From Rathayibacter oskolensis (lineage in GTDB: Bacteria; Actinomycetota; Actinomycetes; Actinomycetales; Microbacteriaceae), in NCBI RefSeq assembly GCF_900177245.1, contig NZ_FXBM01000002.1, positions 372,001 to 436,000 of the forward strand: DNA of 64,000 nucleotides, given 5' to 3'. The translations under genes and the position numbers were made by a program. The notes beneath the pieces are model-generated. The model saw only the letters and a program-made list of their open reading frames with translations. It did not search any database and had not been told where the DNA came from. Positions 1 to 64,000 of the stretch are shown here, piece by piece; position 1 is the stretch's first letter, and each line of letters opens with the position of its first letter.

Positions 1-1
1 C

Positions 2-319
2 ACCCGCACGGTCCTCACGTGGCTCCGCGACCTGTTCGGCCTGGGCTTGATCGAGAAGCACCTCGACTGGTACCTGATCCACGGGCGGCTCTCGTCGCAG
101 CGCGCGCTGGCGGTCACCTCCTACATCGACCGCCTGCTCGCACGACTGCGCCCGCACGCCGGCGACCTGGTCGCCGCATTCGGCTACCGCCCCGAGCACG
201 TCCGCGCGGCGATCGCGAGCGGCGCCGAGGCCGCCCGGCAGGAGGAGGCGCACGCCTTCTTCGAGGCGGCGCGCGCCGACGGCTCCCTCCCGCGCCCCGA
301 GAAGGCCCCGCACCGCTGA
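2..319 (+). CDS. Acyl-CoA oxidase / dehydrogenase family protein, C-terminal fragment
   Basis: This is the 3' end of a gene that begins outside the window; about 105 residues are visible. The visible part reads TRTVLTWLRDLFGLGLIEKH and continues to a DGSLPRPEKAPHR tail. The helical pattern, LIEKHLDWYL and the FFEAARADGSLP ending resemble the C-terminal helical domain of actinobacterial acyl-CoA oxidases, which oxidise acyl-CoA to enoyl-CoA in beta-oxidation. The active-site and FAD-binding parts are not visible, so the family call rests on the tail only. The stop codon lies inside a hairpin shared with the convergent malate dehydrogenase gene. Confidence 0.6.
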   Translation, partial: TRTVLTWLRDLFGLGLIEKHLDWYLIHGRLSSQRALAVTSYIDRLLARLRPHAGDLVAAFGYRPEHVRAAIASGAEAARQEEAHAFFEAARADGSLPRPEKAPHR

Positions 320-340
320 TCGTGCTCCGCGATCAGCGGT
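312..340. terminator. Bidirectional hairpin between convergent acyl-CoA oxidase and mdh genes
   Basis: Perfect 11-bp inverted repeat ACCGCTGATCG / CGATCAGCGGT with a 7-nt loop. It contains the stop codons of both convergent genes. It has no long T-run, so intrinsic termination is inferred from structure and position. Confidence 0.55.
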
Positions 341-1322
341 CGAGGAACGCCAGTGCCGCGTCGCGCTCGGCGCGCAGCTCGAGCACGGACTCGTCGATCT
401 TCGCGCGCGAGTGCGCGTCGATCTCGAGGCCCTCGATGATCCGCCACTCGCCGTCGACCGCGCGCACCGGGAACGACGAGACGAGGCCCTCCTCCACGCC
501 GTAGGAGCCGTCGGACTCGACCGCGGCCGAGGTCCACTCGGTGCCGGTCACCCAGTCGTGCACGTGGTCGATCGCGGCGGAGGCGGCCGAGGCGGCGGAG
601 GACGCCCCGCGCACCTCGATGATCTCGGCTCCGCGCTTCGCGACGCGCGGCTCGAACTCGGTGTGGAGCCAGTCGGCGTCGACGAGCTCGGTCGCGGGGC
701 GACCGTCGACGGTCGCGTGCGTGACGTCGGGGTACTGCGAGGCGGAGTGGTTGCCCCAGATGGTGACGCCGCGGATCGAGTCGACCGGCGCCTCGAGCTT
801 CGCCGCGAGCTGCGCGACGGCGCGGTTGTGATCGAGCCGGGTCATCGCGGTGAAGCGGCCGGCCGGGATGTCGGGGGCGCTCGCGCGGGCGATCCAGGCG
901 TTCGTGTTGGCGGGGTTGCCCACGACGAGCACGCGCACGTCGTCGGCGGCGTGGGCGTTGAGGGCCGCGCCCTGCGGTCCGAAGATGCCGGCGTTCGCTG
1001 CGAGGAGGTCGGCCCGCTCCATGCCGGCGCTGCGCGGTCGGGCGCCGACCAGCAGGGCGATGCTCGCGCCGTCGAAGGCGGCGGCGGGGTCGTCGGTCAC
1101 CTCGACTCCGCGGAGGAGCCCGAAGGCGCCGTCCTGCAGCTCGAGGGCCGTTCCGGCCGCCGAGCGCAGTCCGGCGGGGATCTCGAGGAGGTTCAGCCTC
1201 ACCGGGACGTCCGGCCCGAGGAGCTGACCCGAGGCGATCCGGAACAGGAGCGCGTAGCCGATGGCGCCTCCCGCTCCCGTGACGCTGACGGTGACCGGGT
1301 TCGCGCGCTTCTGAGTGCCCAT
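333..1322 (-). CDS. mdh: Malate dehydrogenase
   Basis: NAD-dependent malate dehydrogenase, 329 aa, interconverting malate and oxaloacetate in the TCA cycle. The N-terminal Rossmann motif is [18 protein letters not shown]. The segment [13 protein letters not shown] and the catalytic-His segment [12 protein letters not shown] are as expected for the long MDH group (MDH type 2, about 329 aa). A LDHNRA segment carries the substrate-binding Asp/Arg. The gene is monocistronic by context: convergent with the acyl-CoA oxidase gene and upstream of nothing co-directional within 60 bp except the end of the LacI-like gene. A TACAGT hexamer lies 7 nt before the ATG, so the mRNA is probably leaderless. Confidence 0.95.
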
Positions 1323-1329
1323 GCCGCCG

Positions 1330-1335
1330 ACTGTA
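1330..1335 (-). promoter_or_regulatory. Leaderless-type -10 element of mdh
   Basis: TACAGT on the minus strand, 7 nt before the ATG. This spacing places the transcription start at or next to the start codon. No clear -35 is visible. Confidence 0.5.
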
Positions 1336-1383
1336 TTGCCGCTGGCTGCACTGCCGCTGGCTGCACGCCCGGTCGGAGTCTCG

Positions 1384-2295
1384 TCACCCCACCGCCGGCG
1401 GTGCCGTCGACCCCCGCACCACCAGGCGGTTCCGCAGCAGCACGCGCTCCTCGCCGAGAGTCCCGCCGCCGATCAGGGTCAGCAGCGCCCGCGTCGCCGA
1501 TCGGCCCATCCGGTGCAGCGGCTGGCGCACCGTCGTGAGCGCAGGCGCGATCCGCGAGGCGTCGGGCACGTCGTCGAAGCCCACGATCGAGAGGCGCTCG
1601 GGTACGGCGACGCCGAGACCTCGGGCGACCTCGACGGCGGCGATCGCGGAGGCGTCGTTCGCGGCGAAGACCGCCGTGGGCGGATCCTCCCGCGAGAGCA
1701 GCTCGCGGACGGGCCCGAGGGACGCGTCGTAGCTGTAGTGGCCCACGCGCGCGAGGTCGGCGTCGAACGGTATCCCGGCGTCGGCGAGCGCACGCCGGTA
1801 GCCGGCCTCGCGCAGGTGCGACGACTCCAGGTCGGGGCGGCCGCCGAGGAGCGCGATGCGCCGGTGGCCGAGCTCGACGAGGTGCCGCACCGCGAGGACG
1901 GCGCCGCCGAAGTCGTCCGAGCCGATCGAGGGCAGCTCGACCTGGGCGATGAGCGGCCCGATGACGATCAGCGGCAGCCCGGGAGCCGCGAGGACGCTGG
2001 ACGGAGTCACGGCGATGACCCCCTCGACCCGCGCGTCCCGGAGGCGTCGGAGCGAGTCGCGCTCCCAGCCGATCGTGTCGCGATGGCTCGCGCCGGTGCT
2101 CGCCAGGACGTCGAAGCCGGTCCCGCGCAGGGCGGCCGAGACGCCCTTCATCACCTCCGCGCTGAAGGGCTCGAAGTCGCACATCAGCACCCCGATCAAC
2201 CCGGGCGGGTCGGCTGCGGCGGCCGTGCCGGCCTCTGCGGTGGCCACGGCTGCGTCGGAATGCATCCTTGCATTCCAAAATGTTCCCGGTAACAT
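1384..2295 (-). CDS. LacI-family ligand-binding protein lacking the helix-turn-helix domain
   Basis: About 303 aa. From residue ~34 ([20 protein letters not shown]) to the end it matches the periplasmic-binding-like effector domain of LacI/GalR regulators: [50 protein letters not shown]. What is missing is the ~55-residue N-terminal helix-turn-helix and hinge; only a short Ala-rich tail precedes the sensor domain. No HTH-like sequence is seen in any minus-strand frame upstream to ~2590, which argues against a simple frameshift. The start at 2295 is chosen because TAGTCT lies 7 nt upstream; an in-frame ATG at 2265 is the alternative. It sits divergently from the GH43 genes and may sense their sugar products, but how it would act without a DNA-binding domain is unknown. 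It could be a decaying regulator. Confidence 0.75.
2257..2276. repeat. Perfect 8-bp inverted repeat, 4-bp spacer
   Basis: GGAATGCA / TGCATTCC separated by TCCT. It lies in the 5' end of the LacI-like gene, 2 bp from the second palindrome. It is a candidate second operator or an mRNA hairpin; no function is assigned. Confidence 0.5.
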
Positions 2296-2296
2296 T
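2279..2296. promoter_or_regulatory. LacI/GalR-type operator palindrome
   Basis: AATGTTCCCGGTAACATT is an 18-bp palindrome with one mismatched pair and a central CG, the form typical of LacI-family operators. It covers the start codon of the LacI-like gene and lies about 290 bp before the secreted glycosidase genes on the other strand. The visible LacI-like protein has no DNA-binding domain, so the cognate repressor is probably encoded elsewhere. Confidence 0.65.
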
Positions 2297-2585
2297 GCGG
2301 CAAGACTAGCTGAGTCTCTCCTCAGCAGTCGAGTGCACCAGTGACGAAGCAGCCTCCCTCTCCTCAGCGTTGACGGGGATCGAGAGCTGCGGTGAGCGAC
2401 AGCACGCTGTGGAAGCGACTGCGCAGGCACCTCTCGTCGTCACCCGGGCACGTTTCCCATCAGCAGCGTCGGCGGCCTCGTCAGGCACGCCCTCGCGCAG
2501 ACATCACTCAGCGCCCGGAACGCACGCGCACCCGCGCCGTCCGACGCTCGATGATCGGCGACGGCGCCGATCGAGGAGGAATCCC
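2297..2585. other. Intergenic regulatory region before the GH43 operon
   Basis: About 290 bp between the LacI-like gene and the secreted-protein operon. A TTGACG hexamer at 2370-2375 could be a -35, but no convincing -10 follows at the right distance. GAGGAGGA just before 2586 is a strong ribosome binding site. No convincing gene is seen here in either strand. Confidence 0.4.
2303..2308 (-). promoter_or_regulatory. -10 element of the LacI-like gene
   Basis: TAGTCT on the minus strand, 7 nt before the ATG at 2295. The adjacent palindrome overlaps the predicted transcription start. Confidence 0.5.
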
Positions 2586-3227
2586 ATGACCCAGCGAACC
2601 GCTTCCCCCGCCCGCCCGACCTGGCCCGCCCGCGCCTGCGTGGCCGTGATCGGCGGGCTCCTGCTCACCGGCGTGGCGACCGCCGCCTCCGCCGCCGAGT
2701 ACGGCGAGGACGCCGTCGACGTGACGGTCGACATCGCCGCCGTCGACGAGCCGGGCGTGCTCGCGATGACCGTCGACGGCACGAACGCGGCGCTGACCGA
2801 GAACGGGTCGACCGAGACCGTCCGCCGGTTCACCGGGCAGCTGCCGGCCGTCACGGTCACGGACACGCGCACGGCCGAGGAGATCCCCGACGGAGCAGGC
2901 TGGTACGTGCTCGGCTCGGCGACCGACTTCAGCGGGGACGAGGGGCAGGAGCCGATCGGCGCCGAGTACCTGGGCTGGACGCCCGAGCTCGTCGACGGCG
3001 GCGACTCCGGTCTCGTGGCCGAGGGCGATCAGGTCGACACCGTCCTCGACGAGGGCCCCGACGCCGTCGGCCTGGTCGACCAGGAGCTGCTCGCACTGGC
3101 CCTCGACTCCGAGGCCGTCGCGACGGAGGGCTCGTGGACCGTCGCGGCCGACCTCACCCTGAAGACCGAGGCCGACGTCGAGCCCGGCGCCTACTCCTCC
3201 GTGCTGACCCTCTCGCTGTTCGAATGA
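2586..3227 (+). CDS. Small secreted protein, WxL-like beta-sandwich
   Basis: 213 aa with a strong ribosome binding site (GAGGAGGA) 5 nt before the ATG. A Sec signal peptide spans residues ~1-36, ending ATAASAA before EYGEDAVDV. The mature part is acidic, with alternating hydrophobic strands (VDVTVDIAAVDEPG, VTVTDTRTAEEIPDG, GWYVLGSATDFSG) and ends WTVAADLTLKTEADVEPG...LTLSLFE. This resembles WxL-type or related surface beta-sandwich domains of Gram-positive bacteria, but the match is by pattern only and no enzymatic motif is visible. Its stop overlaps the start of the GH43 gene (ATGA), so the two are translationally coupled, implying a joint role at the cell surface such as substrate or wall binding. 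Confidence 0.75.
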   Translation: MTQRTASPARPTWPARACVAVIGGLLLTGVATAASAAEYGEDAVDVTVDIAAVDEPGVLAMTVDGTNAALTENGSTETVRRFTGQLPAVTVTDTRTAEEIPDGAGWYVLGSATDFSGDEGQEPIGAEYLGWTPELVDGGDSGLVAEGDQVDTVLDEGPDAVGLVDQELLALALDSEAVATEGSWTVAADLTLKTEADVEPGAYSSVLTLSLFE

Positions 3228-6145
3228 GCGCAGCGACACGCGCCCCGGGGATGCGCGCGCTCGCAGTGACCGCGATCGGAGCCCTGGTCGCGGCCGGCCT
3301 GCTCGCGACCGCGGTGCCGGCCCGGGCCGCGGAGGAGTGGTCGCCGCGATCCTTCCTCACCTCGACCGACAGGGGCGACGGCACCTACTCGGTGCCGCTG
3401 CTCAACGCCGACGTGCCCGACGTCAGCGTCGAGCGGGTGCCTGCGGCCGAGAACGACGAGGGTCGCGATCTCTACTACATGATCAGCACCACGATGCACC
3501 TGAGCCCGGGTGCTCCGATCATGAAGTCGTACGACCTCGTCAACTGGGAGATCGTCAACCACGTCTTCGACCGCCTCGAGATCGGAGACAGGTTCTCGCT
3601 GCGCAACGGCCAGAACTCCTACGGCAACGGCCAGTGGGCCTCGTCGCTCCGCTACCACGACGGTCGCTACTACGTGGCCTTCAACACCAACAACCTGGGC
3701 GGCTCCTACCTCTACTCGACCGACGACATCGAGAACGGAGCGTGGACCAGGGTCGCGCTGGGGCGCGCGTTCCACGACCCGTCGCTCTTCTTCGACGAGG
3801 CGGACGGAGGCACGCCCTACATCTTCTACGGCTCGGGATCGACGAGCGCAGTGCAGCTCAGCGACGATCTCACCACCGTGGTCGCCGAGTTCCCGAACAT
3901 CCTGCGCACCTCCGACTACCCCGGCGCCTCCTGGATCGGCGGCCTGTTCGAGGGCGCCCAGGTGCAGTACATCGACGGGAACTACTACATCGTCATCATC
4001 ACCTGGCCCTCGGGCCAGGGGCGCCAGGTCGCGCTGTTCCGCTCCGAGGAGCTGCTCGGCCGCTATGCGACCGCTGACGGCAGCAACCCCTACGAGGGGC
4101 GAGGAGTCCTGAACTCGAACGGCTTCGCCCAGGGGAGCCTCGTGCCGATCTCGCGTGAGGACGGCACGACCGACTGGCACGGCATGTTCTTCCGCGACAG
4201 CTTCCCGACCGGTCGCATCCCGGGGCTCGTCCCCGCCACCTGGACCGACGGCTGGCCGACCTTCGGCACGAACGGCTCGGTCCCGGTGAACGGGACCTTC
4301 CCGAAGCCGATCACCCTCAGCCCGGAGGAGGAGCTATTCGAGCGGCAGAAGAGCCTGGTCGTCTCGGACGACTTCGAGAACGACGCGCCCGCGAAGGCCT
4401 ACACCGACGAGGAGTGGACCCTCCCGACGGCCCCCGACATCGACGAGTCGCTCCTCGGCGTCGAGCTGATCCAGAACCCGGGCGCCGAGTCGGGAACGGC
4501 TCCGTGGGCCGGGCAGTTCGGGGCGACGCTCACCCGCGACACGGGTGACGCCGCCTCCGGGACCGCCGCCCTCCGGGTCGGCAGCAGGACGCTCAACGGC
4601 TCGGGCCCCAGCCAGGTCCTCGCGAACAGGCTCCAGCGCGGAGTCACCTACACGGTGTCCGCGAAGGTGAAGTACACCTCCGGCCCGGCCTCGGTGCGCT
4701 TCAACCTCTGCGCCGACTTCGGCGCGGGCCCGCAGACCATGGCGTTCGCCACCGTCCCCCAGGGGCAGTGGACGACGATCACGGGCACCTACACGGTGCC
4801 GCCGACCGCGAACGTCGGCAGTGCGAAGTTCGCCGTCGAGACGCCCTGGGGGAACCCGCAGCCGGCGTCCTCGAGCGTCGAGTACCTGCTCGACGACGTC
4901 TCGATGATCGGCGCGCAGCCCACCACCGAGCTGCCGAGCGAGGCCGAGATCGCGCCGAACGGCTCCCGGCTCGACCTGGCCTGGCAGTGGAACCACGCGC
5001 CCGACAACCGCTACTGGTCGCTGACCGACCGCGAGGGCTGGCTCCGGCTGACCAACGGCAAGGTCGTCACGGGCCAGTACGTGCACTCGAAGCTGTCGAC
5101 CTCACCCGAGCTGACCTGGCTCGAGGAGGCGCGCAACACGCTCTCGCAGCGCATCGTCGCCCCGAAGCAGTCGGCCGAGGCCGAGCTCGACGTGTCGGGG
5201 ATGAAGGACGGCGATGTCGCCGGCCTCGCCGCCTACAACCGCGGCTTCTCGTACGTCGCGGTGAAGCGCGTCGACGGAGTGAGCACGGTCGGAGTCGTGG
5301 ACCGCGGCCAGCCGTTCGCCACGACGATCGATCAGGCCGCCGTCGAGGCGTTCCTGCCGGGGACGACCGCCGTGCTCCCCGACTCCGCCGAGGTGCACCT
5401 GAAGGCCGATCTCGAGCTGAACGCCCCGTCGGGTCAGCTGTGGACGACCTTCCACTACAGCCTCGACGGGCGGACGTGGACGAAGCTCGGCACCCGCGTC
5501 GGTCCGCAGACCCTCGACGGCAGCCTCACGCACTTCATGGGGCACCGGATCGGGCTGTTCAGCTATGCGACAGAGAGCACCGGCGGACACGTGGACGTCG
5601 ACAGCTTCCTCCTGAGCGACACGCTCACCTCGGAGGGGAAGGCTCTCGACCGCTCGCAGCTGGAGGCGGCGATCGCGCACGCGGCGACCCTCCGCGAGGC
5701 GGACTACCCCGCCGACGCCTGGGCCGACCTGGAGTCGGCGCTCGCGAAGGCCGAGGCCGTCGGCACCGTCGGCACGCAGAACCAGCTCGACGCGCCCGAG
5801 CGTGCGCTCAGCTACCAGCTGGCCCGCCTCGGGACGCTCAAGGCCGAGGCGCCGGCGCTCGCCGTCGCCGCCGAGGCGACGACGCGATGCATCGGCGGCA
5901 AGGTCTTCGTCACGGTGAAGGCGACGAACGGCAGCGACGTGCCCGTGACGGTCGACATGACGGGCGCGTTCGGCACCAAGACGATCGCCGCCGTCGCCCC
6001 GGGGAGGAACGCGAGCCACGCGTTCACCACCCGGGCGGTCGCCGTGCCCGCGGGCGAGGTCGCGGTGACCGCCTCGGCCCCCGTCGACGGCGCGCCCGTG
6101 AGCAGCACGGTCCCGGCCGGCTACCCCGCGACGAGCTGCGGATGA
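3224..6145 (+). CDS. Secreted multidomain GH43 glycosidase
   Basis: 973 aa. The start at 3224 overlaps the previous stop by 4 bp and directly precedes a clear signal peptide (residues 1-35, VPARA before AEEW). Domains in order: GH43 five-bladed propeller (~40-370), with candidate catalytic base Asp in NADVPDVSV (~60), modulator Asp in FHDPSLFF (~183) and acid Glu in FEGAQVQY (~242); a CBM4/9-like beta-sandwich (~410-565); a GH43 C2-type concanavalin-like sandwich with WQWNHAPDNRYW (~580-800); a FIVAR-like helical module with YPADAWADLESALAKAEAV (~810-875); and a ~95-residue C-terminal domain with TRCIGGK and a terminal SCG. The family covers beta-xylosidases and alpha-L-arabinofuranosidases, so the likely substrate is plant arabinoxylan or arabinan. 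Insertion of a CBM between GH43 and C2 is unusual. Confidence 0.88.
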   Translation: MSAATRAPGMRALAVTAIGALVAAGLLATAVPARAAEEWSPRSFLTSTDRGDGTYSVPLLNADVPDVSVERVPAAENDEGRDLYYMISTTMHLSPGAPIMKSYDLVNWEIVNHVFDRLEIGDRFSLRNGQNSYGNGQWASSLRYHDGRYYVAFNTNNLGGSYLYSTDDIENGAWTRVALGRAFHDPSLFFDEADGGTPYIFYGSGSTSAVQLSDDLTTVVAEFPNILRTSDYPGASWIGGLFEGAQVQYIDGNYYIVIITWPSGQGRQVALFRSEELLGRYATADGSNPYEGRGVLNSNGFAQGSLVPISREDGTTDWHGMFFRDSFPTGRIPGLVPATWTDGWPTFGTNGSVPVNGTFPKPITLSPEEELFERQKSLVVSDDFENDAPAKAYTDEEWTLPTAPDIDESLLGVELIQNPGAESGTAPWAGQFGATLTRDTGDAASGTAALRVGSRTLNGSGPSQVLANRLQRGVTYTVSAKVKYTSGPASVRFNLCADFGAGPQTMAFATVPQGQWTTITGTYTVPPTANVGSAKFAVETPWGNPQPASSSVEYLLDDVSMIGAQPTTELPSEAEIAPNGSRLDLAWQWNHAPDNRYWSLTDREGWLRLTNGKVVTGQYVHSKLSTSPELTWLEEARNTLSQRIVAPKQSAEAELDVSGMKDGDVAGLAAYNRGFSYVAVKRVDGVSTVGVVDRGQPFATTIDQAAVEAFLPGTTAVLPDSAEVHLKADLELNAPSGQLWTTFHYSLDGRTWTKLGTRVGPQTLDGSLTHFMGHRIGLFSYATESTGGHVDVDSFLLSDTLTSEGKALDRSQLEAAIAHAATLREADYPADAWADLESALAKAEAVGTVGTQNQLDAPERALSYQLARLGTLKAEAPALAVAAEATTRCIGGKVFVTVKATNGSDVPVTVDMTGAFGTKTIAAVAPGRNASHAFTTRAVAVPAGEVAVTASAPVDGAPVSSTVPAGYPATSCG

Positions 6146-6198
6146 CCGCCGGCTCGACGACACCCAGACCACCTGAAAGACGCAATCAAGGAGGATTC

Positions 6199-8613
6199 GT
6201 GAGAACGCAACAAGAAGCCGCACCGAAGGGTCGGCTGCGTCTGCGCCTGCTCGCCACGGCGGCCCTGACAGCACTACTGGTGGCGCCCTTTGCGGCGCAG
6301 ACCTCGTTCGCCGCCGAACAGGAGCTCGTCGTCAACGGCGGGTTCGAGAACGGCATCGCCGACTGGTTCGTCAACAACGGCAACGCCGCGGACGGCGGGA
6401 CGATCGCGACCACCGCGGACGCCGCCTCCGGTGCGAGCGCCGCACTGGTGACCGGCCGTACGACGACCGGTTCCGGAGCCATGCAGGACCTGACCGGGAA
6501 GATCGTCGCCGGCCAGACCTACCAGGTGAAGGCGAAGATCAAGTACGAGAACGCCGCCGGCCCCGCGACGAAGCAGTTCTTCGCGACGATGCACTACGGC
6601 GGAGGCAGCTACACCAACCTCGCCAGCGTCACGGCGACGAAGGGGCAGTGGGCGTCGCTCAGCGGGTCCTTCACCGTCCCCGCCGGGCAGAGCGTCGCCA
6701 TCACGCGTCTCTTCTTCGAGACTCCGTGGACGGCGACCCCGTCGGCCGCGCCCGACACGCACCTGATGGACTACAAGCTCGACGACGTCTCGCTGATCGG
6801 AGCGGCGCCGCCCGCGGCACCCTCGAAGACCATCGAGGTGGTCGGCAAGGTTCCCGGCGACCACAACCCGCTGATCGGGTGGAAGTTCGGCGCCGACGGC
6901 TTCGGCTTCGCCGAGAACGGCCGGGTCTACATGTACATGACCAACGACACGCAGGGGTACGCGCCCGATCCGGTGACCGGTGTCTCGCCGCAGATCAACT
7001 ACGGCAGCATCAACCAGATCACGGTCATCTCGTCGGACGACCTCGTGAACTGGACCGACCACGGCGAGATCCAGGTGGCCGGCTCGACCGGTGTCGCACC
7101 CTTCACCGGCAACTCCTGGGCGCCGGGCATGGCGAAGAAGACGGTGAACGGGGTCGACAAGTACTTCCTCTACTACGCCAACGGCGGCGGCTCCAGCAAC
7201 GTGATCACGGGCGACTCGCCCGTGGGCCCGTGGACCAGCCAGCGGACCACCACGCTGATCAACGACACCACGCCCGGTGCCGACGTCGCCTGGAAGTTCG
7301 ACCCGGCGCCGCTCGTGGACGACGACGGTCGCAACTACCTGTTCTTCGGCGGCGGACCCGCCTCGACCGCGCTCCCCGCGGCCGAGCGCTTCAACAACCC
7401 GAAGAACATCCGCGTGATCGAGCTCGGCGACGACATGGTCTCGACCGAGGGCACGGCCGCGGTGGTCGATGCTCCCGTCGCGTTCGAGGCGGCCCAGGTC
7501 TTCGAGCGCGAGGGCAAGTACTACCTCTCGTACTCGTCGCACTTCGGCGGCACCGACTTCGGCGGCAACCAGACCCGCGTTCCGGGCTACCCGGGCGGCG
7601 GCGAGATCGGCTACATGATCTCGGACGACCCGATGTCGTGGCCCAAGGAGGCGTACGCCGGGGTGATGTTCCCCAACCAGAGCCGCTTCTTCGGAGCCGG
7701 CACCGGAGGCAACAACCACCAGTCGGTCTTCGAGCTCGGCGGCAAGTACTACTTCACCTACCACGCCCCGACGCTCAACAAGCGGATCAACGGCGACACC
7801 ACGCAGGGCTACCGCAGCCCGCACATCCAGGAGCTGCAGTTCAACGCTGACGGCACCGTGCAGCAGGTCGTCGGCGACTACGCCGGAGTGGACCAGGTGA
7901 AGGACTTCGACCCGTTCCGCACCTTCCCGGCCGAGACCATCGGCTGGAGCAAGGGCATCGCGACGGCGCCGCTGGGCACGCCCACCGCCGGCGCGACGAA
8001 GAACCTCGTCCTCCGCGACCTCGACGCCGGCGACTGGACGGCGCTGTCGTCGGTCGACTTCGGCGAGACCGGAGCGGCGACGTTCTCGGCCCGCGCGAAG
8101 GCGCTGCAGGCGGGAGGCACCATCACGGTCCGCCTCGACTCCGCCACCGGACCCGTCGCGGGAACGGTCGCCGTGACCGGGACCACCGGCGAGTGGGCCG
8201 ACGTCAGCGCAGCGCTGACCGGAGCGACCGGAGTGCACGACGTGTACTTCAGCTACTCCGGCCCGAGCGGCGACCTGTTCGAGCTCGACACCTTCGCCTT
8301 CACCGAGGGCGAGGCGGCTCCGGCCCTGGAGGTCACCGCGACCGCCACCACCCGCTGCATCGCGGGCAAGGCGATCATCACCACGCAGGCGACCAACGGC
8401 GCCGACGTGCCCGTCGCGATGACCTTCACGACGGACTACGGCACCAAGTCGTTCGCCACGGTCGCCCCCGGCAAGACCGTGTCGCACGCCTTCACCACCC
8501 GGCAGGTCGACCTCGCCGCCGGTGACGTCGCGGTCGCGGCCTCGGCGACGATCGACGGCTCGCCGGTCTCGACGGAGGTGAGCGCGGCGTACGCGGCGCG
8601 GCCCTGCGGCTGA
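6199..8613 (+). CDS. Secreted GH43 arabinofuranosidase-like enzyme with CBM4/9-like and CBM6 modules
   Basis: 804 aa. The GTG start is chosen from AAGGAGG 4 nt upstream and the signal peptide that follows at once (residues 1-38, ending QTSFA before AEQELVV). Domains: CBM4/9-like (~41-200, VVNGGFENG to DDVSLIG); GH43 catalytic (~205-590) opening GDHNPLIGWKFGADGF, with candidate catalytic residues in WKFDPAPLVDDDG (~367) and FEAAQVFEREG (~430); CBM6-like (~590-705, LRDLDAGDWTALSSVDFG); and a C-terminal domain (~708-804) clearly related to that of the upstream GH43 protein. Lengths and motifs fit arabinoxylan arabinofuranohydrolases. It follows the first GH43 gene by 53 bp and is probably in the same transcript. 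Confidence 0.88.
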   Translation: MRTQQEAAPKGRLRLRLLATAALTALLVAPFAAQTSFAAEQELVVNGGFENGIADWFVNNGNAADGGTIATTADAASGASAALVTGRTTTGSGAMQDLTGKIVAGQTYQVKAKIKYENAAGPATKQFFATMHYGGGSYTNLASVTATKGQWASLSGSFTVPAGQSVAITRLFFETPWTATPSAAPDTHLMDYKLDDVSLIGAAPPAAPSKTIEVVGKVPGDHNPLIGWKFGADGFGFAENGRVYMYMTNDTQGYAPDPVTGVSPQINYGSINQITVISSDDLVNWTDHGEIQVAGSTGVAPFTGNSWAPGMAKKTVNGVDKYFLYYANGGGSSNVITGDSPVGPWTSQRTTTLINDTTPGADVAWKFDPAPLVDDDGRNYLFFGGGPASTALPAAERFNNPKNIRVIELGDDMVSTEGTAAVVDAPVAFEAAQVFEREGKYYLSYSSHFGGTDFGGNQTRVPGYPGGGEIGYMISDDPMSWPKEAYAGVMFPNQSRFFGAGTGGNNHQSVFELGGKYYFTYHAPTLNKRINGDTTQGYRSPHIQELQFNADGTVQQVVGDYAGVDQVKDFDPFRTFPAETIGWSKGIATAPLGTPTAGATKNLVLRDLDAGDWTALSSVDFGETGAATFSARAKALQAGGTITVRLDSATGPVAGTVAVTGTTGEWADVSAALTGATGVHDVYFSYSGPSGDLFELDTFAFTEGEAAPALEVTATATTRCIAGKAIITTQATNGADVPVAMTFTTDYGTKSFATVAPGKTVSHAFTTRQVDLAAGDVAVAASATIDGSPVSTEVSAAYAARPCG

Positions 8614-8636
8614 CTTGCCGCTGATGCACTGACGGG

Positions 8637-8666
8637 GCGCCCTCGATCCTCCGGGATCGGGGGCGC
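8637..8666. terminator. Terminator after the GH43 operon
   Basis: 13-bp stem, GCGCCCTCGATCC paired with GGATCGGGGGCGC (one G-T wobble), 4-nt loop. It lies in the gap between the GH43 operon and the convergent DUF222/HNH gene. Confidence 0.7.
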
Positions 8667-8724
8667 TCCTGCGCGCGCTGCTCGATCAGCACGAGTCCGG
8701 CCTGCGTGGACGCCCGGGACTGCC

Positions 8725-8761
8725 TGCTGGTCGAGTAGCCGCGCAGGGGCGTATCGAGACC
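8725..8761. repeat. Dispersed Microbacteriaceae intergenic repeat (REP-like)
   Basis: Begins TGCTGGTCGAGTAGCCGCG and ends GGGGCGTATCGAGACC. From memory, this element (GGTCTCGATACG...GGCTACTCGACCAGCA on the other strand) recurs in many copies between convergent genes in Microbacteriaceae genomes. Only one copy is seen in this window, again between convergent genes. Confidence 0.65.
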
Positions 8762-8777
8762 GATCTCCCTGCGAACG

Positions 8778-10082
8778 TCAGAACGGTGGCGGCTCGTCAT
8801 CGAAGCGTGGCCCGGGTGGTCGCCCGGGGAGTGGCGGCGGGCTCGTGGTGACCCGGCGGCCGGTGGGGGTGGACCACTCGGCGGTGCCGTCGGGATGGAG
8901 AACGTAGGTCCACCGGTCGCCGTGGCGGACGTGATGATGGGCGGTGCACAGCGACGCGAGGTTCTCGAGGCGAGTCTCGCCGCCGTTGCGCCACTCGGTC
9001 GTGTGGTCGGCCTCGGCCGTGGACGCGGAGCGGGTACAGCCCGGGAACCGGCAGGTCTGATCCCGCAGCTGCAGGTACAGGCGCATCCGCGGCGGCGGCA
9101 CGCGGTGAGTGCGGCCTACAGAGGTGACTCTCCCGGTGTCCGGGTCGGTCAGGACCCGGGTGAAGGACGCTCCGATACCGACCAGGTCGCGGGCGACGTC
9201 GGCGGGGATCAGGCCGTAGCCGTCGAGATCCGCCGGGGTGTCGTCCAGACCCGCGGCGGTGCTCGCGGGGAGCGTCAGCCGGACCTCCGCGCGCACCCCG
9301 GGAACGAACGTCGCCGCGATGTCACCATCGCTGACCGGAGTGGTTCCCGCGACGTCGCCGTCGCAGAGCAGGTCGGCCAGCGCATCGGCCCGCAGCTGTG
9401 CGAGCGTGCGCTCGTCACCCTCGCGCAGGGTCCGGGCGATGCGGTCGAGTCGATCGAAGGCGCCCATCGCGACCGGCGCCGGCAACAGGGCACTGAGCGT
9501 CGCCATCCCGTCGATCTCGGGGCTGACCCACACCGTGCGGTCCTGACGGGCGCGCGCATGCCGCTGCGCGAACGGCTCCTCGTGCAGCTGGTCCCGCATC
9601 CGGCCCACGGCCTTGCGCAGTTGCGTCGGAGTCATCACCAGCGCCGCCTCCGCCGCCCGCGCATCCAACGCGCCTCGGGACGTGGCCGGCACCGTGCTCG
9701 CGGCGGCGCAGATCACTTCGCTCGCCTCCCACAGCATCCGCGCGTCCTGGAGGGCCGCCCGCGTGCACGGCAGGTCCTCCATCAGCAGCTGCGCATGCTC
9801 GAGAACCCGAGACGCGGCGACCTCGGACATCCCCAACGCGACCGCGAACTCCGCGCGGATCGACCGCTCCACCAGATCGCCCGCCTCGCTGCGGGAGAGC
9901 CGGGCGCCGCGAGCGAACGACTCCGGAACAGCGAGCGCCGCGAGGTACGCCGCATGCAGCGCCGCAGCGCGCGCGAGGAGCATCTGCGCCGAGGAACGCC
10001 CCAGACGCGCCGCGAGGTCGGCGAGCCCACCGACCGCGCCGAGCGTCCCCTCCGCTGCCTCGAGCTCACCCGCGTCTCTCAT
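8778..10082 (-). CDS. DUF222 domain and HNH endonuclease protein (13E12-type)
   Basis: 434 aa from the ATG at 10082; a longer reading frame extends upstream but has low-complexity sequence. An N-terminal helical DUF222 region (~20-330) is followed by an HNH nuclease domain near residues 345-400: CRFPGCTRSASTAEADHTTEW, then LENLASLCTAHHHVRHG. The two Cys and the His cluster needed for the zinc/metal finger are intact. Such proteins are present in many copies in actinobacteria, were first named for the mycobacterial 13E12 repeat family, and have no settled function; mobile or DNA-processing roles are suspected. An AATACT hexamer sits only 3 nt before the ATG, so the true start may differ slightly. 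Confidence 0.85.
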   Translation of the reverse strand: MRDAGELEAAEGTLGAVGGLADLAARLGRSSAQMLLARAAALHAAYLAALAVPESFARGARLSRSEAGDLVERSIRAEFAVALGMSEVAASRVLEHAQLLMEDLPCTRAALQDARMLWEASEVICAAASTVPATSRGALDARAAEAALVMTPTQLRKAVGRMRDQLHEEPFAQRHARARQDRTVWVSPEIDGMATLSALLPAPVAMGAFDRLDRIARTLREGDERTLAQLRADALADLLCDGDVAGTTPVSDGDIAATFVPGVRAEVRLTLPASTAAGLDDTPADLDGYGLIPADVARDLVGIGASFTRVLTDPDTGRVTSVGRTHRVPPPRMRLYLQLRDQTCRFPGCTRSASTAEADHTTEWRNGGETRLENLASLCTAHHHVRHGDRWTYVLHPDGTAEWSTPTGRRVTTSPPPLPGRPPGPRFDDEPPPF

Positions 10083-10224
10083 ACGAGTATTGAACCAGCG
10101 ACCACCGACACCACACCCGCCCCAACCACCCCGGCCCGACAACCCGACCCCGAACGAGCCCTGTGGAGGAAAAGCCGGCGCAGCAGGCTCCGTCGTCAGG
10201 CGACGCCGGCCGACACGTCGGTGC

Positions 10225-13200
10225 TCAGGAGGCGCGCTCGGAGCGTCGCGCGCGACGACCGGCGAGTCGGAGCCACAGCCCGCCCACGAGCGAGAGCGCC
10301 CCGAGAAGCGCGAGACCACTCACGCCCTCGACTCCGGTGGCTGCAAGACCGCGGCCCTGCGGCGAGCGCTCACTCGCCCCCGGGGCGGCGTCGGCCCCCG
10401 AGGCGGGCCCACCCGAGGCCGGCCCACCCGGGGCGGGTCCGGCGCCCGTCCCGCCGACGGCTCCGCTGCCCGTCCCGCTCCCGAGGGGCGGGCCGTCGTC
10501 GGCGACGACCGTCAGCGTGCCGGCGACGTACTCGACCTCGTAGTCGGGATGCTCGAAGCCGCTGCACTGCACCGCCTCCGGGTAGACCCCCGCTGGCGTC
10601 TCTGCGGTGACGTCGACCGCGCAGGTCGGGTCGAGTCCGAGCGACGCGAGCGTGTCGCCGTCGTTGAGGAGGGAGTACTCGGGAGCGACGACGGGCGGCT
10701 CCGAGCCCGCGACCATCTCGACGTCGGGCGCGATGACGAGGAGGTAGGTCGGATCGACGATCAGCCTCGTGCTCCGCGAGACGTAGCGTCCCTCGGAGGG
10801 CGTCTCGCCCGTCGCGTTGTAGACGAGGACCCGGTAGAAGACGCCGTTGTTGCTCATGCGCGTGTTCAGCCGGTAGGTGGACGACTGCGCGAGCGGGATG
10901 GGCGTGAAGGTCCAGTTGTCGACCGACGAGTACCACTGGTACCGCACGTCGGGGCTGCCGCTCGCGTCGACGTGCAGGGTCCGGTAGGAGCCCGCGGTGA
11001 CGTAGGTGGAGCCGCCCCAGTACTCCTGGACGCGGGGCGCGACCTTCTCGACGCTGATGATCTGCGTCTCGCGCTCGGCCGGCGGGAAGAACGCCCGTCC
11101 GGCCTGGTCGGCGTGGACGACGCACTCGCCGGCGAAGGGGAGGTCGATGGTCGCGGTGAACTCCACCCGGCCGTCCTCGCTCACGGTGCACCAGAGGCTG
11201 CCCGGGTCGGTGGAGAACACGACCGGTTCGCCCGACGCCCCGCCGGAGGCGTACACGTCGTACGCCTCGCCGACCCGTCCCGGGGCCGGCGGGTCGGACT
11301 CGAAGCGGATCTCCTGCGTCACCGCCTCGACGGTGAGGCTGGCGGGGCGGTAGTCGATCTCGTAGCGCGGCGAGCTCTGACCCGAGCACTCGACGGGGTA
11401 CGTCCCGGGCGGTAGCTCGGGGTCGGCCGAGGGTCGGGAGTCGCAGCGCAGGTCGCCGCTGAGGGAGTCGGGGCCGTCTCCGAGCCGGAAGCCCTCGTCG
11501 CCGGTCCCGTAGTCGGCCCCGAACGCGGGAGCGTCGGTGCCGTAGGACATCCGCGCGTCGCGGGCGGTCACGGTGAGCGGAGCCGGCAGCACGGTGACCT
11601 CGGCGGTGTCGGAGGAGCTCTCCCCGAAGACGCTGGCCGCGACGGCTCGGAACCGGGTGCCGGTGTCGGTGCGCACCGGCGGCTGGTAGCCGGTGCCCGT
11701 CGCCCCGGGGATGTCCTCGAAGGGCGCGCCGGCCTCCGCCGACCGCTGCCACCGCAGCGACGTGCGGGGTCCGTCGGCGACGGCGGCCGAGAGGGGTGCG
11801 GGGGTGTCTCCGTAGGTGATGGTGGACGACTCCGGCTGCGTGGTGAAGACCGGGGCCCCCGCCGAGCGCACGACGACGGTCGCAGTGCCCGTGCTCGGCC
11901 TGATCTCCTCGGTGCGCGACGAGGCGCCGGAGTACGCGGCGGAGACGCGGATCACGCTGGTCTGCGGGAAGCTCAGGGTCGCGCCGGCGCGGCCGTCGAC
12001 GACCGGAACCCGGGCGATCGTCGTCGGCGCCTCCGACCCGTCTGCCGGAGCGCTCGTGAACGTCAGCTCGCCCGCGTCGATGGTGCGCCCGTCGCCCCGG
12101 GTCACGGTGGCGCTCAGCTCGACGTCGTCGCCGGCGTAGGGCGTCGACGGAGAGGCCTCGATCACCGTGGTCGTCGTCACGACGGCCGGCGCCTCGACCG
12201 ACTGGGCGGTGGAGGCGCTGCTCGAGAGGAACCCGATGCGCTCGGCGTCCGCGCCCGGGTAGCGCACCTGCACGGTCAGTCCGCCTGCGGGCCGGACGCC
12301 GAGCGGGATCTCGACCGCTCCGTTCGAGAGTGTCCCGGTCAGCACCTCGTCGCCGGTGCGGAGCTCGACCGCACCCACGGGCACGGGGCCGCCGTCGACG
12401 CCGGCCACGCGGACGGTGGCGACGAGCTCGTCGGACACGTAGGCGGGGGACGGGGCGATCGTCACCGTCGTGACGGTCGGGTAGAGCGGGAAGACCTGCA
12501 CGTTCGGACCGTCCTGGTCGGTGCTGCCGTTGCGCAGCGTGCCCGAGCGCTGCTGGTCGGTCGGCGGGTTCGGCGAGATGTAGGGCGGGAGGTAGTTCGC
12601 TCCGCCCCCGCCGCCACCGGAGCCGCCGTTGGTGCCGCCGCCCCCGCCTCCGCCGCCGTAGAGGCCGCCGCCACCACCGCCCGCGTACGCGGCGCCGAGG
12701 GAGGCGTTGCCCGCCCGGCCCCCCGCGAGGTAGGTACCCGGAGCACCGGCAGAGCCGGAATCGAAGAAGCCGCTGTAGCCCGCGGCACCGCCGGAGCCGC
12801 CGCCGGAGGACGTGCCGGGGTTGCCGCCGGCTCCGTCGCGCGCGTCGTTGGCGCCTCCGTCACCGCCCTTCGACCCCGCAGCCCCGCCGCCGCCGCCCGT
12901 GGACTCGGTGGTGTAGTAGTTGCCGGCGTCGCCGCCGCCGCCCCCTCCGCCGGCGACCGCCAGGAAGGCGTCTTTCGGGAACGCGGAGGCGGGGCTCCCG
13001 CCGCCCGGGCAGTACGGCGCGGGGTCGATCGTCGAGACGAACGAGCCGTTGCCGCCGCTGCCCGAGTAGGTCCGGCCACCCCCCGGGAGGAGCGTGGACG
13101 CGCCGGCCAGCCAGAGCCGCTGGCCGGGGAGGACCTGGACGACGGCCTCGGTGACGCCGGCGGCTCCCGGTGCTCCGGGGGCCGCCCTCCCGGGAACGGG

Positions 13201-13422
13201 GGATCCCGCCTGGCCCCTCTGCGCGATCACGAGCATCCGCGCGAAGTGCACGCTGTCGGGGATGTCGACGACCCCGGTCGCGCACAGCCCGTTGACCTCG
13301 GCCACCGGTTCGTCCGCCCGGGCCGACGGAGCGGCCGCGGCCGCCGCGACGAGGCCGAGGATCAGCGCCGCGCACAGGGCGAAGGCGGACGATCTCTGGG
13401 GGCGGGGGCGTGTCGGGCTCAC
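10225..13422 (-). CDS. Glycine-rich, Ig-like sortase-anchored surface protein
   Basis: 1065 aa with GTG start. Signal peptide 1-37 (SARADEP cleavage area). Residues ~60-290 are extremely glycine-rich with long GGGG runs, in the style of the glycine-rich regions of ALK/LTK-type proteins; they probably form a polyglycine-II helix bundle. Residues ~315-520 hold two Ig-like repeats (TTVTIAPSPAYVSDELVATV; TTTVIEASPSTPYAGDDVELSA). Two MBG-like modules follow (SYGTDAPAFGADYGTGDEG ~605; a second ~905-985). A Pro/Gly linker leads to LAATG (~1030), a hydrophobic segment and a basic tail: a cell-wall sorting signal of the LAXTG type used by class E sortases. No sortase gene is in the window. It is a likely adhesin or surface scaffold, and the neighbouring polysaccharide locus fits a biofilm role. 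Confidence 0.85.
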   Translation of the reverse strand: MSPTRPRPQRSSAFALCAALILGLVAAAAAAPSARADEPVAEVNGLCATGVVDIPDSVHFARMLVIAQRGQAGSPVPGRAAPGAPGAAGVTEAVVQVLPGQRLWLAGASTLLPGGGRTYSGSGGNGSFVSTIDPAPYCPGGGSPASAFPKDAFLAVAGGGGGGGDAGNYYTTESTGGGGGAAGSKGGDGGANDARDGAGGNPGTSSGGGSGGAAGYSGFFDSGSAGAPGTYLAGGRAGNASLGAAYAGGGGGGLYGGGGGGGGTNGGSGGGGGGANYLPPYISPNPPTDQQRSGTLRNGSTDQDGPNVQVFPLYPTVTTVTIAPSPAYVSDELVATVRVAGVDGGPVPVGAVELRTGDEVLTGTLSNGAVEIPLGVRPAGGLTVQVRYPGADAERIGFLSSSASTAQSVEAPAVVTTTTVIEASPSTPYAGDDVELSATVTRGDGRTIDAGELTFTSAPADGSEAPTTIARVPVVDGRAGATLSFPQTSVIRVSAAYSGASSRTEEIRPSTGTATVVVRSAGAPVFTTQPESSTITYGDTPAPLSAAVADGPRTSLRWQRSAEAGAPFEDIPGATGTGYQPPVRTDTGTRFRAVAASVFGESSSDTAEVTVLPAPLTVTARDARMSYGTDAPAFGADYGTGDEGFRLGDGPDSLSGDLRCDSRPSADPELPPGTYPVECSGQSSPRYEIDYRPASLTVEAVTQEIRFESDPPAPGRVGEAYDVYASGGASGEPVVFSTDPGSLWCTVSEDGRVEFTATIDLPFAGECVVHADQAGRAFFPPAERETQIISVEKVAPRVQEYWGGSTYVTAGSYRTLHVDASGSPDVRYQWYSSVDNWTFTPIPLAQSSTYRLNTRMSNNGVFYRVLVYNATGETPSEGRYVSRSTRLIVDPTYLLVIAPDVEMVAGSEPPVVAPEYSLLNDGDTLASLGLDPTCAVDVTAETPAGVYPEAVQCSGFEHPDYEVEYVAGTLTVVADDGPPLGSGTGSGAVGGTGAGPAPGGPASGGPASGADAAPGASERSPQGRGLAATGVEGVSGLALLGALSLVGGLWLRLAGRRARRSERAS

Positions 13423-13596
13423 GGTGCAGGCTCTCAGCCCCGCGACGGCGCGGACACCCCCCGTTCAGGCCCGCCGCTTCGCGCGCAGCTCGCGGTGCGC
13501 GGGGAGGGTGTCTCGATCGTCCTCTCGGGCGTCGGAACGCCCTTCCGCGAGTGCGACCGCCCGACTGCGCCGCCCGCCTCGGCCGCCTGCTCGGGT

Positions 13597-13602
13597 TACC
13601 GT
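13597..13602 (+). promoter_or_regulatory. Probable -10 of the GH26 lipoprotein gene
   Basis: TACCGT, 5 nt before the GTG at 13608. The 185-bp gap to the divergent adhesin gene contains no other obvious signal. Confidence 0.35.
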
Positions 13603-13607
13603 GTCTC

Positions 13608-14792
13608 GTGGCTTCTCGCACCCGCGCACTCTCAGTCCTCGCACTCGCCGCCGTGGTCGCGACGACGGCAGGGTGCACCCCGACCGCGAAGGGGCCCGTC
13701 GCGGCGTGCGTCGTGCGCCCCGCGGCCCAGATCGTCCCCGAGCAGGGCGCGCTGTTCGGGGTCAACCTCGACTGGGGATCGCAGACGATCGAGGAGTACT
13801 CGCGCCACCTGGGACAGCGGCCGGCCGTCGCGGTCGCCTTCGCCGATCTGCCGTTCACCGACGTGGAGCGTGAGGAAGTGCGCTCGGCCGCTGCGCAGCT
13901 CCGGGTGAACGGAGGCACGCTCCTGCTCACCCTCGAGTCGATCGACGGTCTCGCTGCGGTGACCGACGCCGTCGCATCGGACATCGCCCGTCTGGCGGCG
14001 TCCGTCAACCAGACCGGCGTGCCGGTGATCATCCGCTTCGCGCACGAGATGAACGGCTCCTGGTACGCCTGGGGTCAGCAGCCCGCCGCCTACGTCGAGG
14101 CCTTCCGGCGGGTCGCCGAAGCGGTGCACACCGAGGCACCCGGCACCGCGATGATGTGGGCTCCGAACAACGCCGACGGCTACCCGTTCGAGGGCGGAGT
14201 CTCGGCCGCGCAACCCGGTACCGCCGACTTCGCCCTGCTCGACACGACCCGGGACGGCGCACTGAGCCTCGACGACGATCCCTACGCTCCCTACTATCCG
14301 GGCGACGACGCCGTCGACTGGGTCGGCATGTCGCTCTACCACTGGGGGTCGGCCCATCCGTGGGGCGAGAACGAGATGCCGGAGGAGGGCAAGTTCGCCG
14401 CGCAGCTCACCGGTACCTACGACGGCGCGGCGGGCGACGAGAGCGCCGCGCCGGACTTCTACGAGACCTACGGTGTCGAGCACGGCAAGCCGGTGGCCAT
14501 CCCCGAGACGGCCGCGCTGGTCGTTCCCCGCGGGGACCCGGCTGGGGAGCTGGCGATCAAGCAGGCGTGGTGGCGGCAGGTGCTCTCCGCCGAGACCGCG
14601 GCGCGCTTCCCGAATCTGAAGATGATCAACTGGTTCGAATGGGAGAAGTTCGAGCCCGAGGTGCGCGATGAGGTGTCCTGGTCGGTCGTCGAGGACGAGC
14701 AGACGCGCCGCGCCTTCCGCGCCGACCTTCCTGCGGGGCTCGTCTACTCCGACCTCGCGGTCCGGTGCACGGGAGCTCCGTCGGAAGATTGA
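13608..14792 (+). CDS. GH26-like lipoprotein glycosidase
   Basis: 394 aa; the GTG start gives a compact lipoprotein signal (residues 1-19, lipobox TTAGC with Cys ~20). The mature domain resembles GH26 endo-mannanase/lichenase TIM barrels: RFAHEMNGSWYAWG carries the acid/base Glu (~147), NADGYPFEG follows, and IPETAAL carries the candidate nucleophile Glu (~302). WFEWEKFEPEVR near the end is an aromatic-rich cleft segment. It is the first of three GH26-like genes around a polysaccharide synthase and probably trims or modifies the nascent polymer at the outer membrane face. Its gene is separated from the following operon by 146 bp with a weak hairpin, so it may be its own unit. Activity on mannan is not proven by sequence. 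Confidence 0.82.
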   Translation: MASRTRALSVLALAAVVATTAGCTPTAKGPVAACVVRPAAQIVPEQGALFGVNLDWGSQTIEEYSRHLGQRPAVAVAFADLPFTDVEREEVRSAAAQLRVNGGTLLLTLESIDGLAAVTDAVASDIARLAASVNQTGVPVIIRFAHEMNGSWYAWGQQPAAYVEAFRRVAEAVHTEAPGTAMMWAPNNADGYPFEGGVSAAQPGTADFALLDTTRDGALSLDDDPYAPYYPGDDAVDWVGMSLYHWGSAHPWGENEMPEEGKFAAQLTGTYDGAAGDESAAPDFYETYGVEHGKPVAIPETAALVVPRGDPAGELAIKQAWWRQVLSAETAARFPNLKMINWFEWEKFEPEVRDEVSWSVVEDEQTRRAFRADLPAGLVYSDLAVRCTGAPSED

Positions 14793-14802
14793 GACCGCTC
14801 CA

Positions 14803-14822
14803 CCTCCCCCGTCAGGGGGGCC
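14803..14822 (+). terminator. Weak GC hairpin after the GH26 lipoprotein gene
   Basis: CCTCCCCC and GGGGGG around a GTCA loop, with no T-run. It may attenuate read-through into the phosphatase operon rather than stop it. Confidence 0.3.
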
Positions 14823-14938
14823 CACAGGGTGAGCGATCGATGGACTGGCGGTCGGCGTTCCCTGCGGCCGATACGGTCGACAGGACAGGACCTGACGGAG
14901 TCCTCGGCCCCTGCTGATCGTTCTCGAAGGGATGCTCC

Positions 14939-16102
14939 ATGGTCGGTGACACCGCCCCGGATCCGCGTGCAGACGCCCTCTCCGCCCTGGAGCTGATGGG
15001 CTCGCCCGCTGAGGAGCGCTTCGACCGGATCACGCGGATGGCTCGCGATCTCTTCGGGGTCCCGATGGCCGAGATCCACCTCCTCGACGAGAGCACGCTC
15101 TTCACGAAGTCGCCGCAGAACCCGGGCTGGCCGCTCGAGTACCCGCGGGAGGGAACCTTCTGCGACGCGACGCTCCAGAAGGGGTCGATGCTCATCATCT
15201 CCGACCTCGGCACCGATCCGGTCTTCGCGGAGCACGTCAACGTCCGAGGAGCGCCGCACGTGCGGTTCTACGCGGGAAGGCCTCTGAGCGTCGACGACGG
15301 TCTCCAGCTCGGCACGATCTGCCTCATGGACTTCGTGCCGCGCGAGCTGACTCAGGACGAGGAGGTGCTGCTCGACGAGTTCGGGAGCTGGGTCGAGCGC
15401 GAGCTGCGCGATTCGGCCGAGCGCGACCGGGCCGCCGAAGTGCAGGCCCTCCTGCTCCCCCCGGCGCTCGACCACCCGGACGGCTACGTCTTCGCCGGCA
15501 TGTCCGTCCCGCGCCTGCAGGTCGCGGGGGACTTCTACGACTGGTGGGCGGGCGACGGATTCGTCGACATCGTCCTGGCCGATGTCATGGGGAAGGGCAC
15601 CGCGGCCGCCATCGTCGCGGCGAGCATCCGCTCGGCGTTCCACGCCCGCACCGGCGAGAGGCCCGCCCGGGCCGTCGCCGGGGTGAACGGTCAGCTCCTC
15701 CGCGACTTCAGCGCGACCGGCACCTTCGCGACGCTCTTCCACTGCCGCCTCGAGACCGAGACGGGGCGCCTGGACTTCGTCGATGCCGGCCACGGACTCT
15801 CCGTCGTCCTCCGCGCCGACGGATCCTTCGAACGGCTCGCCTCGGTCGGGCTCCCGCTGGGCATCGCCGAGGACGGCGGCTGGCTGACCCAGTCGGTCGA
15901 GCTCGCACCCGGCGATGCGCTCGTGTCCTTCACCGACGGCGTCCTCGACCTCTATGACGGGACTCTCGACTCGGTGGCCGAGGTCACCGGGCTCGCGCGC
16001 GCCTCGGCGAGCTCGGACGAGTTCTTCGCTGCCCTTCGCCACCTCGCGCGCGGCGAGAAGGCCTCGGACGACGTGACCGTCCTCGTGGTGAGCCGCACGT
16101 GA
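14939..16102 (+). CDS. GAF-PP2C (SpoIIE/RsbU-type) serine phosphatase
   Basis: 387 aa, cytoplasmic. The ribosome binding site GAAGGGA lies 8 nt before the ATG. An N-terminal GAF sensor (~10-145; ITRMARDLFGVPMAEIHLL, GTICLMDF) is joined by a short helix (AERDRAAEVQALLLPPAL) to a PP2C/SpoIIE domain (~160-387). The metal-binding and catalytic motifs are intact: VAGDFYDWW, VLADVMGKG, VDAGHGL, SFTDGVLDLYD and DDVTVLVV. Enzymes of this kind remove phosphate from STAS-domain anti-anti-sigma factors. It is the first gene of a run of six overlapping genes (through 22597) that also encodes a STAS protein and an RsbW-like kinase, so those are its probable partners. The GAF domain may bind a small molecule or a redox signal; the ligand is unknown. 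Confidence 0.9.
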   Translation: MVGDTAPDPRADALSALELMGSPAEERFDRITRMARDLFGVPMAEIHLLDESTLFTKSPQNPGWPLEYPREGTFCDATLQKGSMLIISDLGTDPVFAEHVNVRGAPHVRFYAGRPLSVDDGLQLGTICLMDFVPRELTQDEEVLLDEFGSWVERELRDSAERDRAAEVQALLLPPALDHPDGYVFAGMSVPRLQVAGDFYDWWAGDGFVDIVLADVMGKGTAAAIVAASIRSAFHARTGERPARAVAGVNGQLLRDFSATGTFATLFHCRLETETGRLDFVDAGHGLSVVLRADGSFERLASVGLPLGIAEDGGWLTQSVELAPGDALVSFTDGVLDLYDGTLDSVAEVTGLARASASSDEFFAALRHLARGEKASDDVTVLVVSRT

Positions 16103-18546
16103 GGCGCAGCGCGCTCCGACGGTTCGCCCCCTCCGCCGGGAAGGCGGTGCTGGCCGTCGTCGCGGCGGCGGTGCTCCTCGCGGGTCCCGCCGTCGCCTCG
16201 GTCGCCGACGACTCCGTCCTCTCGCCGCCGACGGGCGCCTACTTCGGCTCGAGCCTCGACTGGAGCAGCGACAGCGCTGCGGAGCAGACCGATCGTCTCG
16301 GCCGACCCGCGGCGGTCCTCGAGCACGTCGCCTCCGTCCCGATCACCGAGGCCGAGGTCGACTACCTCGCCCAGTTCATGAGGCAGGCGGAGGGGGAGGG
16401 GGCGCTCGCCGCGGTCACGCTCCGCCCCGTCGGCGGTCTCGGGCAGTTCGGTCAGGAGGAGGCGAGGGCCGCCGTCGATGCGCTCGCCCGCGCCCGCGAC
16501 GGACAGGACCTCCCGCTCTTCGTCCGCTTCGCTCCCGAGATGAACGCGAGCTGGACGGCATGGGGATTCGCGCCCGACGAGTACATCGCGGCGTTCCGGC
16601 TCTTCTCCGAGGTCCTGCACTCCGATCTGCCCGATGCCGTCGTGGTCTGGTCGCCGGCCGCGGGTGAGTCGTATCCCTTCGCCGAGGGTGGCTCGACCGA
16701 CGATCCTGCACTCGACACGGACGGCAGTGGATCGCTCGACGCGGGCGACGACCCCTACGGGCCCTACTACCCGGGTGACGATGCGGTCGACTGGGTCGGA
16801 CTGTCCGCCTACCACGACCCCAGCGGAGGCGGGGCCCCGAGGAACGCGGTCGCCGCCGACGGCGCCCTCGAGGACGATCTCGATGGCGAGGGCGACCTCG
16901 CGTTCTACGAGCGGTTCGCTGAGAGCGCCGGCACGCCGATGATGCTCGAGACCGCCGCGTTCTACAGCCCGGGGGCCGGCGGGCCGGCCGAGCTCGAGAT
17001 CAAGCAGGACTGGTGGCAGCAGGTGATCGCCGCCACCTCGGGCGACGAGCATCCGCTGATCGACGTCGTGCTCTGGCGAGACTCCTCCTCGGCCCGTGCC
17101 GTGGTCGGCGAGGTCGTCATCGACTGGAGCCTCTCCGGCTCGGACACGATCTCCTCGGCGTTCGCCGCCGACGCGGAGGCGAGCGAGCTCGTCTTCGGCC
17201 CGGTCTACGCGCCGTTCACCTCTTCATCCACGGTGCAGTCGGCGGCAGGGACGATCAGCGGGGCGGCTGCCTGGATCCTGGTCGCGGCGGTCCTCCTGGC
17301 GGCGATCGCCCTGACCGGCTGGGGACTGCTGCGCGGTCGGAGCGGCCGGCTCGCCTACGACGGCCCTCCGAATCGCGATCTCCGCATCGACTACCTCCGC
17401 GGTGTCGCCATCGTCTTCGTCGTCGTCAACCACATCGCGCTCGTCTCGGTCTGGCAGAACCTGACGCAGGAGGCGATCGGCATGGTGTCGGGGGCCGAGC
17501 TGTTCGTCCTGCTCTCGGGCGGCGTCCTCGGGATGGTGCACCGTCCGAAAGTGCTCGGCGGCGGGATCGGCGAGGTCACCCTCCGCACCGAGGCCCGCGC
17601 TTGGAAGCTCTACGTCACGGCCCTGGTGGTCGTCGTGATCGTCGGCCTCGTGAGCCTCGTCGGATTCGTGAACTCCACTCCGGCGACCACCTACGTCGAC
17701 CAGGGGACGGGCGCGGCGGGGAGCGAGGCGACAGGCCGCGTCTACGACCTCTACACGAACGTCGACAGCCTCCTCCGCTACCCGGTCGACCCGTCGATCA
17801 TCCTCGACCTCGCCCTGCTCCGGCTCGGGCCCTGGCAGGTGAACGTGCTCGGCCTGTACGTGGTGATGCTCGCGATCGCCCCCCTGATCCTCTGGGCTCT
17901 GTCGCGTGGGCGATGGGCGGTCGTCCTGCTGGTGAGCTGGGCCGTCTACGTGCTGCAGATGTTCCTGCACGTGCGGCTCCTGCCCTCGCAGTTCGAGGAC
18001 TCGTTCCCGCTGCTCACGTGGCAGGCCCTGTTCGTGACGGGGATGGTCGCGGGCTTCCACCGGCGCGAGATCCTGGCCTGGTTCGCGACCCGGATCGGTC
18101 GGATCGTCCTCGCGGTCGCGGTGATCACCACCGTGGGGCTGGCGGTCTTCTCGTGGAACAACCCCTATCTCTCCAGCTCCTGGGATCTGCGCCTCGGGCT
18201 GATCCCCGCCAACACGTTCTCGGACATCTATGCGGTCGCCTTCCAGCGGACCACCCTCGACCCGGGCAGGGTCGTCAACGTCCTGCTCGTGGTGATCACC
18301 GCCTACGCCGCACTCAGCGTGCTCTGGAAGCCGGCGCAGCGCCTCCTCGGCTGGTTCTTCATCCCCCTGGGGCAGGCGACCCTCTACGTGTTCGTCATGC
18401 ACGTCGTGTTCGTCCTGATCGTCGCCAACATCCCTCCTCTGCGCGAAGGGAACACCGTGGTCAACTCGCTCGCCTACCTCGCCGTGCTCGGTCTGCTCTG
18501 GGTCATGGTGCGGACCCGCTTCCTCTACCGGATCGTGCCCCGATGA
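16099..18546 (+). CDS. GH26-like domain fused to OpgC-type membrane acyltransferase
   Basis: 815 aa; the GTG overlaps the phosphatase stop by 4 bp. An N-terminal signal/anchor helix (~15-37) leads into an extracytoplasmic GH26-like domain (~45-370) with candidate catalytic Glu in RFAPEMNASWTAWG and MLETAAFY; the usual His before the first Glu is Pro here. A transmembrane helix (~385-405) is followed by an OpgC-type acyltransferase (~425-815) with DLRIDYLRGVAIVFVVVNHI and about ten membrane helices. OpgC proteins transfer succinyl groups to periplasmic glucans. Fusion of glycosidase and acyltransferase in one chain suggests the polymer is cut and O-acylated as it emerges. The synthase gene overlaps it directly. 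Confidence 0.85.
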   Translation: MRRSALRRFAPSAGKAVLAVVAAAVLLAGPAVASVADDSVLSPPTGAYFGSSLDWSSDSAAEQTDRLGRPAAVLEHVASVPITEAEVDYLAQFMRQAEGEGALAAVTLRPVGGLGQFGQEEARAAVDALARARDGQDLPLFVRFAPEMNASWTAWGFAPDEYIAAFRLFSEVLHSDLPDAVVVWSPAAGESYPFAEGGSTDDPALDTDGSGSLDAGDDPYGPYYPGDDAVDWVGLSAYHDPSGGGAPRNAVAADGALEDDLDGEGDLAFYERFAESAGTPMMLETAAFYSPGAGGPAELEIKQDWWQQVIAATSGDEHPLIDVVLWRDSSSARAVVGEVVIDWSLSGSDTISSAFAADAEASELVFGPVYAPFTSSSTVQSAAGTISGAAAWILVAAVLLAAIALTGWGLLRGRSGRLAYDGPPNRDLRIDYLRGVAIVFVVVNHIALVSVWQNLTQEAIGMVSGAELFVLLSGGVLGMVHRPKVLGGGIGEVTLRTEARAWKLYVTALVVVVIVGLVSLVGFVNSTPATTYVDQGTGAAGSEATGRVYDLYTNVDSLLRYPVDPSIILDLALLRLGPWQVNVLGLYVVMLAIAPLILWALSRGRWAVVLLVSWAVYVLQMFLHVRLLPSQFEDSFPLLTWQALFVTGMVAGFHRREILAWFATRIGRIVLAVAVITTVGLAVFSWNNPYLSSSWDLRLGLIPANTFSDIYAVAFQRTTLDPGRVVNVLLVVITAYAALSVLWKPAQRLLGWFFIPLGQATLYVFVMHVVFVLIVANIPPLREGNTVVNSLAYLAVLGLLWVMVRTRFLYRIVPR

Positions 18547-20561
18547 ACGCCGGGACGGCCGTCGACACCGGCCCCGGGACGGAGAGCACCCTCACCTCGC
18601 CCGGCCGCATGCTCCTGCTGCGCATCATCGTGGTCCTGACGATCGTGCTGGGGGTGAACTACGTCGGCTGGCGGTGGCTCTACTCGCTCAACTGGGACGC
18701 GTGGTGGATCGCCGTCCCGCTCGTCGCAGCCGAGACCTACAGCCTCATCGACGTCTGCCTGTTCGGGATGACCATGTGGCGGGCACGGGGGCGGCCCGCG
18801 CCGCCGGCGCCTCCGGAGGACGCGACGGTGGACATCTTCATCACGACCTACAACGAGCCGATCGAGCTGGTGATGACGACGGCGCTCGCCGCTCAGCGCG
18901 TGCGCTTCCCGCACGCGACCTGGGTCCTCGACGACGGCGACCGCGCCGAGATGCGCGCGGCGGCCGAGGCGGCGGGGCTGGGCTACATCACCCGCTCGGC
19001 CGACTGGAAGGACCGCCCCCGGCACGCGAAGGCCGGCAACCTCAACAACGCGCTCGAGCAGACGACGGGTGAGTACCTCCTCATCCTCGATGCCGACCAG
19101 ATCCCCCGACCCGAGATCCTCGACAACACTCTCGGCTACTTCCGCGACGACGCGGTCGCGCTCGTCCAGACGCCCCAGGTGTTCTCGAACGTCGCGACCG
19201 GCGATCCGCTCGGGAGCCAGGCGCCGCTCTTCTACGGCCCGATCCAGCAGGGCAAGGACGGCTGGAACGCGGCGTTCTTCTGCGGCTCGAACGCGGTGCT
19301 GCGGCGCGAGGCGCTGATGCAGCTCGGCATCGCCGGCTACGTCCGCGAGCTCGACCGGAGCATCGCGTCGGCGCTGCGGACAGCGGCCCGCGCCGTGAGC
19401 AAGGCCCGGTCGCACCCCGCGGCCGCCGACGCGACCGTCCGCGCGGCGCTCGACGACGTCGGCGCCGCTATCAAGGAGGCGCAGACGGCCATCAGCGGAG
19501 GGGCGCCGATCGCGTCGGTCACCTACGACCTGCACCGCCGGGTCGACGCCGCGAGCTACTCGCTCGTCGCCTCCGACGTCGCGGGCCTCGAAGAGGACCT
19601 CGCCGAGATCCGCGCGCTCGCCCGCGCCTCGGGCGGCGCGGACTCGGTCGACACGATCGTCGACATCGAGCAGATCGTCCAGGGCCTCTCGGATCGCGAG
19701 CTCTCGCCGCTGAACGCCCTCGAATCGGTGCAGGCCGTGCTGCAGAGCATCGCCATCGACCGGCCGGGGGAGGCGCAGCCGATCATGCCGCTCGCCACCA
19801 TCTCGGTCACCGAGGACATGGCGACCTGCATGCGCCTGCACGGGCTCGGCTGGAAGAGCGTCTACCACCACGAGCTCCTCGCCGACGGTCTCGCTCCGGA
19901 GGACGCGGGGACGATGCTCACCCAGCGCCTCCGCTGGGCCCAGGGGACGATGCAGGTCTTCCTCCGCGAGAACCCGCTGCTGCAGAAGGCGCTCAGCGTC
20001 CCGCAGCGACTGATGTACTTCGCGACGATGTGGAGCTACATCAGCGGCTACGCGGCGGTGGTGTACTTCGCGGCGCCGATCATCTTCCTGGTGCTCGGGA
20101 TCCTGCCGGTCGCGTCCGACGCGTTCGACTTCTTCATCCGCTTCATCCCCTTCATGATCGTCAATCAGCTCCTCTTCCTGGTCGCCGCGAAGGGGACCCC
20201 GACCTGGAGGGGGCAGCAGTACAGCCTCGCCCTCTTCCCGGTCTGGATCGAGGCCTGCACGACCGCGATCAACAACGTGTTCCTCAGGATCCCCCTCGGC
20301 TTCGCAGTCACGCCGAAGACGCGACAGGAGTCGACGGGGACTCCGTGGCGTCTGATCAGGATCCAGCTCGTGGTGATGGTCCTGCTCGTCATCGCGATCG
20401 TCGTGGGCTGCCTCCACCTGTTCTTCGACGGCGCGGAGCCGATCGGCACGGGGGTGAACATCGCCTGGGCGGTGTTCGACCTCGTGGTGCTGAGCGTCCT
20501 CTTCCGCGCCGTCGCCTACCAGGGCTTCGAGCCCGTCACCACGAAGAAGGAGACAGCATGA
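18543..20561 (+). CDS. BcsA-like processive family 2 glycosyltransferase
   Basis: 672 aa, membrane-bound. Two N-terminal membrane helices precede a GT-A domain with the processive-synthase motifs: LDDGDRAEM (~129), LDADQIP (DxD, ~182), FFCGSNAVLRR (~245), TED (catalytic base, ~421) and QRLRW (~460), then C-terminal membrane helices (~485-655). These are the motifs of cellulose-synthase-type enzymes that polymerise and export a beta-linked glycan. Two departures: about 140 residues of Ala-rich, helical sequence are inserted between FFCGS and TED, where BcsA has about 25, and there is no C-terminal PilZ domain for c-di-GMP. The product is unknown; GH26-like neighbours suggest a beta-mannan, beta-glucan or mixed polymer. 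Start and stop overlap both neighbours by 4 bp. Confidence 0.9.
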   Translation: MNAGTAVDTGPGTESTLTSPGRMLLLRIIVVLTIVLGVNYVGWRWLYSLNWDAWWIAVPLVAAETYSLIDVCLFGMTMWRARGRPAPPAPPEDATVDIFITTYNEPIELVMTTALAAQRVRFPHATWVLDDGDRAEMRAAAEAAGLGYITRSADWKDRPRHAKAGNLNNALEQTTGEYLLILDADQIPRPEILDNTLGYFRDDAVALVQTPQVFSNVATGDPLGSQAPLFYGPIQQGKDGWNAAFFCGSNAVLRREALMQLGIAGYVRELDRSIASALRTAARAVSKARSHPAAADATVRAALDDVGAAIKEAQTAISGGAPIASVTYDLHRRVDAASYSLVASDVAGLEEDLAEIRALARASGGADSVDTIVDIEQIVQGLSDRELSPLNALESVQAVLQSIAIDRPGEAQPIMPLATISVTEDMATCMRLHGLGWKSVYHHELLADGLAPEDAGTMLTQRLRWAQGTMQVFLRENPLLQKALSVPQRLMYFATMWSYISGYAAVVYFAAPIIFLVLGILPVASDAFDFFIRFIPFMIVNQLLFLVAAKGTPTWRGQQYSLALFPVWIEACTTAINNVFLRIPLGFAVTPKTRQESTGTPWRLIRIQLVVMVLLVIAIVVGCLHLFFDGAEPIGTGVNIAWAVFDLVVLSVLFRAVAYQGFEPVTTKKETA

Positions 20562-20890
20562 CGTTCACGACCGAGACGATCGAGCCCGGGATCACCGTCA
20601 TCCACGGCGAGGGCAAGCTGAACATGGTGGCGGCGCCGGAGCTGCGCGACATCGTCAAGCGCTCGATCGACGACGGGAGGTCGCGCGTCGTCGTCGACCT
20701 CAGCTCCGTGTCCTTCCTCGACTCCTCCGGACTGGGGGCCCTCGTCGGATGCCTCAAGAGCACGCGGCAGGCCGGAGGCGACCTGCGGATCTCGGCGCCG
20801 AGCAAGCAGGTCTCGATGGTTCTGAAGCTCTCGAACCTCGACCGGGTCCTCGCGCAGTTCGAGACCCCGGAAGACGCCTACCGTGACTGA
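20558..20890 (+). CDS. STAS-domain anti-sigma factor antagonist (RsbV/SpoIIAA-like)
   Basis: 110 aa, one STAS domain. The phosphorylatable-serine motif is VSFLDSSGLGALVGCL, with Ser at ~54-55, as in SpoIIAA and RsbV. It overlaps the synthase gene by 4 bp and the kinase gene by 8 bp. Known proteins of this type are phosphorylated by an RsbW kinase and reset by a PP2C phosphatase; both kinds of enzyme are encoded in this operon. With no sigma factor gene nearby, its target may be the synthase or the acyltransferase rather than a sigma factor; that is inference. Confidence 0.92.
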   Translation: MTFTTETIEPGITVIHGEGKLNMVAAPELRDIVKRSIDDGRSRVVVDLSSVSFLDSSGLGALVGCLKSTRQAGGDLRISAPSKQVSMVLKLSNLDRVLAQFETPEDAYRD

Positions 20891-21296
20891 GCGCACCCTG
20901 CTGTTCAGGAGCCCACCCGAGACGGTCGACGTCGTGCACGCCGCCCTCGAGTCGCTCTGGGACGAGCGCTCCGACATCGACGAGATGGACCGGATGATGT
21001 TCGAGACGGCTCTCATCGAGCTGACCGCCAACGTCATCCAGCACGGCTCGTCCTCGACCACGATCGTCTGCCGGCTCGAGATCGTCGCTGACGACCTCCA
21101 GCTGCGCGCCGAGCTCGTCGACACGGCCGATCCCCCGGGAATCGACACGGGGCCGCGCGAGATGCCGGACGAGTTCGCGGAGTCGGGCCGGGGCATAGCG
21201 TTCATCCAGGCGCTCGTGACCGCCTTCGACTACGAGCGCGCGGAGGGCCGCAACGTCTGGACCCTGAGCAAGGACCGTTCGCCGAGGGATTCGTGA
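20883..21296 (+). CDS. RsbW-like serine kinase (HATPase domain)
   Basis: 137 aa; GTG start. GHKL ATP-binding features: N-box ELTANVIQHG and G2-box ESGRGIAFIQALV. The G1-box is VDTADPPGI, a slightly degenerate form of the usual DxGxG. Such kinases phosphorylate the STAS partner and, in the classical systems, bind a sigma factor. Translation is coupled to the STAS gene (8-bp overlap) and to the following phosphatase gene (4-bp overlap). It completes the partner-switching trio in the synthase operon. Confidence 0.88.
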   Translation: MTERTLLFRSPPETVDVVHAALESLWDERSDIDEMDRMMFETALIELTANVIQHGSSSTTIVCRLEIVADDLQLRAELVDTADPPGIDTGPREMPDEFAESGRGIAFIQALVTAFDYERAEGRNVWTLSKDRSPRDS

Positions 21297-22597
21297 TGCG
21301 GTCCACCACCCGACCGCGATCGACCACCGCGGGCGCCGCCTCCCGGCTCTCCGCGGCGGCGATCGGGCTCGATGAGCAGTCGCCGCTCGTCAAGCAGATC
21401 CCTGTGGCCTTCCTCTTCGGGGTCGCGGTCGCGCTCAGCCTCCTCGTCCCGACGATCGAGGTGACCGATCCGGCCGCCCTCGTTCTCGCCACGGCGGCCA
21501 TGATCACGGCCACCGCCCTCGCCGCGGTCCTTCCGCGGATCGACCCGGGGGGACGAGCCGTCCTCGTCGTCCCCGTAGTGGACTTCCTCGTCGTGGGGGT
21601 CCTCCGGTTCGCCACCGGCGAGAGCGCCTCGATCTTCGCGTCGCTCGCGATCCTCCCGACCGTCTGGGTGGCCGCGTCCGCTGGACGCCGGAGTGTCGCG
21701 CTCGCTTTCGTGGGCATCTGCGCGGGACTCGTGGTGCCTTTCCTGCTCGGGTCGACTCTGGAGGAGAACCCCAACGAGTTGACCCGAGGGCTGTTCTCGG
21801 CGGTCGCCTTCGTCCTCGCCGGCGCCGTGGTCAACGACCTCGCGCGTCTCGCCCGAGCCCATGTGGAGGACGTCCGCGCGAGGGAGCGCAGCACCCTTCT
21901 GGAGCTCGACGAGGCGGCTCTCGTCCAGCAGGCGCTGCTGCCCAAGACGGACACCGACGCGGCGGGCTACGAGTTCGCCGGCGCCTGCCTGCCCTCCAAA
22001 GCCGTCGGCGGCGACTTCTTCGACTGGTACGCCGTCTCCGGAGGCACCGCCTTCACCCTGGGGGACGTGATGGGCAAGGGGGTCGGTGCCGGGATCATCG
22101 CCGCGACCGTCCGCGCGGTGATCCGCAGCGCCCGGAGTCACGAGGACCTCGCGGTCCCCCTCGACCGCGCTGCGGATGCTCTCTCCACCGATCTCGGCGA
22201 CACGGCCTCGTTCGCGACCCTCTTCCACGCTCGCCTGGATCACGTCAGCGGAGAGGTCCGCTACGTGGACGCGGGCCACGGGCTCACTCTGCACGTCCGG
22301 GCCGACGGCTCCTGGGAGCGCCTCGCGGCTCTGAACCTGCCCGTCGGCATCTGGAGCGACGAGGCCTGGAGCGTCTCGCGGGTGCTCCTCGAACCCGGTG
22401 ACTCTCTCGTCAGCTGCAGCGACGGCATCCTCGACCTCTACGACGGGACGGTGGAGTCGCTGCAGCACGTCGCCGAGATCGTCGCGGAGTCATCCGACTC
22501 CGCCGATGTCGTGTCCCGCCTGAGGGCTCTCACCGAGGCGTCTCTCGGTCGGGAGGACGACGTGACGGTCCTCGTGCTGCTGCGTCTCCCCGTCTGA
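21293..22597 (+). CDS. Membrane PP2C (SpoIIE/RsbU-type) phosphatase
   Basis: 434 aa from GTG; an ATG one codon later is equally possible. About six hydrophobic segments (~37-195) form a membrane sensor region without a recognisable ligand domain. A coiled linker (VEDVRARERSTLLELDEAALVQQALLP) leads to a PP2C domain (~200-434) with AVGGDFFDWY, LGDVMGKGVGAGI, VDAGHGLTLHV, SCSDGILDLYDG and DDVTVLVLL. The catalytic half is similar to the GAF phosphatase at the head of the operon, so the two look like paralogues with different inputs, one cytosolic and one membrane. Confidence 0.9.
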   Translation: MMRSTTRPRSTTAGAASRLSAAAIGLDEQSPLVKQIPVAFLFGVAVALSLLVPTIEVTDPAALVLATAAMITATALAAVLPRIDPGGRAVLVVPVVDFLVVGVLRFATGESASIFASLAILPTVWVAASAGRRSVALAFVGICAGLVVPFLLGSTLEENPNELTRGLFSAVAFVLAGAVVNDLARLARAHVEDVRARERSTLLELDEAALVQQALLPKTDTDAAGYEFAGACLPSKAVGGDFFDWYAVSGGTAFTLGDVMGKGVGAGIIAATVRAVIRSARSHEDLAVPLDRAADALSTDLGDTASFATLFHARLDHVSGEVRYVDAGHGLTLHVRADGSWERLAALNLPVGIWSDEAWSVSRVLLEPGDSLVSCSDGILDLYDGTVESLQHVAEIVAESSDSADVVSRLRALTEASLGREDDVTVLVLLRLPV

Positions 22598-22623
22598 GGC
22601 GCAGTCCTCCCGCTGCGCGCGCG

Positions 22624-23892
22624 TCAGCTCGGCCGCTGCGCGAGTGCCGCCGCGAAGGCCTGGGCCGACGCGGTCGAGCTGGCGATCCGCCAGTCGACCT
22701 CCTTGTCGTGGTCGAACCAGACGAAGCCCGTGACGTCGCTCTGCGCGGAGAGATACGAGACCAGCGCTGCGTTCCACTCCGACTTCGCCCCGCCGGTCTC
22801 GGCCGACGCCGTCTCGGCGACGAGGATCGGCGAGCCCGGCGCCAGCGCGCGCAGCTGGGTGAGCCCCGGACCGAACAGGGCCGACGGCGACGTCCACGAG
22901 CTCCACGCGGCGCTCGTGCCCCAGTTGTAGCCGTCGAGCGCGACGACGTCGACGTACGCGGCGCCCGGGTACAGGCCCTGGAGCGGGGTGGACCCGCTGT
23001 ACGGGACGTTGGGGCTCCACACCCACGACACGTTCGTCGCGCCCTGAGCGGCGACCACGTCGTGAACGTGTCGCCAGGCCTCTGCGTACGATCCCGCGGC
23101 GTTGCCGTTCACTCCCTCCGACCACGGGTACCAGTCGCCGTTCATCTCGTGCGCGTAGCGGAGGAGGACGGGCTCGCCCCAGGCGGCCAGCGCCGCGCCC
23201 CACTGCCGCAGGTACGGGTCGTGGTCGCCGGCGAGGATCCGGGCGTTCGAGTAGGCGGGCTGGTCCACGCCGCCGCCCCAGCGCCACGGCTCCCAGGTGA
23301 GGATGCTCGTCGCTCCCCGTGCCGCGACGCTGTCCAGCCCCGTGAGCGGGGTGGCCTGGCCGAAGTCCTGGTAGGACAGCACCAGAGCGGGGCTCTCGCC
23401 GACGAGTACGGCGGCCCGGTCGAGCTCGGCGTTCGCCGACGCGCCGCCGGGGGTGGTCAGGCCGAAGCGCAGCCGGGCCGTGCTGACGGCCGGCGCCGTG
23501 CCGGCGGGGCTGGTCGTGGATCCGGGGCCGGCCGTGGTGGAGGCGCCGCCGAGTGTGACGATGAACGCAGCGGACACGCTCCGCCCGCCGGCCCTCGCCG
23601 TCACCTGGAGCGTTCCGGTCGCCGTCGCGGGGATCGTGATCGTCGCGGCGAAGGAGCCTGTCGTCGACGTGGTGAACGGTGCGGTCGCAGCTCCTGCGGT
23701 CACGGTGCCGGTGGTCCTCTTGGCGAACCCGGTGCCGGTCACGACCGTCGTCGTCCCTCCGGGCCCGGAGGAGGGGGAGAGGGCGATGGCTGCAGGGGCC
23801 GCCGACGCGGGCGCCGAGACGCCTCCGAGGAGGATCGCCGCAGCGAGCATCAGGCCGGCCGCGGCAGCCACGGCGGAGCGGAGGACGGACAT
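22624..23892 (-). CDS. Secreted TIG-GH26 beta-mannanase-like protein
   Basis: 422 aa; ribosome binding site GAGGAG 7 nt before the ATG. Signal peptide ~1-32, then an IPT/TIG Ig-like domain (~33-115; LSPSSGPGGTTTVVTGTGF), a Thr/Gly/Pro linker, and a GH26-like domain (~137-422) with the acid/base Glu in RYAHEMNGDWYPWSEG, WVWSPNVPY, and candidate nucleophile Glu in ILVAETASAE. It is convergent with the phosphatase gene, 26 bp apart, so it is transcribed separately but belongs by content to the polysaccharide locus. Likely role: release or remodelling of the polymer outside the cell, or attack on plant mannan. Confidence 0.85.
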   Translation of the reverse strand: MSVLRSAVAAAAGLMLAAAILLGGVSAPASAAPAAIALSPSSGPGGTTTVVTGTGFAKRTTGTVTAGAATAPFTTSTTGSFAATITIPATATGTLQVTARAGGRSVSAAFIVTLGGASTTAGPGSTTSPAGTAPAVSTARLRFGLTTPGGASANAELDRAAVLVGESPALVLSYQDFGQATPLTGLDSVAARGATSILTWEPWRWGGGVDQPAYSNARILAGDHDPYLRQWGAALAAWGEPVLLRYAHEMNGDWYPWSEGVNGNAAGSYAEAWRHVHDVVAAQGATNVSWVWSPNVPYSGSTPLQGLYPGAAYVDVVALDGYNWGTSAAWSSWTSPSALFGPGLTQLRALAPGSPILVAETASAETGGAKSEWNAALVSYLSAQSDVTGFVWFDHDKEVDWRIASSTASAQAFAAALAQRPS

Positions 23893-24092
23893 GAGCTGGC
23901 TCCTCGCGGATGTGTCCTCCGAACAGTAGGTGTCCGGGGGTGCGCGGAGTCCCCTCTCCGACTGGGGCGGAGGACCGCCAGGATTCCTCCCCATCCGGCG
24001 CCGTGCCGTCCGGCCCCCGGCGACGGGCGTCCGCCGACGCGCGGACTCGCGGGCGAGCCGCCGAAATCGCGGCCGGCGCCCCTGATCGTCAG
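23893..24092. other. Divergent intergenic region, TIG-GH26 / pip
   Basis: About 200 bp of GC-rich DNA between divergent starts. Apart from the -10 hexamer just before pip, no palindrome or clear promoter is seen. Confidence 0.3.
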
Positions 24093-24098
24093 TAGGGT
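24093..24098 (+). promoter_or_regulatory. Leaderless-type -10 element of pip
   Basis: TAGGGT, 7 nt before the ATG. Confidence 0.5.
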
Positions 24099-24105
24099 GC
24101 CGCCT

Positions 24106-25062
24106 ATGCGCACTCTGTACCCCGAGATCGAGCCCACCGAGTCCGGGATGCTCGACGTCGGCGACGGCCACCAGATCTACTGGGAGGTGTCGGGCAACCC
24201 CGAGGGCAAGCCGGTCGTCTTCCTGCACGGCGGGCCCGGCGCCGGCACCTCGCCCGCGCACCGGCGCCTCTTCGACCCCGAGAAGTACCGCATCGTCCTC
24301 TTCGACCAGCGGATGTGCGGCCGCTCCACCCCCCACGCCAGCGAGCCGGGCGCCGACCTCTCGACCAACACCACCTGGTACCTCGTCGCCGACATCGAGA
24401 AGCTGCGCGAGCACCTCGGAGTCGACCGCTGGCTGGTCCTCGGCGGCTCCTGGGGGTCGACCCTCGCGCTCGCCTACGCCGAGACGCACCCCGACCGCGT
24501 CACCGAGATCGTCCTCCGCGGCATCTTCACGCTGCGCCGGGCCGAGCTCGAGTGGTTCTACGAGGGCGGCGCCGCCGCCGTCTACCCCGACCTCTGGGAG
24601 GCGTACACCGCTGTCGTCCCCGCCTCCGAGCGCGGGAGCCTCATCGAGGCCTACTACCGGCTGCTGCACGACGAGGACCCGGCGGTGCACGGCCCCGCCG
24701 GTGTCGCCTGGACCACCTGGGAGGCGTCGACGATCTCGCTCCTGCAGCGCCCCGAGATGATCCAGGCCTGGTCGGACCCCGCCTACGCGCTCGCCTTCGC
24801 GCGCATCGAGAACCACTTCTTCGTGCACCACGGCTGGCTCGAGGAGGGGCAGCTCATCCGCGACGCGGGGGTGCTGCGGACCGTGCCGGCCGTCATCGTG
24901 CAGGGCCGCTACGACATGTGCACGCCCGCCTTCACCGCCTGGGACCTGCACACCGCGTGGCCGGAGGCAGACTTCCGCCTCATCCCCGACGCGGGCCACG
25001 CCTTCGACGAGCCGGGCATCCTCGACGCCCTGATCGAGGCGACCGACCGCTTCGCCTCCTGA
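24106..25062 (+). CDS. pip: Proline iminopeptidase
   Basis: 318 aa, alpha/beta-hydrolase family S33. It removes N-terminal proline from peptides in the cytoplasm. Visible: oxyanion segment HGGPGAG, DQRMCGRSTPHA, nucleophile elbow GGSWGSTLALAYA (Ser), acid in QGRYDMCTP (Asp), and DAGHAFDEPG (His). The length is standard. It is followed after 52 bp by a MarR gene with its own -10. Confidence 0.93.
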   Translation: MRTLYPEIEPTESGMLDVGDGHQIYWEVSGNPEGKPVVFLHGGPGAGTSPAHRRLFDPEKYRIVLFDQRMCGRSTPHASEPGADLSTNTTWYLVADIEKLREHLGVDRWLVLGGSWGSTLALAYAETHPDRVTEIVLRGIFTLRRAELEWFYEGGAAAVYPDLWEAYTAVVPASERGSLIEAYYRLLHDEDPAVHGPAGVAWTTWEASTISLLQRPEMIQAWSDPAYALAFARIENHFFVHHGWLEEGQLIRDAGVLRTVPAVIVQGRYDMCTPAFTAWDLHTAWPEADFRLIPDAGHAFDEPGILDALIEATDRFAS

Positions 25063-25102
25063 CCCGCGGCCCGCCGGTCGAGAGAGGCCGTCGGGCCGCG
25101 AC

Positions 25103-25108
25103 TACCCT
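25103..25108 (+). promoter_or_regulatory. Leaderless-type -10 element of the marR-type gene
   Basis: TACCCT, 6 nt before the ATG. Confidence 0.5.
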
Positions 25109-25114
25109 GGTCGG

Positions 25115-25546
25115 ATGCACGACGACTCGGCCGAGATGGACAGCTGGCCCACGGGCCGCCTCCTCTCGACGGCGTCGCGCATGGTCGAGCACGCCTGGCA
25201 CGGCGCGCTCGCCGAGATCGGGCTGACCCACGCCGGGCTCATCGTGCTGCACTTCCTCCAGTCGGGGCCGACCGCGCAGAAGGAGCTCGCCGCCGCCGCC
25301 CACGTCGAGGTGCAGACCATGTCGCGCACCATCGAGCGGCTCGAGCGCGAGGGTCACGTCGAGCGCAACAGCGACCCGGCCGACCGCCGGCGGCAGCTCG
25401 TCTCCCTCACCGCGAAGGGAGCGGCGGCCTGGGGGCGCGCCCACCGCCTCGAGGTCGACATGTTCCCGGGGCGTCTCGAGCACGGCCCGCTCCGGGAGGC
25501 GCTGCTCGACATCATCCGCGACGCCAGCGAGTCGCGCTGGGGCTGA
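25115..25546 (+). CDS. MarR-family transcriptional regulator
   Basis: 143 aa. Winged-helix MarR fold: GLTHAGLIVLHFLQSG, the recognition-helix segment AHVEVQTMSRTIERLEREG, and the wing VERNSDPADRRRQLVSLTAKG, which is the family hallmark DxRxxxxxLT. MarR proteins are dimeric repressors that release DNA on binding phenolic or other small ligands. The target is unknown. The MFS exporter gene 1.5 kb downstream is a possible one, but there is no direct link in sequence. Confidence 0.9.
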   Translation: MHDDSAEMDSWPTGRLLSTASRMVEHAWHGALAEIGLTHAGLIVLHFLQSGPTAQKELAAAAHVEVQTMSRTIERLEREGHVERNSDPADRRRQLVSLTAKGAAAWGRAHRLEVDMFPGRLEHGPLREALLDIIRDASESRWG

Positions 25547-25592
25547 GCCCCCGCGGGCTGCGCAAGCCCCCTCGCGTGTCGGCGCTCCCCAC

Positions 25593-25598
25593 TACGGT
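25593..25598 (+). promoter_or_regulatory. Leaderless-type -10 element of the zinc peptidase gene
   Basis: TACGGT, 6 nt before the ATG. Confidence 0.5.
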
Positions 25599-25604
25599 GA
25601 CCGC

Positions 25605-26492
25605 ATGACCTTCAACGACGACTCCCAGCTCAGCGGCGGCAAGGTCCGCCGGCGAGGTCGCACGACCGGCATCGCTGTCGGAGGCGGCGCCGGCGTGGTC
25701 ATCGTCCTCGCGCTCCTCTCGCAGCTGCTCGGCGTCGACCTCTCGGGGCTGGCCGGCCTCGCGGGCGGCGGCGGGGCCACGTCGCCCGATCAGATCACCA
25801 GCACGGCGGTCGACTGCGACAGCGGAGCCGACGCGAACGCGCAGGTCGACTGCCGGCTCGAGGGCGCTGCCGAGTCGCTCGACCGCTACTGGGCGAACTC
25901 CGCGGGCTCGCTGGGCGCGAGCTACACGACTCCGGCGGGCGTCGTCGTCTTCGAGGACCAGACCTCGACGGGGTGCGGAGGCGCGACCGCCGCGGTCGGT
26001 CCGTTCTACTGCCCGCCGGACCAGACGATCTACCTCGACACCGACTTCTTCGACGAGCTGCGGACCCGCTTCGACACCTCGGGCGGCTCGCTGGCGCAGA
26101 TGTACATCCTGGCCCACGAGTGGGGGCACCACCTCCAGAGCCTGACCGGGGCGATGGACTCCGCCGACCGCTCGGGGACCGGCCCCGACTCCGACTCGGT
26201 GCGCCTCGAGCTGCAGGCCGACTGCTTCGCCGGGGCCTGGGTCGGCGACGCCTCGACGGTGCCCGACGAGACCGGGACGCCCTACCTCCAGCCGGTCACG
26301 GCGCAGGAGTACCAGGACGCGCTCGGTGCGGCGGCGGCGGTCGGCGACGACCGCATCCAGGAGCAGGCGACCGGCACGGTCGATCCGGAGGGGTGGACGC
26401 ACGGCTCGGCCGAGCAGCGTCAGCGCTGGTTCGAGGCCGGCTTCGAGGGCGACGCGGTCGACTGCGACACCTTCGCGGCGACCACGCTCTGA
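25605..26492 (+). CDS. Membrane-anchored neutral zinc metallopeptidase (YpfJ family)
   Basis: 295 aa. A short cytosolic N-terminus (SGGKVRRRGRTTG) and one membrane helix (~25-45) are followed by an extracytoplasmic peptidase domain. The zinc site is LAHEWGHHLQSLTG (HExxH, ~169), with LQADCFAGAWVGDAS supplying downstream residues typical of this family, and CPPDQTIYLDTDFFDEL before it. Members are widespread in bacteria but their physiological substrates are not known. Three Cys pairs could form disulphides outside the membrane. Confidence 0.9.
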   Translation: MTFNDDSQLSGGKVRRRGRTTGIAVGGGAGVVIVLALLSQLLGVDLSGLAGLAGGGGATSPDQITSTAVDCDSGADANAQVDCRLEGAAESLDRYWANSAGSLGASYTTPAGVVVFEDQTSTGCGGATAAVGPFYCPPDQTIYLDTDFFDELRTRFDTSGGSLAQMYILAHEWGHHLQSLTGAMDSADRSGTGPDSDSVRLELQADCFAGAWVGDASTVPDETGTPYLQPVTAQEYQDALGAAAAVGDDRIQEQATGTVDPEGWTHGSAEQRQRWFEAGFEGDAVDCDTFAATTL

Positions 26493-26502
26493 CCCGCCTC
26501 GC

Positions 26503-26865
26503 CTACGACTCCCCGTCCTCCTCCGGCTCCGCCATGTACCACTCCGTGAACGAGCGCGCCCGGCCGTCCGCCGCGAAGCGGATGACCCACAGGTTGAGGT
26601 AGGTCGTGTCGCCCGGGTAGATGGTGCGCGCCTCCACGACGGCGGTCTCGTCGGTCAGCGCGACGAGCCCCCACGCGAAGGTGGGGTCGCTCGGCTCCTC
26701 CTCGGCGATCCACCACTCCACGATCGCGGCGCGCGGAGTGATGGCGTCCTCGTAGGGCGCGGTGAAGTACTCCGCGTCCTCGGTGAAGAGCGCGGCGACG
26801 TCGGCGGGGTCGGCGCTCGCCCAGGCCTTCTCGTAGCCGGCGATCCAGCTCTCGATGTCGATCAT
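26503..26865 (-). CDS. SnoaL-like / NTF2-fold protein
   Basis: 120 aa. The pattern MIDIESWIAGYEKAWASADPADVAALFTEDAEYFTAP is characteristic of NTF2-like alpha+beta barrels such as SnoaL-like and ketosteroid-isomerase-like proteins; the later FTEWYMAEP is also typical. No catalytic residue can be assigned. The start at 26865 is preferred over upstream frames because the fold begins right there. It is convergent with the zinc peptidase gene, 10 bp apart, and divergent from the MFS gene. Confidence 0.8.
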   Translation of the reverse strand: MIDIESWIAGYEKAWASADPADVAALFTEDAEYFTAPYEDAITPRAAIVEWWIAEEEPSDPTFAWGLVALTDETAVVEARTIYPGDTTYLNLWVIRFAADGRARSFTEWYMAEPEEDGES

Positions 26866-27014
26866 CCGCCCATCCTCGTCCCGCGGGCCCCGGGCCGGAA
26901 GCGCTGCGGAGCGGATCCGGCCCGATCGGGAAGTATCCCGACCATCGCTCGGTTCGAGTACGAGGCCGGTGACTGCACAGCGCGGCGATACGACCGCCGA
27001 CACGAAGGACCTCC

Positions 27015-28454
27015 GTGCCCGACAGACGCTCTCCCGACCGACGCTCCCTCGCCCGATCACCCGGACCGCGCCTGATCACCGCCGTTCTCGCCTTCGCCGG
27101 GATGAGCGCGTCGTTCATGCAGACGCTGGTCGTGCCGATCCAGTCCGAGCTCCCGACCCTGCTCGGCGCCGACCGGAGCGAGACGGCCTGGGTGATCACG
27201 GCGACCCTCCTCAGCGCCTGCATCCTCACTCCGGTGTCGGGTCGGCTCGGCGATCTCTACGGCAAGCGGCGGATGGCGATCGCCGCGCTCGTCGTCCTCG
27301 TCATCGGCTCCGTCGTCTGCGCCTTCGCCGACGACGTCTGGACCCTGGTCGTCGGCCGCGCGCTGCAGGGCGCGGTCATGGGAGTGATCCCGCTCGGCAT
27401 CTCGATCCTCCGCGACACCCTGCACCGCGACCGGCTCCCCGGCGCCATCGCCCTCGTCAGCGCGACGCTGGGCATCGGCGGGGCGCTGGGCCTCCCGCTC
27501 AGCGCTCTCGTCGCGCAGAACCTCGACTGGCACGTCCTGTTCTGGATGTCGGCCGGCCTCGGAGTGCTCGACATCGTGCTCGTGCTCCTCGTCGTGCCCG
27601 TCTCGACGCTGCGCTCGCCCGGGACGTTCGACGTCGTCGGCACCGTCGGCCTCGCGATCGGGCTGAGCGGGATCCTGATCGCGGTCTCGCGCGGCAACGA
27701 CGCCGGCTGGACGAGCCCGGCGATCCTCGGCTCGGGTCTCGGCGGGATCGGCGTGCTGCTCGTGTGGGGCTGGTACGAGCTGCGGCAGAGCAGCCCGCTG
27801 GTCGATCTCCGCGTGGCCGCGAGGCCGGCCGTCCTGTTCACCAATCTCGCCTCCGTCGCCGTCGGCTTCGCGTTCTTCGGCGCGCAGATCACCCTGCCGC
27901 AGATGCTCGAGCTCCCGGCCGCCTCGGGGGTCGGCTTCGGCCTCAGCCTGATCGTGGCGAGCCTCGTCCTCGCCCCCTCCGGACTCGCGATGATGGCCAC
28001 GTCCCCGGTCGCCGCGCGTCTCTCGGCGCAGTCCGGCCCCAGGATCGTGCTCGTCTCGGGCGCCGCGCTGATCGCGGTGTCCTACCTCCTGGTGCTGCCG
28101 TTCGGCAGCGAGGTCTGGCAGATCCTCGTGATCAACGCGCTGATCGGAGTCGGCCTCGGACTCGCCTACGCCGCCATGCCGACGCTGATCATGCACGCGG
28201 TGCCCGCCTCCGAGACCGCGGCCGCCAACGGGCTCAACTCGCTCATGCGCACCCTCGGCACCACCCTCTCGTCGGCGGTGACCGCCGCCGTGCTCGCCCA
28301 GCTGACGATCACGGTCGGCGCAGTCGACCTCCCGAGCTCCGAGGGCTTCCGCACCACCTTCGTGATCGGCGCGGTCGGCGCCGTCGTGGCCGTGGTGCTC
28401 GGGCTCCTGATCCCCAAGGTCCCGCGACCGGAGGCGCGCCCCGCGCTGCCCTGA
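27015..28454 (+). CDS. MFS drug transporter, DHA2-type
   Basis: 479 aa with about 14 predicted membrane helices. A short basic N-terminus precedes helix 1 (FAGMSASFMQTLVVPIQ), and the A-motif is GRLGDLYGKRRM. LQGAVMGVIPLGISILRD and GGALGLPLSALVAQNLDWH match the C-motif region of the 14-helix DHA2/QacA-like exporters. It probably extrudes hydrophobic compounds by proton antiport. Ribosome binding site GAAGGA before the GTG. Confidence 0.9.
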   Translation: MPDRRSPDRRSLARSPGPRLITAVLAFAGMSASFMQTLVVPIQSELPTLLGADRSETAWVITATLLSACILTPVSGRLGDLYGKRRMAIAALVVLVIGSVVCAFADDVWTLVVGRALQGAVMGVIPLGISILRDTLHRDRLPGAIALVSATLGIGGALGLPLSALVAQNLDWHVLFWMSAGLGVLDIVLVLLVVPVSTLRSPGTFDVVGTVGLAIGLSGILIAVSRGNDAGWTSPAILGSGLGGIGVLLVWGWYELRQSSPLVDLRVAARPAVLFTNLASVAVGFAFFGAQITLPQMLELPAASGVGFGLSLIVASLVLAPSGLAMMATSPVAARLSAQSGPRIVLVSGAALIAVSYLLVLPFGSEVWQILVINALIGVGLGLAYAAMPTLIMHAVPASETAAANGLNSLMRTLGTTLSSAVTAAVLAQLTITVGAVDLPSSEGFRTTFVIGAVGAVVAVVLGLLIPKVPRPEARPALP

Positions 28455-28469
28455 GGCGAGCGGGACCTC

Positions 28470-28673
28470 TCAGCCGAGTTCCCGGGCCGGTCCCTCGTCC
28501 TCGGCGAGCATCCGCTCGATCTGCAGCTCACGGAGCCGCGCCGTCGTCAGCTGGTTCTCGCGGGCGGCGATCGCGAGGCGGCACAGCAGCACCGCCAGCA
28601 CGATGAGGACCACCACGACCACGACGAGGAAGACGGAGTACAGGACGAAGAGGAGATCGAAACCGGACGTCAT
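28470..28673 (-). CDS. Small single-pass membrane protein
   Basis: 67 aa. One strong membrane helix (residues ~6-32, LLFVLYSVFLVVVVVVLIV) and a charged helical tail (RLRELQIERMLAEDEG). Not recognised. It lies convergent with the MFS gene and just downstream of the flavin monooxygenase gene on the same strand (55 bp), so it may be co-transcribed with it. Confidence 0.6.
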   Translation of the reverse strand: MTSGFDLLFVLYSVFLVVVVVVLIVLAVLLCRLAIAARENQLTTARLRELQIERMLAEDEGPARELG

Positions 28674-28728
28674 CGCCTCAGCCTCGCACCGCGCCTCGGC
28701 GCGCGTCGTCCCCCGCCAGGCGGAGTCC

Positions 28729-30099
28729 TCAGTGCGCGAACGCTCCGCGGTACGCGCGGGCGGGATGCGTCGGCGGCAGCTCGTCGGTCCCGAAGAGCTT
28801 GCGCCGCAGCGTCCCCTCGGCGTACTCCGTCTGCGCGAGTCCGCGCTCCTGCAGCACCGGCATCACCCGGTCGACGAACTCCTCGTAGCTGCCGGGCAGG
28901 ATCCAGTTCACGACGTTGATCCCGTCGATGCCCGCGTCCCGCCACCCCGCCAGGTGGTCGGCGATCTGCTCGGGAGTGCCGACCACGCGCCCGCGGAGCT
29001 TCGCCGAGAGCCGGGCCAGGTCGCGCACCGTCGGCTCGAGATCGGGGGAGGCGTCGCGGATCCACTGCAGGTGGCTCTGACCCGCATAGGTCTCGATCGC
29101 CGAGAGCGGCAGGTCGGGGTCGAGCCTCTCGCCGGTCCTCGGGTCGAAGCCCAGGTTCGAGTGCAGCAGGAAGGCGTCGGAGGAGAGGTACTCGTCGATC
29201 TCGCGCTCGGCCCGCCGCGCCTCGTCCTCGGTGTCGCCGGTGATGAACGAGAGGCCGAGGTAGAAGGCGGGCGCACCCTCCCCGCGCCCGGCCTCCGCGG
29301 CCAGACGGCGGGTGTCGGCGATCAGCTCGCGGGTCTTGTCGACCGAGCCCGAGAAGACGAACTGCGCCTCCGCGTTCCTCGCGGCGAAGCGCCGCCCGGC
29401 GGGTGAGGACCCGGCCTGGAACAGCACGGGAGTGCGCTGCGGCGAGGGAGCGGAGAGGTGCGGACCCTGCACGCGGTAGCGCTTGCCGACGTGGTCGATC
29501 CGGTGGATGCGGGAGGCGTCGGCGAACGCGCCGCTCTTGTCGCGCAGCAGCGCGCCGTCGTCCCACGACCCCTCCCACAGCTTGTAGACGACCTCGAGGT
29601 ACTCCTCGGCCCAGGCGTAGCGCTCGTCGTGCTCCTCGAGCCGGTCGTAGCCGAAGTTGCGGGCGGCGCCGTCGAGCGCGCTGGTGACGATGTTCCAGCC
29701 GATCCGGCCCTTCGAGAGGTGGTCGAGCGTCGACACCTTGCGGGCGAAGTCGAACGGGTGCGACTGCAGCACCGAGCTCGTGAAAGCGAAGCCGAGGTGC
29801 TCGGTGCTCACCGCCAGCGCCGAGAGCAGCACGGCGGGGTCGTTGCTCGGCAGCTGCAGTCCCTCGCGGGCGTTCACCTTCCAGTCGCCGTCGGCGGGTC
29901 CGTAGAGGCCGGCGACGTCGGCGAAGAACATCGCGTCGAACCGTCCGCGCTCGAGCGTCCGCGCGAGGTCGATCCAGAGCTGCACGTCGTCGAACTCGTG
30001 CTGCCGTGCGTCGGGGTGGCGCCACAGCCCGTGCTGGATGTGGGAGGCCGTGTTCATGACGAACGCGCTGTAGCGCAGGGGGCGAGGCTCGGTGCTCAT
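28729..30099 (-). CDS. LLM-class flavin-dependent monooxygenase (NtaA/SnaA/DszA type)
   Basis: 456 aa. The bacterial luciferase-like fold is recognisable by GLWRHPDARQHEFDDVQLW, FDAMFFADVAGLYG, HPFDFARKVSTLDHLS, GRIGWNIVTSALDGAARNFG and VLFQAGSSPAGRRFAARNAE. The NtaA/SnaA/DszA subfamily uses FMNH2 from a partner reductase to oxidise substrates such as nitrilotriacetate or sulphur heterocycles. No reductase or ABC transporter gene lies next to it, so the substrate cannot be guessed. TAGCCT stands 6 nt before the ATG and GGAGGG sits between them. Confidence 0.9.
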   Translation of the reverse strand: MSTEPRPLRYSAFVMNTASHIQHGLWRHPDARQHEFDDVQLWIDLARTLERGRFDAMFFADVAGLYGPADGDWKVNAREGLQLPSNDPAVLLSALAVSTEHLGFAFTSSVLQSHPFDFARKVSTLDHLSKGRIGWNIVTSALDGAARNFGYDRLEEHDERYAWAEEYLEVVYKLWEGSWDDGALLRDKSGAFADASRIHRIDHVGKRYRVQGPHLSAPSPQRTPVLFQAGSSPAGRRFAARNAEAQFVFSGSVDKTRELIADTRRLAAEAGRGEGAPAFYLGLSFITGDTEDEARRAEREIDEYLSSDAFLLHSNLGFDPRTGERLDPDLPLSAIETYAGQSHLQWIRDASPDLEPTVRDLARLSAKLRGRVVGTPEQIADHLAGWRDAGIDGINVVNWILPGSYEEFVDRVMPVLQERGLAQTEYAEGTLRRKLFGTDELPPTHPARAYRGAFAH

Positions 30100-30105
30100 C
30101 CCTCC

Positions 30106-30111
30106 AGGCTA
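30106..30111 (-). promoter_or_regulatory. -10 element of the flavin monooxygenase gene
   Basis: TAGCCT on the minus strand, 6 nt before the ATG. The intervening GGAGGG could also act as a ribosome binding site if transcription starts further upstream. Confidence 0.45.
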
Positions 30112-30222
30112 GGAGGTGGGCCGCCGCGCCGCGCCCCCGGCGATTCGCGACGCACAGCGCCCCCTCCTACGCTGATCGGAGGATCGGAGTCGCTGCGGCG
30201 GCCGACGGGACGAGGGGGCGCG

Positions 30223-31338
30223 ATGCAGGTCGAGACGGTCGCGACCCGCGCGCAGTACGAGGACTTCAGCCTCCTGCCCGGTCGCCTGCACCCGCGCTCC
30301 CTCACCGTCCCCCTGCCCGAGGCCGTGATGCAGTCGTGGTGGCGCGGGTCGCGCCTGCGGCCCGGCGGAGTCGAGCTGCTGCTGGTGCGCGATCGGGGCG
30401 GGCGCGTGGTCGGGCGCACGACGGTCCACTCCGACCTGCGGCTCGATGCCCGAGTGGGCGCGCGGACTCTCCTGTTCGGTGCGACCGACTTCGCCGACGC
30501 CGAGGTCGCGTCGGTGCTCTTCGAGGCGGTGCAGGAGCGGGCGGGCGGGTACGAGCAGATCCTCGGGCCGGCCTCGCTGCTGCCCAACGAGGGCGGAGGC
30601 GTGATCACGAGCGGGTTCGCGCAGCGCGGCTTCCTCCGCGTGCTCTGGAACCCGGCGAGCTACCCCGGCATCTACGAGGACGCCGGTTTCGAGCGGATCT
30701 GGGAGGGCGACACCTGGAGCGTGCAGACGGTGCCGCGTCGCGCCGGCGACCCGCTCGGGCCCGTCTCTCCCGAGGAGTGGGCGGCGGCGGGGCTGCGCCC
30801 GGGCCGGCTCACGGCCGCGAGGACCGAGGCGACCCGCACCGCGATGCTCGACGTGATCAATCGCGCCCAGGTCGCCTCGCCGTTCGCGACCGAGATCACG
30901 CCGGGGGAGCTGAACCGAGCCTCCGTCGGCGTCGCCGCCCTCGCGGTCATGCTCGACCCCGACATCCTCCGCCTCGCGACCGAGGAGGAGACCGGCCGGC
31001 TGGTCGGCTTCGCGCTCGCCGTCCCCGACTACACCCGCTTCCTCCAGAACACCCGGGGCCGGATCGACCTGCTCGCGCAGATGCACGCCGTCGCCACCCG
31101 CGCCCGCTTCCGGCAGGAGGCGGTGCTCCAGATGCAGTGCACCGACCCCGACGACCAGGGGCGCGGAGTGGGCACCCTGCTCGGCCGCGACCTCCAGGAC
31201 CACCTGGCGCGGCGCGGCTACCGTCGCCTCCGCGTGCCCTACGTCGCCCGAGACGGCGCGGCGGCGCGCGCGCAGCTCGAGCACTTCGGGGGAGTGCCGC
31301 TGCACGGCGTCACCTTCTACCGGCGCGCGGTCGGCTGA
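30223..31338 (+). CDS. GNAT-like acetyltransferase, two-domain
   Basis: 371 aa. The C-terminal half has the acetyl-CoA pocket signature DDQGRGVGTLLGRDLQDHLARRG followed by RLRVPYVARDGAAARAQLEHFGG. The N-terminal half shows a degenerate GNAT-like pattern (VELLLVRDRGGRVVGRTTVHSD; LGPASLLPNEGGG). The substrate is not predictable. GAGGGGG lies about 5 nt before the ATG, and a TACGCT hexamer about 55 bp upstream may be its -10. Confidence 0.75.
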   Translation: MQVETVATRAQYEDFSLLPGRLHPRSLTVPLPEAVMQSWWRGSRLRPGGVELLLVRDRGGRVVGRTTVHSDLRLDARVGARTLLFGATDFADAEVASVLFEAVQERAGGYEQILGPASLLPNEGGGVITSGFAQRGFLRVLWNPASYPGIYEDAGFERIWEGDTWSVQTVPRRAGDPLGPVSPEEWAAAGLRPGRLTAARTEATRTAMLDVINRAQVASPFATEITPGELNRASVGVAALAVMLDPDILRLATEEETGRLVGFALAVPDYTRFLQNTRGRIDLLAQMHAVATRARFRQEAVLQMQCTDPDDQGRGVGTLLGRDLQDHLARRGYRRLRVPYVARDGAAARAQLEHFGGVPLHGVTFYRRAVG

Positions 31339-31347
31339 CGGCGCCGG

Positions 31348-32592
31348 TCAGCGGCAGGCGGAGGCGATCGCCACGGCGTCCGCGCCGGGATCGCCGTAGG
31401 GCTCGGTCCCCGCTCCCGCGGTGAAGCCGAGCGAGAGCGCCCAGGCCGTCGCCCACTTCTCGTCGTCCCCGTCGAACGGTGTCGCGCGGTACAGCTCGTA
31501 GCAGCCGTCCTTCGACGTGATGGCGTGCCCCACCTCGTGCGCGACCAGGCCCTGCGCCCACGCCGCGTCCCAGTTGCGCTGGATGCTCTCGGTCAGCTGG
31601 ACGAGAGCCGGCGCGCCCTCGTCGAGGGTCCAGGTCGCCAGCCCCGCGCCGGAGTCGAGCGAGCCGTAGGCGACTCCGTCGATCTCGATGCTCTCCTCCC
31701 ACGAGACGTCGAGGGGCACGCCTCCCGCGATCGAGTCGGCGAAGTCGAGCACCCGCTGCTTGCGCGGCCAGTCCGGTGCGGCGCGGTCGACGAGACCCTC
31801 GGCCTGCGACAGCTCGAGCGCGTCGACCTGCGCCAGGTACGCGCGCAGGGTCGAGGGCTCGGCGAGGTCGAGGGGCTCGCGGGAGTCGCCGAAGCCGTAG
31901 AGCGCGCGCTCGACCAGCCAGCGCGACTGGTGCGTGGCGGCGGTGCTGGTCGCCACCAGGTCGGCGCCGACCGCGGCCGTCGCCGTGCTGAAGGCGGCGG
32001 AGGCGGTGCGCGCCTCGCCGAGCAACGGGCGGACCCGCGCGACCTGCTCCCGCTGCCGGGTCGTCTCGTCCTCGAGTGCCTCCGCTCGCGCCTCGAGCTC
32101 GTCGGCCGCGGCGAACCGCTCCTCGGTCGCCTCGGGGTCCTCCGGAGCGGCCACCGGGTCGCGCTCGCCGACCGGCACGTCGTCGGCCGCGTCGAGCACC
32201 CGGTCGACGGCCTGCAGGTACGCGTCTCGGCTCGCGGTGTCGACGGCAGGGGCGTCCGCCTCGGCGAGGACGCCGCGGACGTCCGCCGTCTCGACCTGGA
32301 CCGCCGCCTCGAGCGCGTCCCACTCGGCGGCGGCGTCGTCGCGCTCCGCCGCCGCCGACAGGAGCAGCGCGGACGACTCCTCGAACCTCTCCTCCGCGAT
32401 CGCCCCGCGCACGGTGACCGTCGTGATCGCGCCCGCGACGAGCAGGGCGAGCACGGCGCCCGCCGCGACACCCCCGCGTGCCCCCCGCGACATCCGGCGG
32501 CGCGGCGGGCGGCCGGGCGAGAAGTTCGCGGGGTCGGGAGGCGGGAAGGTCGCGGGCGAGCCGGTCGCGGCTCCGGGGGCGGCAGTGCTCAC
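31348..32592 (-). CDS. Single-pass membrane protein with HEVGH peptidase-like motif
   Basis: 414 aa. A Pro-rich cytosolic N-terminus is followed by one membrane helix (~38-60, GVAAGAVLALLVAGAITTV) and a long acidic, Ala-rich, coiled-coil-like extracytoplasmic region (~65-250) ending in a compact domain with VAHEVGHAITS (~365), an HExxH zinc motif in a membrane-exported context. No closer family was recognised. The GTG at 32592 is preferred because GATACT sits 6 nt upstream; an ATG at 32652 is the alternative but would crowd the divergent alarmone synthetase gene. Confidence 0.75.
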   Translation of the reverse strand: MSTAAPGAATGSPATFPPPDPANFSPGRPPRRRMSRGARGGVAAGAVLALLVAGAITTVTVRGAIAEERFEESSALLLSAAAERDDAAAEWDALEAAVQVETADVRGVLAEADAPAVDTASRDAYLQAVDRVLDAADDVPVGERDPVAAPEDPEATEERFAAADELEARAEALEDETTRQREQVARVRPLLGEARTASAAFSTATAAVGADLVATSTAATHQSRWLVERALYGFGDSREPLDLAEPSTLRAYLAQVDALELSQAEGLVDRAAPDWPRKQRVLDFADSIAGGVPLDVSWEESIEIDGVAYGSLDSGAGLATWTLDEGAPALVQLTESIQRNWDAAWAQGLVAHEVGHAITSKDGCYELYRATPFDGDDEKWATAWALSLGFTAGAGTEPYGDPGADAVAIASACR

Positions 32593-32598
32593 CGGGCC

Positions 32599-32604
32599 AG
32601 TATC
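32599..32604 (-). promoter_or_regulatory. -10 element of the HEVGH protein gene
   Basis: GATACT on the minus strand, 6 nt before the GTG; it decides the start choice. Confidence 0.5.
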
Positions 32605-32676
32605 GCCCGGGTCGGCGCCTCCCGACGCTGTGCGCAGCACGAGCGCACTCACATGCTGCGCTTAACCGGTCGCGCG

Positions 32677-32682
32677 TAGGGT
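32677..32682 (+). promoter_or_regulatory. -10 element of the alarmone synthetase gene
   Basis: TAGGGT, 8 nt before the GTG. Confidence 0.5.
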
Positions 32683-32690
32683 GTCCGACT

Positions 32691-33434
32691 GTGGATCCCC
32701 GCTCGTCCGACCCCGTCACCGCCGCCGTCCCTCCTCTGACGGATGCGGTCGCCGAGGCGCTCGACGCCACGACCGTCGCCGAGATCCGCGCCCTCCGCGA
32801 CGACTTCGCTCGGTTCATGCTCCAGTACAAGTTCGGCATGGACGAGATCGTGACCAAGGTCTCGATCCTCCAGGAGGAGTTCCGCGAGCTGCAGGAGTAC
32901 AACCCGATCGAGCACGTCACGAGCCGGCTGAAGTCGGCCGACAGCCTCATCGAGAAGATCGAGCGCAAGGGCTGCGAGACCACGTTCGAGGGCATCGCCG
33001 GCGCCATCACCGACATCGCGGGCGTGCGGATCACCTGCAGCTTCGTCTCGGACGTGTACCGGGTCTTCGAACTGCTCACCTCGCAGTCCGATGTCACGGT
33101 CCTCGAGGTGAAGGACTACATCGCGGAGCCCAAGGAGAACGGCTACAAGAGCCTGCACGCGATCGTCGAGGTGCCGGTGTTCCTCTCCGGAGGCTCGGTC
33201 GACGTCTGCGTCGAGGTCCAGTTCCGCACCATCGCGATGGACTTCTGGGCGAGCCTCGAGCACAAGATCTACTACAAGTACGACCGCCAAGTCCCGCAGG
33301 AGCTGCTCGACGGCCTCGCCGACGCGGCGCGCACCGCCTCCACCCTCGACTCCGACATGGAGCGCCTGCACCGCCAGGTGCGCGGCGAGCTCCCGCTCGC
33401 CAGTGCTCCGGTACGGCGCGCCGTCGACGTCTGA
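32691..33434 (+). CDS. Small alarmone synthetase (RelQ/YjbM-like)
   Basis: 247 aa, synthetase domain only, without the HD hydrolase or TGS/ACT domains of long RelA/SpoT proteins. Signatures: YNPIEHVTSRLKSADSLIEK (ATP-binding Arg/Lys), ITDIAGVRITCSFVSDVY, EPKENGYKSLHAIVEVPV, and VEVQFRTIAMDFWASLEHK with the catalytic Glu. Such proteins make (p)ppGpp, or pGpp, constitutively or under stress control. It is divergent from the HEVGH protein gene and convergent with the CPBP protease gene, so it stands alone. Confidence 0.92.
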   Translation: MDPRSSDPVTAAVPPLTDAVAEALDATTVAEIRALRDDFARFMLQYKFGMDEIVTKVSILQEEFRELQEYNPIEHVTSRLKSADSLIEKIERKGCETTFEGIAGAITDIAGVRITCSFVSDVYRVFELLTSQSDVTVLEVKDYIAEPKENGYKSLHAIVEVPVFLSGGSVDVCVEVQFRTIAMDFWASLEHKIYYKYDRQVPQELLDGLADAARTASTLDSDMERLHRQVRGELPLASAPVRRAVDV

Positions 33435-33453
33435 GGCCGCTGGGCTCCCCGCC

Positions 33454-34389
33454 TCAGCTGAACGCGGTCACGAGCACGAGCAGCAGGACCGCCGTGCCGT
33501 TCAGCGTCGCGTGCGAGATGATCGCCGCGCCGAGGCGCCCCGTGACCGTCGAGATCCAGCCGTGGGCGAGGCCCGCGATGACGGTCGTCGCTCCGAGCGT
33601 GACCACCGTCGCCGGGTTCACCATCTGGTGCCCGTGCAGCAGAGCGAAGACCAGTGTCGACGCGATGATGCTGACGAGCACCGCCCACAGGCGGCGCCCG
33701 CGGCCCGGAGGCGTCGCTCCGGCGGGCCGGCGCAGCATGCGGTTCCGCACGGCCCGCATCACGACGCCGCGGCAGAGGATCTCCTCGACGATCGGCGCGA
33801 CGACGACCGGGATGAAGACGGAGCTGAGCACGAACCACACCGGATCCGTCTCGAGATCGAGGTTCGACTGCGCGTCCTGGAGGTAGGGGGAGAAGACGAG
33901 CAGCACGGCGACGATCGCCACGCGCACGCCGATCCCGAGCCCGATGCCGATCGGGATGTCGATCCAGCGGAACCTCAGCCCGTAGTCGGCCGCCATCGAG
34001 CGCAGACCTCGGAGGCGGGAGGCGGCGAACGGCACCGCCAGCGCGACGAGGTAGCTGGCGAACGAGCCCGCGAAGAGCAGGCCGGGCGAGTAGGGGAGGA
34101 TCCCGAACCCGAACAGCAGGATGAGGGCCGCGAGCGGCAGGACGATCCCGGCGATCGTGAGCGCCGCCGTCGGGAGCCCCCAGCGCTGACGAGGATCGGG
34201 GAGGTAGAGCAGAGAGGAGTAGGGGGCTCCGACCGAGGGCTGCGGCTCGGCCGGCAGCCAGCCGTCGTACGTCGCGGGCTGCCCGGGAGGCATGGATCCC
34301 GCGGGAGGCGCCCACGCCCGGTACCCGGGGTCCGGAGGATCGAGGGCGATCGTCGACGGATCGGGCGGCGGGAAGGCGGCGGAGTCCAT
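33454..34389 (-). CDS. CPBP family intramembrane metalloprotease (Abi/Rce1-like)
   Basis: 311 aa. A Pro-rich, cytosolic N-terminus (~1-70) precedes about eight membrane helices. The catalytic motif VEEILCRGVVMRAV (EExxxR) is near residue 205, followed by FALLHGHQM and HATLNGTAVLL, which supply the conserved His residues. CPBP proteins include CAAX prenyl proteases and bacteriocin self-immunity proteins; which applies here is open. TAGTCT on the minus strand 9 nt upstream of the ATG suggests a very short leader. Confidence 0.9.
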   Translation of the reverse strand: MDSAAFPPPDPSTIALDPPDPGYRAWAPPAGSMPPGQPATYDGWLPAEPQPSVGAPYSSLLYLPDPRQRWGLPTAALTIAGIVLPLAALILLFGFGILPYSPGLLFAGSFASYLVALAVPFAASRLRGLRSMAADYGLRFRWIDIPIGIGLGIGVRVAIVAVLLVFSPYLQDAQSNLDLETDPVWFVLSSVFIPVVVAPIVEEILCRGVVMRAVRNRMLRRPAGATPPGRGRRLWAVLVSIIASTLVFALLHGHQMVNPATVVTLGATTVIAGLAHGWISTVTGRLGAAIISHATLNGTAVLLLVLVTAFS

Positions 34390-34465
34390 GGCCGGATCAG
34401 ACTACGCAGCCGACCTGGGCGAACGGACGCGCTCGCCCGGGGGAGAGGAGCCCCGGACACGAAGA

Positions 34466-34497
34466 AACCCCCGCCACGTAGAAGCTAGGCGAGGGTT
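34466..34497 (-). terminator. Terminator of tRNA-Phe
   Basis: AACCCTCGCC / GGCGGGGGTT (minus-strand order) with one mismatch, 12-nt loop, followed by TTTC. It is directly downstream of the tRNA-Phe gene. Confidence 0.6.
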
Positions 34498-34501
34498 CCC
34501 G

Positions 34502-34574
34502 TGGCTCCGACGGGCGTCGATCCCGTGACCTCACGATTTTCAGTCGTGCGCTCTACCAACTGAGCTACAGAGCC
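34502..34574 (-). tRNA. tRNA-Phe (GAA)
   Basis: 73-nt cloverleaf: acceptor GGCTCTG/CGGAGCC with discriminator A; anticodon loop CTGAAAA; T-arm ACGGGATCGACGCCCGT. CCA is not encoded. Confidence 0.95.
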
Positions 34575-34628
34575 GTGCACCGAGGCGGCCGGACCTCCTC
34601 GAAGAGAGAGCAGGCCGTCTCGAAGAAA

Positions 34629-34652
34629 AGGCCCTTCCTCTCGGAAGGGCCT
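34629..34652 (-). terminator. Terminator of tRNA-Asp
   Basis: Perfect 9-bp stem GGCCCTTCC / GGAAGGGCC with a 4-nt loop, followed on the minus strand by TTTTC. It separates tRNA-Asp from tRNA-Phe, so the two are probably transcribed separately. Confidence 0.8.
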
Positions 34653-34657
34653 CTCTG

Positions 34658-34731
34658 CGACCCTGACGGGACTTGAACCCGCGACCTCCGCCGTGACAGG
34701 GCGGCACGCTAACCAGCTGCGCTACAGGGCC
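34658..34731 (-). tRNA. tRNA-Asp (GTC)
   Basis: 74-nt cloverleaf: acceptor GGCCCTG/CAGGGTC with discriminator G; anticodon loop CTGTCAC; T-arm with GGTTCAAGTCC. CCA is not encoded. Confidence 0.95.
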
Positions 34732-34823
34732 TCGTTGCGAAGACAAGCATACTGCCTTCGAGGCTATTCGATTTCCACGCCCCGACCCTCGCGGGCCGGT
34801 GCACTTGCCAGCAGTCCCATCCG

Positions 34824-34896
34824 TGACCCCAACGGGATTCGAACCCGTGCTGCCGCCGTGAAAGGGCGGTGTCCTAGGCCACTAAACGATGGGGCC
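34824..34896 (-). tRNA. tRNA-Glu (TTC)
   Basis: 73-nt cloverleaf: acceptor GGCCCCA/TGGGGTC with discriminator A; anticodon loop CTTTCAC; T-arm GGTTCGAATCC. CCA is not encoded. No strong terminator is seen between it and tRNA-Asp, so these two could share a transcript. Confidence 0.95.
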
Positions 34897-35134
34897 GGGA
34901 GCTCGCGGGGCGACCCTGCGGCCGACCCCCCATGACTACCGACACGCAAGCATAGGGACCCGCCGCCCGATATGCAAAACCGAACGTTTCCAGCACGTGA
35001 AGAACCCCGTCCGGGGCTGGTGACGCTCTAGCCACACCGGTAAGAGCTTGGCTAGGGTTGGTCGGAATTGCCACTCTCGCGTGACGGAGCCGCACCGTCG
35101 ACGCAGAGGGCCACCACGACTCTCCAGAGGTCCC
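34897..35134. other. Intergenic region between tRNA-Glu and the hydrolase pair
   Basis: Holds TAGGGT at 35053-35058, a plausible -10 for the M23 hydrolase gene with a ~70-nt leader, and a small CCCCG-TC-CGGGG hairpin near 35006-35017. The leader was checked for a ydaO-type (c-di-AMP) riboswitch, because such elements precede wall-hydrolase genes in actinobacteria; no convincing match was seen. Confidence 0.4.
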
Positions 35135-36532
35135 ATGCTCCACTCGCCGCGCCGCCCTCGTCCCGCACGGTCCTCCGTCGCGCCGCGGCTCGGTCGATTC
35201 CGCACCGCCGCTCTGGCCTCCGCCGTCCTGGCGCTGGTCGCCGGGCTGCTCGTCGCCACTCCCGCCCAGGCGGTCGAGTACCCCTCGTGGGAGGACGTGG
35301 AGGCGGCCAAGGGCGACACCGCGGCGGCGGCCGCCCAGGTCGAGAACATCACCTCGCTGATCGCGGGCCTCCAGGACGAGGTCGCTGCCGCCCAGGAGCT
35401 GGCCCAGCAGCGCGGCGACGAGTACTTCGCGGCTCAGGAGGCGTTCGACAAGGCGGCCGACGCAGCCGCCGACCTCGACGCCCAGGCCACCGAGAGCGCC
35501 GACGAGGCCGACGCGGCGTCGCAGCAGGCGGGCCTGCTCGCCGCGCAGCTCTACCGCACGACCGGCACCGACCTCTCGGTCAACATCTTCCTCGACGGGC
35601 AGGGCGGCCAGGCCGACGAGCTGCTCTCGAAGATCGGCAACATGACCAAGCTCGTCGAGCGCTCCAACGCGATCTACGAGCAGGCGAGCGCCTCCCGCAA
35701 CACCGCCTCGTCGCTCGCCGACCAGGCCGAGGTCGCGCAGTCCGAGCGCGAGCGTCTCCGCGTCGCCGCGGAGGACGCGCTCGCCGAGGCCACGTCCGCC
35801 CAGGAGGCGTCGGAGTCGGCGCTCGCCGAGCAGCAGGAGCAGAGCATCGTGCTCGAGGAGCAGCTCGCCGCGCTCCGCGACACCGAGTCGCGCACCATCG
35901 CCGAGTACCAGGCGGGGGTCGCGGCCCGCGAGGCCGAGCGTCAGCGCAAGCTGGCCGAGGAGGCGGCCGCCCGCGAGGCCGCCGCGCAGGCCGCCCGAGC
36001 GCAGGCGGCGGCCCAGGCGGCGGCCGCGGCGTCCCGTCCGAGCAGCGGAGGCGGCGGCGGCTCGAGCGCGTCCGCGCCGTCCGCGGGCGGCGGATCGACC
36101 GCCGTGAGCGACTCCGGCTGGGTGCGCCCCACCTCCGGGCGCATCACCGGGACCTTCGGCCCGCGCGGAACGCTGTCGACCGGTGGCGGCTCGACCAGCT
36201 CGTACCACCGCGGGACGGACATCGCCGGAGGCTGCGGCAACCCGATCTTCGCCGCGCACAGCGGGACCGTGAGCTACGCCGGCCCCAACGGGACCTACGG
36301 CAACTGGGTTCTCATCGACCACGGCGACGGCATCAGCACCGGGTACGCCCACATCGTCGCCGGCGGCATCTACGTGAGCGTCGGTCAGCGGGTGGAGGCC
36401 GGTCAGCAGATCGCCGCCGTCGGCTCGACGGGCGCCTCGACCGGGTGCCACCTGCACTACGAGACCCGCGTCAACGGCGTCGCCGTCGACGCTCAGCCGT
36501 TCATGGCAGCACGAGGAGTCACTCTTGGTTGA
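35135..36532 (+). CDS. Secreted M23 peptidoglycan endopeptidase with coiled-coil domain
   Basis: 465 aa; GAGG lies 4 nt before the ATG. Signal peptide ~1-46 (TPAQA before VEYPSW). A long coiled coil (~50-300) contains VEYPSWEDVEAAKGDTAAAAAQ, then an Ala-rich and a Gly/Ser-rich linker, then an M23/LytM domain (~335-465): GRITGTFGPRG, YHRGTDIAGGCG (zinc His and Asp), YAHIVAG and CHLHYETRVNG (zinc His). It cleaves peptide cross-links in the wall. Coiled-coil LytM proteins of this plan are often activated by FtsEX at the septum; that is family knowledge, and no ftsEX is in the window. Confidence 0.92.
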   Translation: MLHSPRRPRPARSSVAPRLGRFRTAALASAVLALVAGLLVATPAQAVEYPSWEDVEAAKGDTAAAAAQVENITSLIAGLQDEVAAAQELAQQRGDEYFAAQEAFDKAADAAADLDAQATESADEADAASQQAGLLAAQLYRTTGTDLSVNIFLDGQGGQADELLSKIGNMTKLVERSNAIYEQASASRNTASSLADQAEVAQSERERLRVAAEDALAEATSAQEASESALAEQQEQSIVLEEQLAALRDTESRTIAEYQAGVAAREAERQRKLAEEAAAREAAAQAARAQAAAQAAAAASRPSSGGGGGSSASAPSAGGGSTAVSDSGWVRPTSGRITGTFGPRGTLSTGGGSTSSYHRGTDIAGGCGNPIFAAHSGTVSYAGPNGTYGNWVLIDHGDGISTGYAHIVAGGIYVSVGQRVEAGQQIAAVGSTGASTGCHLHYETRVNGVAVDAQPFMAARGVTLG

Positions 36533-38015
36533 CGCGAAGACGACCGCCGGCAGCTTCACCCCCGCGCCGCGCGAACGCGCCTGGAAGGGGCGGCTCCCGC
36601 TCGCCGTCTCGGCCGCGTTCGCCGTGACCGCGGTCACCGCCTCCCTCGGGCTCACCCCCGCCTCGGCGGACGACCCGACCTACCCCTCGTGGGACGACGT
36701 GCAGAACGCCAAGTCCGACGAGGCGACGAAGCAGGCCGAGATCGACTCGATCACGGGCCTCATCGCCGGGCTGCAGACGAAGGTCGACGATGCGTCGGTC
36801 GTGGCGATGAAGAAGGCCGAGTCGTGGCGCCAGGCGTCGGAGGCGCTCGCCGCCGCCGCGCAGACCGTCGACGAGCTCGAGGCGCAGGCCTCGGAGGCCT
36901 CGACCAAGGCCCAGACTTCGCGGATGCGGGCGGGCCTGCTCGCGGCGCACCTCTCGCGCGCCGCGGGAGGCGACCTCTCGATGAGCCTCGTCGCCAGCGG
37001 CGAGGACGCCGGCGACCTGCTCTACCAGCTGGGCGCGATGTCGCAGCTGACCGAGCAGTCGCAGAAGGTCTACTCCGATGCGCTCGCCGACAAGCAGAAC
37101 GCGGAGTCGCTCGCGGAGCAGGCCGACGTCGCCGTTCTCGAGCACCGCAAGCTGTCCGACGCCGCTGAGGAGGCGCGGTCGGTCGCCGACGCGGCCGCCG
37201 CCTCCGCCCGGGCCGCGCTCGCCTCGCAGGAGGAGAAGTCGTCGGAGCTCATCGCACAGCTCGCGCTGCTCAAGGACTCGACGGTCGAGATCGAGACGGC
37301 GTTCCTCGAGGGCGAGCAGCAGCGCGCGGCTGCCGCCGCCGCAGCAGCAGCCGCAGCCCGCTCGCAGGCCGCCGCCGAGGCCGAGGCCGAGCAGGAGGCG
37401 TCGCAGCAGGAGGCGTCGCAGCCGGCCGCGGCCGCACCCGCCGCCTCGCAGCCGGCGGCCGCCGCCCCCTCGCAGCCCGCCGCCCCGTCCATCCCGCAGC
37501 CAGGCCCCGCCGCTCCGGCGCCCCCGGCGGCCCAGCAGCCGGCCGCGCCCCAGCCGGCGCCCCCCGTCACGCAGCCGTCCGTGTCCCAGCCCCAGCTGCC
37601 GGCGCAGCCCGCGGCCCCGGCCCCGGCGCCCGCCCCCCAGACGAACGTCGTCGAGACCGCGATCTCGTACGCGATGGCGCAGCTCGGTGAGAGCTATGTG
37701 CTCGGAGGCATGGGCCCCGACGTCTGGGACTGCTCGGGTCTCACGAAGCAGTCGTACGCCTCCGCGGGGGAGTACATCGGCACGCACTCGGCGACGAACC
37801 AGTACAACGAGATGGCGGCCCAGGGCAAGCTCGTCCCCTACAGCCAGCGTCAGCGCGGCGACCTGATCTTCTGGGGCGGAGCCGGCGACTACTACCACGT
37901 CGCGATCTACCTCGGCGGCGACCAGATCATCGAGGCGCCGAACCCGAACTCCCCCGTCCGCGTGCACTCCATCTGGGGCACGCCCACCGGGATGGTCGGC
38001 CGCCCCGCCTCCTGA
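36525..38015 (+). CDS. Secreted NlpC/P60 endopeptidase with paralogous coiled-coil domain
   Basis: 496 aa from a TTG start that overlaps the previous stop by 8 bp; GAGGAG 6 nt upstream supports it. Signal peptide ~1-48 (PASA before DDPTYPSW). The coiled coil (~50-270) opens YPSWDDVQNAKSDEATKQAE and aligns with the same region of the upstream M23 protein, so the two arose by duplication. A long Pro/Ala/Gln linker (~300-375) leads to an NlpC/P60 domain with VWDCSGLTKQSY (catalytic Cys), RGDLIFWGG and YYHVAIYLG (His). It hydrolyses D-gamma-Glu-diaminoacid bonds in peptidoglycan and is likely a cell-separation enzyme. Confidence 0.92.
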   Translation: MVDAKTTAGSFTPAPRERAWKGRLPLAVSAAFAVTAVTASLGLTPASADDPTYPSWDDVQNAKSDEATKQAEIDSITGLIAGLQTKVDDASVVAMKKAESWRQASEALAAAAQTVDELEAQASEASTKAQTSRMRAGLLAAHLSRAAGGDLSMSLVASGEDAGDLLYQLGAMSQLTEQSQKVYSDALADKQNAESLAEQADVAVLEHRKLSDAAEEARSVADAAAASARAALASQEEKSSELIAQLALLKDSTVEIETAFLEGEQQRAAAAAAAAAAARSQAAAEAEAEQEASQQEASQPAAAAPAASQPAAAAPSQPAAPSIPQPGPAAPAPPAAQQPAAPQPAPPVTQPSVSQPQLPAQPAAPAPAPAPQTNVVETAISYAMAQLGESYVLGGMGPDVWDCSGLTKQSYASAGEYIGTHSATNQYNEMAAQGKLVPYSQRQRGDLIFWGGAGDYYHVAIYLGGDQIIEAPNPNSPVRVHSIWGTPTGMVGRPAS

Positions 38016-38020
38016 CGCCT

Positions 38021-38064
38021 GCGATGACGAAGGGACCCGCTCGCGCGGATCCCTTCGTCATCGC
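38021..38064. terminator. Bidirectional terminator between NlpC/P60 gene and ppa
   Basis: Perfect 15-bp inverted repeat GCGATGACGAAGGGA / TCCCTTCGTCATCGC, 14-nt loop, between two convergent genes. Confidence 0.8.
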
Positions 38065-38070
38065 GTGGGG

Positions 38071-38562
38071 TCAGTGACCCTCTTCGGCCAGCTTCTTGAT
38101 GCCGTCCTGGACGATCTGCTCCGCCTCCGCGGCGTCACCCCAGCCCTCGACCTTGACCCACTTGTTCGGCTCGAGGTCCTTGTAGCGCTCGAAGAAGTGC
38201 TTGATCTCGTTCTTGGTCTGCTCGGGCACGTCGCCGATGTCCTGGATGTGCTGCCAGCGCGGGTCCTTCGCGGGGACCACGACGACCTTGGCGTCGGAGC
38301 CGGCCTCGTCGCTCATGTTGAGGACGCCGACGGGGCGGACCGAGACGCCGACGCCCGGGAACACGGGGTACTCGAGCAGCACCAGCGCGTCGACGGGGTC
38401 GCCGTCGAGGCCGAGGGTGTTCTCGAAGTAGCCGTAGTCCGTCGGGTAGACGAAGGAGGTGAAGAGCACGCGGTCGAGGTAGACGCGACCGGTCTCATGG
38501 TCGACCTCGTACTTGTTGCGGCTGCCCTTGGGGATCTCTACGACGACGTCGTATGCGGCCAT
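38071..38562 (-). CDS. ppa: Inorganic pyrophosphatase
   Basis: 163 aa, soluble family I enzyme, hydrolysing pyrophosphate to phosphate. Signatures: [30 protein letters not shown], and the metal-binding [10 protein letters not shown], then DPRW and [20 protein letters not shown] lies 7 nt before the ATG. It is divergent from tilS, as near the tilS-hpt block in other actinobacteria. Confidence 0.96.
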
Positions 38563-38668
38563 GTTCGCTCCTTGAGTCGGTGGCGCCGTGAGCGGCGCAT
38601 CGGCGGATCGGACCCGCCTCCCGAGCACTCACTCGGGGGGCCGGATCGCTGGCATTACGTTACTTGAT

Positions 38669-39664
38669 GTGCCCGATCGCCCCCGCCTGACTCCTGCCGT
38701 CGCCGACCTCCGCCGTGCCGTGCGCGCGAGCCTCGACGGGCTCGACCCCGAGGTGCTCGTGCTGGTCGCGCTGAGCGGGGGAGCCGACTCGCTGGCCCTC
38801 GCCTCCGCCGTCGCCTTCGAGGCGCCCCGCGGCGGGCGCCGGGCCGGTGCCGTCGTCGTGGATCACGGCCTGCAGCAGGCGTCGGCCGCGGTCGCCCGGC
38901 GCGCCGCCGAGCAGGCGCACGATCTCGGGCTCTCGCCGGTGCTCCGCGAGGTGGTGTCGGTGCCCGCCTCCGGCGAGGGCGGGCCGGAGGCGGCCGCCCG
39001 CACCGCGCGGTACCGAGCCTTCGACGACGCGCTGGTCGCCACCGGAGCCGCGGCGATCCTCCTCGCGCACACCCTCGACGACCAGGCCGAGACCGTCCTG
39101 CTGGGCCTGGCCCGCGGCGCCGGCGCGGCGAGCCTGCACGGGATGGCCGCCGTCAGCGGACCGCTGAGGCGTCCCCTCCTCGGGATCCGCCGCGAGAGCA
39201 CCCGCGCCGCCTGCTCCGACGCCGGACTCGAGTTCTGGGACGACCCGCACAACGACGACCCGCGCTTCTCCCGGGTGCGGGTGCGCAGCAGAGTGCTCCC
39301 GGTGCTCGAGGACGAGCTCGGGCCGGGCATCGCCGAAGCGCTCGCGCGCACCGCCGACCAGCTGCGCGAGGACGGCGACGCGCTCGACGCCCTGGCTCTG
39401 GACTGGGCGCTGGAGCTCGTCGGCCAGAACGACGAGGGTCACGTCACCGTCGACGCCCGCGGGCTCGCGGCCGACCCGCCCGCGCTCCGCCAGCGCATCA
39501 TCCGGCTCGTGGTCGCCAACGAGTTCGGAGTCTCGCTCTCGCGAGCGCAGACCCTCGCGGTCGCGGAGCTGGTCACCGACTGGCACGGCCAGAGGGGCGT
39601 CGATCTCCCCGGCGTCCGGGCCACCCGCTCCGGCACCGCCCTCGTCTTCGCCCCCGCCCCCTGA
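38669..39664 (+). CDS. tilS: tRNA(Ile)-lysidine synthetase
   Basis: 331 aa. N-type ATP pyrophosphatase with PP-loop ALSGGADSLAL, followed by VVDHGLQQ, AHTLDDQAETVLLGLARG and RPLLGIRR. It converts C34 of the AUA-reading tRNA-Ile to lysidine. The GTG start is chosen for the closest fit before the PP-loop domain; an ATG two bases upstream is out of frame. The length matches the short actinobacterial form, which lacks the large C-terminal domain. It precedes hpt, the usual order. Confidence 0.95.
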   Translation: MPDRPRLTPAVADLRRAVRASLDGLDPEVLVLVALSGGADSLALASAVAFEAPRGGRRAGAVVVDHGLQQASAAVARRAAEQAHDLGLSPVLREVVSVPASGEGGPEAAARTARYRAFDDALVATGAAAILLAHTLDDQAETVLLGLARGAGAASLHGMAAVSGPLRRPLLGIRRESTRAACSDAGLEFWDDPHNDDPRFSRVRVRSRVLPVLEDELGPGIAEALARTADQLREDGDALDALALDWALELVGQNDEGHVTVDARGLAADPPALRQRIIRLVVANEFGVSLSRAQTLAVAELVTDWHGQRGVDLPGVRATRSGTALVFAPAP

Positions 39665-39684
39665 GGCGGTCGCGACCGCTCCCG

Positions 39685-39690
39685 TAGAGT
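39685..39690 (+). promoter_or_regulatory. Leaderless-type -10 element of hpt
   Basis: TAGAGT, 6 nt before the GTG. Confidence 0.5.
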
Positions 39691-39696
39691 GGCCGG

Positions 39697-40248
39697 GTGG
39701 AAGCAGCCGACATCGCCGACGACATCACCGAGGTCCTCTACACCGAGGCCGAGATCCACGAGCGGATCCGCGGCCTCGCCCGCGCGATCGAGCGCGACTA
39801 CGCGGGAGAGAACCTCCTGATCGTCGGAGTGCTCCGCGGCGCCGTCATGGTGATGGCCGATCTGGCCCGTGAGCTCAAGCTCGACATCGTGATGGACTGG
39901 ATGGCCGTCTCCTCCTACGGCAGCAGCACGAAGTCCTCCGGTGTCGTCCGCATCCTGAAGGACCTCGACACCGACATCACCGACCGCAAGGTGCTGATCG
40001 TCGAGGACATCATCGACTCCGGTCTCACCCTCTCGTGGCTGCAGGGCAACCTGCGCAGCCGCGGCGCCGAGTCGGTCGAGATCTGCGCGCTCTTCCGGAA
40101 GCCCCGCGCGGCGAAGGTGGAGGTCGACGTCGCCTACGTCGGATTCGACATCCCCAACGACTTCGTGATCGGCTACGGCCTCGACTACGCCGAGCGCTAC
40201 CGCAACCTCCGCGATGTCGCGATCCTCGCTCCCCACGTCTACGAGTAG
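39697..40248 (+). CDS. hpt: Hypoxanthine phosphoribosyltransferase
   Basis: 183 aa. Purine salvage enzyme joining hypoxanthine or guanine to PRPP. The PRPP-binding motif is KVLIVEDIIDSGLT; flexible-loop segment DWMAVSSYGSSTKSSG and base-binding DFVIGYGLDYAERYRN are present. Its end overlaps the start of the GH76 gene by 35 bp. Confidence 0.95.
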   Translation: MEAADIADDITEVLYTEAEIHERIRGLARAIERDYAGENLLIVGVLRGAVMVMADLARELKLDIVMDWMAVSSYGSSTKSSGVVRILKDLDTDITDRKVLIVEDIIDSGLTLSWLQGNLRSRGAESVEICALFRKPRAAKVEVDVAYVGFDIPNDFVIGYGLDYAERYRNLRDVAILAPHVYE

Positions 40249-41257
40249 CCGGGCCGATCGCGCGCAGGAGAGCCTCGAGCGGCTCTTCTCGGTGCCGGTC
40301 CTCGGCTACCACAACAGCTATCCGACCTCTCTCCGGGCCGACGCGGAGTTCGACTACTGGTGGCTCGCGCACGCGATCGACGCCGCCGTCGACGCCTTCG
40401 AGCGGACAGGAGACGCGAGGCACCTCGAGCGGGCCCGCCGCGTGCACCGCGCGATCCGGCTCCGCAACGGCGGGCGGCTCGTCAACGGCTACTTCGACGA
40501 CATGATGTGGCTCGGAGGCGCGCTCGCGCGGCTCGGCGAGGCGAGCGGCGAGGCACGGTGGCTCGACCGGGCCGATCGGCTGTGGCGCTTCGCGGTCGCC
40601 CGCGGCTGGAACCTCCGTCACGGCGCGAGCCTGGCCTGGCGCCGTCGGCAGCTCGACTACAAGAACGCGCCGGCGAACGGCCCGTTCGCGATCCTCGGGG
40701 CACGACTCGAGCGCCTCCGCCCCGCGGGTCGCGAGGAGCTCTCGCGCGCCGCGTTCGACTGGATGCACGTGCGCCTGCGCGACCCCGAGTCGGGCTTCGT
40801 CGCGGACGGCATCGGCCGCGAGGGCGGCTCGGCGCGCGACGACTGGGCGTTCAGCTACAACCACGGCGTCTACATCGGCGCCGCCCTCGCCCTGCACCGG
40901 CTGCGGCCCGACGCGCGACTGCTCGCGCACGCCTCCCTCACCGCCGACGACCTGCTCACCCGCCTGGCGCCCGACGGCGTCTTCGTCGATCAGGGGTCCG
41001 GCGACGGCGCGCTGTTCGGGGGCATCGCCTACCGTCACCTCGTCGACCTCGCCTCGACCGAGGGAGTCGTGCCCGAGACGGCCGAGCGCATCCGGCGGTT
41101 CGTGGCGGGCAGCGTCGACACCCTCTGGCGCACGAGCGAGCGCCGAGGGGTGCTGCTCGCCGGCCCCCGCTGGGACGCGCCGCCGCGTCTCCCCGCCACG
41201 CTGTCGGCGCAGCTCGGCGCCGTGCTGGCCACCGAGGCGGCCGCCACTCTGGAGTGA
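40214..41257 (+). CDS. GH76-like alpha-1,6-mannanase, apparently cytoplasmic
   Basis: 347 aa. An (alpha/alpha) barrel of the GH76 type: YHNSYPTSLRADAEFDYWWLAHAIDA, the Asp-Asp pair in GYFDDMMWLGGALARLG, SYNHGVYIGAALALHRL and DQGSGDGALFGGIAYRHLVDL. GH76 enzymes act on alpha-1,6-mannan. No signal peptide precedes the domain, so it probably acts on internalised oligosaccharide or as a different sugar-processing enzyme. The start within hpt implies coupled translation. Confidence 0.85.
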   Translation: MSRSSLPTSTSSRADRAQESLERLFSVPVLGYHNSYPTSLRADAEFDYWWLAHAIDAAVDAFERTGDARHLERARRVHRAIRLRNGGRLVNGYFDDMMWLGGALARLGEASGEARWLDRADRLWRFAVARGWNLRHGASLAWRRRQLDYKNAPANGPFAILGARLERLRPAGREELSRAAFDWMHVRLRDPESGFVADGIGREGGSARDDWAFSYNHGVYIGAALALHRLRPDARLLAHASLTADDLLTRLAPDGVFVDQGSGDGALFGGIAYRHLVDLASTEGVVPETAERIRRFVAGSVDTLWRTSERRGVLLAGPRWDAPPRLPATLSAQLGAVLATEAAATLE

Positions 41258-41304
41258 GGGCGGGCATGCCCTCCTCGTGCCTGCGCCCCTCCGCGATCGA
41301 GCGC

Positions 41305-41310
41305 CAGACT
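41305..41310 (+). promoter_or_regulatory. -10-like element of the lipid kinase gene
   Basis: CAGACT, 6 nt before the GTG at 41317; it is used to prefer that start over the ATG at 41266. Confidence 0.35.
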
Positions 41311-41316
41311 GGGAGG

Positions 41317-42321
41317 GTGAGAGTCGAGAGAGCGCGCCCGGGGCGCCGCGTCGCCGTCGTGATCAATCCGAGCAAGTTCGACGACGTCGAGGCCGCGGAG
41401 GACGTCGTCGCCACCGTCGCCCGCCGGGTCGGCTGGGACGAGCCGCTGTGGTTCGAGACGAGCGTCGACGACTCCGGAGCCGCCGCCGCGCGGGGTGCGC
41501 TCGACAGCGGCGCCGACCTGGTCTGCGCGATGGGAGGCGACGGCACCGTCCGCGCCGTCGCCTCGGTCCTCCGCGGCACGGGAGTGCCCTACGGCCTCCT
41601 GCCCAGCGGGACCGGCAACCTGCTCGCCCGCAACCTCGGTGTGCCGCTGGGCTCGCTCGCCGAGGCGGTCGAGATCGCGCTGCTCGGTCAGGACCGCGCC
41701 ATCGACGTCGGCACGGCCACGTTCGACGACGGCGAGGAGCGGGTGTTCATGGTGATGGGCGGGGTCGGACTCGACGCCGAGATCATGGACAAGACCGACG
41801 AGGAGCTCAAGAAGCGGGTGGGCTGGGGCGCCTACGTCGCCGCGGGCGCGCCGGCCATGTTCAAGGCGGGGTTCGAGGCCACGATCACGATCGACGGCGC
41901 CCCTGAGCAGCCGACGCGGTGCCTGATGGTGCTGGCCTGCAACTGCAGCTCGGTGGTGGCGAACATCGAGCTGGCGGCCGGTGCGGTGCTCGACGACGGC
42001 GATCTCGAGCTCGTGCTGCTGCGCCGCCGCTTCGGCCTGGCGCTCGATGTGGCGACGGGCAACCGCAACGGGCTCGCGTCGCTGCGGCAGTGGTCGGGCC
42101 GCGAGTTCGAGTTCGAGCTCGACCAGCCGGTGCTCGCCGAGCTCGACGGCGACCCCGTCGGCCGCACCACCACCGGCCGGTTCGGGGTCGACGCCGGTGC
42201 GCTGCTCGTGCGCCTCCCGGTGCCGACGCCGCGGAGTCCGGGCCTCACTCCGCACGGGTCGGTGGTCATCGACACGTCGTCTATCGCGACCGTCCTCTCG
42301 AGGGCGGGCGACTCCCACTGA
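41317..42321 (+). CDS. Diacylglycerol kinase family lipid kinase
   Basis: 334 aa. Catalytic domain signatures: RRVAVVINPSKF, CAMGGDGTVRAVASVL (GGDGT nucleotide loop), LLPSGTGNLLARNLGVP and GGVGLDAEIM. This is the DagK/YegS-type fold that phosphorylates diacylglycerol or a related lipid. The GTG start lies 16 codons before the domain; an ATG at 41266 would add 17 residues. It is downstream of the GH76 gene and upstream of TetR; no functional tie is evident. Confidence 0.9.
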   Translation: MRVERARPGRRVAVVINPSKFDDVEAAEDVVATVARRVGWDEPLWFETSVDDSGAAAARGALDSGADLVCAMGGDGTVRAVASVLRGTGVPYGLLPSGTGNLLARNLGVPLGSLAEAVEIALLGQDRAIDVGTATFDDGEERVFMVMGGVGLDAEIMDKTDEELKKRVGWGAYVAAGAPAMFKAGFEATITIDGAPEQPTRCLMVLACNCSSVVANIELAAGAVLDDGDLELVLLRRRFGLALDVATGNRNGLASLRQWSGREFEFELDQPVLAELDGDPVGRTTTGRFGVDAGALLVRLPVPTPRSPGLTPHGSVVIDTSSIATVLSRAGDSH

Positions 42322-42338
42322 CGCTTGCACTGTTTCTT

Positions 42339-42367
42339 TTACGGTTGTAAGTTACTTACGACCGTAA
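42339..42367. promoter_or_regulatory. TetR operator palindrome
   Basis: A 29-bp inverted repeat with arms TTACGGTTGTAAG and CTTACGACCGTAA, only two mismatched positions around the centre. It lies ~43 bp before the TetR gene, so autoregulation of tetR and control of the following YhgE/Pip gene are likely. Confidence 0.8.
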
Positions 42368-42409
42368 GAGAGAGGCGCCGCCTCGTCTCCGGAGGAGAAG
42401 GAGGACGAC

Positions 42410-43018
42410 GTGACCGATCCGCGCCTCACCCGCTCGCGCGAGCTGCTCGTCGCCGCCATCACCGCCGCACTCGACAGACCAGGCGACGTGCAGCCGTCGA
42501 TCACCGAGCTCTGCGCGGAGGCGGGGGTCAGCAGGCCGACGTTCTACCAGCACTTCGGCGACGTGCCGTCCCTGATCGAGTCCGCCGCCGTCGACCGCAT
42601 GCACGCGCTCTTCGCGGGCGTCGTGCCCGTCGCCTCCGAGGAGGAGTGGGAGCCGGCGGTGCCGCGCGTCGTCGACGCACTGCTCGGCGGCCTCCTCGTG
42701 CACGCCGACTTCTACCGTCGCGTGCTCAGCGGGGGCACGGCCCGCGCCGTGCAGGAGTCGGTCGTCGCGTTCCTCGCGCAGCGGCTCCTCGCGTTCTCGC
42801 CTCTCGCCGACCGCGAGCCCGGCGCCGGCGACCACGCCCGGGTCGAGCGCTTCGCGACGTTCCTCGCGGCGGGCACGACCTGGCTCGTCGTCGGCTGGCT
42901 GCTCGACGGCGACTCCCGCCGGCCGGCCGCCGACGCCGCCGCCGACATCGCCGAGCTCCTCGTGACCGGAGTGGCCTCGCAGCGGCTCTCCGCCCTCCAC
43001 TCCCCGTCTGCGAAGTAG
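42410..43018 (+). CDS. TetR-family transcriptional regulator
   Basis: 202 aa; GTG start behind a very purine-rich site (GGAGGAGAAGGAGG). The N-terminal HTH is SITELCAEAGVSRPTFYQHFGD, the family hallmark; the C-terminal helical ligand domain is not recognised. It is 7 bp upstream of the YhgE/Pip gene, so the two form an operon behind the 29-bp palindrome. TetR/YhgE pairs are common in actinobacteria and are usually tied to membrane stress or antimicrobial efflux. Confidence 0.92.
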   Translation: MTDPRLTRSRELLVAAITAALDRPGDVQPSITELCAEAGVSRPTFYQHFGDVPSLIESAAVDRMHALFAGVVPVASEEEWEPAVPRVVDALLGGLLVHADFYRRVLSGGTARAVQESVVAFLAQRLLAFSPLADREPGAGDHARVERFATFLAAGTTWLVVGWLLDGDSRRPAADAAADIAELLVTGVASQRLSALHSPSAK

Positions 43019-43025
43019 AAGGATC

Positions 43026-45428
43026 ATGCCCACCTCAGCCCTCCGCCGCGCCCTCGGGCGCGTCCAGCCCCGCCTCGTCGTCGTCTTCGCCGCGATCGCC
43101 CTGATCCCGCTGATCTACGCCGGACTGCTGACCTCGGCCAACCTCGACCCGACGCACACCCTCGACACCGTGCCCGCCGCCGTCGTCAACGAGGACACCG
43201 GGGCGACCGCCTCCGACGGCTCCGCGCTCGCCCTGGGCGACTCGGTGACCGACGAGCTGCTCTCGAGCACCTCCTCCTCGAACTTCGCCTGGACGACCAC
43301 CGACGCCGACGAGGCCGCGAGCGAGCTCGCCTCCGGTGCCGTCTACGCGGTGCTGACGATCCCCTCCGACTTCTCGGCCGACGTGGCCTCGGTGGGCGGC
43401 GACGACCCCGCAGCGGCGACCGTCGCGAAGCTGTCGATCGAGACCGACGACGGCGCGAACCTCATCGTCGGGAACATCGCCTCGACGATCGGATCGACCG
43501 TCACCGCGACCGTCGAGAATGAGGTCGGCGAGAGCTATCTGACGAACATCTACCTCGGCTTCACCGACGTCCACGACAGCCTCGAGCAGGCGGCCGACGG
43601 AGCGGCGCAGCTGGCCGACGGCTCGGCGCGGGCCGCCGACGGCTCCTCCGAGCTGGTCGTGGGCCTCACCCGGCTGCAGGACGGCACCGCGCAGCTCGCG
43701 ACGGGTGCCGGGACGCTCGCGTCGGGCGCCGACTCGGCCTCCTCGGGGGCCGCAGACCTCGCCTCCGGGCTGCAGCAGCTCGCCGACGGGACGTCGCAGC
43801 TGCCGGCCGCCGCCACGGCGCTCACCGACGGAGCGGCCTCCGTCGCGGACGGTGCGCAGCAGCTCGACACCGGTGCCGCCGACCTGGCGACGGGTGCGAC
43901 GACCCTCGCGGGATCGACTCCCGCGCTCTCCGCCGGTGCGGCCGATGCCGCGACCGGCGCCCAGGCCCTCGCGACCGGCGCGTCGTCGGTCTCGGACGGA
44001 GCGGCGACCGCCCTCGCCGGGGCGGGATCGCTCGCAGCGGGATCCGCGGCGCTCGCCTCGAGCACTCCCGCGCTCGCCTCCGGTGCCGCGACCGTCGACT
44101 CCGGCCTGCAGTCCTTGATCGCGCAGTACGGCACCCTCTCGGACGCGCAGCGCCTCGCCCTGCTCACGCAGCTCGAGACGGGGGCCGCCGGGGTGTCGAC
44201 CGGAGCGACCGGCGTCGATCAGGGCGCCCAGGAGCTCTCCACCGGCGCGACCGCGCTCGTCGGTGACGCCGACGGCGGGCTCACCGCCCTCGCCGCGGGC
44301 GCCGACTCGGTCTCGACCGGCGCCTCCGGCCTCGTCGACGGCACGCAGTCGCTCGCGACCGGAGCGGCGCAGGTCGACGCGGGCGCTCAGTCCCTCTCGA
44401 CCGGTGCGCAGGCCGTCGCGACGGGCGCCGCCTCGCTCGACACCGGGGCCGCGCAGCTCGCGAGCGGAGTCGCCACCCTCGCCGGCAGCGTCGGCCCGCT
44501 CACGACGGGCATCGCCGACGCCTCGACCGGAGCGGACGCTCTCGCCACGGGGACCGCCTCGCTCGCGACCGGCGCCGACGCTCTCGCCGACGGAGCGGCC
44601 TCCGCGGCCGACGGCTCGGCCGACGCCGCGACCGGATCCGAGACGCTCGACACCGGCCTCGACTCCCTCGCCGACGGCTCGCAGACCCTCACCGACGAAC
44701 TGGCCGAGGGCGCCCACCAGGTGCCGACCTACACCGCCGACCAGGCGGAGTCGCTCAGCGCCGTCGCCGCGGCCCCCGTCGCCCTCGACAAGCAGCGGCT
44801 GAACGAGGTGCCGCAGTACGGCTACGGGCTCGCCCCCTACTTCCTGGCGCTCGCGCTCTGGGTCGGTGCGCTCGCGTTCTACCTGATGAGCGCTCCGCTC
44901 AGCGAGCGCCTGATCGCCGCCCGCCGGCCGGCCTGGGTGATCGCGCTGCGCAGCTACCTCCCCGGCGCCCTCATGGCGGTCGCGCAGGGCGTGCTCGCCG
45001 CGCTGGTGATCCGCTTCGGGGTCGGCGTCGAGGCCGCGAACCTGCCCGGGCTGATCGGGATCGCGATGCTCACGAGCCTCACGTTCGTCGCGATCAACCA
45101 GGCGCTGATCTCGCTCCTCGACGCGCCGGGGCGGTTCGTCGCGCTGCTCCTGATGGTGCTGCAGCTCTCGTCCGCGGGCGGCACCTACCCGGTCGAGACG
45201 GCACCCGCCTTCTTCCAGGCGATCCACGGCGTCCTGCCGCTGACCTACACGGTGGAGGCGTTCCGCTCCCTGATCGCCGGCGGCAGCATCGGAGTCGCGA
45301 ACGCGGTCGTCGTGCTCTCCCTCTGGCTGCTCGGCGCCCTCGCCGTCACCGTCCTGGCCGCGGCCCGCCGCCGCCGCGGCCTCGCGCCCACCCTGCACGA
45401 CCCGGAGCCCCTCCTCGAGACCGCCTGA
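43026..45428 (+). CDS. YhgE/Pip family membrane protein with heptad-repeat stalk
   Basis: 800 aa. An N-terminal membrane helix (~15-40, VVVFAAIALIPLIYAGLL) and a YhgE/Pip N-domain (LDTVPAAVVNEDTGA) are followed by an extracellular stalk (~190-580) made of dozens of short repeats of the form xLAxGAxxL / LADGTxxL, then about six C-terminal membrane helices (~600-775) with YFLALALWVGALAFYLM. Proteins of this type include phage-infection protein Pip and the type VII secretion component EsaA; some act with ABC-type exporters. AAGGATC precedes the ATG, and regulation by the adjacent TetR is likely. Confidence 0.9.
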   Translation: MPTSALRRALGRVQPRLVVVFAAIALIPLIYAGLLTSANLDPTHTLDTVPAAVVNEDTGATASDGSALALGDSVTDELLSSTSSSNFAWTTTDADEAASELASGAVYAVLTIPSDFSADVASVGGDDPAAATVAKLSIETDDGANLIVGNIASTIGSTVTATVENEVGESYLTNIYLGFTDVHDSLEQAADGAAQLADGSARAADGSSELVVGLTRLQDGTAQLATGAGTLASGADSASSGAADLASGLQQLADGTSQLPAAATALTDGAASVADGAQQLDTGAADLATGATTLAGSTPALSAGAADAATGAQALATGASSVSDGAATALAGAGSLAAGSAALASSTPALASGAATVDSGLQSLIAQYGTLSDAQRLALLTQLETGAAGVSTGATGVDQGAQELSTGATALVGDADGGLTALAAGADSVSTGASGLVDGTQSLATGAAQVDAGAQSLSTGAQAVATGAASLDTGAAQLASGVATLAGSVGPLTTGIADASTGADALATGTASLATGADALADGAASAADGSADAATGSETLDTGLDSLADGSQTLTDELAEGAHQVPTYTADQAESLSAVAAAPVALDKQRLNEVPQYGYGLAPYFLALALWVGALAFYLMSAPLSERLIAARRPAWVIALRSYLPGALMAVAQGVLAALVIRFGVGVEAANLPGLIGIAMLTSLTFVAINQALISLLDAPGRFVALLLMVLQLSSAGGTYPVETAPAFFQAIHGVLPLTYTVEAFRSLIAGGSIGVANAVVVLSLWLLGALAVTVLAAARRRRGLAPTLHDPEPLLETA

Positions 45429-45491
45429 CTCGCGCGGCAGTGGGGAGCCAGGCGGCCGGGCGGCGCGGGTTCCGGACACCCCTACGCTCCT

Positions 45492-45544
45492 CGCTCTGCG
45501 GATCGCACCCATCTCGGCGAGCCGACTGCGCGTTCCGATGCGGC
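45492..45544. repeat. Direct repeat copy 1 (53 bp)
   Basis: Begins CGCTCTGCGGATCGCACCC and ends TCCGATGCGGC; 45 of 53 bases match copy 2, which lies 131 bp further on. Confidence 0.7.
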
Positions 45545-45580
45545 TCCGGGACACCGACTCCCGAAGGGAGAGGGCGCGAT

Positions 45581-45606
45581 CCGGAAACGCGTGCCAGCGT
45601 TTCCGG
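45581..45606. repeat. Perfect 10-bp hairpin
   Basis: CCGGAAACGC / GCGTTTCCGG around a GTGCCA loop, lying between the two direct-repeat copies. Confidence 0.6.
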
Positions 45607-45622
45607 GCAGCCCGACGCGACC

Positions 45623-45675
45623 CGCTCTGCGGAACGTCCCCATCTCCGGAAGCCGACTGCGAGTTCGGATGCGGC
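45623..45675. repeat. Direct repeat copy 2 (53 bp)
   Basis: Begins CGCTCTGCGGAACGTCCCC and ends TTCGGATGCGGC. Its last 10 bases form the left arm of a second perfect hairpin, CGGATGCGGC / GCCGCATCCG (45666-45688). Confidence 0.7.
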
Positions 45676-45750
45676 AGGGCCGCATCCGAACCCATGAGCA
45701 CCGCGTTCGGCCCACGGCGAACGTGTGGGCGCCGTCCAGAGAGCGGGCGG

Positions 45751-45756
45751 TAGCCT
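45751..45756 (+). promoter_or_regulatory. Probable -10 of ftsH
   Basis: TAGCCT, about 52 bp before the ATG; the only good hexamer in this stretch. Confidence 0.4.
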
Positions 45757-45808
45757 GGCACTCACATTTCTCGTCAGAAAGGTGCCGGGTGTCGCACCCG
45801 CAACATTC

Positions 45809-47818
45809 ATGAACGTCAAGCGCATCTTCCGGGGTCCCATTCTCTACGTCGTCCTGGCGATCGTGGCGGTCTGGATCGGCTCCTCGCTGATCACGATGTC
45901 CGGCTTCCGGCAGGTCAGCACGCAGGAGGGTCTCGAGCTCCTCCAGGACGGCAAGGTCGCCTCGGCGAAGATCGTCGACGGCGAGCAGCGCGTCGATCTG
46001 ACCCTGGCCGAGGCGGACGGCGACAACGGCACCCAGGTGCAGTTCTACTACGTGGCCCCTCGCGGCACCGAGGTCGTCGACGCGGTCACCTCCGCGGCAC
46101 CGTCCGACGGCTACACCGACGAGGTCCCGCAGACCAACTGGTTCCTCTCGGCCCTCGGCTTCCTGCTCCCGGTGCTCCTCATCGGCGCGTTCTTCTGGCT
46201 GATGCTCTCGGGCATGCAGGGCGGCGGCAACCGCGTCATGCAGTTCGGCAAGTCGAAGGCGAAGCTCGTCTCGAAGGAGTCGCCCAAGGTCACGTTCGGC
46301 GACGTCGCCGGCGCCGACGAGGCGATCGAGGAGCTGCACGAGATCAAGGAGTTCCTCAAGGAGCCGGCGAAGTTCCAGGCCGTCGGCGCCCGGATCCCGA
46401 AGGGCGTCCTGCTCTACGGCCCTCCCGGCACCGGCAAGACGCTGCTGGCCCGCGCCGTCGCGGGTGAGGCGGGCGTCCCCTTCTACTCCATCTCCGGATC
46501 CGACTTCGTCGAGATGTTCGTGGGCGTCGGCGCGAGCCGGGTGCGCGACCTCTTCCAGCAGGCCAAGGAGAACTCCCCGGCCATCATCTTCGTCGACGAG
46601 ATCGACGCCGTCGGCCGCCACCGCGGTGCCGGCATGGGCGGCGGGCACGACGAGCGCGAGCAGACCCTCAACCAGCTCCTCGTCGAGATGGACGGCTTCG
46701 ACGTCAAGACGAACGTCATCCTGATCGCGGCGACGAACCGCCCCGACATCCTCGACCCCGCGCTGCTGCGCCCCGGCCGCTTCGACCGCCAGATCGGCGT
46801 CGACGCTCCGGATCTGCTCGGCCGCAAGCGGATCCTCGAGGTCCACGGGCGCGGCAAGCCGCTCGCCGGCGGAGTCGACCTGGAGGTCGTCGCCCGCAAG
46901 ACCCCGGGCTTCACCGGTGCCGACCTCGCGAACGTCCTCAACGAGGCCGCTCTGCTGACGGCGCGCTCCAACGCGCAGCTGATCGACAACCGCGCCCTCG
47001 ACGAGGCGATCGACCGCGTCATCGCCGGTCCGCAGCGGCGCACCCGCGTCATGCGCGACAAGGAGAAGCTGATCACGGCCTACCACGAGGGCGGCCACGC
47101 CCTCGCCGCCGCCGCGATGCGCCACACCGACCCGGTCACGAAGGTCACGATCCTGCCGCGCGGCCGCGCACTCGGCTACACGATGGTGCTCCCGCTCGAG
47201 GACAAGTACTCGACCACCCGCAACGAGCTGCTCGACCAGCTGACCTACGCGATGGGCGGCCGCGTCGCCGAGGAGATCGTCTTCCACGACCCCACCACCG
47301 GCGCCTCGAACGACATCGAGAAGGCGACAGCGATCGCCCGCAAGATGGTCACCGAGTACGGCATGTCCTCCGACATCGGATCGGTCAAGCTGGGTCAGTC
47401 GTCGGGCGAGATGTTCCTCGGCCGCGACATGGGCCACCAGCGCGACTACTCCGAGCAGATCGCCGAGAAGGTCGACGCCGAGACGCGCCGGCTGATCGAG
47501 CAGGCGCACGACGAGGCGTGGCAGGTCATCAACGCCAACCGCGACATCCTCGACCGTCTCGCGACGGAGCTCCTCGAGAAGGAGACCCTCGACCACGATC
47601 AGCTCGCCGAGATCTTCAAGGACGTGCGCCGGATCGACGAGCGCCCGCAGTGGCTCTCGAGCGACAAGCGCCCCCTCTCCGATCTGCCGCCCATCGCGGT
47701 GCCGGTCGCCAAGGCGCCGATCGACGCGGGCGTGACCGACGGAGGCGTCACCTCCGATGCCGGCGAGGTCGCCCCGCAGCGTCCGCCGCTGATCAAGCCC
47801 CGTCCCGCGACGGCGTAG
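45809..47818 (+). CDS. ftsH: ATP-dependent zinc metalloprotease FtsH
   Basis: 669 aa, membrane-anchored AAA+ protease that degrades unfolded membrane and regulatory proteins. Two N-terminal membrane helices (~9-28 and ~114-137) flank a small extracytoplasmic domain. AAA domain: [19 protein letters not shown] (Walker A), [13 protein letters not shown] (Walker B), pore [15 protein letters not shown], and [25 protein letters not shown]. The zinc motif is [11 protein letters not shown]. The long Pro-rich C-terminal tail is usual in actinobacteria. It heads the folate operon; folE starts 7 bp after its stop. Confidence 0.97.
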
Positions 47819-47825
47819 GCAGCCC

Positions 47826-48413
47826 GTGCCCGTCGACAAGGCGCGCATCGAGGCCGCCGTCGTCGAGCTCCTCGCGGCCATCGGGGAGGACCCGGGCCGC
47901 GAGGGACTCGCCTCGACCCCGAAGCGCTTCGCCGAGGCCTATGAGGAGTTCTTCGGCGAGTTCGATCTCGATCCCGCCTCCCACCTGGTCGAGACCTTCG
48001 CGGTCGTCGAGGGCGGGGCTCCGGTCGACGCCCAGACCGTGATCATCCGCGACCTCGCGTTCCGCTCGGTCTGCGAGCACCACCTCCTGCCCTTCGCGGG
48101 AGTGGCGCACATCGCCTACCGTGCGGGCGACCGGGTCGTCGGTCTCGGCAAGCTGCCGCGGATCGTCGAGACGGTCGCGTCGCGCCCCCAGCTGCAGGAG
48201 CGGCTGACCGAGCAGGTGGCCGACGTGATCGACACCGGGCTCTCTCCCGAGGGCGTGCTCGTGGTGGTCGACGCCGAGCACGGCTGTGTCCGGATGCGCG
48301 GTGCCCGCCAGACCTCGAGCTCGACGGTCACCGTCGCGGCCAGGGGCACCCTCGCGGAGCCCGCCGCCCGCGCCGAGATCATCGCGCTGATCGGCGCCGC
48401 TCGAGGGGAGTGA
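47826..48413 (+). CDS. folE: GTP cyclohydrolase I
   Basis: 195 aa. It makes dihydroneopterin triphosphate, the first step of folate synthesis. Signatures: LLAAIGEDPGREGLASTPKR, CEHHLLPFAGVAHIAYR (zinc Cys/His), GLGKLPRIVETVASRPQLQERLT, and GCVRMRGARQTSSSTVT. GTG start. It is directly followed by folP (1-bp gap). Confidence 0.97.
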   Translation: MPVDKARIEAAVVELLAAIGEDPGREGLASTPKRFAEAYEEFFGEFDLDPASHLVETFAVVEGGAPVDAQTVIIRDLAFRSVCEHHLLPFAGVAHIAYRAGDRVVGLGKLPRIVETVASRPQLQERLTEQVADVIDTGLSPEGVLVVVDAEHGCVRMRGARQTSSSTVTVAARGTLAEPAARAEIIALIGAARGE

Positions 48414-48414
48414 C

Positions 48415-49272
48415 GTGGACTCCTCCGTCCCCGGCCTCGCGCCCGACGGCCGCGCAGCGCTCCTCGGGATCCTCAACGTGACGCCCGACTCGTTCAGCGA
48501 CGGCGGCCGCTGGCTGTCGGTCGACGACGCCGTGCGGCACGGTCTGGAGATGTCCGCGCCCTCGGGCGACGGCCCCGCCTCCTTCGGCGCCGATCTCATC
48601 GACGTCGGAGGCGAATCGACCCGTCCCGGGGCGCCCCGCGTCGATCCCGTCGCCGAGCAGGCCCGGGTGCTGCCCGTGATCCGCGCCCTCGCCTCCGAGG
48701 GGGTGCGCGTGAGCATCGACACGATGAGCGCGGCGACCGCTGCCGCCGCGCTCGATGCCGGAGCCGTCGTCGTCAACGACGTGTCCGGCGGGCTGGCCGA
48801 TCCCGCGATGCTCCCGCTCGTCGCCGAGCGCGGCGCGGTCTACATCGCCATGCACTGGCGCGGGCACAGCGCCGACATGAACTCGCTCGCCGCCTACGGC
48901 GACGTCGTGGCGGAGGTGCGGAGCGAGCTCGGACGCCGCGTCGACGCCGCGAGCGCCGCCGGGATCCGCGAGGACCGCCTGATCCTCGACCCCGGCCTCG
49001 GGTTCGCGAAGAAGGGCGAGCACGACTGGGCGCTGCTCGCGCATCTCGACGCGATCGTCGCGCTGGGATTCCCGGTGCTGGTCGGCCACTCCCGCAAGCG
49101 CTTCCTCGCCCCGTTCGCCGCGCCCGGGGCTCCCGCGGCCGATCGCGACGAGGTCACGGCGATGCTGACCCTGGTGGCCGCCTCCCGCGGCGCGTGGGGC
49201 GTCCGCGTCCACGACGTCCGCTCGAGCGCGCACGCCCTCGCGCTCGCCGCACGACTCGACCAGGAGCGGTGA
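48415..49272 (+). CDS. folP: Dihydropteroate synthase
   Basis: 285 aa TIM barrel, condensing dihydropterin pyrophosphate with p-aminobenzoate; the sulfonamide target. Signatures: GILNVTPDSFSDGG, DLIDVGGESTRPGAPRV, SIDTMSAATAAAAL, NDVSGG, and VLVGHSRKRFLAP. GTG start. The stop overlaps the folB ATG by one base. Confidence 0.97.
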   Translation: MDSSVPGLAPDGRAALLGILNVTPDSFSDGGRWLSVDDAVRHGLEMSAPSGDGPASFGADLIDVGGESTRPGAPRVDPVAEQARVLPVIRALASEGVRVSIDTMSAATAAAALDAGAVVVNDVSGGLADPAMLPLVAERGAVYIAMHWRGHSADMNSLAAYGDVVAEVRSELGRRVDAASAAGIREDRLILDPGLGFAKKGEHDWALLAHLDAIVALGFPVLVGHSRKRFLAPFAAPGAPAADRDEVTAMLTLVAASRGAWGVRVHDVRSSAHALALAARLDQER

Positions 49273-49661
49273 TGACGATCGACCCCGCCTCCCTCTCCGT
49301 CCGCGACTCGATCACCCTGACGGGGCTGCGCGTGCGCGCCCATCACGGCGTCTTCGACTTCGAGCGCGAGAACGGGCAGGACTTCGTCATCGACGCGACC
49401 GTCTGGCTCGACACCGCCCCGGCGGCCGGCGGCGATGCGCTCGCCGAGACCGTCCACTACGGCGAGCTCGCGATCGCGCTGGCCGATGCGATCACCCGCG
49501 ACCCGGTCGACCTCATCGAGACCGTCGCCGAGCGGCTCGCGCAGGTCGCGCTGGGCTTCGCAGCGGCCGAGGTCGTCCGGATCACGGTGCACAAGCCCGA
49601 CGCCCCCATCTCGCTGCCCTTCGACGACGTCGCCGTCCAGATCACGAGGGCGCGCCCGTGA
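49272..49661 (+). CDS. folB: Dihydroneopterin aldolase
   Basis: 129 aa. It splits dihydroneopterin to hydroxymethyl-dihydropterin and glycolaldehyde. Signatures: ITLTGLRVRAHHGVFDFERENGQ, TVHYGELAIALADAI, DLIETVAERLAQVAL and VRITVHKPDAPI. It overlaps folK by 4 bp. Confidence 0.96.
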   Translation: MTIDPASLSVRDSITLTGLRVRAHHGVFDFERENGQDFVIDATVWLDTAPAAGGDALAETVHYGELAIALADAITRDPVDLIETVAERLAQVALGFAAAEVVRITVHKPDAPISLPFDDVAVQITRARP

Positions 49662-50290
49662 GTCCGCCGCCGACCCGGATCAGGCCCGAACGGATCCGCC
49701 CGGCGCGGCACGCGGTGCTCGCGCTCGGCAGCAACCTCGGCGACCGGCTCGCCCACCTCGACGAGGCGGTGCGCGCCCTCGCGGCGACCCCCGGGCTCCG
49801 GCTCGTGGCCGTGTCGAAGGTGGTGGAGTCGCCCGCCTGGAAGCCCGGCGGCGTCGACCCCGACGCCCCGGGGTACTTCAACGCCGTCGTGACTGCCTCC
49901 ACGACGCTCGAGCCCGACGACCTGCTCGCCGCGACCTCGGCGATCGAGCTGGCAGGGGGGCGGCTGCGCGGCGAGGGGGAGGTGCGCTGGGGTGATCGCA
50001 CCCTCGACATCGACATCATCGCGATCGGAGGCGTCACCCGCGACGATCCGCATCTCACCCTGCCGCACCCGAGGGCGGCCGAGCGCGCGTTCGTGCTCGA
50101 GCCGTGGCTCGACGTCGAGCCGTCGGCGGTCCTGCCCGGCGCCGGCCCGATCGCCGAGCTCCGCGCCCGGGCGACCGATCGTGTGACCGACCGGCCCGAG
50201 ACGATAGCGTGGCCGGGCAGAGGCTCCTCAGAGAGCTCCGCGACGAGCACCGCCCCCGGCACACCCGACCCCGAGAGCAGCACTCCGTGA
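49658..50290 (+). CDS. folK: HPPK: hydroxymethyl-dihydropterin pyrophosphokinase
   Basis: 210 aa; GTG start. It activates the pterin for folP. Signatures: ALGSNLGDRLAHLDEAVRAL, PDAPGYFNAVV, RWGDRTLDIDIIAIGG (metal-binding Asp pair) and LPHPRAAERAFVLEPWLDV. A ~40-residue Ser/Thr/Pro-rich tail follows the enzyme fold. Confidence 0.95.
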   Translation: MSPPPTRIRPERIRPARHAVLALGSNLGDRLAHLDEAVRALAATPGLRLVAVSKVVESPAWKPGGVDPDAPGYFNAVVTASTTLEPDDLLAATSAIELAGGRLRGEGEVRWGDRTLDIDIIAIGGVTRDDPHLTLPHPRAAERAFVLEPWLDVEPSAVLPGAGPIAELRARATDRVTDRPETIAWPGRGSSESSATSTAPGTPDPESSTP

Positions 50291-50763
50291 AGCGCACCCA
50301 CATCAGCAGCCTCCTGGGCCTCGGCCTCGCCGGCGCCGTGGCCGGCTTCCTCCTCGACCTGGCGATCGCCTCCGCGGGCCGCCCCGTCCTCATCCCGCCG
50401 CTCACCGTCCCGCTCACGCTCGTGGCCGTCGCCGCGCTCGTCATCGGGTTCGCCGTCCCCATCCACCGGGCGACGAAGGGGACGCTGCGGCGCCGCATCG
50501 ACCCCTTCCGCGCGATGCGGGTCGTCGTGCTGGCCAAGGCGTCCAGCCACGTCGGCGCGCTCCTGCTGGGAGCCTCCGGCGGCATCCTCGTCTACCTGCT
50601 GAGCCGCGCGGTGATCCCTTCGCTAGGCTCCGTGTGGCAGGACGTCGCCACCATCGTGGGCTCGGTCGTCCTGCTGGTGGCCGGTCTGGTCGCCGAGCAC
50701 CTGTGCACCATCCCACCGAGCGACGACGACGATCCTGCCGTCGGCGAGGTGAACCACGCCTGA
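50287..50763 (+). CDS. DUF3180 membrane protein
   Basis: 158 aa; overlaps folK by 4 bp (GTGA). Four membrane helices: ~8-28, ~38-58, ~80-102 and ~115-137. A conserved basic segment between helices 2 and 3 reads HRATKGTLRRRIDPFRAMR. This gene follows folK in most actinobacteria; its function is unknown. Confidence 0.88.
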   Translation: MKRTHISSLLGLGLAGAVAGFLLDLAIASAGRPVLIPPLTVPLTLVAVAALVIGFAVPIHRATKGTLRRRIDPFRAMRVVVLAKASSHVGALLLGASGGILVYLLSRAVIPSLGSVWQDVATIVGSVVLLVAGLVAEHLCTIPPSDDDDPAVGEVNHA

Positions 50764-50802
50764 CGCCGACGCCTGTCGGGTGCGGGCAGGGAGGACGTCA
50801 TC

Positions 50803-51354
50803 GTGACCGAGGAGTCGGAGACGCGTCCCGAGTCGACCGACGAGCCGCTGAGCCGCCGGGAGGCCGGAGCGCGGCGGCAGAAGCGTCTCGACGTGACCGG
50901 CGAGTGGCGGCGGGTGTCGCCGAAGTACGTGGCGGTCGAGATCGTGTCGGCCGTGGTCTCGAGCGCGTTCCTCCTCGCCGTGCCGCTGGTGCTCTGGGCG
51001 ATCGGCGTCGAGTGGGCCTGGCTGCTGGTCGTCGCGGCGGCGGCGCTCGCCGTGACCCTCCTCGTCGTCGCGCCCCGTCGCGCCCGCGCCTACGGCTACC
51101 GCCTCCGCGACGACGACCTGCTCTTCCGCCGCGGCATCATGTTCCAGCGCTTCGTCTCGGTCCCCTACGGCCGGATGCAGCTCATCGACGTCAACCGCGG
51201 GCCCCTCGCCCGCGCCCTGGGCCTCGCCGATCTGCGCTTCGTCACCGCGGCGGCGGCGACCGGCGTCAGCATCCCGGGACTCGTCGCGGGCGAGGCGGAG
51301 GAGCTCCGCGACCGGCTGGTCGAGCTCGCCGAGTCGCGCCGGGCCGGGCTGTGA
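50803..51354 (+). CDS. PH-domain membrane protein (YdbS-like)
   Basis: 183 aa; GTG start. Two membrane helices (~48-92) precede a bacterial PH (bPH2) domain: YGYRLRDDDLLFRRGIMFQRF and SVPYGRMQLIDVNRGPLARAL. It overlaps the next gene by 4 bp. YdbS/YdbT-type pairs are usually adjacent, as here; roles in membrane biology are suspected but not established. Confidence 0.88.
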   Translation: MTEESETRPESTDEPLSRREAGARRQKRLDVTGEWRRVSPKYVAVEIVSAVVSSAFLLAVPLVLWAIGVEWAWLLVVAAAALAVTLLVVAPRRARAYGYRLRDDDLLFRRGIMFQRFVSVPYGRMQLIDVNRGPLARALGLADLRFVTAAAATGVSIPGLVAGEAEELRDRLVELAESRRAGL

Positions 51355-52976
51355 CCGGGATCCCCGCAGCCCCCGTCCGCGGCATCGAGACCGATCTCGC
51401 CGACGGCGAGTGGCACCGCCTGCACCCGGCGACCCCCGTGCTCAAGGGCGGGATCGGCCTGCTGGTCGTCCTCGGCATCGTGGTCACGAACCTCCGGGAG
51501 CGCCTCGTCGAGCTGTTCCTGCCGGGGTACGGCGGCTACGAGAGCGGCGACCCCGTCGACGAGCTGCTCCGCCGGGGCCTCGTCGGCTGGGCGCTGCTCG
51601 CCGTGGCGGTCGGTCTGGCGGTCGCGGTCTTCGCGTTCTGGCTGTCGTGGCGGATGCACACCTTCCGCATCACGGACGAGGTCGTCGAGGTCCGCTCCGG
51701 CGTCCTCTTCCGCACGAACCGCCGGGCCAGGCTCGACCGCATCCAGGGGATCGCGGTGCAGCGTCCCCTGTTCGCCCGGCTCTTCGGGGCGGCGAAGCTC
51801 GAGGTCAGCGTCGCGGGGCAGGACGCGAACGTGCAGCTGTCGTATCTCGGCTCCCGGCTGGTCGACGCGCTGCGCCGCGACATCCTGCGCCTCGCCTCCG
51901 GGGTGCGCGAGCGCGAGGCGGTGGCCGCCGGTCAGGCGCCGAGCGGTGGATTCCTCGCGCGCCGGATCGAGGAGTTCGGCGACCAGGACGACGAGGGCGC
52001 GCCCCCGGAGTCGGTGGTCTCCATCCCGCCCGGGCGGCTGCTGGGCTCGCTCGTGTTCAGCGGCTTCACCGTGTTCCTCGCGGTGTCGATCGTCGCCGTC
52101 ACCCTCGTCGCCGTCTACGGCTCGCCGTTCGTGCTCTTCGCGATCCTCCCCGGCCTGATCGGGTCGGGCAGCTACTACGTCCGCCAGTTCGTGCGCTCGC
52201 TGCGCTACTCCATCGCCGGCACTCCCGACGGGGTGCGTGTCGGCTACGGCGTGCTCTCGACGAGCAGCGACACCCTCCCGCCCGGCCGCATCCACGCCGT
52301 CGAGATCACGCAGCCGCTGCTCTGGCGGCCGTTCGGCTGGTGGCAGGTGAAGATCGACCGCGCCGGGCAGGCGGCCTCCCGCGGAGCGAACGGCGAGCCC
52401 AACACGACGATCCTCCCGGTGGGCGATCTCGCCGCTGTCGAGCGGGTGCTCGGGCTCCTGCTCCCCGGCGCCGCCGAGGGCGCGGAGGCGACCCCGGTCG
52501 GCGACGCGCTGCGGCTGCGCGACGCCCCGGGCTTCACGCGCGCGCCGCGGGCCGCGGCCTGGCTGCGGCCCTTCTCGTGGCGGCGGACCGGCTACCGGCT
52601 CACGGACGACGTCGCGATCCTCCGCAGCGGCGCGGTCTGGCGGCGGGTGGCCGTCGTCCCGCTCGCCCGCATGCAGAGCATCGGCGTGCAGCAGGGTCCG
52701 CTGCAGCGCCTCCTCGGCCTCGCCTCGGCGCGGGTGCACACCGTCACCGGTCCGGTGACGCCGATGGTGCCCGTGATTAGCACCTCCGACGGCCTCGCCT
52801 TCTTCGACGAGCTCGCGCGTGCCGGCGTGCTCGCGGCGGGTCGCGACGAGAGCCACCTGTGGGGGCGGCGGGCCGCCTCCGCGCCCGTGCCCGGCTCGTG
52901 GCCGGCGCCCCTCGCCCGCACCGCCTGGCCGGCGCCGACGGGTCGCCCCGAACCGGAAGGACCGGCGCATGCCTGA
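51351..52976 (+). CDS. PH-domain membrane protein (YdbT-like)
   Basis: 541 aa; GTG start. It has pairs of membrane helices (~25-45, ~78-100, ~225-265) alternating with three bPH2 domains: MHTFRITDEVVEVRSGVLF, a middle copy with RYSIAGTPDGVRVGYGVLS, and a C-terminal copy with GYRLTDDVAILRSGAVWRR. Each copy has the RxxRIQ/RIHAV/RMQSI segment typical of the domain. The C-terminal Pro/Ala tail is variable. It overlaps the next gene by 8 bp. Confidence 0.88.
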   Translation: MTGIPAAPVRGIETDLADGEWHRLHPATPVLKGGIGLLVVLGIVVTNLRERLVELFLPGYGGYESGDPVDELLRRGLVGWALLAVAVGLAVAVFAFWLSWRMHTFRITDEVVEVRSGVLFRTNRRARLDRIQGIAVQRPLFARLFGAAKLEVSVAGQDANVQLSYLGSRLVDALRRDILRLASGVREREAVAAGQAPSGGFLARRIEEFGDQDDEGAPPESVVSIPPGRLLGSLVFSGFTVFLAVSIVAVTLVAVYGSPFVLFAILPGLIGSGSYYVRQFVRSLRYSIAGTPDGVRVGYGVLSTSSDTLPPGRIHAVEITQPLLWRPFGWWQVKIDRAGQAASRGANGEPNTTILPVGDLAAVERVLGLLLPGAAEGAEATPVGDALRLRDAPGFTRAPRAAAWLRPFSWRRTGYRLTDDVAILRSGAVWRRVAVVPLARMQSIGVQQGPLQRLLGLASARVHTVTGPVTPMVPVISTSDGLAFFDELARAGVLAAGRDESHLWGRRAASAPVPGSWPAPLARTAWPAPTGRPEPEGPAHA

Positions 52977-53661
52977 CCCCCGTCGAGACGGGCGACTCGG
53001 AGTCGGTGTGATCGGAGCGGGCCGCGTCGGACCGGTGCTCGGGGCGGCGCTCGCGAACGCCGGTCACGCCGTCATCGGCATCGCGACCACCAGCGAGTCG
53101 GGGCGCGAGCGCGCCGACGCGCTCCTGCCCGGGGTGCCGGTCCTCGCCGTGCCCGATCTGGTCGAGCGCAGCGAGCTCGTCGTGATCGCGGTCCCCGGAG
53201 GCGAGATCGGCGCTCTCGTCGCGGGTCTCGCCGCGATCGGTGCGTGGCAGCCCGGCCAGCTGGTGCTGCACACGGCGCCCGAGCACGGCTACGGGGTGCT
53301 GGCCCCGGCGCTGGCCTCGGGAGTGATCCCGCTCGCCGTGCACCCGGCGATGGCGTTCAGCGGCACGAGCCTCGACCTCGCGCGGCTGTCCGAGACCTAC
53401 TTCGCGGTGACCGCGCCCGGCCCCGTCCTGCCGATCGCGCAGGCGCTCGTCGTCGAGATGGGCGGCGAGCCGGTCACGGTCTCGGAGGCGGACCGCGCGG
53501 CGTACGCCGAGGCCGTCTCGACCGCCACCACCTTCTCGACCGCGATCGTCGACCAGGCCGCCGGCCTCCTGGCGGGCATCGGCGTCGAGAAGCCGGGCTT
53601 CTTCCTCTCCAGCCTCGTCCGCTCCTCCGTCGACGACGCCCTGCGCCGCGCGGCCGGCTGA
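52969..53661 (+). CDS. DUF2520 Rossmann-fold protein
   Basis: 230 aa; GGAAGG upstream of the ATG. The N-terminal NAD(P)-binding motif is VGVIGAGRVGPVLGAAL, followed by SELVVIAVPGGEIGALV, LVLHTAPEHGYGVL and VHPAMAFSG; the C-terminal helical DUF2520 part resembles 6-phosphogluconate-dehydrogenase-like folds. It sits immediately before panC, as in many actinobacteria, which suggests a role in pantothenate or coenzyme A metabolism, but no reaction is proven. Confidence 0.85.
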   Translation: MPDPRRDGRLGVGVIGAGRVGPVLGAALANAGHAVIGIATTSESGRERADALLPGVPVLAVPDLVERSELVVIAVPGGEIGALVAGLAAIGAWQPGQLVLHTAPEHGYGVLAPALASGVIPLAVHPAMAFSGTSLDLARLSETYFAVTAPGPVLPIAQALVVEMGGEPVTVSEADRAAYAEAVSTATTFSTAIVDQAAGLLAGIGVEKPGFFLSSLVRSSVDDALRRAAG

Positions 53662-53704
53662 CGAGGCAGCGCAGGGCCGGCGCGGCCTCTGCCCACCCCG
53701 CGGG

Positions 53705-53710
53705 TAGTGT
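53705..53710 (+). promoter_or_regulatory. Leaderless-type -10 element of panC
   Basis: TAGTGT, 6 nt before the GTG. Confidence 0.5.
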
Positions 53711-53716
53711 TCACGG

Positions 53717-54565
53717 GTGATCAGCACCATCGAACGCATCGACGCCCTGCGCGACCGGGTGCGGGAGGCTCGCCGCGCCGGGTCCCGCGTCGCCCTCGTC
53801 CCGACGATGGGCGCCCTGCACGACGGGCACCTCGCCCTCGTCGACCGGGCGCGCGAGATCGCCGACGTCGTGATCGTGTCGGTCTTCGTGAACCCGCTGC
53901 AGTTCGGCCCCTCCGAAGACCTCGACCGCTACCCGCGCGACCTCGCCGCCGACACGGCGCTGCTCGAGCCGGAGGGGGTCGACGTCGTCTTCGCCCCGAG
54001 CGTCGCCGAGATGTACCCCGACGGCCCCACCGCGACCCGCGTGGTCGCCGGCGCGGTCGGCGCGCTCTACGAGGGACGCTCGCGCCCCGGGCACTTCGAC
54101 GGGATGCTCACCGTCGTCGCCAAGCTCCTCGGCATCGTCCAGCCCGACGCGGCGCTGTTCGGGCAGAAGGACGCCCAGCAGCTCTTCCTCGTCCGCCGCA
54201 TGGTGCGCGATCTCGACCTCCCCGTGACGATCGAGGCCGTCGAGACGGTCCGCGAGGACGACGGCCTCGCGCTCTCGAGCCGCAACCGCTACCTCGACGC
54301 CCGCGAGCGGCGCGCCGCGCGCACCGTCCCGCTCGTGCTCGAGGCGGCCGCGTCGGCCGCCGACCGCGGGATCGACGCCGTGATCGCCGCCGCTCAGTCG
54401 GCCGCGATGGGCGAGCCCCTGGTTAAGCTGGACTACCTCGTCGTCGCTCACCCGACGACGTTCCTCCCGGTCGACGACGACTACCGCGGCCCGGCCCTCG
54501 TGCTCGTCGCCGCGATCGTCGGCTCCACCCGGCTCATCGACAACGGCCCGATCCTGCTCGCCTGA
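53717..54565 (+). CDS. panC: Pantothenate synthetase
   Basis: 282 aa. It joins pantoate and beta-alanine with ATP. Signatures: [19 protein letters not shown] (HxGH), [40 protein letters not shown] and [15 protein letters not shown]. The usual downstream partner panD is not next to it; lysS follows after 41 bp. Confidence 0.96.
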
Positions 54566-54606
54566 TCGCGCCGCCCGCCCCCGACCGAAAGCACCCGCGC
54601 TCCGCC

Positions 54607-56133
54607 ATGGCCGACTCCCCCCAGATCCCCGACGCCCCGTCCGAGCTCTCCGCCGAGGAGGCCTCCGAGCAGAAGGCCGTGCGGCTGGCCAAGCGCGAGC
54701 GCCTGCTCGAGCGCGCGGGGGACGACCTCGGAGGCGGCGCCTACCCGGTGGCCGTCGGCGTCACCGACACGATCGCCGCTGTCCGCGCGCGTCACGAGGG
54801 CATCGAGCCCGACACGAAGACGGGCGACCGCGTCGGCCTCGCCGGGCGCGTGGTGTTCCAGCGCAACACCGGCAAGCTCTGCTTCGCGACGCTGCAGTCC
54901 GGCGACGGCGCCCGCATCCAGGCGATGGTGTCGCTCGGCGATGTCGGCGAGGAGTCGCTCGCCGCCTGGAAGGAGGTCGTCGATCTCGGCGACCACCTCT
55001 TCGTGGCGGGCGAGGTGATCTCGAGCAAGCGCGGCGAGCTGAGCGTCTGGGTGTCGGAGTGGACCATCGCCGCGAAGGCGATCCTCCCGCTCCCGAACCT
55101 CCACAACGAGCTCGGCGACGAGACGCGCATGCGTCAGCGCTACCTCGATCTGATCGTCCGCCCGCAGGCGCGAGAGACCGTGATCACGCGCGCCGCGGTC
55201 AACGCCTCGCTCCGGAGCACCTTCGTCGGCCACGGCTTCCTCGAGGTCGAGACGCCGATGCTGCAGGTGATGCACGGCGGCGCCTCCGCCCGCCCGTTCG
55301 CGACGCACTCCAACGCCTTCGACACCGAGCTCTACCTGCGCATCGCTCCCGAGCTCTACCTCAAGCGGGCGGTCGTCGGAGGCATCGAGCGCGTCTTCGA
55401 GATCAACCGCAACTTCCGCAACGAGGGCGCCGACTCGACCCACTCGCCCGAGTTCGCGATGCTCGAGGCCTATCAGGCCTACGGCGACTACACCTCGATC
55501 GCCGATCTCACCCAGGAGCTGATCCAGAACGCGGCGCTCGCCGTCTCGGGATCCCACGTGGTCACCTGGGCCGACGGCACCGAGTACGACCTCGGCGGCG
55601 AGTGGGAGCGGATCTCGATGTACGAGAGCCTGTCGCTGGCGGCCGGGATCGCGATCACCCCGTCGACGCCGCTGGTCGAGCTCGAGACGCTCGCCGAGCG
55701 CGAGGGCCTCGAGGTGCACGTGCCCACCCACGGCAAGTACGTGGAGGAGCTGTGGGAGCACTTCGTCAAGGGCGGGCTCACCCGTCCGACCTTCGTCATG
55801 GACTTCCCGGTCGACACCTCGCCGCTCGTGCGCGCCCACCGCAGCATCCCCGGCGTGGTCGAGAAGTGGGACCTCTACGTCCGCGGCTTCGAGCTCGCGA
55901 CCGGCTACTCCGAGCTGGTCGACCCGGTCGTGCAGCGTGAGCGCTTCGTCGAGCAGGCGCGCCAGGCGGCCGCCGGCGACGACGAGGCGATGCGCCTCGA
56001 CGAGGACTTCCTCCGCGCGCTCGAGCACGGGATGCCGCCCACCGGAGGCATGGGGATGGGCATCGACCGCCTCCTGATGGCGATCACCGGCCTCGGGATC
56101 CGCGAGACGATCCTCTTCCCGCTCGTCAAGTAG
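54607..56133 (+). CDS. lysS: Lysyl-tRNA synthetase, class II
   Basis: 508 aa. An N-terminal OB-fold anticodon domain (~60-190; [18 protein letters not shown]) is followed by the class II core: motif 1 in [17 protein letters not shown], motif 2 in [14 protein letters not shown], motif 3 in [15 protein letters not shown]. It charges tRNA-Lys. The length is standard. Confidence 0.97.
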
Positions 56134-56158
56134 CTCCTGGCCCGCCGCCCGCGTCGGG

Positions 56159-56164
56159 TAGCTT
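56159..56164 (+). promoter_or_regulatory. Probable -10 of the HEMLH protein gene
   Basis: TAGCTT, 64 bp before the GTG; implies a ~58-nt leader with GGGGGAG as ribosome binding site. Confidence 0.35.
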
Positions 56165-56228
56165 GGGGCGGCGGCGGAGCAGGACTCCGCCGCGATCGAC
56201 GACGGCCGGAGGGCCGGACGGGGGAGAC

Positions 56229-57227
56229 GTGGTCCGCGCATCCAGCATCATCGCGACGGCCGTCGCGGGCGTGCTCACCCTCGCGCAGTTCGGAGTGGGC
56301 GCAGCCTTCGCCGCCTCGGTCCTGGTCGACTCCTCCGATCTCGGCACCGCGCTCGCCGATCAGCGGGCGGCGGAGTCGTTCACCCCCGACGCGACCATCA
56401 GCGGGTTCGCCGAGCGCACCGCGATGTCCGAGCGCGGCCGAGCGCTCTACTACGCCTCCAGCCCCGCGGTGGAGCCGACCGAGGGCTTCAACGCCCTCTG
56501 CGGCTACGGCGCATCGGACGAGATCGTGCTGGGCTGCTACACCGGCAGCGACATCTACATCTCCGACGTCACGAACCCCGACCTCGACGGCATCCGCGAC
56601 GTGACCGCCGCCCACGAGATGCTCCACGCGGCGTGGGTGCGCCTGGACGCGAGCGAGCAGGAGGCGCTCGGCGCCGAGCTCGAGGAGGCGTACGCCGCGC
56701 TGCCCCAGGACGGCCCCATCGCCGAGCGGCTCGAGCTGTACCGCACCGGTGGTCTCGGCGAGCGCGTCAACGAGCTGCACTCGATCCTCGGCACCGAGGT
56801 CGCCGAGCTCTCGCCCGAGCTCGAGGAGCACTACGCGGCCTACTTCTCCGACCGCTCCGTGGTGGTGGGTCTGAACGCGCGCTACGAGGCCGTCTTCACC
56901 GATCTCGAGAACCGGATCACGGACCTCGTCGCCCGCATCGACGCCATGTACGCCGATCTCACCGCGCGCGTCGACGCGAACAACGCCGACTACGACGCGC
57001 TGAACGTCGAGATCGACGACTTCAACGCCCGCGCCGACAGCGGCGACTTCGCGTCCGAGGCCGACTTCGAGGCCGAGCGTGCCGACCTGCTCGCCCGAGG
57101 CGACGCGATCGACGCCACGCGGGACGCCATCGACGCCGACATCGCCGTCTACGACGGCCTGCGGGCCGAGCTCGAGGGCCTGAACGCCGACGCCTCCGCC
57201 CTCAACCAGTCGATCGAGAGCCGGTAG
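56229..57227 (+). CDS. Putative secreted metallopeptidase-like protein
   Basis: 332 aa from GTG. One N-terminal signal or anchor helix (~5-30). The globular part (~35-140) has VTAAHEMLHAAWVRLD, an HExxH motif, after LCGYGASDEIVLGCYTG with two Cys. The rest (~150-332) is a long Asp/Ala-rich coiled coil (LENRITDLVARIDAMYADLT). No family was recognised. It may be an extracytoplasmic protease with a coiled-coil dimerisation stalk; activity is inferred from the motif only. Confidence 0.75.
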   Translation: MVRASSIIATAVAGVLTLAQFGVGAAFAASVLVDSSDLGTALADQRAAESFTPDATISGFAERTAMSERGRALYYASSPAVEPTEGFNALCGYGASDEIVLGCYTGSDIYISDVTNPDLDGIRDVTAAHEMLHAAWVRLDASEQEALGAELEEAYAALPQDGPIAERLELYRTGGLGERVNELHSILGTEVAELSPELEEHYAAYFSDRSVVVGLNARYEAVFTDLENRITDLVARIDAMYADLTARVDANNADYDALNVEIDDFNARADSGDFASEADFEAERADLLARGDAIDATRDAIDADIAVYDGLRAELEGLNADASALNQSIESR

Positions 57228-57257
57228 CTCCTCGGAGGCGCGCACCGCCGCTCCCGG

Positions 57258-57263
57258 TAGGAT
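57258..57263 (+). promoter_or_regulatory. Leaderless-type -10 element of the 60-aa membrane protein gene
   Basis: TAGGAT, 6 nt before the ATG. Confidence 0.5.
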
Positions 57264-57269
57264 CGCCTC

Positions 57270-57452
57270 ATGGACTGGGAGATCTGGAATCAGGGGCTGT
57301 GGGCCCTGCTGCCGACGCTCAGCGTCGGCCTCATCTTCTGGTTCGTCATGCGGGCCGTGATCCGCTCCGACCGCAACGAGCGCCGCGCCTACGACCGCAT
57401 CGAGGCGCAGGAGCGCGCCAAGCGCGGCCTGCCGCCCCGCGACGCCTCCTAG
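57270..57452 (+). CDS. Small single-pass membrane protein
   Basis: 60 aa: WEIWNQGLWALLPTLSVGLIFW leads into one membrane helix and a charged Arg-rich tail (RSDRNERRAYDRIEAQERAKR). Microproteins of this layout precede cardiolipin synthase or lie near lysS in related genomes, as far as I recall; the function is unknown. Its stop is 12 bp before the cardiolipin synthase start. Confidence 0.75.
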   Translation: MDWEIWNQGLWALLPTLSVGLIFWFVMRAVIRSDRNERRAYDRIEAQERAKRGLPPRDAS

Positions 57453-57464
57453 ACGGGAACCGCA

Positions 57465-58940
57465 GTGACGGGATCCGACTGGTCGCTGGTCCTCGCGATC
57501 GGCGCGATCGTCGTCGAGCTCGTCGTCCGCGTCGTCGCGGTGATCGTCGTCCCGCGCAACCGCCGACCGACGACGGGCCTCGCCTGGCTGATGGCGATCT
57601 TCCTCATCCCCTACTTCGGCATCCTGCTGTTCCTGTTCATCGGGAGCTACAAGCTCCCGCGGAAGCGCCGGCGCAAGCAGGAGGAGATCAACCGGTTCAT
57701 CCTCGAGTCGACCGAGGGCATCGACAGGGTCGCGCGGCACCACCCGTGGCCGCTGTGGCTGGAGTCGGTGGTCACCCTCAACCGCAACCTCGGCGCCATG
57801 CCCCTCGTCGGCGGCAACGACGCGCGCCTCCAGGGCGGTTACGAGGAGACGATCGAGGCCATGGCGTTCGAGATCGACCGCGCCCGCCGCTACGTGCACT
57901 GCGAGTTCTACATCCTCGCCGCCGACTCGACCACGGCACCGTTCTTCGACGCCCTCGACCGCGCCGTCGCCCGCGGGGTCACGGTGCGGATCCTCCTCGA
58001 CCACATCGCGTCGATTCGCGTGCCGGGCTACTTCAGCGGGACGTACCGCCGCCTCCGGGCGCTCGGGAAGGCGGGCGCCCACTGGTCCTACATGCTCCCG
58101 GTGCGCCCCTGGCGCCTCGAGTACCAGCGGCCCGATCTCCGCAACCACCGCAAGCTGCTGATCGTCGACGGAAACGCCGCGTTCATGGGCTCGCAGAACG
58201 TCGTCGACTCGAGCTACAACAAGCGCGGCAACATCCGCCGCGGCCTGCACTGGCACGACCTGATGGTGCGCCTGGAGGGTCCGGTGGTGCAGGGCATCAA
58301 CGCCATCTTCATCACCGACTGGTACAGCGAGACCGACGAGCTGCTGCTGCGCGAGTCGGAGCCGATGGAGGCGCTGCAGATGCGCGACACGATCGACTGC
58401 CAGGTGGTGCCGAGCGGGCCCGGGTTCGACGGCGAGAACAACCTCCGCCTGTTCCTCGCGCTGCTCTACTCGGCCCAGAAGTCGATCATCATCACGAGCC
58501 CCTACTTCGTCCCCGACGAGGCGATGCTCTACGCGATCACGACGGCCACGCGCCGAGGGGTGCACGTCGAGCTCTTCGTCTCCGAGATCGGCGATCAGGC
58601 CGTCGTCTACCACGCCCAGCGCTCCTACTACGAGACGCTCCTGACCGCAGGCGTGCGCATCTGGATGTACCGCAAGCCCACGATCCTGCACGCCAAGCAC
58701 TTCACGATCGACGACGACGTGGCCGTGATCGGCTCGAGCAACATGGACATGCGCTCGTTCAGCCTCAACCTCGAGGTGTCCCTGATGGTGCGCGGCTCGG
58801 AGTTCGTCGAGGATCTGCGCCAGGTGCAGCAGGACTACCGCGAGCACTCCCGGGAGCTCACCCTGCGCGAGTGGCGGCAGCAGCCGCTGCGGTCGACGAT
58901 CCTCGACAACCTGGCGCGGCTCACGTCCGCCCTGCAGTGA
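57465..58940 (+). CDS. cls: Cardiolipin synthase
   Basis: 491 aa; GTG start. Two N-terminal membrane helices (~5-60; PDE-type LAWLMAIFLIPYFGILLFLFI) and two phospholipase-D HKD motifs: NHRKLLIVDGNAAFMGSQN (~226) and HAKHFTIDDDVAVIGSSN (~408). It condenses two phosphatidylglycerols or uses CDP-diacylglycerol. The length and motif spacing are standard for the PLD-type enzyme. Confidence 0.94.
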   Translation: MTGSDWSLVLAIGAIVVELVVRVVAVIVVPRNRRPTTGLAWLMAIFLIPYFGILLFLFIGSYKLPRKRRRKQEEINRFILESTEGIDRVARHHPWPLWLESVVTLNRNLGAMPLVGGNDARLQGGYEETIEAMAFEIDRARRYVHCEFYILAADSTTAPFFDALDRAVARGVTVRILLDHIASIRVPGYFSGTYRRLRALGKAGAHWSYMLPVRPWRLEYQRPDLRNHRKLLIVDGNAAFMGSQNVVDSSYNKRGNIRRGLHWHDLMVRLEGPVVQGINAIFITDWYSETDELLLRESEPMEALQMRDTIDCQVVPSGPGFDGENNLRLFLALLYSAQKSIIITSPYFVPDEAMLYAITTATRRGVHVELFVSEIGDQAVVYHAQRSYYETLLTAGVRIWMYRKPTILHAKHFTIDDDVAVIGSSNMDMRSFSLNLEVSLMVRGSEFVEDLRQVQQDYREHSRELTLREWRQQPLRSTILDNLARLTSALQ

Positions 58941-59000
58941 TCCTTACCGTCTCCGACGTGACCCCCGCTCGGGGCTGAGGCGAGGATCCCTCAACTCCGT

Positions 59001-59006
59001 TAGGCT
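59001..59006 (+). promoter_or_regulatory. Possible -10 of the AraC-type regulator gene
   Basis: TAGGCT, 54 bp before the GTG at 59061, in the 120-bp gap after cls. No good -35 is visible. Confidence 0.3.
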
Positions 59007-59060
59007 CCTGCACGACGAACGTCCTCCGCCGCGATCGTCCCGTCGATCGGAGTCGCCACC

Positions 59061-60026
59061 GTGGTCCCTCGCCCCTCCCTCCTCAACCCGTTGAGCGTGC
59101 CGCTCGGTCCCGGCGTCCGCTCCGTCCGGCTGCGCGGTGCCGAGGGGCTGTCGGCGCTGCGGCGATCGGTCGAGATCGCCGTCGATCCGCCCGCCGGCTT
59201 CCGGATGGATCTCGCCGTCGGCGCGGTCACGGGAGTGCGGGTCCTGCACATCGTCGCGACGCCCTTCGCGGCGCGCTGGCCCGGCCCGTCGACGGCCGAC
59301 GGAGCCGCGGCCTTCGTCCTGCCGATGGAGGGGAGTCTCGTGCTGGAGTCGGCGGCGGGAACGCTGGCTGTCGATCGCGGCGGCCTCTCACTCTCCTCCG
59401 GAGACCCGGTGATCCTCCGCACCCACCGTCCGTCCCGCTTCCTGGTGCTCTGCCTCGACGCCACCGCCTCCGATCGGACGCGCCGCGCCGAGCGCGCACG
59501 CACCCTCCCGGAGTCGGCGATGACGACGGCCGCGCGCACCGTGCTGCGCGCCTTCCTCACCGACCTCGACATCCAGCACCCGGTGCAGGCCGAGTACCTC
59601 CAGGGCACCGTGCAGCGACTCGGTCGCCTCCTCGGCAGCGAACGCGACGAGGAGGGTGCCGAGCGGCTCGGCCTGAACGACATGGTCGACGCGGCGATCC
59701 AGGTCATCCGCGCCGACTTCAGCGACCCCGCCCTCGATCCGGGCACCGTCGCACGCCGCTGCCGGGTGAGCCTGCGGACCCTCCAGCGCGCGGTCGCCGA
59801 CGAGCGCGGCACCACCCTCCGCGAGCTCATCTCGGCCGTCCGCACCGAGAACGCGCTGCGCCTCGTCGGCACCGCCGAGGCCTCCGGGCTGCCGCTGAGC
59901 GACATCGCCCGGCGGTCGGGCTTCTCGTCGCCCGAGCGCCTGCGTCGGGCGATCACGACGCAGACCGGGCTGTCGCCGAGCGAGTACCGCAGGCGCCTCC
60001 GCGACGACGAGCGGGCGGCCGGCTGA
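59061..60026 (+). CDS. AraC-family transcriptional regulator
   Basis: 321 aa. A variable N-terminal sensor region (~1-205) is followed by the AraC DNA-binding domain: first HTH DPGTVARRCRVSLRTLQRAV and second HTH LSDIARRSGFSSPERLRRAI, ending TGLSPSEYRRRLR. The ligand is unknown. The NDH-2 gene 147 bp downstream is on the same strand, but a TAGCGT hexamer and its own ribosome binding site suggest separate control. Confidence 0.88.
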   Translation: MVPRPSLLNPLSVPLGPGVRSVRLRGAEGLSALRRSVEIAVDPPAGFRMDLAVGAVTGVRVLHIVATPFAARWPGPSTADGAAAFVLPMEGSLVLESAAGTLAVDRGGLSLSSGDPVILRTHRPSRFLVLCLDATASDRTRRAERARTLPESAMTTAARTVLRAFLTDLDIQHPVQAEYLQGTVQRLGRLLGSERDEEGAERLGLNDMVDAAIQVIRADFSDPALDPGTVARRCRVSLRTLQRAVADERGTTLRELISAVRTENALRLVGTAEASGLPLSDIARRSGFSSPERLRRAITTQTGLSPSEYRRRLRDDERAAG

Positions 60027-60173
60027 CCTCCCCGCTCCTCGGCGTCGAGCCGCCGGTGCGCAAGGCCCTGGCCCGTGCCGGGGTCTCGGCGTAGCGTCGG
60101 AGCATCCCCAGCACCGGTGCCCTCGGCTCCGCGCCCTCCCTCCGCCGGCGCCGGGTTCGAGAAGGGAACGGAC

Positions 60174-61562
60174 ATGACGGCATCCGGAACGACGCGCATC
60201 CTCATCCTCGGCGGCGGCTACGTCGGCCTCTACACCGCGTGGGGGCTCGAGAAGCGCCGAGGTCTCGCTCCCATCGACGTCACGGTGGTCGAGCCGAACC
60301 CCTACATGACCTACCAGCCGCTGCTCCCCGAGGTGGCGGGCGGCCACGTCCAGCCCCGCCACGTCACCGTGCCGCTGGTGGAGGCGTTGAAGCACACCCG
60401 GGTGATCCGCGGAGCGATCACGGGCGTCAGCCTCGCCGACCGCACGGCCACGGTGGCCGCCATGGACGGCACCTCGCGCACGCTTTCGTTCGACCAGGTG
60501 GTCTTCGCCCTCGGAGCGGTCACCCGCACCTTCCCGACTCCGGGTCTCGCCGAGCACGCGATCGGGTTCAAGACGGTCGAGGAGGCGGCGCACCTGCGCG
60601 ACCGCGTCATCGAGAACATCGCCCGTGCGGCCCTGACCACCGACTCCGCCGAGCGGCGCCGGCTGCTCACCTTCGTCTTCATCGGCGGCGGCTACACCGG
60701 CGTCGAGGCGCTCAGCGAGCTGCTCGACCTCAGCCGCCGCACCCTCGCGGCCCAGCCCTCGCTCTCGATGGGCGATGTGACGTGGCACCTCGTCGAGGCG
60801 CTCGACCGGATCGCACCCGAGGTCGGCCCCGAGCTGTCATCGTGGACGCTCGGCCACCTCCGCTCACGCGGGGTGCACGTGCACCTGAAGACCACCATGC
60901 CCTCGTGCGAGGACGGGGTGGTCGAGCTCTCGAGCGGTGAGCGGATCCCGGCCGCGACGATCGTCTGGACGGCCGGAGTGAAGCCCAACCCCATCCTCGA
61001 TGCGACGGACGCGCCGCGTGGTCCGCGGGGACACGTGATGGCCGACGCGCGCCTCCGCGTCATCACGGAGGACGGCGAGCCCGTGCCCGGTGCGTGGGCG
61101 GCCGGCGACGGCGCCCAGGTGCCCGACCTCACGTCGGAGAAGCAGCCGGCCTACTACCCGCCGAACGCCCAGAACGCCGTCCGGCAGGCGAAGCTCCTGG
61201 TGCGCAACATCATGGCGGAGCTCACCGGAGGCGCCGTCGAGGAGTACCGGCACGTCTCGGTCGGCACCGTCGCCGAGTACGGGCTCGGCAAGGGCGCGGG
61301 GATCATCAAGGGCGTGAAGCTCAGGGGCCCGCTCGCCTGGCTCGCCCACCGCGCCTATCACGGCGCGGCGATGCCGAGCGTCGACCGCAAGTGGCGGGTG
61401 ATCTCGGGCTGGGTGGCCGACGCCGTCGCTCCGCGCGACCTGTCGCCGATGACGGCGCTGCAGGACCCGCGGCGCGCGTTCCGCGAGAGCGCCGAGGCGA
61501 CCGACCGCGCGGCGGCCGAGAAGGCGGCGGCGAAGGCGGAGGAGTCCGGCGGCGCCTCCTGA
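60174..61562 (+). CDS. ndh: Type II NADH dehydrogenase (NDH-2)
   Basis: 462 aa. FAD/NAD(P)H oxidoreductase that feeds electrons to quinone without pumping protons. Signatures: ILILGGGYVGLYTAWGLEKR (FAD), YQPLLPEVAGGHVQP, FVFIGGGYTGVEALSELLDL (NADH), WTAGVKPNPILDATD, and WAAGDGAQVPDL. The C-terminal Ala/Glu tail is variable. GAAGGGA precedes the ATG. Confidence 0.9.
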   Translation: MTASGTTRILILGGGYVGLYTAWGLEKRRGLAPIDVTVVEPNPYMTYQPLLPEVAGGHVQPRHVTVPLVEALKHTRVIRGAITGVSLADRTATVAAMDGTSRTLSFDQVVFALGAVTRTFPTPGLAEHAIGFKTVEEAAHLRDRVIENIARAALTTDSAERRRLLTFVFIGGGYTGVEALSELLDLSRRTLAAQPSLSMGDVTWHLVEALDRIAPEVGPELSSWTLGHLRSRGVHVHLKTTMPSCEDGVVELSSGERIPAATIVWTAGVKPNPILDATDAPRGPRGHVMADARLRVITEDGEPVPGAWAAGDGAQVPDLTSEKQPAYYPPNAQNAVRQAKLLVRNIMAELTGGAVEEYRHVSVGTVAEYGLGKGAGIIKGVKLRGPLAWLAHRAYHGAAMPSVDRKWRVISGWVADAVAPRDLSPMTALQDPRRAFRESAEATDRAAAEKAAAKAEESGGAS

Positions 61563-61572
61563 GCACGGGGCT

Positions 61573-61595
61573 CGCCGGGCGGCTCACGCCCGGCG
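61573..61595. terminator. Bidirectional hairpin between ndh and pirin genes
   Basis: Perfect 8-bp arms CGCCGGGC / GCCCGGCG with a 7-nt loop that contains the pirin stop. No T-run. Confidence 0.5.
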
Positions 61596-62567
61596 CGGCT
61601 TCAGCCTGACGGTCGGCAGCGTCGGTGCGGGGAGCGCGCGGCCGTCGTAGCCGGTGACGGTGCCGAACGGGCCGTCGGCGCCGCCTCCGGAGATCACATC
61701 GGACTGCCAGCGCTCACGGGCCGCGGCGATGTCGTCGTGGCTGCGTCCGACGAAGTTCCACCACATCACCAGCTGCTCGGGGAAGGGCTCGCCGCCGATC
61801 AGCACCACCCGGCCTCCCTCGTCGCCGGCCGTCAGCTCGAGCGTGTCGCGGCCCGGCGCGAGGTAGGCGAGATCGGCCCGGCCGACGTCGACTCCCTCGA
61901 CACCCACCGGTCCGGCATCGACGAGGACGCCGTACTCCCACGAGGGGTCGACCGGCAGCTCGACGCGGGCGCCCTGCTCGAGGTCGATCTGCGCCGCGAC
62001 CAGCGGAGTGAAGACGCTCGCGGGCACGGAGGCGCCGAGCATCCCGCCGACGAAGACGCGCACGACCGCGCCCGGCAGATCGACCCGGATGCCACGGTGG
62101 TGCTCGAAGAACGGGTCGACGACGCGCGCCTCCTCGGGGAGGGCGACCCAGAGCTGCACCCCGTGCAGCACCGGCTGAGCCCCGGTCGAGACCTCGGAGT
62201 GCGAGATGCCCCTGCCCGCCGTCATCAGGTTCAGCTCTCCGGGGCGCACGAGCTGGTGGCTGCCGACGCTGTCGCGGTGGTCGATCTCGCCCTCGAAGAG
62301 CCAGCTGACGGTCTGCAGTCCGGTGTGCGGGTGCGGCGGGACGTCCATGCCCGCCTCCTCCTCGAGGTGCACCGGCCCGTAGTGGTCGGCGAAGCACCAC
62401 GCCCCGATCGTCGACCGCGACCGCTGGGGCAGCGTGCGGCGCACCTCGATCGCGCGCGGACCGCCGAGCGGCACGAGGCGCGCCTCCAGGATCTCGACCG
62501 GGGAGCCGCCCGCGGGGGGCTCGGAGGCGACCGGATGCTCGTCCGGGTGCCGCTCCAGGTTGCTCAT
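61584..62567 (-). CDS. Pirin family protein
   Basis: 327 aa bicupin. The N-terminal cupin shows the pirin metal site [38 protein letters not shown] and GRGISHSEV; the second half is [20 protein letters not shown] and the C-terminal pirin domain. Bacterial pirins include quercetinases and redox-linked regulators; no substrate is suggested by context. Confidence 0.9.
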
Positions 62568-62732
62568 CCGAGAAGTTTATGCCTCTGCATGGAGCGCGGG
62601 TCCGGAGCGCCGCACGGCCCCCCGCCGGATCGCCTGCACGCCCAGGGCGAACAGGGGGTCCGACCCGGAGTATCGCTGGTTACAGTCGACGTATCGGAGC
62701 CCACCCCTGCGGGTTCTGTAGGGAGTGACAGC

Positions 62733-64000
<1,268 letters not shown>

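What the first reader, a model, noticed from the sequence alone, without database searches (positions are those of the whole stretch)
13608..23892. Polysaccharide synthase operon with a built-in partner-switching module and no sigma factor
Six overlapping genes encode a GAF-PP2C phosphatase, a GH26-OpgC fusion, a BcsA-like synthase, a STAS protein, an RsbW-like kinase and a membrane PP2C phosphatase, flanked by two more GH26-like genes. STAS, kinase and PP2C are the three parts of a partner switch that normally frees a sigma factor. Here none is encoded nearby, and the switch genes are translationally coupled to the synthase. The closest known idea is control of Vibrio fischeri syp polysaccharide by SypE/SypA, where a STAS protein acts outside sigma control. 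I infer that the phosphorylation state of this STAS protein gates polymer synthesis or acylation.
Basis: partly seen in the sequence, partly recalled or inferred. Interest (0 to 1): 0.88.

Follow-up and report, generated by a model that had tools for sequence, protein, structure and literature searches.

The report
Protein switch controlling a polysaccharide synthase
In this bacterium and in distant relatives, a three-protein switch that normally controls gene-reading factors is instead tied to a cellulose-like polymer-making enzyme that lacks the usual c-di-GMP sensor, which suggests a second way for bacteria to turn matrix production on and off.

Summary
In detail: six overlapping genes (14939-22597) encode GAF-PP2C, GH26-OpgC, BcsA-like synthase, STAS protein, RsbW-like kinase and membrane PP2C, flanked by GH26 genes; no sigma-like ORF was found in the window. 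STAS+kinase+PP2C recur beside the synthase in 75 of 80 best-scoring related loci, 35 of 40 loci from evenly drawn genomes, 10 of 10 proteobacterial plasmid loci read and one Nostoc plasmid, against 0 of 20 other cellulose-synthase-like loci. OpgC is optional (17 of 80). The clade lacks PilZ (0 of 48; controls 13 of 16) and has an insert beside the TED motif. In 3 of 11 genomes the linked kinase is the only free-standing one and the only region-3 sigma is a strong, primary-like one. Five paralogous synthases keep an adjacent STAS that lost the predicted phospho-serine, without kinase or PP2C nearby. Best reading: the STAS protein is a phosphorylation-controlled partner of the synthase, in the role c-di-GMP/PilZ plays in BcsA. 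Linkage is shown; binding and its sign are inferred. New variant of a known kind.

The parts
13608..14792 (+). g1: GH26 lipoprotein (TAGC lipobox), not part of the overlapping run
   Evidence: Pfam PF02156 E 5.8e-10; lipobox-like match and one hydrophobic segment
14939..16102 (+). g2: GAF-PP2C (SpoIIE/RsbU-type) phosphatase, presumed input that dephosphorylates the STAS protein
   Evidence: Pfam GAF 1.3e-14, SpoIIE 5.1e-35
16099..18546 (+). g3: GH26-like domain fused to OpgC acyltransferase; accessory
   Evidence: Pfam OpgC_C 4.7e-63; GH26 local-profile hit; OpgC in 17 of 80 related loci
18543..20561 (+). g4: BcsA-like GT2 synthase without PilZ
   Evidence: Pfam Cellulose_synt 3.9e-19, no PilZ; TIGR03030 7.9e-101 but 338 bits against a cut-off of 699; nearest solved structures are BcsA; DDG, DAD, CGSNA, TED, QRLRW present
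19296..19808 (+). 171-residue stretch (g4 residues 252-422) between the CGSNA and TED motifs; candidate docking region
   Evidence: 166-173 residues in 80 of 80; 163-183 in 39 of 40 evenly drawn loci and 107 in L180, not rechecked; 60-64 in 10 of 10 proteobacterial; 18 in the 9 of 16 controls where the pattern could be read
20558..20890 (+). g5: STAS protein (RsbV/SpoIIAA-like), presumed switchable partner of the synthase
   Evidence: Pfam STAS 2.7e-20; TIGR00377 over cut-off
20723..20725 (+). Ser56 codon of g5, predicted phospho-acceptor (first serine of DSSGLG)
   Evidence: Ser56 in 118 of 118 main-clade STAS, window included; assignment by the SypA Ser56 and recalled RsbV/SpoIIAA numbering
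20883..21296 (+). g6: RsbW-like serine kinase
   Evidence: Pfam PF13581 8.8e-13; Glu46, Asn50, Gly102, Gly104 in 92 of 92
21293..22597 (+). g7: membrane-anchored PP2C (SpoIIE-type) phosphatase
   Evidence: Pfam SpoIIE 3.6e-32; hydrophobic segments 30-184
22627..23892 (-). g8: secreted TIG-GH26 protein, convergent
   Evidence: Pfam GH26 6.3e-14, TIG 9.7e-5

Best explanation
This is a partner switch whose output is an enzyme instead of a sigma factor. Proposed working: the kinase g6 phosphorylates the STAS protein g5 on Ser56; the two PP2C phosphatases (g2 with a GAF sensor, g7 in the membrane) remove the phosphate when they receive their signals. Unphosphorylated STAS binds the cytosolic face of the BcsA-like synthase g4, perhaps at the insert beside the TED motif, and holds it active; phosphorylation releases STAS and stops polymer synthesis. 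The switch takes the role that c-di-GMP and PilZ play in BcsA. Shown here: gene set, linkage in three phyla (Cyanobacteria by one record), lack of PilZ, the insert, conserved active-site and acceptor residues, and paralogs whose STAS lacks Ser56. Inferred: direct STAS-synthase binding, its site and sign, the signals, and the polymer (a beta-linked glucan or mannan).
For: Trio in 75 of 80 best-scoring loci, 35 of 40 loci from evenly drawn class and order genomes (the sets may overlap), 10 of 10 proteobacterial plasmid loci read of 17 records, and 1 Nostoc plasmid; 0 of 16 other actinobacterial cellulose-synthase-like loci and 0 of 4 chosen bcsA plasmid loci. Commonest order PP2C-GT2-STAS-kinase, 50 of 80; STAS domain starts within 60 bp of the synthase stop in 72 of 80. 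In proteobacteria the trio lies on either strand and apart from the synthase yet stays linked. Switch-linked synthases form one clade of a 50-sequence midpoint-rooted tree, support 1.0. PilZ in 0 of 48 against 13 of 16 controls. No GGDEF match at E up to 1e-10 in 3 of 11 genomes. One region-3 sigma match and no other free-standing RsbW-like kinase in G004, G011, G016. Paralogs L201-L205: GT2+STAS+GH26, no kinase or PP2C hit in the fetched stretches (5 of 5); Ser56 is Ala or Pro and Asp55 is lost (5 of 5); STAS over the Pfam cut-off in 4 of 4 tested; synthase motifs kept. Precedents: SiaC binds and activates SiaD (abstract); SypA-S56A permits wrinkled colonies despite SypE (passage).
Against: No binding, phosphorylation or polymer data; no complex could be modelled. 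Distances in the insert track the kinase (0.31, bootstrap 0.16 to 0.42) rather than STAS (0.10, -0.08 to 0.32). In the paralogs the neighbouring Ser57 is kept in 5 of 5, so phosphorylation there by a kinase encoded elsewhere is not excluded; they are five loci in two lineages. 12 of 17 genomes have further region-3 sigma matches, and G001 and G007 each have one free-standing kinase elsewhere. Of the 16 controls 3 have neither PilZ nor the trio, so absence of PilZ does not by itself imply the switch. Exceptions: L015 (contig edge) and L023 lack STAS and kinase; L176 (3.3-kb contig) lacks both; L200 lacks all three; L199 lacks kinase and PP2C though its STAS keeps DSSGLG; L009, L016, L076, L171, L186 lack a PP2C profile hit.
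Confidence: 0.62

Rival explanations
1. Canonical wiring with the synthase in the place of the sigma factor: the kinase itself binds and silences the synthase, and unphosphorylated STAS draws the kinase away.
For: This is the RsbV/RsbW/SigB logic (recalled). Partial distance correlation of kinase with insert is 0.31 (0.16 to 0.42), near that of kinase with STAS, 0.36 (76 loci); phosphatase with insert is 0.13 (-0.01 to 0.40) (64 loci).
Against: Paralogous synthases keep STAS and have no kinase hit nearby (5 of 5), and L199 has GT2+STAS without kinase in its 20 kb; under this model a STAS without a kinase has no role. The correlations have no sound significance test, and both segments evolve fast.
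Confidence: 0.15
2. Ordinary partner switch: the kinase holds a sigma factor encoded elsewhere, and the linkage to the synthase is co-regulation.
For: RsbV/RsbW homologs normally do this; g5 scores over the anti-sigma-antagonist model TIGR00377. 12 of 17 genomes have more than one region-3 sigma match, and sigma-like ORFs lie in the fetched flanks of 3 of 80 loci.
Against: In G004, G011 and G016 there is one region-3 match, of about 100 bits and so primary-like, and the only free-standing RsbW-like kinase is the synthase-linked one. Nearest region-2 sigma match: 44 kb in G008, 181 kb in G004, other contigs in G001. It does not explain the missing PilZ, the insert or the paralogs.
Confidence: 0.12
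3. The switch controls OpgC or the GH26 enzymes and so decoration or trimming of the polymer.
For: OpgC lies in the window's operon; OpgC hits in 5 of 10 proteobacterial loci and annotated acyltransferases in three more.
Against: OpgC in 17 of 80 and 8 of 40, GH26 in 23 of 80 and 15 of 40, against STAS in 78 of 80 and 38 of 40.
Confidence: 0.04
4. The switch acts on another cytosolic target, such as a diguanylate cyclase (SiaD-like), that in turn affects the synthase.
For: SiaABCD works this way (abstracts); 8 of 11 genomes do have GGDEF matches.
Against: No PilZ on the synthases, no GGDEF match in 3 of 11 genomes, and no diguanylate cyclase annotated in the nine annotated proteobacterial stretches read, although L123 has an EAL-domain gene (that gene table is incomplete).
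Confidence: 0.07

Closest known systems
RsbU/RsbV/RsbW-SigB partner switch (Bacillus)
   Same: PP2C, STAS with DSS/DST acceptor, RsbW-like kinase in one operon (recalled)
   Different: No sigma factor in the operon; the conserved operon partner is a polysaccharide synthase
SypA/SypE (Vibrio fischeri syp)
   Same: STAS acts on polysaccharide-dependent biofilm below transcription, controlled at Ser56; target unknown (passages; a review passage puts its action at transcription)
   Different: SypE is one kinase/phosphatase protein; no PilZ-less BcsA-like synthase unit is named in the passages seen
SiaABCD (Pseudomonas aeruginosa)
   Same: PP2C, kinase and anti-sigma-antagonist-like protein whose output is a directly bound enzyme (abstracts and outline)
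   Different: Target is a diguanylate cyclase; acceptor is Thr68
HmpU/V/W (Nostoc punctiforme)
   Same: STAS is the output of a partner switch in hormogonium motility and polysaccharide; effector undefined (passages)
   Different: No synthase partner identified in the passages seen
BcsA cellulose synthase
   Same: GT2 catalytic motifs; nearest solved structures
   Different: BcsA carries PilZ and answers to c-di-GMP (recalled); here PilZ is absent, an insert is present and a partner switch is linked
Klebsiella accessory block 3b (PMC12974863, passage)
   Different: A gene list; no mechanism in the passage seen, and its sequences were not compared here

Membership tests
Sigma-factor partner switch (RsbVW/SpoIIAA-AB type) | PP2C, STAS with conserved acceptor serine, and GHKL serine kinase encoded together | tested here: met
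Sigma-factor partner switch (RsbVW/SpoIIAA-AB type) | Cognate sigma factor encoded with the switch | tested here: not met
   None found in the window; sigma-like ORF in the flanks of 3 of 80 loci
Sigma-factor partner switch (RsbVW/SpoIIAA-AB type) | Cognate alternative (region-3) sigma factor elsewhere in the genome | tested here: inconclusive
   More than one match in 12 of 17 genomes, one in 4 (G004, G007, G011, G016), none in G014, which lacks even a primary match; the window's own genome is not held
BcsA cellulose synthase | GT2 motifs DDG, DxD, TED, QxxRW | tested here: met
BcsA cellulose synthase | PilZ domain | tested here: not met
   0 of 48 clade members; 13 of 16 controls
BcsA cellulose synthase | Score over the CelA model cut-off (TIGR03030) | tested here: not met
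   338 bits against 699
BcsA cellulose synthase | Polymer is cellulose | not testable with these tools
   needs chemistry
SypA-type STAS output switch | STAS acts on a non-sigma target, active when unphosphorylated | tested here: inconclusive
   STAS without Ser56 stays with paralogous synthases; no functional data
SiaC-type enzyme-activating switch | Direct binding of the STAS-like protein to the enzyme | not testable with these tools
   structure prediction switched off; it would not have taken complexes

The most novel reading that the evidence does not exclude
A clade of PilZ-less cellulose-synthase-like enzymes in Actinobacteria, Cyanobacteria and Proteobacteria uses a STAS protein as a phosphorylation-controlled subunit in place of c-di-GMP. 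It would be a polysaccharide synthase as the direct target of a partner switch, and a template for the unknown targets of SypA and HmpV. In a side branch the STAS has lost its acceptor serine and become a fixed subunit. The GGDLR patch shared by both kinds of actinobacterial STAS (R70, G74, L76, R77 in 118 of 118 and 5 of 5, D75 in 117 of 118 and 5 of 5) would face the synthase.
Probability: 0.47. Interest if true: 0.86.

Novelty: new variant of a known kind. Interest (0 to 1): 0.78.

Why it matters
Bacterial cellulose-type synthases are known mainly through c-di-GMP control by PilZ (recalled). A second, phosphorylation-based control of the same kind of enzyme, kept in three phyla and found in genomes without a GGDEF match (3 of 11), would widen how matrix production is understood. 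It also turns an open question, what STAS outputs such as SypA and HmpV act on, into an experiment on a defined pair of proteins. Ten searches of open-licence PubMed Central papers (some searches listed only part of their hits) showed no title or abstract start that proposes a synthase as the target; most listed papers were not opened. One paper lists a similar gene block.

Tried and rejected
Acylation as the gated step: rejected because OpgC is absent from most loci. A sigma factor in trans: unlikely in G004, G011 and G016, not excluded elsewhere. Phmmer of the kinase against solved structures gave nothing useful (best E 0.22); STAS matched anti-sigma antagonists. Distance-correlation test for the partner of the insert: inconclusive and partly against my reading. 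Two apparent short inserts (121) were a pattern artefact and are 169; the 107 of L180 was not rechecked. The HMMs for STAS, kinase and PP2C were built from the loci themselves and lean towards this clade; they do find the cyanobacterial and proteobacterial sets, but a divergent regulator near a control synthase could be missed, and 5 of the 16 control stretches are 10-15 kb rather than 20 kb. The own-genome route was not open, so whole-genome statements concern relatives.
Full report
1. What is there. The window looks like a Rathayibacter: g4 is 95% identical to a protein of Rathayibacter sp. VKM Ac-2754. Pfam finds GH26, GAF+PP2C, OpgC, GT2/cellulose synthase, STAS, HATPase_c_2, PP2C and TIG+GH26 in the eight genes. 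Six genes from 14939 to 22597 overlap by 4-8 bp; the GH26 lipoprotein g1 ends 146 bp upstream and g8 is convergent. The residues of a working switch are conserved: STAS Asp55 and Ser56 in 91 of 91, kinase Glu46 and Asn50 in 92 of 92, PP2C Asp58 in 101 of 101 aligned domains, window included.

2. Does the set travel as a unit? A pattern scan of genome contigs with g4 found 455 relatives and kept the best 80. With profiles built from these loci, STAS is in 78 of 80, kinase in 78, PP2C in 76, all three in 75, GAF in 40, GH26 in 23, OpgC in 17. To get beyond the closest relatives I searched 394 genomes drawn evenly from the class and 396 from the order; 22 and 24 have matches at E up to 1e-100. 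Leaving out the closest relative G001, L103 (G231, trio present) and repeats, I fetched the other 40 main-clade matches: STAS 38, kinase 37, PP2C 36, all three 35, GH26 15, OpgC 8. The two sets may share loci (L161 and L082 have contigs of equal length). Relatives of a Pantoea synthase lie on 17 plasmid records; I examined 10 and all have the trio, and so has one Nostoc plasmid. Exceptions: L015 (contig edge), L023, L176 (3.3-kb contig), L199, L200, and five loci without a PP2C profile hit (L009, L016, L076, L171, L186).

3. Controls. The 16 other actinobacterial synthase matches (fetched; 5 stretches are 10-15 kb) and four chosen bcsA plasmid loci have none of the three (0 of 20). PilZ is in 13 of the 16 and in 0 of 48 clade members, namely the window, 43 of the 80 loci and L001-L004; three controls have neither PilZ nor trio. 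Fisher tests give 4e-11 and 1e-16, but the sequences are related, so these are not true probabilities. In a midpoint-rooted tree of 50 synthases (19 actinobacterial and 10 proteobacterial switch-linked, 1 Nostoc, 20 controls) the switch-linked ones form one clade with support 1.0; two controls, L109 and L115, are next to it. The association is thus most simply old and single in origin, kept through changes of order and strand.

4. The insert. Between the CGSNA and TED motifs the 9 of 16 controls where the pattern could be read have 18 residues; the 80 loci have 166-173, the 40 evenly drawn loci 163-183 except 107 in L180, the ten proteobacterial ones 60-64, Nostoc about 40 (counted on the alignment), the paralogs of section 6 127-134. 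It lies beside the catalytic TED motif, so on the cytosolic side (recalled BcsA topology).

5. Sigma factors. None was found in the window, and 3 of 80 loci have a sigma-like ORF in the fetched flanks. The nearest region-2 match is 44 kb from the synthase in G008, 181 kb in G004, and on other contigs in G001. Of 17 genomes, 4 (G004, G007, G011, G016) have a single region-3 match, strong and primary-like; 12 have more than one, G001 included (its second is weak and partial); G014 has none. Of 15 free-standing RsbW-like kinases (open frame up to 222 residues) in 11 genomes, 13 lie at synthase loci by comparison with the contig ranges, and in 9 of the 11 genomes there is no other; G001 and G007 have one elsewhere. 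GGDEF was not matched at E up to 1e-10 in G004, G005 and G016 and was in the other 8.

6. A natural experiment. Five genomes carry a further synthase, 52-55% identical to g4 over its N-terminal half, with DDG, DAD, CGSNA, TED and QRxRW intact. Each has a STAS gene next to it (over the Pfam cut-off in 4 of 4 tested) and a GH26 gene, with no kinase or PP2C hit in the fetched stretch (5 of 5). Here Ser56 is Ala (3) or Pro (2) and Asp55 is lost (5 of 5), while the main clade has Ser56 in 118 of 118 and the proteobacterial set in 10 of 10. Wider searches found only these five (5 of 376; 3 of 295), in two lineages by identity. So a STAS that lacks the predicted acceptor stays with the synthase where the enzymes that would modify it are missing. 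This is the strongest hint that STAS is the partner of the synthase and that the phosphate only controls it. Caveats: Ser57 is kept in 5 of 5; the acceptor assignment rests on numbering by analogy. The stretch around GGDLR (R70, G74, L76, R77) is kept in both actinobacterial groups (118 of 118, 5 of 5) but not in the proteobacterial proteins, whose insert also differs.

7. Result against this reading. With the other synthase segments held constant, distances in the insert follow the kinase (0.31, 0.16 to 0.42) more than STAS (0.10, -0.08 to 0.32); in 88.5% of bootstraps the kinase value is the higher (76 loci; similar, 64 loci). The test has no sound significance level, but it leaves room for a wiring in which the kinase touches the synthase.

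8. Place among known systems. STAS proteins thought to have a non-sigma output are known: SypA, with unknown target (passages), HmpV (passages), and SiaC, which binds and activates the diguanylate cyclase SiaD (abstract). Ten literature searches (listed under Why it matters; listings seen, few papers opened) showed none that proposes a synthase as target; one Klebsiella paper lists a block like the proteobacterial layout (passage). I call it a new variant of a known kind: it works like a partner switch but no sigma factor is encoded with it, and the synthase is BcsA-like without being a PilZ-gated BcsA.

Noticed in passing
L002-L004, L120-L126: Proteobacterial switch-linked synthases mostly carry QRFKY or QRYKY in place of QxxRW (8 of 10 by pattern), and L002-L004 have SED in place of TED; DUF3131 genes lie beside most. 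They may make a different polymer.
   Followed up: partly
L004, L120, L122: A globin gene and a large response-regulator gene follow the DUF3131 genes (annotation); L124 has a heme-NO-binding domain protein nearby. This hints at a gas or redox input.
   Followed up: no
L199, L201-L205: The FxVTPK pattern (F587, V589, T590, K592, invariant in the 44 sequences of A2) was not found in these synthases; in BcsA a similar motif forms the gating loop (recalled).
   Followed up: no
window 3134-6145 +: GH43 protein with a beta-xylosidase C-terminal domain and a CBM4/9 domain.
   Followed up: no
window 10225-13422 -: 1065-residue protein with MBG_2 domains, upstream of and divergent from g1; perhaps a surface protein.
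   Followed up: no
window 34501-34896 -: tRNA cluster Phe, Asp, Glu.
   Followed up: no
PMC8256260 (passage): Anabaena all4160 is described as a glycosyltransferase with an N-terminal STAS domain, a natural fusion that fits a direct STAS-glycosyltransferase relation.
   Followed up: no
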